Shown here piece by piece: positions 1-32,930 of a DNA stretch of 32,930 nucleotides. The number at the start of each line of letters is the position of its first letter. Positions within the stretch are counted from its first letter, which is position 1. Origin of the DNA: Candidatus Liptonbacteria bacterium (lineage in GTDB: Bacteria; Patescibacteriota; Minisyncoccia; UBA6257; 2-01-FULL-56-20); contig JACPLI010000027.1 of the NCBI GenBank assembly GCA_016186635.1, forward strand, positions 1-32,930, in the 5' to 3' direction. A model generated the notes under the pieces. The model was not told where the DNA came from and made no database searches. It saw nothing but the letters and a program-made list of their open reading frames with translations. The translations under genes were made by a program, and so were the position numbers.

Positions 1-28
1 GAAGATAGACAATCGGATGTCTATCTTC
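1..28. repeat. Perfect hairpin at the window edge
   Basis: A 10-bp perfect inverted repeat (gaagatagac, 1-10, against 19-28) has an 8-nt loop. It may be a terminator or the end of an element cut by the window edge; no clear T-tract follows. Confidence 0.5.
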
Positions 29-35
29 CGGTCAA

Positions 36-78
36 GGCAGACGAAAAAGTTTGACTATATCGAGCTTTTTCGTCTGCC
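36..78. repeat. 14-bp inverted repeat downstream of the Fic-like remnant
   Basis: Arms 36-49 and 65-78 are perfectly complementary (14 bp) around a 15-nt loop. The arms contain A5/T5 runs, so on the minus strand this could act as the terminator of the degraded gene at 84-480. Confidence 0.5.
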
Positions 79-83
79 GACAC

Positions 84-480
84 TCAAAAAACCAACACGA
101 AAGTTCCCTTAACCCGAATATGGCGTATAACTTCAATGGTGATTTTTTGCTCGCTCTCGCCGATTTGTTTGGCGAGCGTTTGTGCTTGCCAAAGACCCGC
201 AGCTTCAAGCTCTTGAAGTTCTTTCTCCGTTCTAGGCCGCCGAAAACTTCTTTCCATGAATCGCTTTATCAATCATCTCTTTCGTCAAATTACTGCCCTC
301 TACTTTACTGGAGTAGTACAACTGCTCAATGGCCAAAGCATGGTCCAACTGTGCTTTTTCAAGAGGCGAAAGCTGGGGCAATTCTGATGTTGTAATCTGC
401 AAATCCACCAGCTTTGAGAGCGGGTCTACACTCCTTGTAGTCTTCTTAATTTTCATCGGCTTTGATTGAGGAGTTCTCAT
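84..480 (-). pseudogene. Fic-family N-terminal remnant, frameshifted and truncated
   Basis: Two overlapping minus-strand frames (480 down to 232, then 272 down to 84) look like one broken gene. The first holds an YYSSKVEGSNLT stretch, resembling the SS-x-(V/I)EG motif in the N-terminal region of Fic/DOC AMP-transferase proteins. The second continues with a helical stretch ending in KITIEVIRHI, which resembles the Fic segment before the catalytic region. The two parts differ by a frame change near 232-272, and the catalytic HPFxDGNGR motif is absent, so no active enzyme is expected. A small separate gene of unknown function at 232-480 cannot be excluded. The Fic assignment rests on short motif similarity only. 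Confidence 0.45.
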
Positions 481-540
481 AGTAATGTTGTATGGCCATT
501 AGCGCAAGCTGAAGGGATTTATTACATACTACCATAGTCA

Positions 541-578
541 TTAAAAAAGGGTCGGGCTCGCGTTTTTGGCGCGAGCCC
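541..578 (-). terminator. Rho-independent terminator of the 611-1324 gene
   Basis: A 9-bp perfect GC-rich stem (554-562 with 570-578) and 7-nt loop are followed, in minus-strand sense, by a T6 run (plus-strand A6 at 543-548). It lies about 30 bp after the stop codon of the gene at 611-1324. Confidence 0.75.
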
Positions 579-610
579 TGACTTTGACATTACGAACTGC
601 TTGCCGTCCT

Positions 611-1324
611 CTATAAGGAAGCAACCAGCGTGGTCCCGTCGCCGCTGACGGAGACTGACGAGAATGCTCCAATAGGCATAGCCGCGAGAAGCATCCCACC
701 CTGGGGCTTGCGCTGATGAAACAACATGGGCTGGTCACCGAAGAAGTCATGCGGCAGCATGAAGGCCCAATCCACTCGACATTCATCCCCGCCGTACTTC
801 CGACCCACCTCCGCACAGCAGAGATACTCCCAATCCAGGGGCTTGCTGAACATCATCATCTTCAATGCCCCTGCGATTTCGAAAACGTGGTGCGGAAAAG
901 CGATGTGATACCCGGTACAGAGACTGCTGGTGTACATGAGCGTGAAGAAGGGAGCGTCCATGGGACACGGCATCAGACCGCCGATGTAGCGAGCCCTTCG
1001 CAAAACCTCTTCGCGAGATGCATATTCGCCAAGTCCCAAAGCTTGATTGCTTAGGGCGATAAATGTCGCTCTACGCCGTGGGCTGGTAACGAAGCCCTCG
1101 CTACCCAAAAAACTTGCCGCACCACCTGTGATTTGGCTCTGATACTTCAGGAGATGCTCACGCATGAAAACGTCCAGCCCGTCCCTATCCGCAACCTGGG
1201 CAGTTTTTTCTCCTTGGTGATCCATCCCGACGGCAAATTCAACTTGCCAGAGAGTAGGGATTGAGCTCCTTCCCCATTTTTCATACCAGCTTTTCAGTCT
1301 GGGATATCTTACGGTGTTTCTCAT
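611..1324 (-). CDS. Hypothetical protein, 237 aa, orphan gene with its own promoter and terminator
   Basis: I do not recognise this family. The product is 237 aa and looks soluble, with no signal peptide or membrane segment. It is rich in aromatic residues and methionine, and its middle part carries Cys and His residues (PCPMD, LCTGYH, YLCC, GGDECR) that could bind metal, although no known motif is complete. The ATG at 1324 is supported by an AAAAGGAAAAG ribosome-binding region just upstream. A near-consensus sigma-70 promoter (1385-1413) and a clear terminator (541-578) make it a self-contained transcription unit. It is unrelated in appearance to the pilus genes downstream and stands between a broken gene and a tRNA, a typical place for acquired genes. 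Transfer is inference. Confidence 0.75.
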   Translation of the reverse strand: MRNTVRYPRLKSWYEKWGRSSIPTLWQVEFAVGMDHQGEKTAQVADRDGLDVFMREHLLKYQSQITGGAASFLGSEGFVTSPRRRATFIALSNQALGLGEYASREEVLRRARYIGGLMPCPMDAPFFTLMYTSSLCTGYHIAFPHHVFEIAGALKMMMFSKPLDWEYLCCAEVGRKYGGDECRVDWAFMLPHDFFGDQPMLFHQRKPQGGMLLAAMPIGAFSSVSVSGDGTTLVASL

Positions 1325-1384
1325 ACGATTTCTTTTCCTTTTGGTTAGGTTAAGAGTAAATTCTCAATACTTCATTCTCCGGAG

Positions 1385-1413
1385 ACTATATTCAACCAAC
1401 ACGCCCGTGTCAA
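1385..1413 (-). promoter_or_regulatory. Sigma-70 promoter of the 611-1324 gene
   Basis: Minus-strand TTGACA (1408-1413), 17-bp spacer and TATAGT (1385-1390), close to the textbook consensus. The predicted start near 1378 leaves a leader of about 54 nt that contains a ribosome-binding site. Confidence 0.8.
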
Positions 1414-1500
1414 CATAGAAATATGAAAAACGATTTCATGCCTATCGCATAGGAAGATTTCTCACCCCATTTTTTTCAGTTCCAAATCCCGTCGCCCCGC

Positions 1501-1526
1501 AAAAAACCATCCCTTGATTTACAAGG
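1501..1526 (-). terminator. Terminator of tRNA-Asp
   Basis: A short stem (1512-1516 with 1522-1526) is followed in minus-strand sense by a T6 run (A6 at 1501-1506). It lies just after the tRNA 3' end. Confidence 0.5.
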
Positions 1527-1539
1527 TTAAAATAATTTG

Positions 1540-1613
1540 CGCGGGCGACCGGATTCGAACCGGCGATTTGTCCCGTGACAGGGGACTGAGGACGGCCTCT
1601 CCTCTACGCCCGC
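1540..1613 (-). tRNA. tRNA-Asp (anticodon GTC)
   Basis: A complete cloverleaf: 7-bp acceptor stem (1607-1613 with 1541-1547), D arm, anticodon stem GTCCC/GGGAC with loop CTGTCAC giving anticodon GTC, and T arm with TTCGAAT. The discriminator base is G and CCA is not encoded. It has its own promoter at 1623-1651. Confidence 0.95.
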
Positions 1614-1622
1614 ATGGCTCCT

Positions 1623-1651
1623 AGTATAAGAAACTCCTGCTTACTTTTCAA
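1623..1651 (-). promoter_or_regulatory. Promoter of tRNA-Asp
   Basis: TTGAAA (1646-1651), a 17-bp spacer and TATACT (1623-1628) on the minus strand place the transcription start about 3 nt upstream of the mature tRNA. Confidence 0.7.
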
Positions 1652-1687
1652 ACGGGCACACCAAAATCCAACACACTCCCAAACTTC

Positions 1688-1729
1688 TGCCACTATCCTG
1701 TTCGACGATCGTCGAACAGGATAGTGGCA
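1688..1729. repeat. 42-bp perfect palindrome downstream of ligA
   Basis: Two 21-nt halves are exact reverse complements with no spacer. It begins about 10 bp beyond the ligA stop codon. As RNA it would form a long hairpin, but no T-tract follows on the minus strand, so a classic intrinsic terminator is uncertain. Confidence 0.85.
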
Positions 1730-1737
1730 TCCCCCCA

Positions 1738-3936
<2,199 letters not shown>

Positions 3937-4395
3937 TTACGGAATCCCCACAAAGGACTGAATGTCATAAATCTCGAAAATGCGGTTTGCGTTCCGATGC
4001 GTACCATTCGAGAGCGCGCTGAAAGTGGATGCTGAATTGCACCCAAAATTTTCCCGATTTCCGGAGGGACCTCGGCTCACATATCCGCTTCCGTCAGGCC
4101 GCTGGGGAATAGCAACGCTGCTCGACGTGAAACACTGCACCGTGAGCGATGCGCCGTTGGTAAATGTAGGGAATGAGAGCGATGTCTCATTCGGATGCGT
4201 GTTTTTGTAGAGCGCCCATTCCGCGCCCGCGTCTGCCGCCATAATTGCGGCGGTTGAGGCGTTTGTCTCTGCCGCCTGCCGAATCTGGTAGGTCATCAAA
4301 AGCCCCGCCACCACCGTCGCCGCAAGGAAAATCCCGCCGATGGCAAGCACGGTAAGGAGCATGACTTGGCCGTTTCTTTTGTTTCTGATATACAT
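3937..4395 (-). CDS. PilX-like minor pilin / pilus assembly protein
   Basis: A short basic N-terminus (MYIRNKRNGQ) leads straight into one long hydrophobic segment, then an extracellular domain of about 115 residues with two cysteines. This is the layout of PilX-type components of the type IV pilus, which often lack the FTLIE signature; the G-Q-x-x-L start resembles the PilX N-terminal domain. I chose the ATG at 4395, 10 nt after the stop of the PilW-like gene; a TTG at 4419 would extend the protein by 8 residues and overlap that gene. It is the last pilin gene of the 6023-to-3937 cluster and is followed by ligA after 15 nt. The exact minor-pilin role is inference. Confidence 0.75.
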   Translation of the reverse strand: MYIRNKRNGQVMLLTVLAIGGIFLAATVVAGLLMTYQIRQAAETNASTAAIMAADAGAEWALYKNTHPNETSLSFPTFTNGASLTVQCFTSSSVAIPQRPDGSGYVSRGPSGNRENFGCNSASTFSALSNGTHRNANRIFEIYDIQSFVGIP

Positions 4396-4405
4396 GTATG
4401 TCGCG

Positions 4406-5425
4406 TCAGTTTGGTGCAACCGGGTCGTTCTTTATATAGCAGTTTTTCACCTTGTTCACCTCAATTGTTTTTCCACCCCCTCCGCATCCCAGCGAGGACC
4501 CGCCCCCGCGAAAATCCAACTCGAAGATGGTTTTGGTGTACCCGCTCCACGGCAGCTCGTCTGCTTCATATTCTCCCTCTGCCATATAGACGTAATACGT
4601 CGCGGTAGTGTTCATCGGATGCTCAGGGTCATGACCATCATACGCGCCATGCGGATCAGCGCCCCCAAACTTGCACCATGTGCCGTTCGGGTCATTCGCA
4701 AACCTGCCCGAAGGGTCATCCTCGAGGGTTACTGCCTTGCAGGGACGCACGTTGGTGCCTCTCACCACAAGCTCAAATTCGTCTGCGTGTGCAGTCCCCG
4801 CAGAAGCACTATTGTTGACCCTCTTCTGGAGCACCAAAGTCGCCGGCTGGTCGTCCGCAAGCCGCGCACTCACCGTCGTCGCAAGGCGCACTTTTGTCCC
4901 CGCCACTGCGGGGTCAGTGGTGTTCGGCGACGCCGCGAATGAAATAGCGACGCGGGGAGGGTACCCGTCGCTCGCACTCACCCCCTGAAGCATAAACGAG
5001 AGGTCAGAGATAGTCACATTCTTGCCAGTGATAGACTGAAACCCTGTCCTCCCTGTATCGTCGGGATTCTTCTCGCTTTTCTGAATAGCGCCCCCCTCAA
5101 GCTGGTACGCCACTACCTTCCCCCGCGCATTTCTGAATTCGAGTCTCGAAGAACCCATATTAAACAGCGACCCTGTCCGTATCTCCCGCGCCATGATTTC
5201 GAGCGCCGCGCTCGCGTTGCTGTTCGCCGCAAGGAGCGCCTGCGTCTGCCGCTGGGTGCGAAGCGCACGCACGAATCCGCCCACCGCAATCGAGACGATG
5301 ATTGAGAAAAGCCCAAGCGAGATGAGTAGCTCGATGAGAGTAAACCCACCGCGGTCGGGTCGGAAATTGGAAATTGTCCGCCCGAGGCGGATCCGCCTTT
5401 GGCGGAGAAATTGGAAATGTTTCAT
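4406..5425 (-). CDS. PilW-like type IV prepilin (minor pilin)
   Basis: The prepilin peptidase site is plain: G27 followed by FTLIELLISLG, with the conserved Glu5 of the mature pilin, then a transmembrane helix and a C-terminal domain of about 270 residues. Size and the early EIMAREIR segment fit PilW/GspJ-like minor pilins, thought to prime pilus assembly. The leader is 27 residues, unusually long, because its codons lie in a repeat element (5362-5419). The ATG at 5425 has a good AAGGAG ribosome-binding site. The stop is 1 nt from the PilV-like gene's side of the cluster order, and the PilX-like gene follows after 10 nt, so these form one operon. Confidence 0.88.
   Translation of the reverse strand: MKHFQFLRQRRIRLGRTISNFRPDRGGFTLIELLISLGLFSIIVSIAVGGFVRALRTQRQTQALLAANSNASAALEIMAREIRTGSLFNMGSSRLEFRNARGKVVAYQLEGGAIQKSEKNPDDTGRTGFQSITGKNVTISDLSFMLQGVSASDGYPPRVAISFAASPNTTDPAVAGTKVRLATTVSARLADDQPATLVLQKRVNNSASAGTAHADEFELVVRGTNVRPCKAVTLEDDPSGRFANDPNGTWCKFGGADPHGAYDGHDPEHPMNTTATYYVYMAEGEYEADELPWSGYTKTIFELDFRGGGSSLGCGGGGKTIEVNKVKNCYIKNDPVAPN
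5362..5419. repeat. Split heptamer island with nested GC hairpin in a prepilin leader
   Basis: Two ggaaatt heptamers (5362-5375), then a nested GC-rich hairpin (tccgcc with ggcgga outside, aggcgg with ccgcct inside), then two more heptamer-like units (5406-5419). It encodes much of the long leader of the PilW-like prepilin. Confidence 0.8.
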
Positions 5426-5426
5426 A

Positions 5427-6023
5427 TTATCTCCTTGCCCAGTTATAAAAGAAATCCTCGACGTTTACCGTAAAACTCCCCCCGCCGCGCGTGGTCCACT
5501 CCACAATCGAATTGACTCTGACTTCGTTCCCGTTCGTCCTCCCCGTCGTGTCGGGAGTAATCTCGATGCGCCGCTTAAAGGGGGTCGCCTCCGGCGCCCC
5601 ATAGCGGTACTTCCCCGTCGAGGGGTCAAACCCGAGAAACCTCCCCCGCGCGGGGGTTTGCACGAACACCGCCCCGGGGCACCGCGGAGAGGCAGGCGCG
5701 AGCGTCCAGTCAACCTCGTAGCTTCCAGGGTCCTCGAATCCCTCGTCCCACTCGCAGTTGCGGTTGAGATTCAACTTGTAGGCGACGTTCGCATCAATCG
5801 TGTTCTTTGCGAGCTCAATTCCCTCCATCGCAAGGTAGTTTGCGACGTAGGTGTCGGCGACCACCCTGTTTAAGCTCAATGAGTTCGCAAGAAGCGTGAG
5901 CATCCCAAGAAACCCGAAAACGAGGAGTCCCATCGCCGCCATCGCCTCAACCATGTAGAAACCGCCTCGCGCCCCGCGCATTTGCATTATTCGCAGTATT
6001 CGCATGAAAAACTCACGACTCAT
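5427..6023 (-). CDS. PilV-like type IV prepilin (minor pilin)
   Basis: The mature N-terminus begins at F22 after G21: FYMVEAMAAMGLL, with Glu5 present, followed by one transmembrane helix. The length of 198 aa and the V-E-A-M/L-A variant of the motif are typical of PilV/GspI-like minor pilins. The ATG at 6023 gives a 21-residue leader; the in-frame ATG at 6005 would shorten it to 15 and fits better with a TATAAT at 6026-6031 if that is the -10 of this operon, because transcription would then start downstream of 6023. The structured element at 6032-6169 lies directly upstream. The PilW-like gene starts 1 nt after this stop codon. Confidence 0.87.
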   Translation of the reverse strand: MSREFFMRILRIMQMRGARGGFYMVEAMAAMGLLVFGFLGMLTLLANSLSLNRVVADTYVANYLAMEGIELAKNTIDANVAYKLNLNRNCEWDEGFEDPGSYEVDWTLAPASPRCPGAVFVQTPARGRFLGFDPSTGKYRYGAPEATPFKRRIEITPDTTGRTNGNEVRVNSIVEWTTRGGGSFTVNVEDFFYNWARR

Positions 6024-6025
6024 TC

Positions 6026-6031
6026 ATTATA
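6026..6031 (-). promoter_or_regulatory. Possible -10 element of the PilV/W/X-like operon
   Basis: A perfect minus-strand TATAAT lies between the structured element and the PilV-like gene. No convincing -35 is found at the usual distance, so this is tentative. Confidence 0.35.
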
Positions 6032-6169
6032 ACGCACGCGCATATCCAAAGGAGCAGCTCTCGGACGCGCGCGAGCTTGGTGTCCGTGAGGACTCGCGCG
6101 CGGAGAGGCAGCGGATGATTGCCGCAGGAGCAATCAGACCGCGGTGCTCCGTGGGATATGCGCGTGCGT
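6032..6169. other. Structured intergenic element: predicted three-way junction, about 138 nt
   Basis: The outer stem is 16 perfect base pairs (6032-6047 with 6154-6169), continued by ggagca (6051-6056) with tgctcc (6145-6150). Inside sit two hairpins: cgcgcgcgag (6066-6075) with 6093-6102, and gcgg-a-tgattgc (6111-6122) with gcaatca-ga-ccgc (6130-6142). The element fills almost the whole gap between the FimT-like and PilV-like genes. It could be a structured RNA leader, an ncRNA or a palindromic mobile element; no known RNA motif was recognised. Confidence 0.7.
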
Positions 6170-6175
6170 GATACC

Positions 6176-6841
6176 CTAAAAACTCACTTCCCCCGCCTTC
6201 GTAACCCGTATCGTCTCTTGCATAACTTCATCATTCCCCCATTGAAGGGTAATTTCTGCGGAAAGGTCGGGAATCCTCGAAAGCTCGTCGGGGGAAAACC
6301 CCGCCGCCCAAATGAACGTAATGGGGTCCGGGGCTTTAAAGAATACTTGTTCAAGCGAGAGTCTGCTGGTGGGCGGCGGGGTTGCGTACAATTTAATTCC
6401 TTTGGAAAACCCGATTGTCTCGACAATATCTTTCCCCAGTCTGGAGGAGTGAGCGGCGGTCCCTATCGTGACGCATTCATTTCCGTTCCTCGGGTCTTCG
6501 TCTCCCGAGTATGTGAAAAGCTTCAGCGTATTCTCCGTGTAGTCAACCTCAACGCCGTACCCGCACGGGCGCTCAAGGTTGCTCCGAAGCCGCGTCGCGA
6601 GCGCGAGCGACTTTGCCCGCTGGATAAAAAGCCCTGCTTTCGCTTCTTCAACGGTGAGCGTCGTGCGCGCCTTGCTGTCGCGCGAGTAGGTAACCGCGTA
6701 CGCCGAGAGCATGAGCGTGATACTCACCACCACGAGCAGTTCTACCAAAGTAAACCCGCCACGAGTGATAAGTGATACCCGCCAGAACGACTGGTGTCGT
6801 CCAGTCGGGCGGGAGCGATAAGTGAGAAGCGGCAAACGCAT
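6176..6841 (-). CDS. FimT/GspH-like type IV prepilin
   Basis: The signature GG-FTLVELLVVVSI starts with the cleavage at G29/F30, Glu5 is present and a transmembrane helix follows. A mature domain of about 190 residues fits FimT/GspH-type pseudopilins, some of which bind DNA during uptake; that role is inference here. The 29-residue leader is unusually long and basic because it is encoded by the heptamer/hairpin repeat at 6765-6835. The ATG at 6841 follows a TATAAT (6850-6855) by only 8 nt and has no useful ribosome-binding site, so the mRNA would be nearly leaderless. An out-of-frame ATG overlaps the start region. The gene ends 7 nt before the structured element at 6032-6169. Confidence 0.87.
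   Translation of the reverse strand: MRLPLLTYRSRPTGRHQSFWRVSLITRGGFTLVELLVVVSITLMLSAYAVTYSRDSKARTTLTVEEAKAGLFIQRAKSLALATRLRSNLERPCGYGVEVDYTENTLKLFTYSGDEDPRNGNECVTIGTAAHSSRLGKDIVETIGFSKGIKLYATPPPTSRLSLEQVFFKAPDPITFIWAAGFSPDELSRIPDLSAEITLQWGNDEVMQETIRVTKAGEVSF
6765..6835. repeat. Split heptamer island with nested hairpin in the FimT-like leader
   Basis: Heptamers gtgataa and gtgatac (6765-6778), a nested hairpin (cccgcc 6778-6783 with ggcggg 6808-6813; cgactgg 6788-6794 with ccagtcg 6801-6807), then gcgataa, gtgagaa and gcggcaa (6815-6835). The architecture is the same as at 5362-5419, with different sequence. Confidence 0.8.
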
Positions 6842-6849
6842 ATGCTCTC

Positions 6850-6855
6850 ATTATA
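6850..6855 (-). promoter_or_regulatory. -10 element just upstream of the FimT-like start
   Basis: A perfect TATAAT on the minus strand, 8 nt before the ATG at 6841. No good -35 is seen. Confidence 0.5.
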
Positions 6856-6870
6856 CCTCCCCGTTTCCTT

Positions 6871-6898
6871 CTTATCACTTCTCACTATCCACTTGCCA
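6871..6898. repeat. Four-heptamer island between pilD and the FimT-like gene
   Basis: Heptamers cttatca, cttctca, ctatcca, cttgcca (28 bp) abut the pilD stop codon at 6899. The first unit is a rotation of the reverse complement of GTGATAA. Confidence 0.8.
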
Positions 6899-7750
6899 CT
6901 ACCCTACAAGCACTCTCAAGTACCATCCCACAAACTCAAACCCCGCGAAAAACATGAATGCCGCCGCAAGCCCGAGGAAGGGCCCGAAGGGAAGCGCGCT
7001 CTTCAAGGTCTTCCTCCTCGCCGCCACGCTCAAAATCCCTGCCGCCGCGCCGAACACGAAGGACATTCCCACAAGCACCGCGATATCCGGCCACCCGAAA
7101 AGCGCCCCAAGCGCGGCGGCGAGCTTCACGTCTCCAAACCCCATCCCTCTCCCGCGCGTCACTGCAAGCAAGGCAAGAAGCCCCAGCCCGCCCGCGAGAA
7201 ATCCAAGGAGCTTGTTCAGCCAAATGTTTTGGGAGGCGAACATGAGTATCCCGTAGGAGTGGAGCAGAGACCCCCCTGCCCCGTCCGCGACGGGAGTGAG
7301 AAGCGCCACACCCGCGCCTGCAAGGACAAGGAGCGCATTGCACTCGTCGGGAATGATGCGAAGCCGGAAGTCAATGAGCGCCGCCGTAAGGAGGGTGAGA
7401 AGGGCGAGAATCCACAATGCGGAAAGAATGTAGAATGTAGAATGTAGAATGTAGAAGAGGGAGGAGAGACGGAGAGGAACGAATACGAAAATCAAACCGG
7501 AGAGAAGTTCCACAACCGGATATTGCAAGGTGAGACGCGCTTTGCACCGGCGGCATTTGCCTCGCTGTAAGACAAAACTTATAAGCGGAATTAGTTCAAA
7601 CCACCGGAGCGTCGTCCCGCAATGTATGCAACGCGACCGCCCGCCGATTACGGGGCGCGCAAATAAAAACCGATTCGGGTCATAGCGGAGCGAGACCACG
7701 TTCAAAAAACTCCCTGCGGCGAGACCGAGAACGAGTAAAAGAAGCCACAT
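6899..7750 (-). CDS. pilD: Prepilin peptidase PilD (type IV leader peptidase / N-methyltransferase)
   Basis: Cleaves prepilin leaders after the conserved Gly and N-methylates the new N-terminus, in the cytoplasmic membrane. The N-terminal domain carries the zinc tetracysteine pair CIHC (41-44) and CRRC (66-69). The aspartyl protease residues are Asp127 (ALIDFRLRIIPD) and Asp208 in GFGD (205-208). Multiple membrane helices make up the 283-aa protein, a normal length. A four-heptamer repeat (7429-7456) encodes about residues 99-108, an extra FYILHSTFYIL-type hydrophobic stretch before the first catalytic segment. The ATG at 7750 follows the toxin stop codon without a gap, so translation is probably coupled to the toxin gene and expression driven from the toxin-antitoxin promoter. 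Confidence 0.96.
   Translation of the reverse strand: MWLLLLVLGLAAGSFLNVVSLRYDPNRFLFARPVIGGRSRCIHCGTTLRWFELIPLISFVLQRGKCRRCKARLTLQYPVVELLSGLIFVFVPLRLSSLFYILHSTFYILSALWILALLTLLTAALIDFRLRIIPDECNALLVLAGAGVALLTPVADGAGGSLLHSYGILMFASQNIWLNKLLGFLAGGLGLLALLAVTRGRGMGFGDVKLAAALGALFGWPDIAVLVGMSFVFGAAAGILSVAARRKTLKSALPFGPFLGLAAAFMFFAGFEFVGWYLRVLVG
7429..7456. repeat. Four-heptamer island inside pilD (TGTAGAA x4)
   Basis: Four perfect tandem TGTAGAA units (28 bp) lie within the coding sequence. Seven is not a multiple of three, so gain or loss of one unit would shift the pilD reading frame. Confidence 0.9.
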
Positions 7751-8020
7751 TTAATATGTTTTGGACGTGCGCCGCTCAATCTTGTACACATGTACGACTC
7801 TCTCGTTGGGAAACAGTTCATAAAAAATGCGATAATTCCCCACACGTCGGCGCCACGAATGTTCCTCGCCTTTCATCTTCCATGTATCGCCCGCATATGG
7901 ATTCGCCGCGAGCGAATCAAGAATCACTACAACGCGTTCCCTGTCGTAAACGGGAAATTTTGCAAGTGCCCTGCGTGCACGCTCTCTAACGTTTACTACC
8001 CAACTCTCGCTTGAGCTCAT
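7751..8020 (-). CDS. RelE/ParE-superfamily toxin
   Basis: The 89-aa product has the small basic RelE/ParE fold signature: an N-terminal helical part, then GEEHSWRRRVGNYRIFYEL and a C-terminal VVHVYKIERR strand. Such toxins usually cleave ribosome-bound mRNA or inhibit gyrase; which applies cannot be told from sequence. The ATG at 8020 overlaps the antitoxin gene by 35 bp, the usual arrangement of translationally coupled toxin-antitoxin pairs. pilD begins immediately after its stop codon, an odd placement that puts a pilus gene in a toxin-antitoxin operon. Confidence 0.88.
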   Translation of the reverse strand: MSSSESWVVNVRERARRALAKFPVYDRERVVVILDSLAANPYAGDTWKMKGEEHSWRRRVGNYRIFYELFPNERVVHVYKIERRTSKTY

Positions 8021-8216
8021 TCAGCGTCACAAATTTTCCCTTACGGTAATCCTCGCGCGCCCTTTTGAGATCGAGAAGCTGCGCGCGTGTCGGCGTAAAT
8101 TCTTTCACTCGCTTCACGGTTCTCGCCCATGCTTCGAACTCCTCATACTCCTTCCGCGGCACAAGCACAAGGTCCCCTTTGCGGGCAAGCTCCTTTGGAA
8201 TGGTAACAGTGGTCAT
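7986..8216 (-). CDS. Antitoxin partner of the RelE/ParE toxin
   Basis: This 76-aa protein has an N-terminal strand (TTVTIPKELARKGDLVLVPRKEY) resembling the start of AbrB- or Phd-like antitoxin DNA-binding parts, followed by a charged helical C-terminus expected to wrap the toxin. It is the first gene of the antitoxin-toxin-pilD unit. A promoter at 8223-8250 places the transcription start at or 1 nt before the ATG, so the mRNA looks leaderless. Autoregulation by the antitoxin is typical of such loci and is inferred; the adjacent inverted repeat at 8251-8313 could be an operator, but it lies upstream of the -35. Confidence 0.82.
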   Translation of the reverse strand: MTTVTIPKELARKGDLVLVPRKEYEEFEAWARTVKRVKEFTPTRAQLLDLKRAREDYRKGKFVTLNELKRELGSKR

Positions 8217-8222
8217 GGGTCC

Positions 8223-8250
8223 AGTATAACCGCCATCACGCTCGCGTCAA
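8223..8250 (-). promoter_or_regulatory. Promoter of the toxin-antitoxin-pilD operon
   Basis: TTGACG (8245-8250), a 16-bp spacer and TATACT (8223-8228) on the minus strand. Exactly 6 nt separate the -10 from the antitoxin ATG, which predicts a leaderless transcript. Confidence 0.7.
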
Positions 8251-8313
8251 ACCCCCACACCTAGTGCGGAGTTGTATCCACAGATGTGTCCGCTCCGCAC
8301 TAGGTGTGGGGGT
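8251..8313. repeat. 20-bp perfect inverted repeat upstream of the toxin-antitoxin operon
   Basis: Arms 8251-8270 and 8294-8313 are exact reverse complements around a 23-nt loop. A direct repeat gtcaaaccc (8246-8254 and 8312-8320) flanks them. It may be an operator, a terminator stem or a small insertion. Confidence 0.8.
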
Positions 8314-8326
8314 CAAACCCACCGTA

Positions 8327-8370
8327 CAAAAACAAAACCCGCTCCGCCTGCTTCACCGCAGAGGGAGCGG
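8327..8370 (-). terminator. Terminator of the major-pilin-like gene
   Basis: Minus-strand stem ccgctcc/ggagcgg (8364-8370 with 8339-8345) is followed by a T-rich tail (plus-strand A-rich 8327-8337). Confidence 0.65.
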
Positions 8371-8395
8371 ATTGAAGAATGCCTGCGGCCCCTCG

Positions 8396-8908
8396 CTACT
8401 TCCCCAACGAGAGGCAGTAGAGAAGCCCAAATCCGCAGTGGGTCGGGAATTGGGCTGCACCAGCCGACGGGGCAACTCCTTTATAGCTGCCATCCAACGC
8501 AGCTTTGTTCGAAATCTCGAGCTCTGATCCGATGACGTAGGATGTTCCCGGATTTCCCCCCATGCCCGCTTCCGCCCTATAAAAGTAATGCTTGCTTCCG
8601 CCCAATGGGTCATCGGGGATACCACCAAGGGCAATACCGATACCCGCATCCTCAAGCTTGGTCTGCAACTGTACCCAGGCATTCGAAGCCTCTGGCGCCG
8701 TAGAAAGCAACGGGTATATCCCATTCTTCGTGTAGTAAAGCTCAAGCGCCGTTTGCACCTGCTTCAAGTCGGCAATGCGACGCGTGTCGCGCGCGCTTGC
8801 GCGCCCGCCGCCGATGCCCACAAGAATCACTGACGCAAGGATGCCGATAATCGCAATCACAATCAAGAGCTCAATGAGCGTAAAACCCCTTCGTGATGTT
8901 ATTTGCAT
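8396..8908 (-). CDS. pilA: Type IV major pilin-like protein (PilA/GspG type)
   Basis: A short basic leader ending RRG8 is followed by FTLIELLIVIAIIGILASV with Glu5, the classic mature type IVa pilin N-terminus, so PilD should cut between residues 8 and 9. The mature part has the YYTKNGIYP segment of GspG-like pilins and two cysteines near the C-terminus (THCGFGLLYC) that could form the terminal disulfide loop. The length of 170 aa is normal. The ATG at 8908 lies 6 nt after an extended -10 (TGA-TATGCT), predicting a leaderless mRNA, and a terminator follows, so it is monocistronic. Its own strong-looking unit suggests it is the most expressed pilin; this is inference. Confidence 0.9.
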   Translation of the reverse strand: MQITSRRGFTLIELLIVIAIIGILASVILVGIGGGRASARDTRRIADLKQVQTALELYYTKNGIYPLLSTAPEASNAWVQLQTKLEDAGIGIALGGIPDDPLGGSKHYFYRAEAGMGGNPGTSYVIGSELEISNKAALDGSYKGVAPSAGAAQFPTHCGFGLLYCLSLGK

Positions 8909-8914
8909 ATGTTT

Positions 8915-8923
8915 AGCATATCA
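8915..8923 (-). promoter_or_regulatory. Extended -10 promoter of the major-pilin-like gene
   Basis: TGn followed by TATGCT on the minus strand, ending 6 nt before the ATG. No well-spaced -35 is seen. Confidence 0.5.
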
Positions 8924-8963
8924 CAACCGACCTTTCTCAAGCTGTGGATAAGTCAAAATGGCT

Positions 8964-9014
8964 ACGAAATACGAATAAGTATCGCACGAAATTACGAATA
9001 AGTACGAACATACG
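8964..9014. repeat. ACGAA-type repeat tract at the 3' end of the GxxExxY gene
   Basis: Several tacgaa/acgaata words in a row, related to the tracts at 9414-9450, 10688-10724 and 10740-10783. It overlaps the last codons of the GxxExxY gene. Confidence 0.7.
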
Positions 9015-9414
9015 AATCAGAATTTACTACCCGCTTCAGCACTACTCCTTTCGGTGAAAAGTTAGCAAGAATTGCGAGTTTCAAACCGCTCGCCCGCAAA
9101 TAATTGAAAACCTGTTCTATATTGTGACGGGAAAACGTACTGCCTTTTTTCAACTCAACCAAAACCTTACCTTCAACCACAAAATCACAACGCTGTCTCC
9201 CAATATATTCCCCATGAAACTTCACGGGCAACAAAACCTCCCGCTGGAACTTCAGCCCCTTATCTTTGAACGCGACTGTAACAGCCCGCTGATAGTACGC
9301 TTCAGAATACCCCGGTCCAAGTGTATTCGCTACCTCGAACAGCGCACCGACGATTGCATAACTTAACTCGGGTTCAATAATATCTGCCCTTCGTACTTTT
9401 ACCTCTGTTCGCAT
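8992..9414 (-). CDS. GxxExxY protein (PD-(D/E)XK nuclease fold)
   Basis: The family motif is present as GYSEAYY (35-41). A nuclease-like core follows: Asp77 in RCDFVV and ELKKG with Glu87 and Lys89, matching the D-x(n)-E-x-K pattern of PD-(D/E)XK enzymes. The biological role of this widespread family is not settled. At 140 aa it is slightly longer than usual. It sits in the middle of the pilus cluster but has no evident link to pili. Both its start codon and its last codons fall inside ACGAA-type repeats lying in opposite orientations (9414-9450 and 8964-9014), so the gene looks like the cargo of a small repeat-bounded cassette. That mobility is inference. Confidence 0.88.
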   Translation of the reverse strand: MRTEVKVRRADIIEPELSYAIVGALFEVANTLGPGYSEAYYQRAVTVAFKDKGLKFQREVLLPVKFHGEYIGRQRCDFVVEGKVLVELKKGSTFSRHNIEQVFNYLRASGLKLAILANFSPKGVVLKRVVNSDSYVRTYS

Positions 9415-9450
9415 TCGTATTTTCGTAAGTTATTCGTACGTTCGTGCGAT
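9414..9450. repeat. Left copy of the perfect 37-bp inverted repeat flanking pilC
   Basis: 37 bp that recur as an exact reverse complement at 10688-10724. The copy contains the GxxExxY start codon edge and ends 8 bp before the pilC stop codon. Confidence 0.92.
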
Positions 9451-9457
9451 ATACCAT

Positions 9458-10678
9458 CTACCCGCCGAGCCCGGAAGAACTCGTGAGCTGGTAGAGTGGG
9501 AGCAATATCGAGGCGAAGAGAAGCCCCACCAGTATCCCGATGCCGCCGATGAGGAGGGGCTGGAGGAGGTCCACGATGTTGTTGATGACCGCATCCGCCT
9601 CGCGCTCGTAGAACCCCGCGACGCGCCCGAAAATCTGGCTGAGTTGCCCGCTTTGCTCCCCCACCGCAATCATCTGCGAGACGAGCGGCGGGAAATAATC
9701 GGGATAGCGGCGGAGCGCGCCGGAAATGGTCTCCCCGCTCCGCACCGCCTCCGAAATCTCGTGGAGCAGTTCCTCATAGAGCGCGTTTGAGACGACGTGA
9801 CTCACGATTTCAAACGCCTGCGCCACAGGAATGCCTCCTTTGAGGAGAAGCGACGTGGTGTAGGAAAAGCGGGAGAGGACGAGTGGGAGATATATCTTGT
9901 TCACAAGGGGCAGGCGCACTTTCGAGTCGTCGAGCGCCGCGCGCCCCTCGGGCGTGCGAAAATAGTCGAGCACAAAAATTCCTCCGAAGACAAGCGCGAG
10001 AAGCACGAGCGGCCACCACGAGCCCAAGAATCCCCCCGCGCCAAGCAGCAACTTGGTCATCCACGGGAGGTCCACCCCCGCCTGGTCGAAGACGGGCTTG
10101 ATTTGGGGGAACACGAACGCCACCATGACGAACGCGACGATGCCGAACATCCCTACGACGAGCGCCGGGTAGGTCATCGCCCCGATTGCCTTTCCCGCGA
10201 GCACATCCTCCTTCTCGGTGTAATCCGCAAGGAACCCGATGACTTCCTCGAGCCGCCCGGTCGTCTCCGACGCCTGCACCATAGAGACGTAAAAGTCCGA
10301 GAACACTCCCTCGCGCCGCCCCATCGCCTGCGAGAAGGAAAGTCCCGAGTCAATATCCTCTCCCATTTCGAAAATCGCTTCCTTGAGCGCGGGGCTCGCC
10401 GTCTGCGCATGGAGACTGCGCAACGCGGAAGAGATGGGGATCCGCGCCTCAAGAAGCGTCGCGAGCTGGCGGAAAAAAATGACTTTGTCTTTTCGCTTCA
10501 CCCGCCCGAAGTACCCCAACAGCCGGTCGAGCATGCCGGCTTTGCCCGCCGGCTCAATGCTTAAAATAAAGAGGTTGTGCCCCGAGAGAATAGATGTCGC
10601 GCCCTCCCGGTTCGGCGCCTCGACGAATCCCGTCTGGTCTTCTCCCTCTTTGGTTTTGGCGCGATATTTGAACTTCAT
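9458..10678 (-). CDS. pilC: Type IV pilus inner-membrane platform protein PilC (GspF family)
   Basis: The platform protein that couples the PilB/PilT motors to pilin polymerisation. The 406-aa product has the expected layout: a short N-terminal domain (KYRAKTKEGEDQTGFVEA), then two GspF repeats of about 120 residues, each a helical cytoplasmic part followed by membrane helices (near 170-190 and 220-240 in the first half, and 375-400 at the end). The second repeat contains ALRRYPDYFPPLVSQMIAVGEQSGQL, the standard family signature in its usual place. The ATG at 10678 lacks a recognisable ribosome-binding site. The gene is separated from pilT by two ACGAA-type repeats instead of the usual tight spacing. 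Confidence 0.96.
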   Translation of the reverse strand: MKFKYRAKTKEGEDQTGFVEAPNREGATSILSGHNLFILSIEPAGKAGMLDRLLGYFGRVKRKDKVIFFRQLATLLEARIPISSALRSLHAQTASPALKEAIFEMGEDIDSGLSFSQAMGRREGVFSDFYVSMVQASETTGRLEEVIGFLADYTEKEDVLAGKAIGAMTYPALVVGMFGIVAFVMVAFVFPQIKPVFDQAGVDLPWMTKLLLGAGGFLGSWWPLVLLALVFGGIFVLDYFRTPEGRAALDDSKVRLPLVNKIYLPLVLSRFSYTTSLLLKGGIPVAQAFEIVSHVVSNALYEELLHEISEAVRSGETISGALRRYPDYFPPLVSQMIAVGEQSGQLSQIFGRVAGFYEREADAVINNIVDLLQPLLIGGIGILVGLLFASILLPLYQLTSSSGLGG

Positions 10679-10687
10679 TGCTTCGCC

Positions 10688-10724
10688 ATCGCACGAACGT
10701 ACGAATAACTTACGAAAATACGAA
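10688..10724. repeat. Right copy of the perfect 37-bp inverted repeat flanking pilC
   Basis: Exact reverse complement of 9414-9450, located 10 bp upstream of the pilC start. Confidence 0.92.
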
Positions 10725-10739
10725 CAGGTTATGCTGTAA

Positions 10740-10783
10740 CATTCGTATGTTCGTAATAATTCGTAAATTAGTGCGATATATTT
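10740..10783. repeat. Related ACGAA-type repeat between pilC and pilT
   Basis: attcgtatgttcgtaa... followed by gtgcgatata, a diverged copy in the same orientation as 9414-9450. It lies in the 130-bp gap that otherwise shows no gene. Confidence 0.7.
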
Positions 10784-10808
10784 CGCGTCTTTGTGTAATA
10801 CATCATTC

Positions 10809-11879
10809 CTATAATCTCTCCAGTAAAATTCTAAGCTCCGCCGGGTTCAGCGAATACAATTCCGCGTTCTCAAGCGAGATTTCTTTATTCTTCACGAGAA
10901 GCGCCAGGGCGCGATTCAGCGTAATCATGCCTTCCTGCAAGCTGGTTTCAATCACAAGGTCAATCTGGTAAATTTTCCGTTCGCGGATGAGGTTCCGAAT
11001 CGCGGGGTTCACCAGCATGATTTCCGCCGCGGGCATCCTGCCCCCCGAGGTGCGCGGCAGGAGGCGCTGGGAAACGATGGCGACTAAGGTCGCCGCAAGC
11101 TGGGAAACCACCTGCCCCTGCTGCTCCGGCGGGAAACTGTCAATAATCCGGTCAATCGTCTGCGAGGCGGAGTTCGTGTGGAGCGTGGAGAACACCAAGT
11201 GCCCCGTTTCCGCCGCCGTCATCGCGGTCGCGATTGAGGATGCGTCCCGCATCTCGCCTATCATGATGACATCCGGGTCCTGCCGGAGCACCGTGCGCAA
11301 GGCATCATTGAAAGTCGCGGTGTCGTTCCCGACTTCGCGCTGGGAAATAATCGCTTTGTCCTGCGTAAAAAGATACTCAATGGGGTCTTCCACCGTCACG
11401 ATGTGGTCCGCCCGCGTATGGTTCACTTCGTCCAAGACCGCGGCAAGCGAGGTGGACTTGCCGTGCCCCGCCGGACCCACCACAAGCACGAACCCCTGCG
11501 AGAGTTTTGCAAAGTCGTGCAATATCGGCGGGAGGCCAAGCTCCTCCACCGTGCGGATGCGAGCGGGAATCACCCGCAAAGCCGCGGCGACGTACCCCCG
11601 CTGGTAGTACACGTTCGCCCGGAACCGCACCTTATCCTCAAGGTTATACGCAAAGTCAAACTGGCGCTCTTTCACGAAGCGCTCCTTCTGCTCCGGCGTG
11701 AGGAGCGCGGACACCAGCCCCTCGGCAACTTCGGGCGTGGTGATTGCCTCTTTCTGGAGGGGAATAAGCGCGCCGTCAATCCGCAGGGTTGGGCGCTTTC
11801 CCACGGCAAGGTGAAGGTCCGACGCACTCTGCCGCGCCGCGGCGACAAGAAGGTCTTTGAGTTGGGTTTGGTAATCCAT
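10809..11879 (-). CDS. pilT: Type IV pilus retraction ATPase PilT
   Basis: Hexameric cytoplasmic ATPase that powers pilus retraction and twitching. Visible motifs: Walker A GPAGHGKST (135-143; Ala replaces the common Thr), Asp box TVEDPIEYL (162-170), Walker B DVIMIGEMRD (203-212) and His box AAETGHLVFSTLHT. The AMRDAS-like region and the length of 356 aa match PilT better than PilB, and there is no zinc tetracysteine. The ATG at 11879 lies just below a palindromic repeat (11881-11969), with no good ribosome-binding site. It lies downstream of pilB in the same orientation. Confidence 0.95.
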   Translation of the reverse strand: MDYQTQLKDLLVAAARQSASDLHLAVGKRPTLRIDGALIPLQKEAITTPEVAEGLVSALLTPEQKERFVKERQFDFAYNLEDKVRFRANVYYQRGYVAAALRVIPARIRTVEELGLPPILHDFAKLSQGFVLVVGPAGHGKSTSLAAVLDEVNHTRADHIVTVEDPIEYLFTQDKAIISQREVGNDTATFNDALRTVLRQDPDVIMIGEMRDASSIATAMTAAETGHLVFSTLHTNSASQTIDRIIDSFPPEQQGQVVSQLAATLVAIVSQRLLPRTSGGRMPAAEIMLVNPAIRNLIRERKIYQIDLVIETSLQEGMITLNRALALLVKNKEISLENAELYSLNPAELRILLERL

Positions 11880-11880
11880 G

Positions 11881-11969
11881 GGAGTATTCGCGAATAACGC
11901 TAATCTGGATTCAAGAATGCGAATCCATTCGCGTTATTTGCCGCAATTCGCATTATTCGCGATTACTCC
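11881..11969. repeat. Nested palindromic element between pilB and pilT
   Basis: Outer arms 11881-11897 and 11953-11969 pair over 17 bp with one mismatch, and inner arms tggattc (11906-11912) with gaatcca (11921-11927). AT-rich words such as gcgaata recur throughout. Confidence 0.75.
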
Positions 11970-11973
11970 TATT

Positions 11974-13704
11974 CTACACTTCTTCCGTCTCCCGTACCAC
12001 CTCCTCAAACATCACCGTCCCCTCAAGCGCCTTCATCACTCCGTCCTGCCGGAGTGTAATCATGCCCTGGTCCTTCGCTTCTTTCACGATGCGCTGGATG
12101 GTGGGTCCCGTCGCCACAATCTCCTTGAGCGCATCACTCATCTCGAGAATCTCGAAAAGCGCAATGCGCCCTGTGATGCCGCGCCCCTTGCACGCGCTGC
12201 ACCCCGGCGCGTGGAATATCTTGTAGGGCTCCGCATAGCGCGATTTCACTTCCTCCGGCAGCCCCTGGAGCGCCGCGGCGATGATTTTGAGAACGCCCGG
12301 CGAGGCAGGTTCCCTCGCCTTGCAGGCAGCGCACAGCTCCCCCACGAGCCGCTGCGCAATCATCACGCTCACCGAGACCGGCAGGAGAAACGGCTCCACT
12401 TTCATATCCATGAGGCGCGAAACCACGCTCGCGGCGTTGTTCGTGTGAATGGTGGAAAGCACGATGTGCCCGGTAAGCGCGGCGCGCACGGCAAGCTCCG
12501 CCGTCTCGGCATCCCGAATCTCTCCCACCATGATGACGTCCGGGTCCTGCCGGAGGATCTGCCGCAACCCGGAGGCGAAGTCATACCCGATTTCCGGGTG
12601 CACCTGCGACTGGTTCACGCCAGACACCAAGTACTCCACCGGGTCTTCCAAGCTCACGATATTCACCTTGTCGCTATTCAAGCGCTGGAGCACCGCGTAG
12701 AGCGTGGTTGTTTTTCCTGAACCGGTGGGACCGCTCACCACCACCATCCCGTAGGGCTTTGCGAGGTTCTTTTCGAGCACCGCGAGGTTTCTGCCGGTGA
12801 GCCCCAGCATATCGAACGATTTGAGCCCCACCGAGGGGTCCAAGACGCGCACCGCTATCTTTTCTCCCGCGGGCGTCGGGAACGTGGCGACCCGAAAATC
12901 TATTTCCCGGTTTTGGACCGTTGTTCGGAACCGGCCGTCCTGCGGCACGCGATTCTCGTCAATCTTTAGGTTCGAGAGCACTTTAATGCGCGAGATAACC
13001 GGCTGCGCAAGCTCAAGGGGGAGCGACGCGGACTCCTGAAGCTCACCGTTGATTCTGAACCTCACGCGCAAGAAACTCTCCTGCGGCTCGATGTGGACGT
13101 CCGAGGCGCGCTGCAGCACCGCTTCCTCAAAGGTGCGCGCGACGATTTTGATGACCGGCGCATCCTCGATATCCCCCGCCTTGACCTCTTCGAGCCGCAC
13201 AGCGTTTTTCCCCTTCGCCGTTCCTGGCCGTGCACGGAACGAAGCAAGCGCCTCGTCAATATCGTTCCGGTAGGGAGAATATTTTTGGAGAATCCGCTGC
13301 CAGTCGCCCCATGAAATCACATAGATGCCCAGACTCGCGCGGTTGGAGCGGGCAACAAATTTCAGCGCTTCCTGCGCCTTTTGGTCGTCGGGGTTGAGCA
13401 TCCCCACCACGAGGAGCCCTTCCTTCCTCCCCAAGGGCGCCACTCCGTAGGTCCGCGCCGTGGCCTCCGGAACCACGCGCAAGAGCGAATCATCGAAGCT
13501 GCCGATGTCCACCTTCTGGTAGGGAATCTTCAGCGCCGCGCTTTTCACCTCCGCCACACGCTGGTCATCGGCAAGACGTTTCGTGTAGAGCACATCTTCC
13601 ACGGAACGGTTCCCGAGAAGCGCTTCGCGCTGAACCTTCGTGGCGGAGACCGCATCAAGCACGCCCGCGCGCTGGAGCTCTTTGAGTAATTGGTCGCCAG
13701 TCAT
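11974..13704 (-). CDS. pilB: Type IV pilus assembly ATPase PilB
   Basis: Hexameric ATPase driving pilus extension. The N-terminal MshEN-like domain (about 1-150) is followed by the GspE core: Walker A GPTGSGKTT (325-333), Asp box SLEDPVEYL (351-359), Walker B DVIMVGEIRD (389-398) and His box LTGHIVLSTIHTNNA. The zinc tetracysteine of assembly ATPases is present (Cys458, Cys461, Cys502, Cys505), which separates it from PilT. The length is 576 aa from the ATG at 13704. The frame stays open upstream to 13782, but those codons are repeat DNA (heptamers at 13711-13738), so I reject a longer start. Confidence 0.96.
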   Translation of the reverse strand: MTGDQLLKELQRAGVLDAVSATKVQREALLGNRSVEDVLYTKRLADDQRVAEVKSAALKIPYQKVDIGSFDDSLLRVVPEATARTYGVAPLGRKEGLLVVGMLNPDDQKAQEALKFVARSNRASLGIYVISWGDWQRILQKYSPYRNDIDEALASFRARPGTAKGKNAVRLEEVKAGDIEDAPVIKIVARTFEEAVLQRASDVHIEPQESFLRVRFRINGELQESASLPLELAQPVISRIKVLSNLKIDENRVPQDGRFRTTVQNREIDFRVATFPTPAGEKIAVRVLDPSVGLKSFDMLGLTGRNLAVLEKNLAKPYGMVVVSGPTGSGKTTTLYAVLQRLNSDKVNIVSLEDPVEYLVSGVNQSQVHPEIGYDFASGLRQILRQDPDVIMVGEIRDAETAELAVRAALTGHIVLSTIHTNNAASVVSRLMDMKVEPFLLPVSVSVMIAQRLVGELCAACKAREPASPGVLKIIAAALQGLPEEVKSRYAEPYKIFHAPGCSACKGRGITGRIALFEILEMSDALKEIVATGPTIQRIVKEAKDQGMITLRQDGVMKALEGTVMFEEVVRETEEV

Positions 13705-13710
13705 GGGATA

Positions 13711-13738
13711 GTGATGAGTGATGAGTGATAAGCGATAA
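13711..13738. repeat. Four-heptamer island upstream of pilB (GTGATGA/GTGATAA)
   Basis: gtgatga, gtgatga, gtgataa, gcgataa in tandem (28 bp), ending 6 bp from the pilB start codon. Confidence 0.88.
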
Positions 13739-13800
13739 GCGGCAGACGTTCCGGCACATACATCTGCCGCACCTTGTCCCATTTCGCTTGTTCCATGTTC

Positions 13801-14094
13801 CTAAAATCCAAGGAGCGGATTTGCCCTCCCCATCTTGGTCGGCTGGGGAAGGGATATGTACGGCTTGAGCTCCAAGAATGCCGCGCTCCGCATGAGGCGC
13901 TCCGGGTCAAGGTCAACTTTCGCAAGCGCCTCGGTGTGCCTGAAATTCTCCGGCGTCGAGAAAGAAGCGAAGTCGGGGTTTTTGAAAAAAAGATAGTAGG
14001 TCGCCGCGACGACCACGCCCACGATGACCGCCCACACGAGGACGGTGACGATACCCACTGAATTCTGCTGTTCCTCTTCGAGGATAATGGCCAT
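13801..14094 (-). CDS. Small single-pass membrane protein of the pilus operon
   Basis: A 97-aa protein with an acidic N-terminus (ILEEEQQN), one membrane helix at about 13-36 and an external tail ending in SLPQPTKMGRANPLLGF. I do not recognise a named family. The C-terminal GRANP motif after a proline-rich stretch is reminiscent of the GR-x-(D/N)-P-F ending of inner-membrane PilP/GspC-type pilus components. Its place between pilO and pilB, where pilP usually lies, supports a PilP-like role (inference). The ATG at 14094 is 8 nt from the pilO-like stop codon, so it is cotranscribed. Confidence 0.72.
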   Translation of the reverse strand: MAIILEEEQQNSVGIVTVLVWAVIVGVVVAATYYLFFKNPDFASFSTPENFRHTEALAKVDLDPERLMRSAAFLELKPYISLPQPTKMGRANPLLGF

Positions 14095-14102
14095 GATTAT
14101 TA

Positions 14103-14696
14103 TTAATTCTTCTGATAATACGTCGCAATTCTCAAGTCGACTTTGTAGAGGTCCTGGTTGGGCTTCGCGGACGGTGCGATGCCGAAGGATATGGCATCAA
14201 ACACGCGGATGTTTGTCTCGAGTTTCTCAAGAAAATTCTTCACATTTTCGTAGCTCCCCGTGAACGCCACTTGGAGTGAGAGTGTGCCGAGCGGCCGCGT
14301 CAAGTCCACCGCGTCCTTCGGAGCTGCCGCGCCGGCACTCCACCCCGAAGAATCCCCCTCTTCGCTTACCGTGAACGCTTGCGCGCCCAAGGTATCGTTT
14401 TGCACCAATCCCGCAAGCTGCGTGAGTGCGCCGGAGACATCCGCAGTCAAGGGGAGCACAAGACTGATAAACTCCCGCCGCTCCGCCTGGTTATTGTAGG
14501 CGCTGATGAGCTGCTGAACCTTTTTGACCGCGTCCTGCTCGTTGCGCACAAATTCTTCCCGCACCAGCACTTCGCTCTTCAAAGCCTGCACGTCCGCGTA
14601 CGCCGGCTGGATAAAATTGAAAAACAAAATCGCCGCACCGCCCATAAGGAGGAGGGAAACAATCATGCTCATGAGCCGCTTGGTGGTCTGTTTCAT
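14103..14696 (-). CDS. pilO: PilO-like inner-membrane pilus alignment protein
   Basis: Layout of PilO: a short cytoplasmic start, one membrane helix (about 10-30), a coiled-coil segment (about 35-70, DVQALKSEVLVREEFVRNEQ) and a C-terminal ferredoxin-like domain containing the YENVKNFLEKLE motif typical of PilO/GspM-like proteins. It is expected to dimerise with PilN and link PilM to the rest of the envelope complex. At 197 aa it has normal length. It lies between the PilN-like gene and the small membrane protein, in the canonical M-N-O order. No strong ribosome-binding site precedes the ATG at 14696. Confidence 0.85.
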   Translation of the reverse strand: MKQTTKRLMSMIVSLLLMGGAAILFFNFIQPAYADVQALKSEVLVREEFVRNEQDAVKKVQQLISAYNNQAERREFISLVLPLTADVSGALTQLAGLVQNDTLGAQAFTVSEEGDSSGWSAGAAAPKDAVDLTRPLGTLSLQVAFTGSYENVKNFLEKLETNIRVFDAISFGIAPSAKPNQDLYKVDLRIATYYQKN

Positions 14697-14718
14697 TGTT
14701 GAGTGGCTCTCACGGGAT

Positions 14719-15270
14719 TCATTTCTTCCTAAACGAACTTGCCGGGAGCGTAAGCGTGCCGCCGAATTCCCACACTCCTTTCTCCCCCGCCGTCACTCCT
14801 CCGAACGTAGCCGACTGGACCTCCTTTGCCCGTTCGAACGCCGCGAGCTGTTCCTCCACGTCCCTCAAACTTTTCCCCGTCCCGGAGAACGAAACCTTCC
14901 CCGACGGCACATCCACGGAAAGCTGCCCGTAGAAAACATTTTGATGCGTGTGTTCCTCAAACCACTTCAAGAAGGGGGTAAGTGCCGCATGCTGGTCCAA
15001 CAGCGTTTTCACGTTGCTCAACTGCGCGTAAAAGGAGGTAAGCTTCACCTGCTGGGCGAGCGGAATTTGCTGGGTAAATGCCTGTATCTGGTCATTCAGC
15101 TTTTTCCTCCGCCCTTCAAAATACGGCTTGTACCCAAGTACAATCCCCCCGTACACGATGGCGCTCATCAGAAACAATGCGCCGGAGAAAAGCAAAAGCT
15201 GCGAAGACCAGCCCGGCGTCCCCGCCGGCTCGCGGCTCAATCGGTCAATGACTTTTTGAGGTAAGGGCAT
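14719..15270 (-). CDS. pilN: PilN-like inner-membrane pilus protein
   Basis: A 183-aa protein with a short cytoplasmic tail (PLPQKVIDRLSREPAG), one membrane helix, a helical coiled-coil stretch and a C-terminal alpha/beta domain with VSFSGTGKSLRDVEEQLAAFE, the pattern of Fimbrial_assembly/PilN C-terminal domains. The PilM-binding motif of classical PilN (IN-L-LP) is reduced to MPLPQK, so the PilN name rests on gene order between pilM and pilO and on topology. I chose the ATG at 15270; a TTG at 15294 would add eight residues encoded by heptamer repeat DNA. A TTGATA-17-GATAAT arrangement in the repeat just upstream could be a promoter, but is weak evidence. Confidence 0.78.
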   Translation of the reverse strand: MPLPQKVIDRLSREPAGTPGWSSQLLLFSGALFLMSAIVYGGIVLGYKPYFEGRRKKLNDQIQAFTQQIPLAQQVKLTSFYAQLSNVKTLLDQHAALTPFLKWFEEHTHQNVFYGQLSVDVPSGKVSFSGTGKSLRDVEEQLAAFERAKEVQSATFGGVTAGEKGVWEFGGTLTLPASSFRKK

Positions 15271-15277
15271 TAGAAAA

Positions 15278-15312
15278 TAATTATCAATTGCCAATTTCCA
15301 ATTATCAATAAA
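15278..15312. repeat. Heptamer island upstream of pilN (CAATTAT type)
   Basis: taattat, caattgc, caatttc, caattat, caataaa run in 7-bp phase. The reverse complement is the ATTGGNA family also seen at 2153 and 5362. Confidence 0.8.
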
Positions 15313-15325
15313 TGCAGCATGCCAA

Positions 15326-15353
15326 TTGAAAATTGATTATTGAAAATTGAAAA
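15326..15353. repeat. Four-heptamer island at the pilM stop codon (TTGAAAA type)
   Basis: ttgaaaa, ttgatta, ttgaaaa, ttgaaaa (28 bp), ending 2 bp before the pilM stop codon at 15355. Confidence 0.85.
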
Positions 15354-15354
15354 T

Positions 15355-16443
15355 TCATATAAACTCTCTCATCGCGAGCCCCAGCGCCACGGCGAGCACC
15401 GGTCCGACTTCCGGCGCAAGCGGCTCGATTTCATGAACGTGCTCGAACCGGGCGAACGGAGCCGCCTTCACCACAGGCATGCCCATTTCTTTCTCCATGT
15501 ACGCCTCAAGCCCCATAAGGTTCGCACCGCCCCCCGTAAGCACCATCCGTTCGGGCTGCGGGGCGCCGGGAAACTGGCTGCCGTAGCTAAATTGCGCCTT
15601 TTTCACCTCATTGATTATAGCATCCAAAAACGGCAGCATGATTGTGGACAATTCATAGCCCTGCCCCGCTCGGGAAATGCCGCGCTCGCGCTTCAGTTCC
15701 TCGGCGCGCAACGGGTTGATGTTCAACCCTTGGGCAAGCGCCTGCGTGAGCGATGCTCCCGCGAAATCGCTCTGGCTCACGAACCGAAGCTCTCCCCGCA
15801 CTGCAAACGCGATACTCGTCGAGCGGCTCCCCACATCTACCAGCAGTGTGAGCGTCGGGTCCCCCGACGTGAGAAGCCGCGCAAGACTCAAGGGTTCTAT
15901 CTCAAGCGCCCGGAGCGTGAGCCCCGCGAGCTTGAAAAGCCGCTGGTACCGCTTGATGTGCTCCCGAGAAACAGAAATAAGGAGAATCTGGTCGTGCCGG
16001 AATCCCTTCTCATCTGTAAACTCTCCCACCTTCAGCCAGTCAATCGCCACTTCTGAGAGCGGCTGCGGGATATACTCCTTCGCCTGGAATGCAATCGTTT
16101 TTTTGAGTTCCTCGGGCGTCATCGCCGGAAAATCAAGCACCGTGGTGAACGCCGCGAACGCGGGGAGGGAAGCGACCGCTTCCCGCGCGCGGGGTTTCAT
16201 TCTCCCCACGAGAATTTTCAGAAGTTCCGCCGCTTCTTCCTCAAAAATTTTCAAGGTGCTTGTCTGCAAGGCATTGTTCGCGCGGAGGAGATACCCGCCG
16301 AGTTCGAGCATCCCATAATTCAGCACTGCCGGGAGTTTCTCTCCCTGCTTCACTTCCACCGCTTTGATGGACGTCGTGCCAATGTCAACCCCAAGGTAGA
16401 GGGGGAACGTCGCTTGGCGGAGATGCTGGAATACGTTCCACAT
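15355..16443 (-). CDS. pilM: PilM, actin-like pilus assembly protein
   Basis: Cytoplasmic actin-fold ATPase that docks on PilN and helps organise the PilB/PilC platform. The phosphate-1 motif VDIGTTSIKAVEV lies near residue 19, the second (LLVDVGSRSTSIA) in the middle and the adenosine loop (MVLTGGGANLMGL) near the C-terminus, all in family order. From the ATG at 16443 the protein is 362 aa, normal for PilM; upstream codons to 16623 overlap comF and are rejected. A TATAAT ends 6 nt upstream of the ATG, predicting a leaderless mRNA that starts the M-N-O-(small)-B-T-C cluster. Confidence 0.95.
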   Translation of the reverse strand: MWNVFQHLRQATFPLYLGVDIGTTSIKAVEVKQGEKLPAVLNYGMLELGGYLLRANNALQTSTLKIFEEEAAELLKILVGRMKPRAREAVASLPAFAAFTTVLDFPAMTPEELKKTIAFQAKEYIPQPLSEVAIDWLKVGEFTDEKGFRHDQILLISVSREHIKRYQRLFKLAGLTLRALEIEPLSLARLLTSGDPTLTLLVDVGSRSTSIAFAVRGELRFVSQSDFAGASLTQALAQGLNINPLRAEELKRERGISRAGQGYELSTIMLPFLDAIINEVKKAQFSYGSQFPGAPQPERMVLTGGGANLMGLEAYMEKEMGMPVVKAAPFARFEHVHEIEPLAPEVGPVLAVALGLAMREFI

Positions 16444-16449
16444 AACCCC

Positions 16450-16455
16450 ATTATA
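16450..16455 (-). promoter_or_regulatory. -10 element of the pilM-led cluster
   Basis: A perfect minus-strand TATAAT, exactly 6 nt before the pilM ATG. No clear -35 is present. Confidence 0.5.
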
Positions 16456-16522
16456 CCCTCTTTCGCGGGTTTTCGTTGGCACTTCGGCTTCGCTCGCGCA
16501 CACCTGCAGCCCTCGAGGGGGG

Positions 16523-16544
16523 TTCTCGGAGCGCGACGGCGCGA
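16523..16544. repeat. Partial match to the 20809/23647 element core
   Basis: ttctcggagcgcgacggcgc resembles the conserved core of the large elements at 20809-20948 and 23647-23795 with a few changes. It lies between pilM and comF without obvious long arms. Confidence 0.4.
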
Positions 16545-16569
16545 AAGCACAAAAGGATGTCTCCTTGTG

Positions 16570-16575
16570 TACAAT
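16570..16575 (+). promoter_or_regulatory. -10 element of comF
   Basis: TACAAT, exactly 6 nt before the comF ATG on the plus strand. The -35 region is weak. Confidence 0.45.
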
Positions 16576-16581
16576 AAGAAC

Positions 16582-17274
16582 ATGAACCTCGGCCCGCTTC
16601 TCAACCTCCTTTTTCCTCCCCATTGCCTTGCCTGCCGCGCACCTCTCCCCAACGCCTCACAGGGCTTGTGCGCGCTATGCAAGGATGCAATTCTCTGCGA
16701 AACAAATCTCCGATGCGGGAGGTGTTTCGCGCGTCTGCCGGGGGACGCGAAAATATGCCACACGAACTTCCCCTACATTCTCGGCGCGGCAACCCACTAC
16801 CATGATGCGCGCGTCCGCGCGCTCGTCCAGGGTTTGAAATTCCGCCATGCGCACGCCGCCGCCGCGACGCTCGCGGAACTCACGGAGCGCTATCTCCGCA
16901 GCGTTCCTCTTTCCCTCGCATCCTTTGCCATTCTCCCCATACCGCTCTCCCACAAACGGGAGCGGAAGCGGGGGTATAACCAATCCCAGCTCATTGCGGC
17001 GCGCGTGGGGAACGCGCTCGGCATTCCCGTCATAACCGACGCCCTTGTCCGCACCATCCATGCACAACCTCAAAGCGAACTCTCCGACTGGCGCGCGCGG
17101 CACATGAACGTTGCGGGGGCATTTGCAGTGCCTGTTCCCCACCAAGTGGCGCGGAAAGACATTCTCCTTTTCGACGACGTCACCACCTCGGGAGCAACCT
17201 TTTTCGAAGCGTCAGTCGCCCTCAAATGCGCCGGGGCGCGGCGCATCATCGCAGTCGCCGCCGCGAAGGCGTGA
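16582..17274 (+). CDS. comF: ComF family protein (phosphoribosyltransferase fold, DNA uptake)
   Basis: ComF proteins are cytosolic and needed for natural transformation. The N-terminus has a zinc-binding cysteine set (Cys15, 18, 30, 33, 39, 45, 48, 59). The double-zinc-ribbon part is followed by the conserved RKRGYNQS block (128-135) and the PRPP-binding loop DILLFDDVTTSGAT (193-206). The length is 231 aa. The ATG at 16582 is preceded by TACAAT at 6 nt and no ribosome-binding site, so the mRNA is probably leaderless. It diverges from pilM across a 138-bp gap. Its presence next to a full pilus machine supports DNA uptake as a pilus function (inference). Confidence 0.95.
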   Translation: MNLGPLLNLLFPPHCLACRAPLPNASQGLCALCKDAILCETNLRCGRCFARLPGDAKICHTNFPYILGAATHYHDARVRALVQGLKFRHAHAAAATLAELTERYLRSVPLSLASFAILPIPLSHKRERKRGYNQSQLIAARVGNALGIPVITDALVRTIHAQPQSELSDWRARHMNVAGAFAVPVPHQVARKDILLFDDVTTSGATFFEASVALKCAGARRIIAVAAAKA

Positions 17275-17297
17275 ACTGCGTGACGAAAGTCTAATCG

Positions 17298-17371
17298 TGG
17301 AGCGGGATACGAGAATCGAACTCGCGCCTCCACCTTGGCAAGGTGGCGTACTGCCACTGTACTAATCCCGC
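17298..17371 (-). tRNA. tRNA-Gly (anticodon GCC)
   Basis: A complete cloverleaf with acceptor GCGGGAT/ATCCCGC, anticodon stem CCACC/GGTGG with loop TTGCCAA, and T loop TTCGATT. The discriminator is T and the CCA end is encoded (17298-17300). The 5' end abuts a palindromic repeat whose arm is complementary to the acceptor strand. Confidence 0.95.
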
Positions 17372-17401
17372 CTACGCTAAAGCTTCGGCGGGCAAGCCCG
17401 C
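17367..17401. repeat. Conserved-loop hairpin abutting tRNA-Gly
   Basis: cccgcc (17367-17372, partly tRNA) pairs with ggcggg (17387-17392) around the loop tacgctaaagcttc. A second hairpin gcgggc-aa-gcccgc (17388-17401) overlaps it. The same loop with another stem occurs at 20679-20708. Confidence 0.8.
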
Positions 17402-17420
17402 ATTTGCCTTAAGCTCCCAC

Positions 17421-17449
17421 ATTCTACATTCTCCATTCCAAATTCTCAA
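17421..17449 (-). promoter_or_regulatory. Promoter of tRNA-Gly formed by a four-heptamer island
   Basis: The heptamers attctac, attctcc, attccaa, attctca fill 17421-17448. On the minus strand they read TTGAGA (17444-17449), a 17-bp spacer and TAGAAT (17421-17426), positioned about 45 nt upstream of tRNA-Gly. Confidence 0.5.
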
Positions 17450-17658
17450 CGGGGTGCCCCCGGCGGCGGCTCCTTCGGTCCCACAATGAAGGGCGCTCCC
17501 GTAGGACCGCGAAAGGGCTGCCCGTTTGACTGAAGCGGCGAGGAAGGCGGCGGACTCCACGCGCCGCTTGGCGCGGGCGCCTCTCGGGAATTCCATAAAA
17601 AGACCGCAATGCCGACAGCGGCAACAATAATGATGACCAACCAGTACACTTTCCCCAT
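17446..17658 (-). CDS. Small proline-rich membrane protein
   Basis: A 70-aa product: one membrane helix at about 5-22 (VYWLVIIIVAAVGIAVFLW) followed by a proline- and glycine-rich tail (SPPPSSPLQS, GPKEPPPGAPR) that would lie outside the cell. I recognise no family. The ATG at 17658 has a TAAAAT 6 nt upstream, the same leaderless pattern as pilM and comF, and no ribosome-binding site. The stop codon falls inside the heptamer island that may carry the tRNA-Gly promoter. Confidence 0.6.
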   Translation of the reverse strand: MGKVYWLVIIIVAAVGIAVFLWNSREAPAPSGAWSPPPSSPLQSNGQPFRGPTGAPFIVGPKEPPPGAPR

Positions 17659-17730
17659 AAAATCATTTTATAACACTCCCTCTCTAATTTCTCGTGGGCC
17701 ACTCATGGCTATTGGCTAATCGCTACCTAT

Positions 17731-17888
17731 GTGTCCCCACGAGGAATTTCACGCCGCCCCGCCTTCGGCGGGGACTCCCACAAACCCCTCGGTTTGTGTG
17801 AATCCGCCACGGGAAAACTCCTGTTTTCCCGACCCCTTTCCCTGTTCAATTCCTCGTGGGTACACTGCCCGTGTCCCCACGAGGAATT
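17731..17888. repeat. Hairpin-rich element bounded by copies of the tRNA-Arg 3' end
   Basis: The 18-bp gtgtccccacgaggaatt, which is the tRNA-Arg 3' end, occurs at 17871-17888 and again in direct orientation at 17731-17748. An inverted copy with one mismatch lies at 17849-17866; a weaker inverted copy is at 17686-17702. Between them are three perfect hairpins: ccccgcc/ggcgggg (17757-17773), cacaaacc/ggtttgtg (17779-17798) and cgggaaaac/gttttcccg (17810-17831). Confidence 0.85.
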
Positions 17889-17943
17889 GAACCTCGATCT
17901 CATCCTCCGCAGGGATGCGCTCTATCCGTTGAGCTATGGGGAC
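17872..17943 (-). tRNA. tRNA-Arg (anticodon GCG)
   Basis: Acceptor GTCCCCA/TGGGGAC, D arm GCTC/GAGC, anticodon stem CATCC/GGATG with loop CTGCGGA giving anticodon GCG, and T arm CGAGG/CCTCG. CCA is not encoded. Most bacteria use the ACG anticodon (read as inosine) for CGU/CGC/CGA, so GCG is unusual. Hairpin-rich elements flank both ends. Confidence 0.92.
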
Positions 17944-18028
17944 ATTGACTCGCCGTTCAGCCCCGACGCGCGGTGCGACCGGGGCCCCGTACTCCCGCCA
18001 GCCGGCGGGATGTCGGGGCTATGGGGAC
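17933..18028. repeat. Hairpin-rich insertion flanked by duplicated tRNA-Arg 5' end
   Basis: gctatggggac (17933-17943, the tRNA 5' end) is repeated directly at 18018-18028. The 74 bp between them contain the inverted repeat agccccgac/gtcggggct (17959-17967, 18012-18020) and the hairpin cccgcc/ggcggg (17994-18009). Confidence 0.8.
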
Positions 18029-18046
18029 TCTCACGCCAGCCCTCGC

Positions 18047-18075
18047 ATATTACGAGAACTCCAGAACACGCGCAA
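18047..18075 (-). promoter_or_regulatory. Promoter of tRNA-Arg
   Basis: TTGCGC (18070-18075), a 17-bp spacer and TAATAT (18047-18052). The predicted transcript has a long 5' leader (about 97 nt) that includes the duplicated tRNA 5' end. Confidence 0.5.
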
Positions 18076-18085
18076 CCTCCCCCTT

Positions 18086-18553
18086 CTAAAACCGAAGGAA
18101 TTCCTCCAGCGTTTCTATAAACGGCCGCGGCTCGTTCACCTCAGGAAGTTTCTGCGCCGCAATCCCCTTTACCGCCGCAAGCCGGTTTGAAGGGACAAGG
18201 ATGCGCAGGGAGGGGCGAATGCGGTGGCGGAACCGGAGCGTGAACATCGCGAACGCGCCTTCCTCTTCCGCACCGAAACTCATGAATTCTTCCCACGCGA
18301 ACCGCTCCGCGTTATTAATCACGAACTCTTTCTCGCTTAGTGCAAACGAGATAGTCGCGGGCGTCCTGTTGCCCCACGCAAGCACAAGTACCTCCGCGAC
18401 GACGACAAACACTCCAAAAAGGAAATTGCGCTGCCACACCGCAACCGCCATAAACGACACCGCAATGAGAATGGTAACCCAATACCACGAAACGCCTTTG
18501 TGCCGATACTCAAATTCGGGAGCTTCCCATGAAACCGCGCGATGTTCTGCCAT
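18086..18553 (-). CDS. Conserved hypothetical two-helix membrane protein
   Basis: The product is 155 aa. A cytoplasmic start (WEAPEFEYRHKGVSWYWVTI) leads into two close membrane helices (about 25-62) and a soluble C-terminal domain of about 90 residues. The W-x-APEFEYR...WYW start resembles a small membrane-protein type that I associate with Parcubacteria; the C-terminal part may have a PH-like fold (inference, no motif proves it). The ATG at 18553 has TAGGAT 6 nt upstream, fitting the leaderless pattern. It has no obvious functional link to its neighbours. Confidence 0.75.
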   Translation of the reverse strand: MAEHRAVSWEAPEFEYRHKGVSWYWVTILIAVSFMAVAVWQRNFLFGVFVVVAEVLVLAWGNRTPATISFALSEKEFVINNAERFAWEEFMSFGAEEEGAFAMFTLRFRHRIRPSLRILVPSNRLAAVKGIAAQKLPEVNEPRPFIETLEEFLRF

Positions 18554-18637
18554 CCTTCCATCCTACCTCTCCCCGCGCCCTTTTCAATGCCGCGTCCGCC
18601 CCGAGGCGCAATATCGTGGTGAATGCGCTTGTAAAGA

Positions 18638-18666
18638 TTGGCGAATGTCGCAGATGGAAGTATCAT
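18638..18666 (+). promoter_or_regulatory. Possible promoter of the sigma factor operon
   Basis: TTGGCG (18638-18643), a 17-bp spacer and TATCAT (18661-18666), giving a leader of about 80 nt before the ATG at 18753. Confidence 0.4.
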
Positions 18667-18752
18667 TGAGACGGGCTCTAGAAGCCAATTACTATTAACT
18701 CCGTGGCAAAGTATCTCGGGGAAGTAACCAATAGCTTCCTCGTTCGTTTTCT

Positions 18753-19286
18753 ATGGTGGATGGCGAACGCACAATAATTGAGAACGCCGTCAAGGGTGAG
18801 GCCTCGGCTTTTGGCCAACTTTACGATCATTACCAGCCCAAGATTTACCGGTTTGTATTGTTCAAGGTTAGCCAGCGTGAGGAAGCCGAGGACCTCACTC
18901 ATGAGGTATTCATGAGCGCATGGCAACGCATCCGAACCTATCGTGATTTCGGGTTTCCGTTTTCAAGCTGGCTCTATCAAATCGCGCGGAACCGGATTAT
19001 TGACCACTACCGCACGAAGAAAGCTTCGACGCCGATTGATGCAGTTGACCCGGAATATTTTGTAGCTCCCGCAAGTGCGCCGCGTGCCGTGGAAGAAAAG
19101 ATTGAAGTCGAACGGGTGCGGCGCGCGCTCGGCAAACTCAAACCGGAGCACCAAGATGTGGTGATTATGCGCTTTATCGAAGAACTCTCGATTAAAGAAA
19201 CCGCCGCCGCCTTGGGAAAAACCGAGGGTGCAATAAAACTTTTGCAGCATCGGGCAATGAAAGCCCTGCAGGAACTTGTAGATTGA
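18753..19286 (+). CDS. ECF-type sigma-70 family sigma factor
   Basis: A 177-aa protein with only regions 2 and 4 of sigma-70, as in extracytoplasmic-function sigma factors. Region 2 spans about 15-80 (LYDHYQPKIYRFVLFKV, EEAEDLTHEVFMSAW, PFSSWLYQIARNRIIDHYR) and region 4 about 120-172 (LKPEHQDVVIMRFIEELS, KETAAALGKTEGAIKLLQHR), a helix-turn-helix that reads the -35 box. A 30-residue linker lacks region 3. The ATG at 18753 is used because a stop lies four codons upstream in frame. The membrane protein starting 6 nt after its stop codon is probably its regulator, which points to envelope-stress or surface-signal control (inference). Confidence 0.92.
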   Translation: MVDGERTIIENAVKGEASAFGQLYDHYQPKIYRFVLFKVSQREEAEDLTHEVFMSAWQRIRTYRDFGFPFSSWLYQIARNRIIDHYRTKKASTPIDAVDPEYFVAPASAPRAVEEKIEVERVRRALGKLKPEHQDVVIMRFIEELSIKETAAALGKTEGAIKLLQHRAMKALQELVD

Positions 19287-19291
19287 GTACC

Positions 19292-19801
19292 ATGGACCTT
19301 CTTACTACACTCAAAAAATTGCAGCATGCTCAGGCGGACCCCGTGTATACGGCCCGCTCGCGGAGCATTATTCTGCACACCGCGCAGCCCCTCCCTCCTT
19401 TGCGTATGTTGGGAAGGTGGATGTTGCGCAATGTTGAGTCCGGCGCAACGCTTGCGCTTGCCGGATTGTGCCTCTTTTTGGTAGTTGCCGGTTTCTCACT
19501 CTGGAAATCGTTCTCTCCGTTGGGAATCGCCCAATTTGACCTTGCGAGCCTTCGCGCCGAGGCGCAAGCCATTGACATCCAAATCAAGCTTGCAGGGCTC
19601 GCGTACGAAGAGTCAACGCTGCCGGTTGCGGCAGCATTGCGTTCCCCCTCCGCCGCGCTCCAGATAACGGGCTCGCCCCAATCGCCTCGTACTCCCAACG
19701 CTGCAGCGGGGACCGCCGCCGCCCCTGTCCTTCCCGACAAAACTGCCACGAGCACCCCCGTCCTCTCCATTGACGAGGCGCTGCTCAAGCTCTCGGAGTA
19801 G
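19292..19801 (+). CDS. Probable membrane-anchored anti-sigma-like protein
   Basis: A 169-aa protein: about 50 cytoplasmic residues with a basic character, one membrane helix (about 52-72, LALAGLCLFLVVAGFSLW) and an extracellular tail that ends in a low-complexity Ala/Pro/Thr-rich stretch. There is no zinc-binding HxxxCxxC motif, so a ZAS-type anti-sigma assignment is not supported. The role is inferred from topology and from the gene starting 6 nt after the sigma factor stop codon. I start at the ATG 19292; an in-frame TTG at 19283 overlaps the sigma gene. Confidence 0.7.
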   Translation: MDLLTTLKKLQHAQADPVYTARSRSIILHTAQPLPPLRMLGRWMLRNVESGATLALAGLCLFLVVAGFSLWKSFSPLGIAQFDLASLRAEAQAIDIQIKLAGLAYEESTLPVAAALRSPSAALQITGSPQSPRTPNAAAGTAAAPVLPDKTATSTPVLSIDEALLKLSE

Positions 19802-19841
19802 GCAGGAAATCCCGCGCCCCCACTATGAGTTTTCTTTCTTG

Positions 19842-19869
19842 TTTACAAAGTCGGAAGGTTGCATATCTC
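19842..19869 (+). promoter_or_regulatory. Possible promoter of the secreted helical protein gene
   Basis: TTTACA (19842-19847), a 16-bp spacer and TATCTC (19864-19869); the ATG follows after 7 nt, again near-leaderless. Confidence 0.4.
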
Positions 19870-19876
19870 TAACGGA

Positions 19877-20626
19877 ATGAAAAGACTCCCGCTCTCCGCC
19901 ATGGCGGCGGCATGCGCACTCCTCCTCGTGGGGGTGGAATCGCAGCGTACCTACGCACAAGCCCCCGGCTGTGCGCTCGACCCAAAAGAATTCGCCGCAC
20001 TCCAAAATCTCAACCAGGAATCGCCCGATGCCGTACGCGAGGAGCTCGCCATCAGAAAAACCCTGCTTACAAAAGTGCTTGACTGTCTCGATGCGGAAGT
20101 CGGCGCAGAACGCGCAGAGCTTAACCGCACCTCCGTCTCCGACCCGCGCATGGGCGCCGCCCGCAACAACCTCATTGTCGGTCTTGAAGATGCCGCGCGT
20201 TATTACCAAACGGAGCGGGAACGCGTGACGAACGCCGGGCTCCGCGCTGCAAAAGACGTCGCTGCGGCTATCCGCGACTGGCGCGCAAACACATTTCTTC
20301 CCCAACAAGCCCGCGTGCACACCTTCATAAGCTGGACGCGCAACGCTGAATTTCTTGCAGTCGCATCCCGCCGCCTTGAAGAACTCGAGCGGAGCGTTCA
20401 GCTCCTTGCTCTCATTGACCGCGACGACATCCAATCGCTTTTCGCCGATGCCGAGGGGAACTTCCATGCGGCAGAAGATTTCCACGCCCGCGCCCAGCGC
20501 GAGCTCGTAAACGGCCTTGACCCCTCTTCTTCCATGAAGCTGTCGCTTGAGGCGCTCTCGCGCGCCTACGCCTCTTTTATCGAACTGAGCAAACTCATCA
20601 ACACGCTCCTGCCGCGCGGGAAATGA
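19877..20626 (+). CDS. Secreted helical protein of the sigma factor locus
   Basis: From the ATG at 19877 the protein has a signal peptide (about 1-28, hydrophobic core AAACALLLVGV, cut near TYAQA) and a mature part of about 220 residues that is almost entirely helical and charged, with one cysteine close to each end of the first third. I recognise no catalytic motif. CPR sigma-factor loci often carry a secreted helical protein downstream; whether this one is a sensor, a target or structural is unknown. The stop codon lies inside the first palindromic repeat of the 20623-20948 region. No long gap separates it from the anti-sigma-like gene (75 bp). Confidence 0.75.
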   Translation: MKRLPLSAMAAACALLLVGVESQRTYAQAPGCALDPKEFAALQNLNQESPDAVREELAIRKTLLTKVLDCLDAEVGAERAELNRTSVSDPRMGAARNNLIVGLEDAARYYQTERERVTNAGLRAAKDVAAAIRDWRANTFLPQQARVHTFISWTRNAEFLAVASRRLEELERSVQLLALIDRDDIQSLFADAEGNFHAAEDFHARAQRELVNGLDPSSSMKLSLEALSRAYASFIELSKLINTLLPRGK

Positions 20627-20678
20627 AGCTCCGCGCGGCAAGCCGCGCGGTATCAGCGGAATTCTTCCGAAGCTTCAT
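20623..20678. repeat. Palindromic element with GCAAGC hairpin, copy A
   Basis: Outer arms atgaagct (20623-20630) and agcttcat (20671-20678) enclose a perfect hairpin ccgcgcggc-aa-gccgcgcgg (20631-20650), followed by tatcagcgga. Copy B at 20707-20760 keeps the layout with different stems. Confidence 0.75.
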
Positions 20679-20708
20679 AACCCTCCTACGCTAAAGCTTC
20701 GGAGGGTT
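20679..20708. repeat. Conserved-loop hairpin, second copy
   Basis: aaccctcc (20679-20686) pairs with ggagggtt (20701-20708) around the loop tacgctaaagcttc, identical to the loop at 17373-17386 although the stem differs. Confidence 0.85.
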
Positions 20709-20760
20709 CTCCTCTATTTTGTAACCTCGCAGCAAGCTGCGAGGTATTAGCGGAGGAGAA
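20707..20760. repeat. Palindromic element with GCAAGC hairpin, copy B
   Basis: Outer arms ttctcctc (20707-20714) and gaggagaa (20753-20760), inner hairpin cctcgcagc-aa-gctgcgagg (20725-20744), then tattagcgga. The centre GCAAGC and the TATYAGCGGA tail match copy A. Confidence 0.75.
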
Positions 20761-20808
20761 TAAAATACCCCGCCTGTCCGAAAGACAAGCGAGGTCACGG
20801 GGCACATA

Positions 20809-20948
20809 GAAACTACTTGCGAGCGCATGTGGTGATGCAGGGCTTCTCGGAGTGCGACGGCACGAGCCCTGCCTGCCGGCAGGCAGGGCTGCGGCAACCC
20901 GCCGCAGACAGCGTCCCTGCGCACCACATGCGGGAGCAAGTTTGTTTC
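20809..20948. repeat. Large multi-stem palindromic element, copy 1 (about 140 bp)
   Basis: Long complementary arms (20809-20841 with 20914-20948, with small internal loops; 11 perfect bp at cgcatgtggtg) enclose ctcggagtgcgacggcacgag, a 26-bp perfect palindrome (20865-20890) and the hairpin gcggcaacccgccgc. It lies in the 339-bp gap between convergent genes and shares its core with 23647-23795. Confidence 0.85.
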
Positions 20949-20965
20949 ACAATGTGCACTACACC

Positions 20966-21241
20966 CTACTTCACTGCCTCCTTCAATGCCTTCCCCGCCC
21001 GGAACTTCGGCTTCACCGACGCCGCGATTTGGATGGTTTCTCCCGTCTTCGGGTTCCTGCCCTGCCGCGCTGCTCGCTTCGCCACCCGGAACGTCCCAAA
21101 ACCGGTGACGGCAACATCTTCTCCGCGGCCAAGCGATTTCGTAATTGTGTCAAACACTGCTTCCACCGCGCGGTGCGCCGCCGCTTTCGTTTCAATCTCT
21201 GCGGCCTTCATGACTGCATCCACCAATCCGTCTTTGGTCAT
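20966..21241 (-). CDS. HU/IHF-family DNA-binding protein
   Basis: A 91-aa histone-like protein that binds and bends DNA in the nucleoid. The family signature GFGTFRVAKRAARQGRNPKTGE lies near the DNA-binding arms, followed by KPKFRAGKALKEAV. The N-terminus MTKDGLVDAVMKAAEI fits HU; I take the ATG at 21241, since the upstream in-frame ATG at 21259 would add an atypical MWKLFF extension. A single HU gene would also be the likely DNA-bending factor acting on the palindromic elements nearby (speculative). A TTGTGC-16-TATGTT pair at 21280-21307 is the best promoter candidate. Confidence 0.95.
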   Translation of the reverse strand: MTKDGLVDAVMKAAEIETKAAAHRAVEAVFDTITKSLGRGEDVAVTGFGTFRVAKRAARQGRNPKTGETIQIAASVKPKFRAGKALKEAVK

Positions 21242-21279
21242 GAAAAATAATTTCCACAAAATTCTGCGACCTTTTCTTG

Positions 21280-21307
21280 AACATACTTACTGTAGCAAGT
21301 AGCACAA
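21280..21307 (-). promoter_or_regulatory. Possible promoter of the HU gene
   Basis: TTGTGC (21302-21307), a 16-bp spacer and TATGTT (21280-21285) on the minus strand. The leader would be about 32 nt. Confidence 0.4.
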
Positions 21308-21322
21308 CAAAATCAACCCCTC

Positions 21323-23581
21323 CTAATCTCTCAATTTAATTCCAAGCTTGTCAAGAATCGGCTTCAAGGAAGCGTAGGAAGGGCTTTCCCGAAGGTCGGT
21401 CCGGCGGCTTACCTCCTCAAGGTACTGCCGCGCCACGCCGGCATCCCCCTGCACAAAATGCGCAATGCCCAGTTTCGCGCGCGCCTCGAGGTCCCCGGGT
21501 TCCATGTCAATCGCCGTTCGGTACAGTTCAATCGCCTCATCAAGATGCCCCGAATCGGCGAAGAGGTTCGCCACCACCCTCGGCTCGTGGTATTTCCTCC
21601 ACCGCCGCCCCAGCGCGAGCGCCTTTTTGATTTCCGCGTACCCCGCCTCCGCATCGCCCACGGTGTACGCGATAAGCCCGTAGTAGAAATGCGCATCGGG
21701 CACCTTCGGGGCAAGCGCCATTGCCGTCTTCAACAGTTCGAGCGCGGCGGCATTGTCCCCCTGAAGTGACTTGGTCTTCGCGAGCGAAAAATACACTTCC
21801 TGCCGGTTGGGGCTCAAGGCGAGCGCGGTTGCCGCTTCGCGCTCCGCGAGGGGAAGCAGCATCTCCGGCGCAAGGTCGGAAATCTGGTTGTACATGTCCA
21901 CCAGCGCATAGTGGCCGTAGGCGTCAAGCGGATGCTCCTTCGTCGCCTCTTCCATTGCGCGCACCGCCCGCCACGCTTCCTCCGCCGGCACCTTATCGGG
22001 ATTGTAAAAGTATGCCTCCGCGACCGCGGTGGCGTAATCCCGTTTCAGATTCCATGTGTAAGGACTCCACACGGTGAGCGCCTTCCTGAAACTCTCAATT
22101 GCTTGCTGCGGCCGGTTATTTACAAAATAGTTAAATCCCCAAAACTGGTAATGGGATGCCTGCAGCGAAAGGACATTCACCACGTAGATTGGCACGGCGG
22201 CAACCGCCACTGCGGCCCACACAATGCGTGCGGGGATTCTTTTGTCTGGGGAGTTCGCGTGAGGAACAGATGTGTCTTCCCGATGCGCAAAGAACCCATC
22301 CGCACACCCGAGAAAAAGTCCCCACATGAGCAAGGGGCCAAGCGTTTCGAACACAAAGAGGTTCCGCGCGGCGTAGGCAATGCCCGCGGCGATGAATATT
22401 TTCCCCAGCACGCGGTCGCGGAGGCGCCACGCTTCCCAAAAGAGCGCCGCAAAGACCGCGGCGTAGGCAAGCGCAAGCGGCAGCCCCCCTGCCACAAGAT
22501 ATTCAAGGACGAAGTTGTGCGGCTTGTCGAACCGCGTTTCCTGGTAATTCGCCTCGAGCGCGCGGGGGTCGTAGTACTTATTAAACACGATATTGTAGTT
22601 GTCCCATCCCCATCCTGCGAGAGGGCGTTCGAGGAATCCCTTCCACGCGGCGCGCATGGCGATGAACCGCGGCGAGAGCGACTCACTCTCAAGCGAGATG
22701 TCCGCGAATCTCCCCAAGCCGGGAATCGCCTGCCACACGGCGCTCCCGCGCGTCACGAAGAAGAGCAATCCCGCCGCCGCAATCGCGGCAAGCGCCCAGA
22801 GGTACGTCCGCCGCGCGCCGAGCCATCCCCTCATGCCAAGGGGCTCCGCCACAAAGAGCGCGAAAAGCGTAATCACCCCTGCCGCGACGCCGAGAATGTC
22901 TCCGCGCGTCTCGGTAAGAAGGAGTGTCGCGGCGAGGAGCGCTCCCGCGCCGAGCGGGAACCACAGCGCGGCGCGCGGAGACGCTCCGCCCCCCTGCCGC
23001 GCACGGAGCCAGCGAAAGACAAAATATCCCGCGATAAAAAGGTTCAGCGCGAGGTAACCGGCGAAGAACGCGGGGTTGCCAAAGGTGCTCCCCGGGCGCG
23101 AACCGATTCCCTCGTTCAAGAGAAGGTTCGGTATCCAAAGCTGGAGAAACGCGATGGCGCTCGCCGCCGCCGCCGTGCCGAGCGAGGCATAGAACAGCGG
23201 TTCGATGCAGATTTCCCGCGTGAGCGAACGCACCACTACGGTAAACGCAAGCACGTGGAGTATGGTAAACACCCCCACCGCCCGCTCCTGGATTGACCAA
23301 AAACTCCGCCACGGGTCCACGCCAAGAAGCGCGGTAAGGATGAGAAGCGACGCAAACGCGGCGAGTGCCTTCATGAGCGGCGTCCACGAAATGCGGAACT
23401 TCGGCTCATACCACGCACACACGAGCCAAAGAGCAAAGAGGAGTTCCACCGCCGCCTGAAAGAAGAGGCTTTTGGCGATGCCGTAGGGGTAAACCGCCCG
23501 CGCAAAGTAAAAAATCGGCGTGCCGATGACGATGAGATAGAGAAGAAACTTGACTGCTGCGAGAAGCCGGCGGGAATGCAT
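21323..23581 (-). CDS. O-antigen ligase-like membrane protein with C-terminal TPR domain
   Basis: 752 aa. About 12 membrane helices fill residues 1-450, with the RPGSTFGNPAFFAGYL motif and a large external loop (LAGWGWDNYNIVFNKY... FDKPHNFVLEYL) typical of the O-antigen ligase/Wzy_C family. Residues about 480-745 are tetratricopeptide-like helical repeats (PDAHFYYGLIAYTVGDAEAGY, ARAKLGIAHFVQGDAGVARQYL). In diderms, relatives transfer lipid-linked glycans to lipid A or to pilin; a CPR cell probably lacks lipid A, so protein glycosylation is a reasonable inference. The ATG at 23581 has an AAGGA ribosome-binding site 8 nt upstream. Its neighbour is the giant surface protein, a possible substrate. 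Confidence 0.88.
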   Translation of the reverse strand: MHSRRLLAAVKFLLYLIVIGTPIFYFARAVYPYGIAKSLFFQAAVELLFALWLVCAWYEPKFRISWTPLMKALAAFASLLILTALLGVDPWRSFWSIQERAVGVFTILHVLAFTVVVRSLTREICIEPLFYASLGTAAAASAIAFLQLWIPNLLLNEGIGSRPGSTFGNPAFFAGYLALNLFIAGYFVFRWLRARQGGGASPRAALWFPLGAGALLAATLLLTETRGDILGVAAGVITLFALFVAEPLGMRGWLGARRTYLWALAAIAAAGLLFFVTRGSAVWQAIPGLGRFADISLESESLSPRFIAMRAAWKGFLERPLAGWGWDNYNIVFNKYYDPRALEANYQETRFDKPHNFVLEYLVAGGLPLALAYAAVFAALFWEAWRLRDRVLGKIFIAAGIAYAARNLFVFETLGPLLMWGLFLGCADGFFAHREDTSVPHANSPDKRIPARIVWAAVAVAAVPIYVVNVLSLQASHYQFWGFNYFVNNRPQQAIESFRKALTVWSPYTWNLKRDYATAVAEAYFYNPDKVPAEEAWRAVRAMEEATKEHPLDAYGHYALVDMYNQISDLAPEMLLPLAEREAATALALSPNRQEVYFSLAKTKSLQGDNAAALELLKTAMALAPKVPDAHFYYGLIAYTVGDAEAGYAEIKKALALGRRWRKYHEPRVVANLFADSGHLDEAIELYRTAIDMEPGDLEARAKLGIAHFVQGDAGVARQYLEEVSRRTDLRESPSYASLKPILDKLGIKLRD

Positions 23582-23646
23582 GATATACGTCCTTGTATGG
23601 TATCCGAATCTCTCCTAAAGATAAATGTCCATTGCAGGCATGTCTC

Positions 23647-23795
23647 ATGCTCACGCATGCAGTTTGCAGGACGTCTCGGAGTGCGGCGGCACGAGACCTG
23701 CCCGCCGGGTTGGCAGGCGGGGAGAGCCCTGCTTGCCGGCGGGACTGCGGCAACCCGCCGCAGACAGCGTCCCTGCAAACTGCATGCGTGAGCAT
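23647..23795. repeat. Large multi-stem palindromic element, copy 2 (about 149 bp)
   Basis: 24-bp perfect arms (23647-23670 with 23772-23795) enclose a core nearly identical to copy 1: gtctcggagtgcggcggcac and ctgcggcaacccgccgcag, then acagcgtccctgc. The arm sequence differs from copy 1 but still pairs. The middle hairpin is longer. Confidence 0.88.
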
Positions 23796-23800
23796 AAACA

Positions 23801-23836
23801 AACCCCCCGCCCCGACTTTGGTCGGGGCGGGGGGTT
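23801..23836 (-). terminator. Strong terminator of the giant surface protein gene
   Basis: A 16-bp perfect GC-rich stem (23801-23816 with 23821-23836) with a 4-nt loop, followed in minus-strand sense by a short T-rich tail. It lies about 55 bp past the stop codon at 23891. Confidence 0.8.
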
Positions 23837-23890
23837 CTCCGGTTCAAGCCCTCCTCTTGATGAGAAGCCAACCGGTTCGTCCAGCCGCTG

Positions 23891-26800
23891 CTAGGAGCCC
23901 TGCGCGTACGTCACGGAGCCGATGGTGAGCGGCACGACGTTCGAGGGCACCGAGATAATGCTCGTTGCGGTCGAGTCGAGCCCGTCAGTGTAGCGGATAT
24001 CGGTGTTCGCGTTAACCGACACGCTGAGCGTGGGCGAAACGCCCGACACTCCTCCGAACGTTCCCGCCGACGAGTTCACCCGCACCTTGAAGGTGTAGGA
24101 GCCGCCTGCCGGAATCTGCCAGCCCGCGGTGCCTCCGCCAAGGTTCCAGGTCTTCGTACAAGTGGCAGTCCCGTTACAGGTCCCTGCCGTGCTTGACGTC
24201 ACGCCCGAGGTGTTCATGACCGAGCTGCCGTTCTGGTCAAGAAGTTCAACCCCTCCCATGAACGTGGAGATGGACGGCGCGGTGCCGCCGAAGGTCACGA
24301 CGACCGAGTTCAACACCGCCACCCCTGCGCTGTCCGCAGTAAAGGTAATACTGCCGATGTCATCCTGCGTCTTCTTCCCCGAATCCGTCTTCAACTGCGT
24401 ACCCGCAACGGAGAGCTTCGTCCGCAGCATCGTCAACGCTTCCGCATTCGGAGGCGTGCCCGATGAAAGCACTACTGACGAACTGTTGTTCGAAGTGGAA
24501 CCGAGCGCAACCACCGCCTCTCCGATGGTGTCGTTCGCGCTGTCGGTCGAGGTCGCAATCTTGAAGATGTGCGTCGCGTTGTCCGCCGCTCCCGAAGGAT
24601 TGTACGACGACACGTCGCCTTTCAAGACGAGCGACACCGAGTTCGATTTCGGAACGACTATCGGACTGCCGAAGTGGAACGCGTAGTAGTACCCTGCGCC
24701 CGGCGTCGAGGTCGCGACCGAGGTGTTCGCCGCCCCCGCGGAGGCAATCGCGTTCGTCAAATCGGTTGACTTGAAGAGCCGCAGGTTGCCGAAGCCCGCG
24801 ATATTCTGCGTCGTCGTCGAAGCAACCTGCTGGAAGATGTTCAAGTCAGTAATCTTGATGTCTTCAATGTTGCTGGTCTCCGTAAACTGGAACGCCGCCA
24901 AGGTCACGTTCGTCGAGCCCATCACGATTTGCCCGGCCGCGGGCGAGAGCGAAGAATTCTTCGCCGCCGTCACGGTGGACTGGCCTGCGACGGTCGCGCT
25001 CTGGCCGTTCGTCGCGGTGCAGCTGATCGCGGTGAGCGAGCTTGCGCCCGAACCGGAACAGCCGTTGAGCTGGGTGATTGCGCTGTTGGTCTGCGCGGTT
25101 GCGCCCGAGAGCACGTCCGCATAGGCGTCAACGTAAATCGTCTGGCCCGCGGGAACCGTAAACGGCGTCCCCGAGAACGAGTACGACGTATTGTTGTTCA
25201 AGGTGGGCTGCGTCGAACCGAACTGGCTGTTGCCGATTTTGACCGCCAAGTTCTTGAAGTCGCCGCCTGCCGCGCCCGTCCGGACCGTCAGGTTCGACAC
25301 CGTCACGCCTTCAGCCGATGACGCCGTGAAGGCGTATGAGCCGATGCGGACGTTCGTCGCGCCCTTCGAAACCGTGAGCGTGCCTACTGCCGTGTTTGCC
25401 GCGACCGTAAGCGCCGCCGAGGAGAGCGTGAGTGCGCTCCCCGAGGCCCCGGTGCTCGTGTTCGTCGCCGCCGAGATAAGCCCCTGCAAGTTCGCACTGC
25501 CCGCCGCCACGAGGTTCCCCTTGACGGTCGAGAAACTCGCCGTGGACTGGATGTCGCCCTTCAAAGACAGCACCCGCGTGGTGTTCGCCGGAATGATGTA
25601 GTTGATGGGAGAGCCCGACGAGCCGAAGCAGTTCACCGTCGTCGTTGTGGAGTTGGCGAATCCGCCTCCGTCGGTACAGGTAACCGTGGTGGTCAAGGAC
25701 GAAACCGTCGAGCCCACCTGGCCGCCTGCATCGTCGTCCAAGTGCACGTTCTTCAGAATCAAGTCAAGGGAGCTTGTGGCGCTCACCCAGTTCAAGCTGA
25801 AGGTAAACCACTTCACCTTGACCGGCTCGCCTGCCGCATACACGCTGAACTTCGCGAGAGTGACGTTTGTCTGCCCTGCCGCGAGGTTGCCCGTCGGCGT
25901 GTCGGACGCCGCGGTAATGGTGAGGTTGCCGGCGTTGACGGACACCTGCGTGCCCGTGTTCGCCGATGCCGACACCGGTACGTTGTACTGCGAGTCAACC
26001 GCGAGCACGTCGTACGAGTTCAGAATCTCGAACTGGAAGTTAAAGTTCGGAGACCCCATCACGTCCGCGTAGACCTGGACGTTGTTCGAACCCGTGTTGA
26101 TGGTCGCGGGGGTCGCCGTGAGGTCAAAGTAGACGTTCCCATCCGGGGGAACTGCAGCGAGCGTCTGCCCCACCTGCGAACCGTTCACGTAGAGCTTCAC
26201 GTTCTGAATGTCGGCTTTGCTCGCCGAACCGATGACTTTCAAGTTCAAGCCCTTCAGCCAAATCTTGCTGTTCGAGCCGCTGAAGCTCCATGCGCCCACA
26301 ATCACGTTCTTCGAACCCGCGTACACTGTGGTGCCAATCGAGCTCGACGCAATCGAGAGCGATGCAATGTTCGGGTTTGACACCGAGGTCACCGTGAAGG
26401 TGTTCCCGTTCAAGGGGAAGCTCCCCGCCGCGGAAACTGCCGCGCCTGTGGCGTCGGTCGCCGTCACGTCTGCAACCGCATTCAAGGCGAACCCTACCGT
26501 GTTGCCCGCCGAGAGCCCCTGTGCGGGGTCAATCGAGAGCGTCAAGGTTTTTCTCTGCCCCGCCGCGATGTTCAAGGCAAGCGCCGGGAACGAAATCATA
26601 CCGCCGGAGATGGAGGTGTATTGCGCAAGCACCTTGCCGCTTTCCTCAATGTAGGCGCCCGAAATGGAGCTGTCGGAAATCACGCCCGTTTTCTTAAATT
26701 TGAGTCCGCTCACCGTGATGCCGCTCGCGATACCCGCCGTCAGGTCTACTGAAAGGACGGGTACACGCGCCGCAGCGCTGTTCGTCGAGGAGATGAGGGA

Positions 26801-27400
26801 CCCTGCCGGCGGACTCGCCGGAGATACCGCTGCCCAAAGCCCAGACGCAGGCGCGTTCACGACCGGAAGAGTCGGGGCTGTCGGCGTGGCCGGGGCGGCT
26901 GGCGTGGTTGGAGCCGTCGGAGCGGTCGGCATGGTCGGCGCTGCCGCCATCGCCGCTACCGCGTTGCGGGTTATCGGACCGAAATACCCCACAGCGGGCG
27001 TAATGCCCCTCGCCGCTTGGAACGCGGCGACTGCCCTCTTCGTGGCAGGCCCGAAGTAAGTCGTCTCATTTCCTGCTGAACCCGCCGCACCTGACTGCGC
27101 AACCATGTAGCCATTCGCATTCAGCCACTGCTGGAGCGCTTTCACGTCCGCGCCAGTACTGCCCACAGTGAGGCTGCGGGTAAAGGTATAGGCGGGGGCG
27201 CTCATGCTTGCTCCGGAAGAGCCGGTGCCGAGCTGGCTTTGCAATTGCGCAATCTGCGCCAGAAGCTGTGCAATCTGCGCCTGAAGGTCAGCCGAAGATT
27301 GTGCACTCGCCGCCGGCACAAAAAGAAGCGCTCCAGACGCCCATACTGCGACGGTCGCCATAAGCGCTACAGAAACAAACTTTTTGCCGAATGTACTCAT
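23891..27400 (-). CDS. Giant secreted surface (S-layer-like) protein with peptidoglycan-binding domain
   Basis: 1169 aa. A signal peptide (about 1-33, ASA-Q cut site) is followed by a short glutamine/leucine coiled coil (about 36-57, AQIAQLLAQIAQLQSQL). A PG_binding_1 domain lies at about 79-150 (VGSTGADVKALQQWLNANGY... YFGPATKRAVAAFQ), then a Pro/Thr-rich linker (154-180). The remaining ~980 residues are Thr/Ser/Ala/Val-rich beta domains in at least four diverged repeats; NVTLAKFSVYA, NVRIGSYAFTAS and NVTLAAFQFTE mark equivalent strands. There is no sortase motif or C-terminal anchor, so attachment should be through the N-terminal peptidoglycan-binding domain. It is probably the main surface-layer or adhesion protein (inference). 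The stop codon is followed by a strong terminator; the 5' region is long and structured. Confidence 0.9.
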   Translation of the reverse strand: MSTFGKKFVSVALMATVAVWASGALLFVPAASAQSSADLQAQIAQLLAQIAQLQSQLGTGSSGASMSAPAYTFTRSLTVGSTGADVKALQQWLNANGYMVAQSGAAGSAGNETTYFGPATKRAVAAFQAARGITPAVGYFGPITRNAVAAMAAAPTMPTAPTAPTTPAAPATPTAPTLPVVNAPASGLWAAVSPASPPAGSLISSTNSAAARVPVLSVDLTAGIASGITVSGLKFKKTGVISDSSISGAYIEESGKVLAQYTSISGGMISFPALALNIAAGQRKTLTLSIDPAQGLSAGNTVGFALNAVADVTATDATGAAVSAAGSFPLNGNTFTVTSVSNPNIASLSIASSSIGTTVYAGSKNVIVGAWSFSGSNSKIWLKGLNLKVIGSASKADIQNVKLYVNGSQVGQTLAAVPPDGNVYFDLTATPATINTGSNNVQVYADVMGSPNFNFQFEILNSYDVLAVDSQYNVPVSASANTGTQVSVNAGNLTITAASDTPTGNLAAGQTNVTLAKFSVYAAGEPVKVKWFTFSLNWVSATSSLDLILKNVHLDDDAGGQVGSTVSSLTTTVTCTDGGGFANSTTTTVNCFGSSGSPINYIIPANTTRVLSLKGDIQSTASFSTVKGNLVAAGSANLQGLISAATNTSTGASGSALTLSSAALTVAANTAVGTLTVSKGATNVRIGSYAFTASSAEGVTVSNLTVRTGAAGGDFKNLAVKIGNSQFGSTQPTLNNNTSYSFSGTPFTVPAGQTIYVDAYADVLSGATAQTNSAITQLNGCSGSGASSLTAISCTATNGQSATVAGQSTVTAAKNSSLSPAAGQIVMGSTNVTLAAFQFTETSNIEDIKITDLNIFQQVASTTTQNIAGFGNLRLFKSTDLTNAIASAGAANTSVATSTPGAGYYYAFHFGSPIVVPKSNSVSLVLKGDVSSYNPSGAADNATHIFKIATSTDSANDTIGEAVVALGSTSNNSSSVVLSSGTPPNAEALTMLRTKLSVAGTQLKTDSGKKTQDDIGSITFTADSAGVAVLNSVVVTFGGTAPSISTFMGGVELLDQNGSSVMNTSGVTSSTAGTCNGTATCTKTWNLGGGTAGWQIPAGGSYTFKVRVNSSAGTFGGVSGVSPTLSVSVNANTDIRYTDGLDSTATSIISVPSNVVPLTIGSVTYAQGS

Positions 27401-27484
27401 TGATTAATTACTTATTTCGAATTCTTTTTTGTCTATTATCGGCCTATGCGATGATCACCGATTATGAATCAATAATCATTGTGG

Positions 27485-27600
27485 CCGTCGACCTTTCTCT
27501 GCCAGGAAGTTCTTCCCTCGCCAACTCGACCCTCCAAATCTTGTGAGGATGGGACAGGAGGATTGCCGAGGAAAGAACGGAATAAGCGGGATTCGAGCGG
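27485..27600. other. Long imperfect stem-loop in the 27401-27878 gap, candidate ncRNA or 5' leader
   Basis: gttcttccctcg (27509-27520) pairs with 27567-27578 over 12 positions with one mismatch. ccgtcga (27485-27491) pairs with tcgagcgg (27593-27600) with one bulge, and a small apical hairpin lies at 27538-27550. In minus-strand sense it lies upstream of the giant surface protein gene. I looked for RNase P, tmRNA, SRP and 6S signatures and could not confirm any. Confidence 0.45.
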
Positions 27601-27623
27601 TTCAGGGTGGGGACCCAAGAAAC

Positions 27624-27645
27624 AAAAAAGCTCGCATTACGCGAG
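27624..27645 (-). terminator. Terminator upstream of the giant surface protein gene
   Basis: Stem ctcgc/gcgag (27631-27645) is followed on the minus strand by T6 (plus-strand A6 at 27624-27629). It would end transcription of the regulator gene at 27879-28586 or of a leader RNA. Confidence 0.55.
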
Positions 27646-27656
27646 GCTGAAGGATA

Positions 27657-27684
27657 GAACTTAGGACTTAGAAACTAGAACTTA
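27657..27684. repeat. Four-heptamer island (GAACTTA type)
   Basis: gaactta, ggactta, gaaacta, gaactta in tandem (28 bp). An inverted single unit (ctaagttc) lies near 27715-27722. Confidence 0.85.
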
Positions 27685-27750
27685 CGAAGAGGGCGCAGGC
27701 GCCCCAAAATGCACTAAGTTCTAATGGCTAATCACTAACGAACTATCCGT

Positions 27751-27805
27751 TGGTTCAGCCTCACGTCCATACCCCCGCCTCCGGCGGGGCGTCGGACCTG
27801 AACCA
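27751..27805. repeat. Hairpin with nested GC stem in the regulator/surface-protein gap
   Basis: tggttcag (27751-27758) pairs with ctgaacca (27798-27805), gtcc (27765-27768) with ggac (27794-27797), and ccccgcc with ggcgggg forms the tip. It resembles the nested GC hairpins found inside the prepilin leaders. Confidence 0.75.
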
Positions 27806-27878
27806 CTCCTCATCAAGGATACCACAACCGCTGGGAAAAGCCAACTGTGGCGGCTACTATCTACAACGAACCCAGTAT

Positions 27879-28586
27879 TCAAAGGTTACTATTAGCTTCG
27901 CCGGAAATACCCCCTGATGGCTGGGAGAAAGGTGATTTATAACGATAATAGGTACCGGGACCACCCTCGCCGACACGCTCGATAAGGCCCTTCCCCGCAA
28001 TGTGCTGCAAATCGTACCTGATTGTTCTCTCGCTCGAGCCGGGAAATTGTTCAAGCAAATCCTTCATCCGGCAATTGCCGGATTTCTCAATAAAGTTGAG
28101 GATTTCACTTTGCCGGACTTCTGCCGATTTGCCGTCTTCTTCATATTGACGCTCTCGCGTCTCAATACTATGCCTAATGTTGCCGATTTCAGTCTTCACA
28201 GTCATATCGTCCGCCGCCTTCGGCTTTCTCCTTTCCAAAAAATCTTGCGCGGAAAAAACTCCTTCAATATCCGCTCTATTGCCGATTTCGATGTCCCTCA
28301 GCGTCCGCAAAACTGATTCAAGTTTTGCAAGCCCATCTAAAACAAGGTCGCCATTCCCCTTATTGATAATGCCGGTATCCGAGCCAAGTTTTACCTGCAT
28401 CCGAGCAATCTCAAGCGATTCTCGTATTTTTTGAGGATTCAAGGAAACACCTGATTCAGCAATGCGGAACGCACTCTCCTCAATCCTGCTCCCTACTGAA
28501 GGATGAATCCGCGCGGCAATCCGGCAAAGGGCATAACTGATTTCATATAACTTTTTCCCAACAAATTTCCCTGCCTCGTCCTGCAT
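27879..28586 (-). CDS. Winged-helix (DeoR-like) transcriptional regulator
   Basis: A 235-aa protein. The N-terminal 140 residues are helical and unassigned (FVGKKLYEISYALCRIAARI...). The C-terminal part, about 150-215, is a winged helix: RQSEILNFIEKSGNCRMKDL, then SSERTIRYDLQHIAGKGLIERV and the wing GPGTYYRY, as in DeoR-type DNA-binding domains but placed at the C-terminus. The first ATG downstream of a strong promoter is at 28586; a TTG at 28607 would lie upstream of the predicted transcription start, so I reject it. The transcript is predicted to be leaderless. Its target is unknown; the adjacent nucleotidyltransferase and surface-protein genes are candidates. Confidence 0.82.
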   Translation of the reverse strand: MQDEAGKFVGKKLYEISYALCRIAARIHPSVGSRIEESAFRIAESGVSLNPQKIRESLEIARMQVKLGSDTGIINKGNGDLVLDGLAKLESVLRTLRDIEIGNRADIEGVFSAQDFLERRKPKAADDMTVKTEIGNIRHSIETRERQYEEDGKSAEVRQSEILNFIEKSGNCRMKDLLEQFPGSSERTIRYDLQHIAGKGLIERVGEGGPGTYYRYKSPFSQPSGGISGEANSNL

Positions 28587-28593
28587 GGACAGG

Positions 28594-28623
28594 AATATAT
28601 TCCACAATGCGGCAAGGTGTCAA
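28594..28623 (-). promoter_or_regulatory. Strong promoter of the winged-helix regulator, leaderless
   Basis: TTGACA (28618-28623), an 18-bp spacer and TATATT (28594-28599). Seven nt separate the -10 from the ATG at 28586, so transcription should begin at the start codon. Confidence 0.75.
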
Positions 28624-28645
28624 CCCGGCAAAAAGGGTTAGCGGG

Positions 28646-29413
28646 TCAATCGTATATCCCTTTCTCCTGAATCTTCAAAAATGCCGCATCCGCTTCCGCA
28701 AGCGTTTCGGGGGACCCGATGTCGAACCATTTTCCCGGCACTGCCCACGTATACATGCAGACACGAGAGAAAAGCCATTCAATAAGACGTCCGGATGGGT
28801 CGGGTCTATTCCCTTCACCCATGTACTGCCGAATAAAGCGGAGAGAGTGCTTGGGGAAATAATAGAGTGCGATGCCGATGCGCGTACTCGAGGGTTGCTT
28901 CGGTTTCTCTTCAAAATCCGTAATATGCCCGTCGGAAGCCAGGCGAAACACGCTGAACTTCTTCGCCTCATCCACGCTTCCCACGTCATAGACCGCAACC
29001 ACGGGGGCATCTTTACCCGCACCGAACTCTGCAAACCCCCTCACGCTGTCAGTGAAAAGGTTGTCGCCCGCCACCACAATAAGGTCGTCGTCAACCTCCT
29101 CGGCGCGGAGTGCAAATTCGATGTCGCCGATAGCGCCAAGTTTACTTTCCTCGCCCGTCGTCCCGTCGTTCACCACCGAAACGCGAAGCGGCGAGGGTCG
29201 CCCGCCCCGCGCCGCAGCCCACTGCTCGAACTGCCCGGCAAATTTCGCATTAGTCACCACGTACGCCTCGTCAATCTTTTCCACTTCCTCCAGTCGGTCG
29301 AGAAGGTAATCAAGTATTGGCCGCCCCGCAATCGGCAGCAAGGGTTTCGGCTGGGTCAGCGTACGCGGGTAGAGGCGGGTTGCGTACCCCGCCGCGAGCA
29401 CAATCGCCTTCAT
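28646..29413 (-). CDS. Sugar-phosphate nucleotidyltransferase (RmlA/GalU family)
   Basis: Joins an NTP and a sugar-1-phosphate to give a nucleotide sugar for surface glycans. The N-terminal nucleotide-binding motif is LAAGYATRLYPRTLTQPKPLLPI (Tyr replaces the common Gly/Asn after LAAG), the metal-binding Asp is in VVAGDNLF, EEKPKQPSS is the sugar-site EKP motif, and WFDIGSPETLAEA closes the domain. At 255 aa it is a core enzyme without a C-terminal hexapeptide domain. The substrate cannot be told from sequence. It may feed the O-antigen-ligase-like protein (inference). The ATG at 29413 follows the membrane-protein gene by 26 nt. Confidence 0.93.
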   Translation of the reverse strand: MKAIVLAAGYATRLYPRTLTQPKPLLPIAGRPILDYLLDRLEEVEKIDEAYVVTNAKFAGQFEQWAAARGGRPSPLRVSVVNDGTTGEESKLGAIGDIEFALRAEEVDDDLIVVAGDNLFTDSVRGFAEFGAGKDAPVVAVYDVGSVDEAKKFSVFRLASDGHITDFEEKPKQPSSTRIGIALYYFPKHSLRFIRQYMGEGNRPDPSGRLIEWLFSRVCMYTWAVPGKWFDIGSPETLAEADAAFLKIQEKGIYD

Positions 29414-29439
29414 GAGTGATTAATAATCAGTGATTACTT

Positions 29440-30111
29440 TCATAGCGTCCATTGCGCCGAGAATAAGGCGGCGGCGAGAACTCCCAGCGCGAGGCATGCA
29501 TACATCTTCACGTGCGAGCCGTTGCCCTCCGCCGTGCGTGCGGTGAGGAAAAAAACTGCGGCGGCGCCCGCAAAGAGCGCGGCGCCTTTCGAAATGTATT
29601 CCAAAGGGAGCCCGGAAAGCACGCTCCCATACTCCCACACAAGAAAACCTCCGAGTGCGCTCCGCAACATCCGCCGGCGCCGCTCCTCGGGAATACCGCC
29701 CGCCTGCGCGTGTTCATACCGTGAGACGCTCTCCCGAAGAAGAAAAAAGAGTATGCCCGCCGGGAGGTAGGCGAGCGGCAGAAGCGCCTGCATATTCCCT
29801 TCCGTAAACGCTGCGTATTCGAGTGCGCCGGAAAACAGCAGCACAATTCCCAAAAGCTCGTACGCGCGCGCGCGGCGGATAAACACGAACTCCTTTGCGC
29901 CGAGCATCAGGAAAAAGACGGCGCCGATGAGTACTGCAGCCCGCAGGGAAGGGGCGCTGACCGCCCCGAGGAGGAGCGTGATGAGAAACGGCGCGAGAAA
30001 CGCGCCCGTCTGGAACCACGATGACCAATACAACGCATTCGCGGCGAGAAAAAAAAGCCAAAACGGGAGGAGCCACCAGGCGAAGCCGGCACACAAAGCC
30101 CTACACAGCAA
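29440..30111 (-). CDS. Multi-pass membrane protein of unknown function
   Basis: About 223 aa with roughly seven hydrophobic helices (FAWWLLPFWLFFLAANALYW, FLITLLLGAVSAPSLRAAVL, LLGIVLLFSGALEYAAF, ALLPLAYLPAGILFFLL and others) and a short charged loop (GIPEERRRR). I do not recognise the family. The start is uncertain: the frame is open upstream into clpB, and no ATG lies near the first helix, so I use the TTG at 30111, which overlaps the clpB stop codon by 11 nt and would allow translational coupling. It lies between clpB and a nucleotidyltransferase, which hints at envelope or glycan export only weakly. Confidence 0.6.
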   Translation of the reverse strand: MLCRALCAGFAWWLLPFWLFFLAANALYWSSWFQTGAFLAPFLITLLLGAVSAPSLRAAVLIGAVFFLMLGAKEFVFIRRARAYELLGIVLLFSGALEYAAFTEGNMQALLPLAYLPAGILFFLLRESVSRYEHAQAGGIPEERRRRMLRSALGGFLVWEYGSVLSGLPLEYISKGAALFAGAAAVFFLTARTAEGNGSHVKMYACLALGVLAAALFSAQWTL

Positions 30112-32779
30112 CCACCAGGGAATTTGATTTATAATGGATTTTAACTTTGTCACCGCCTTTAATCTCTCCTCTGATGATTTTATCTGCAAGTTTATCGAGG
30201 ATAACCTTCTGCACAAGGCGCTTCAAGGGACGGGCGCCGAACTCGGGGCTAAACCCCTCCCGCGCAAGGTGCTCGCGCGCCGCCGCATCCACCCGGATAG
30301 TGATGCGGTTCTCCTGAAGCCGGCGCTCAAGCAGGTCGAGCTGTATCTCGACGATTTTCTCGATGTCGGACTTGGTGAGCGGGTTAAATATGATGATTTC
30401 GTCAATGCGGTTCAGAAACTCGGGCCGAAAACTCTCCCGCAGCGCTTCCATCACTTTCGCCTTGTACGCGTCCTCTTCGTCGGTTTTCGCAGACTCGGCT
30501 CCCACGGAGAACCCGAGGGAAGACATTGCCCGCAGGTACTCGCTTCCGACATTCGACGTCATAAGGATGATGGAGTTCTTGAAATTCACCATCTTTCCCT
30601 TCGCATCCGTGAGGCGGCCGTTGTCAAGAATCTGGAGGAGCAGGTTAAACACTTCCGGGTGCGCCTTTTCAATTTCATCGAAGAGAATCAGGCTGTAGGG
30701 CCTGTGGCGCACGATTTCGGTGAGTTGCCCTCCTTCCTCGTGCCCGACGTAGCCGGGCGGGCTCCCCACGAGGCGGCTCACCGCGTGCCGCTCCATGTAT
30801 TCCGACATGTCAATCCGCACCAGCGCCTTCTCGTCATCGAACATGAATTCCGCAAGCGCGCGCGCAAGCTCCGTCTTCCCGACGCCGGTAGGTCCCAAGA
30901 ACATGAACGAGCCCAGAGGGCGGTTCTGGTCAGAGAGCCCCGCACGCGCCCGGCGGAGCGCATTTGCAACCGCGCCAATCGCTTCCTTCTGCCCCACGAC
31001 GCGCGCGGCGAGCGCCTCCTCGATTTTGGTGAGTTTGGTGCTTTCGGACTCAAGCACCCGCGTGATGGGAATGCCGGTCCATACCGAGACCACCGCCGCC
31101 ACGTCTTCTTTGTCCACCGCGTCCTTCAGAAACCGCTCTTCCGCCTCCTCGTCCCGCCTGGCAGGACTTCCATTCGGACGGGTTTTCTTCCGGCGCGCGG
31201 CAGCGGAGAAATGCTTCTTCTCGAAGAGCGCGTAGTCTTTCTCCGCCTGCGGCAGTTCTCCATACGTAATCTGCGCCACCCGCTCCAGATTCCCCTCACG
31301 CTCCGCGACTTCCGCCTCGCGCTTGAACGTCTCGATTTTCCGGCGGAGCTCGTGGAGCGTCTCGAATTTAATCTTTTCGGTGTGCCAGCGCGCGGAGAGT
31401 TCGTCGTTCTTCGCCTTGAGCCCCTGAAGCGCCGCATCAATTTCGTTGAGCCGCTCCTGGGATTTCCCTTCGCCCTCCCGCATGAGCGCCTGCCGCTCCA
31501 CCTCGAGCCGCGTGATATCGCGCCGGACCGCGTCAATCTCCTTCGGGAGACTTTCGGACTCGAGCCGCCGCGCCGCCGCGGCTTCATCAATCAAATCCAC
31601 CGCCTTGTCGGGAAGAAAGCGGTCGGTGATATAGCGCGCCGCGAGGTTCACCGCCTCCACAATCGCCTCATCGCTGATGCGCAACCCGTGATGGATTTCG
31701 TACTTCTCCTTGAGTCCGCGGAGAATCGCCACGCTGTCCTCGATGGACGGCTCCTCCACCATAATCGGCTGGAAGCGGCGCTCAAGCGCCGGGTCTTTCT
31801 CGATATACCGTTGGTACTCCCGCACCGTCGTGGCGCCGATTGCATGAAGCTCTCCGCGCGCGAGCGCGGGCTTCAAAAGGTTTGAGGCGTCCACCGCCCC
31901 TTCCGCCGCGCCCGCGCCCACAATCGTGTGAATTTCATCAATAAAGAGAATAAGTTTGCCGCTCGCGTTTTTGATTTCCTTCATGAAGGCCTTGAGCCGG
32001 TCTTCAAACTCGCCCCTGAACTTCGTGCCGGCAATGAGCGCTCCCAAGTCAAGCATGAGAATCTCTTTCCCCTTTAAGGGCTCCGGCACATCGCCGTGCA
32101 CAATCTGCTGCGCCAGACCCTCCACAATCGCCGTTTTCCCCACGCCCGGCTCCCCGATCAAGACGGGGTTATTCTTCGTGCGGCGCGAGAGCACCTGCAT
32201 CACCCGGCGAAGTTCCTCCTCTCTTCCAATGACGGGGTCTAATTCCCCGCCGCGCGCCTTCTCTGTAATGTTAATGGCGTACTTTTCGAGCACCTGGAAC
32301 TTGCTCTCCGGCGTTTCATCCGTCACGCGCGCGGAACCGCGGAGCTGCGCAAGCACGCGGAACGCCGCATCGCGGCGCACGCCGAACTGCTCGAGCACCG
32401 ACTTTGCCGCCGCCGGCACGTCCACGACCGCGAGAAGCAAATGCTCGCAGGAGACAAACTCATCCTTCTGCTGCGCCGCCACCTTCGCCGCCTGGTCGAG
32501 CACACGCATGATTTCGTGGGACAAATAAAGCTGTCCCACATTAGAGTTGCCGATAATCTTCGGGATGCGGTCGAGTTCAAGCTCGATGTGTTCCTGAAGT
32601 TTCGGAAGATTCACCCCGAGGCGGGTGAGAACGGGAATCACGAGCGACTGCTGGTCCTCAAGGAGCGCCGCGAGAAGGTGCACCACCCGAAGCTCGCCGT
32701 GGTTTTTGCGCGCCGCAAGCTCCTGCGCATTCTGGAGCGCTTCCTGCGCTTTGATGGTAAAACGATGAAATTGGGGCAT
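30101..32779 (-). CDS. clpB: ATP-dependent disaggregase ClpB
   Basis: Hexameric chaperone that, with DnaK, rescues aggregated proteins. 892 aa: Clp_N domain (1-145), first AAA+ module with Walker A GEPGVGKT (209-216) and Walker B LILFIDEIHT, then a ClpB-type coiled-coil middle domain (about 404-525). The second AAA+ module has Walker A GPTGVGKT (629-636) and SLILFDEIEKAHPEVFNLLLQ, ending with a ClpB C-terminal domain. The full middle domain and lack of a visible ClpP-binding (IGF/IGL) loop separate it from ClpC/ClpA. An insertion at about 523-548 (AARRKKTRPNGSPARRDEEAE) is not typical and may come from repeat DNA. No CIRCE operator is seen upstream. The ATG is at 32779. Confidence 0.95.
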   Translation of the reverse strand: MPQFHRFTIKAQEALQNAQELAARKNHGELRVVHLLAALLEDQQSLVIPVLTRLGVNLPKLQEHIELELDRIPKIIGNSNVGQLYLSHEIMRVLDQAAKVAAQQKDEFVSCEHLLLAVVDVPAAAKSVLEQFGVRRDAAFRVLAQLRGSARVTDETPESKFQVLEKYAINITEKARGGELDPVIGREEELRRVMQVLSRRTKNNPVLIGEPGVGKTAIVEGLAQQIVHGDVPEPLKGKEILMLDLGALIAGTKFRGEFEDRLKAFMKEIKNASGKLILFIDEIHTIVGAGAAEGAVDASNLLKPALARGELHAIGATTVREYQRYIEKDPALERRFQPIMVEEPSIEDSVAILRGLKEKYEIHHGLRISDEAIVEAVNLAARYITDRFLPDKAVDLIDEAAAARRLESESLPKEIDAVRRDITRLEVERQALMREGEGKSQERLNEIDAALQGLKAKNDELSARWHTEKIKFETLHELRRKIETFKREAEVAEREGNLERVAQITYGELPQAEKDYALFEKKHFSAAARRKKTRPNGSPARRDEEAEERFLKDAVDKEDVAAVVSVWTGIPITRVLESESTKLTKIEEALAARVVGQKEAIGAVANALRRARAGLSDQNRPLGSFMFLGPTGVGKTELARALAEFMFDDEKALVRIDMSEYMERHAVSRLVGSPPGYVGHEEGGQLTEIVRHRPYSLILFDEIEKAHPEVFNLLLQILDNGRLTDAKGKMVNFKNSIILMTSNVGSEYLRAMSSLGFSVGAESAKTDEEDAYKAKVMEALRESFRPEFLNRIDEIIIFNPLTKSDIEKIVEIQLDLLERRLQENRITIRVDAAAREHLAREGFSPEFGARPLKRLVQKVILDKLADKIIRGEIKGGDKVKIHYKSNSLVVAV

Positions 32780-32794
32780 TGTTTTTAAAAGGGA

Positions 32795-32930
32795 CTAGTA
32801 CAGATGTTCGCCACCTCGACGAAGGATTTTCATAATAATGGCGTGCATATTTTCATATCTATGATTGAAGCGAAATTCCATCTCTTTCAAATAGAGGAAA
32901 AAGTGGGTTCTCCTGACCCCATAATAGCGC
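32795..32930 (-). CDS. C-terminal fragment of an ISXO2/IS1595-like transposase (cut by window edge)
   Basis: On the minus strand an open frame enters from the window edge and ends at the TAG 32795-32797. Its 44 visible residues include GVRRTHFFLYLKEMEFRFNHRYEN, resembling the end of ISXO2-like (IS1595 family) DDE transposases, where a K-E-x-E-F-R-F-N-x-R segment closes the catalytic domain. It ends only 15 nt before the clpB start codon, so an insertion sequence may supply the upstream region of clpB. Whether the element is intact cannot be seen; the family call rests on this short segment. Confidence 0.6.
   Translation of the reverse strand, partial: RYYGVRRTHFFLYLKEMEFRFNHRYENMHAIIMKILRRGGEHLY

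What the first reader, a model, noticed from the sequence alone, without database searches (positions are those of the whole stretch)
17731..18028. tRNA-Arg is bracketed by hairpin-rich elements that duplicate its own ends
On the 3' side an 18-bp copy of the tRNA end occurs directly (17731) and inverted (17849), enclosing three perfect hairpins. On the 5' side an 11-bp copy of the tRNA start (18018) encloses a further 74-bp hairpin element. This looks like two insertions that used or copied tRNA termini, as target duplications or attachment sites, but the inserts are too short to encode an integrase.
Basis: partly seen in the sequence, partly recalled or inferred. Interest (0 to 1): 0.7.

Follow-up and report, generated by a model that had tools for sequence, protein, structure and literature searches.

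The report
tRNA-end-copying mobile RNA element
The hairpins beside this tRNA gene are one copy of a widespread, protein-free mobile element of ultra-small (Paceibacteria-type) bacteria, which sits beside almost any tRNA gene and carries at its two ends copies of that same tRNA's 3' part, so the gene stays intact; what moves it is unknown.

Summary
Window 17731-17865 (minus strand) is one copy of a dispersed, ORF-less element with a conserved structured core of about 65-100 nt. I collected 162 distinct copies from Paceibacteria/Parcubacteria-type genomes. Of these, 118 lie just 3' of a same-strand tRNA, of 19 isotypes. Others sit in tmRNA, lepA/typA-type GTPase genes, rplK, hppA and pgk. Each copy is matched to its own target: on the left an inverted copy of the T-loop (tRNA positions 53-62), on the right a direct copy of exactly 61-73, 98% identical to the own tRNA against 71% between same-isoacceptor tRNAs. 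Near-identical bodies in one genome sit at different tRNAs with re-matched ends; same-genus relatives have empty sites. Covariation, GNRA loops and a G-U over A-C excess indicate an RNA of the tRNA's strand. None of five mobility protein families tested explains it; no Rfam, phage, plasmid or IMG/VR match. The mechanism is inferred: guide-like pairing to the T-loop, insertion at 60|61, target end regenerated, probably reversible. The 5'-side 11-bp copy is real but isolated.

The parts
17871..17943 (-). tRNA-Arg(gcg), intact; the target. T-loop 53-60 = 17885-17892; 61-74 = 17871-17884
   Evidence: ARAGORN; Rfam RF00005 68.7 bits, 17872-17943
17844..17865 (-). X': inverted copy of the own T-arm (rc of tRNA 53-62 at 17844-17853, extended towards the acceptor end); guide-like left end
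   Evidence: 22-nt inverted repeat, 95%; in 118 tRNA copies X' matches the own tRNA at position 57 in 89% (other tRNAs 47%) and at 59 in 86% (19%)
17778..17842 (-). Conserved core (model R1), 89.1 bits; only copy in the window
   Evidence: covariation
17810..17831 (-). Hairpin 1 CGGGAAAAC-AGGA-GTTTTCCCG; loop GNRA in 90 of 122 copies
17779..17798 (-). Hairpin 2 CACAAACC-GAGG-GGTTTGTG; four pairs never vary in A2, four show changes on both sides
17757..17773 (-). Hairpin 3, variable between genomes, shared by paralogous copies within a genome
   Evidence: sequence; comparison of copies
17745..17756 (-). Right end of the element, GGCGTGAAATT; replaces T-loop 53-60 before the copied tRNA end (family form GACGTGAGATT)
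   Evidence: right copy equals own tRNA only 19-25% at positions 55-56
17731..17744 (-). Y: direct copy of tRNA positions 61-74 (18 nt identical in all, 17731-17748)
   Evidence: in 104 copies 96-99% identity from 61 to 73/74, then a sharp fall
18018..18028 (-). 11-bp copy of the tRNA 5' end upstream of the tRNA; probably not part of the element
   Evidence: no relatives

Best explanation
The 3' segment (17731-17865, minus) is one copy of a non-autonomous mobile element family of Paceibacteria-type bacteria whose active form is a structured RNA of the tRNA's strand. SHOWN: the family is dispersed; it multiplies within a genome at different tRNA genes; it is present at some and absent at other matching loci between same-genus genomes; its junction lies at the T-loop/T-stem border (60|61); its left end is an antisense copy of the own T-loop (53-62) and its right end a direct copy of the own 3' end (61-73); the target gene stays complete on the left. 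INFERRED: the left antisense segment acts as a guide that pairs with the target strand across the 60|61 junction; the element inserts there with duplication of the target's end, so no tRNA is lost; ends are rewritten at each new target; and the insertion is reversible, which would keep the displaced right copy functional. The enzyme is not encoded in the element and is unknown, either a host activity or an undescribed protein.
For: Dispersal: 36 of 61 relatives, up to 14 copies each; 70 exact core hits in the genome collection, nearly all Parcubacteria-type MAGs. Target: 118 of 162 copies within 250 nt 3' of a same-strand tRNA, 19 isotypes, against roughly 1% expected from my estimate of tRNA density. 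Own-target ends: Y matches the own tRNA 96-99% at 61-73 and X' matches at 53-62; same-isoacceptor tRNAs share only 71% there; the block ends at the last tRNA base. Movement: 39 of 102 nearest neighbours are in the same genome (expected 4.9, 0/2000 shuffles) and only 2 at the same tRNA type (expected 1.4); a 270-nt extension inside hairpin 2 is shared by copies at tRNA-Pro, -Ile and -Asp of one genome. Empty sites: hppA in G001 and G002, tRNA-Glu in G001, rplK in G002, tRNA-Arg in G002. Target duplications in the best-preserved copies, 34-87 nt. RNA: 98.2% paired cells, 310 two-sided changes against 79 shuffled; GNRA 90/122; G-U 32 against A-C 10. Reversibility: right copies still pair with the tRNA's 5' strands, 11.46 of 12 against 11.56; duplicated hppA and pgk ends differ by about 20-25% of bases with no amino-acid change.
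Against: No enzyme was found: RT is not associated (21/36 element-bearing against 11/25 others, my count); Y1 transposase 14/61 and absent from most high-copy genomes; TnpB-type 0/61; IS110 0/61; tyrosine recombinase mostly one gene per genome, probably Xer. No excised circle or transcript has been seen. X' is partly pre-existing at some sites (L010, L087, L108), so 'rewritten at insertion' is not proven. For rplK in G000 the copy with deviant codon usage is the right one, for hppA the left one, so the direction of replacement is not consistent.
Confidence: 0.7

Rival explanations
1. Retro-element: the RNA primes on the nicked T-arm and is copied by a reverse transcriptase (target-primed, SINE-like), giving variable target duplications.
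For: Variable 34-87 nt duplications in recent copies; the right junction keeps donor sequence GTGAGATT next to perfect target sequence from 61, as expected of a primer-binding site; the active form is RNA.
Against: RVT_1 is found in 21/36 element-bearing and 11/25 element-free genomes; genomes with several copies and high completeness (G003, G025, G050) show none. The left antisense T-loop is not explained by simple priming.
Confidence: 0.2
2. Attachment-site element: a tyrosine recombinase, probably the host's Xer, integrates and excises small circles at the T-arm, as integrases do at tRNA 3' ends.
For: Target gene regenerated by a carried copy; conserved-gene targets with synonymous-only differences; foreign-looking codon usage of the left hppA copy; tandem accretion in some loci (L053, L089).
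Against: One body serves many unrelated tRNAs in one genome with re-matched ends; foreign donors would give about 71% identity at 61-73, not 98%; most genomes carry a single tyrosine recombinase whether or not they carry elements.
Confidence: 0.2
3. A static small-RNA gene that regulates its neighbouring tRNA; matched ends are kept by selection, and dispersal is old gene duplication.
For: Strong RNA structure; right copy 61-73 kept while its flanks diverged.
Against: Different tRNAs in each genome, empty loci in same-genus genomes, copies in protein genes in either orientation, nearest relatives at other loci of the same genome.
Confidence: 0.07
4. REP/REPIN-type DNA repeat moved by a Y1 (RAYT) transposase.
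For: Short, hairpin-rich, non-autonomous, intergenic.
Against: Y1_Tnp is absent from G000, G003, G004, G025, G030 and G054, which carry 5-14 copies; target duplications and target-matched ends are, to my knowledge, not REPIN features.
Confidence: 0.03

Closest known systems
REPINs and their RAYT transposases (PMC3116915)
   Same: Short, ORF-less, hairpin-forming, dispersed within bacterial genomes, non-autonomous
   Different: REPINs are inverted doublets of REP sequences with a Y1 transposase, randomly placed in extragenic space; here an RNA core, tRNA targeting, target-matched ends, no associated Y1 transposase
tRNA-targeting integrative elements with tyrosine integrases (from general knowledge)
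   Same: Insertion at a tRNA 3' part, target gene regenerated, direct repeats at both ends
   Different: Known ones are kilobases long, encode an integrase and fit one tRNA; here about 135 nt, no ORF, any tRNA, plus an inverted T-loop copy
IS110-family elements with bridge RNA (from general knowledge)
   Same: Concept of a structured RNA with segments complementary to both sides of the target junction
   Different: No IS110 recombinase in 61 genomes; long target duplications and target copies inside the element
SINEs and tRNA-gene-targeting retroelements of eukaryotes (from general knowledge)
   Same: Small structured RNA, no ORF, amplification at new loci with variable target duplication, tRNA-gene preference of some
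   Different: Bacterial; no reverse transcriptase association; ends rewritten to match the target
Group I introns (internal guide sequence) (from general knowledge)
   Same: A 5' segment complementary to the end of the upstream exon and the start of the downstream exon, the same geometry as X' here
   Different: No group I catalytic core; no Rfam match; copies also lie in antisense orientation to protein genes

Membership tests
REPIN / RAYT | Y1 (RAYT-type) transposase in the genome | tested here: not met
   PF01797 in 14/61 relatives, 0 in G000, G003, G004, G025, G030, G054
REPIN / RAYT | Inverted doublet of one short REP palindrome | tested here: not met
   Three different hairpins and a conserved single-stranded lead, not an inverted doublet
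tRNA-targeting integrative element | Encodes an integrase | tested here: not met
   Element about 135 nt; even the longest variant (about 400 nt with its ends) reads as a structured hairpin domain
tRNA-targeting integrative element | Direct repeat of the tRNA 3' end bounding the element | tested here: met
   104 of 118 tRNA-linked copies
IS110 / bridge RNA | DEDD recombinase (PF01548) | tested here: not met
   0 of 61 genomes
Retroelement / SINE-like | Reverse transcriptase available in trans | tested here: inconclusive
   RVT_1 in 32/61 genomes, no association with the element
Retroelement / SINE-like | Target-site duplication | tested here: met
   34-87 nt in the best-preserved copies
IS200/IS605 with TnpB and omega RNA | TnpB-type nuclease (PF07282) | tested here: not met
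   0 of 61; a Cas12f1/TnpB zinc-ribbon model, IscB not tested
Known structured RNA family | Rfam match | tested here: not met
   Only tRNA reached a gathering score
Self-splicing intron / ribozyme | Catalytic activity | not testable with these tools
   Needs biochemistry; no Rfam intron match

The most novel reading that the evidence does not exclude
A protein-free mobile RNA that finds its target by base-pairing of an 8-10 nt guide with the universal T-loop, inserts at position 60|61 of any tRNA gene, rewrites both its ends to match the new target, and can leave again without harm: a new kind of RNA-guided, target-adapting mobile element.
Probability: 0.3. Interest if true: 0.95.

Novelty: categorically new. 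Interest (0 to 1): 0.77.

Why it matters
It would be a mobile element class defined by target-matched ends and a structured RNA, common in the vast, mostly uncultured Paceibacteria, using the conserved T-loop as a universal safe harbour. If the guide reading holds, it is a natural system that adapts its specificity at each jump. It also offers a concrete way to look for an undescribed insertion enzyme: something these reduced genomes all have. Novelty is provisional: only open-licence PMC papers could be searched, and that search was short.

Tried and rejected
Rfam: no match besides tRNA. Virus contigs (two patterns), plasmids and phages: no match, so no carrier element found. Reverse transcriptase, Y1, tyrosine recombinase, TnpB-type and IS110 families as partner: none explains the distribution. 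Looked for an autonomous long version by fetching up to 20 kb downstream of copies without a nearby repeat: only the G054 variant with a 270-nt RNA extension turned up; the rest have a short or decayed right end. 5'-side element: no relatives. Foreign-donor model for all copies: rejected for tRNA copies because own-tRNA identity at 61-73 is far above that between isoacceptors of other genomes. Plain target duplication with neutral decay: rejected because 61-73 stays 98% identical while the adjacent flank falls to about 30%. Literature: nothing describing this family.

Full report
CHECK OF THE OBSERVATION. tRNA-Arg(gcg) lies at 17871-17943 on the minus strand. On its 3' side there is an 18-bp direct copy (17731-17748), a 22-nt inverted copy (17844-17865, 95%) and three hairpins between them; on its 5' side an 11-bp copy at 18018-18028. 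The tRNA with its 3' element folds far better than shuffles (z -7.1); the 5' segment does not (z -1.3). In shuffled flanks the 18-bp copy never recurs (0/3000), the 11-bp one recurs 3 times in 3000.

IT IS A FAMILY. A DNA search of the own genome and 60 relatives found the hairpin part, without the tRNA, at many other places. Almost all of these were just downstream of other tRNA genes. Fifteen copies gave a covariance model of the core, R1 (64 positions, 17 pairs). R1 finds copies in 36 of 61 relatives, up to 14 per genome (12 in the own genome), but only in 22 of 380 genomes sampled over the phylum at a stricter cut-off. An exact core pattern hit 70 stretches in the named genome collection, nearly all Parcubacteria/Paceibacteria-type MAGs (Colwellbacteria, Liptonbacteria, Harrisonbacteria, Jorgensenbacteria, Moranbacteria and others; two hits are labelled Polynucleobacter and Nanoarchaeota and are probably misbinned). 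No hits in IMG/VR, plasmids or phages. The window holds one copy, 17778-17842 minus, 89.1 bits.

TARGETS. The copies were collected by their core, not by tRNAs, so the target statistics are not built in. Of 162 distinct copies, 118 have a same-strand tRNA ending within 250 nt upstream, most at 40-75 nt, of 19 isotypes. Most of the others show the same architecture on tmRNA-like ends and on conserved protein genes: lepA/typA/EF-G-type P-loop starts, rplK starts, hppA and pgk ends (gene names are my reading of the translated repeats). In all of these the complete gene lies on the left of the element and a fragment on the right.

ENDS MATCH THE OWN TARGET. For 118 tRNA-linked copies, positions were compared with the own tRNA and with random other tRNAs. 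The right copy equals the own tRNA at 96-99% from position 61 to 73 (others 25-81%, depending on position); just upstream it drops to 19-25% at positions 55-56. The left segment X', directly before the core, is the reverse complement of the own 53-62: position 57 89% against 47%, position 59 86% against 19%. The right copy was found (at least 11 of 13) in 104 of the 118. Its identity ends at the last base of the tRNA gene and falls to about 55% and then 30%. tRNAs of the same isoacceptor from other sequences share only 71% at 61-73 (4% perfect), against 98% (82% perfect) between left and right copies. So the right end comes from the own tRNA and has not decayed like its flank. About eight copies, presumably recent, have long near-perfect duplications running through the terminator (34-87 nt).

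IT MOVES. Within genomes, copies share a genome-specific third hairpin although they sit at different tRNAs with different ends. Nearest neighbours of the body are in the same genome for 39 of 102 copies (expected 4.9; 0 of 2000 shuffles), at the same tRNA type for only 2 (expected 1.4). In G054 a 270-nt structured extension inside hairpin 2 is shared by copies at tRNA-Pro, tRNA-Ile and tRNA-Asp, each with its own ends. Filled and empty loci exist within the genus: hppA filled in G000, empty in G001 and G002 with about 45-60 nt between stop codon and next gene; tRNA-Glu(ctc) filled in G000, empty in G001 although the tRNA is identical over 74 nt; rplK filled in G000 and G001, no element in G002; this tRNA-Arg filled in G000 and G001, no element in G002, where a similar small ORF follows.

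RNA OF THE tRNA STRAND. Pairing is kept in 98.2% of cells over 111 sequences, with 310 two-sided changes against 79 in shuffles; this alignment was fitted to the structure. The first, independent 15-sequence alignment gives the same picture (98.4%, 0/500). Hairpin 1 carries a GNRA loop in 90 of 122 copies, and G-U pairs outnumber A-C mismatches 32 to 10, as expected if the tRNA-sense strand is the functional RNA.

HOW IT MAY WORK. Fixed points are a junction at 60|61, an antisense segment covering 53-62 across that junction, and a regenerated target. I infer that X' is a guide pairing with the T-loop strand across the junction, much as a group I internal guide sequence or a bridge RNA spans its junction, and that insertion duplicates the target's end so the tRNA stays whole. 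The right copy is odd: it is kept fit to complete the tRNA (11.46 of 12 acceptor and T-stem pairs against 11.56 for the left copy), and duplicated hppA and pgk ends differ at about 20-25% of bases without any amino-acid change. That is expected if the element leaves now and then and exposes the right copy to selection, or if gene ends are exchanged between strains. The hppA left copy has foreign-looking codon use (third-position GC 0.35, against 0.68 in the right copy and 0.73 in the genome), but rplK points the other way.

WHAT MOVES IT IS UNKNOWN. Reverse transcriptase (32/61), Y1 transposase (14/61), TnpB-type (0/61) and IS110 (0/61) do not fit, and tyrosine recombinase is mostly one gene per genome, probably Xer, in carriers and non-carriers alike. 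Either a host enzyme or an undescribed protein acts, or the RNA itself is catalytic; none of these could be tested here.

THE 5' SIDE. The 11-bp match is real, but the segment has no relatives, and such own 5' copies are rare (8 of 240 against 2.2 expected), while own 3' copies are frequent (94 of 240 against 1.6) in loci mostly gathered through the element. I regard it as a remnant or coincidence, separate from the element.

LIMITS. Genomes are MAGs; some copies lie near contig ends; counts are of sequences, not independent events; the threshold for calling a right copy (11/13) inflates its identity slightly, though 85 of all 118 tRNA copies are still perfect at 61-73; the literature search covered open-licence PMC only.

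Noticed in passing
L191 291-640 (G054:C1), also L189 and L193: Long variant of the element: about 270 nt of extra structured, apparently non-coding sequence inside hairpin 2, closed by a 19-bp stem, three copies at different tRNAs of one genome. No Rfam family.
   Followed up: partly
L002 719-808; L091 589-686; L211 2271-2361; L213 2722-2795: A second, unrelated fold-back repeat family (GGAGTAATCGCGAATA...TATTCGCGATTACTCC) dispersed in this genus, in two genomes lying a few hundred bases from a reverse transcriptase gene.
   Followed up: no
window 17702-17732 and G000:C9:18967-18997 (L007): A 31-nt stretch right after the element recurs at 94% near a tRNA-His of the same genome; possibly another tRNA-side repeat.
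   Followed up: no
L002, L038 (rplK starts in G000 and G001): The 20-codon rplK fragments left beside the element differ between two species at nine bases, none changing an amino acid apart from the start codon (ATG/GTG); an open frame continues through the antisense of the core to a stop just before the real gene.
   Followed up: partly
L044 (G043:C83): One copy duplicates an antisense D-arm sequence of tRNA-Leu rather than its 3' end, so the T-loop is not the only tRNA target.
   Followed up: no
window 4406-16623: Run of type IV pilus or type II secretion-like genes (pilin-like, pilB, pilT, pilC, pilD, pilM-like) and a comF-like gene at 16414-17274, read from the translations only; natural DNA uptake would be one route for exchange of gene ends.
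   Followed up: no
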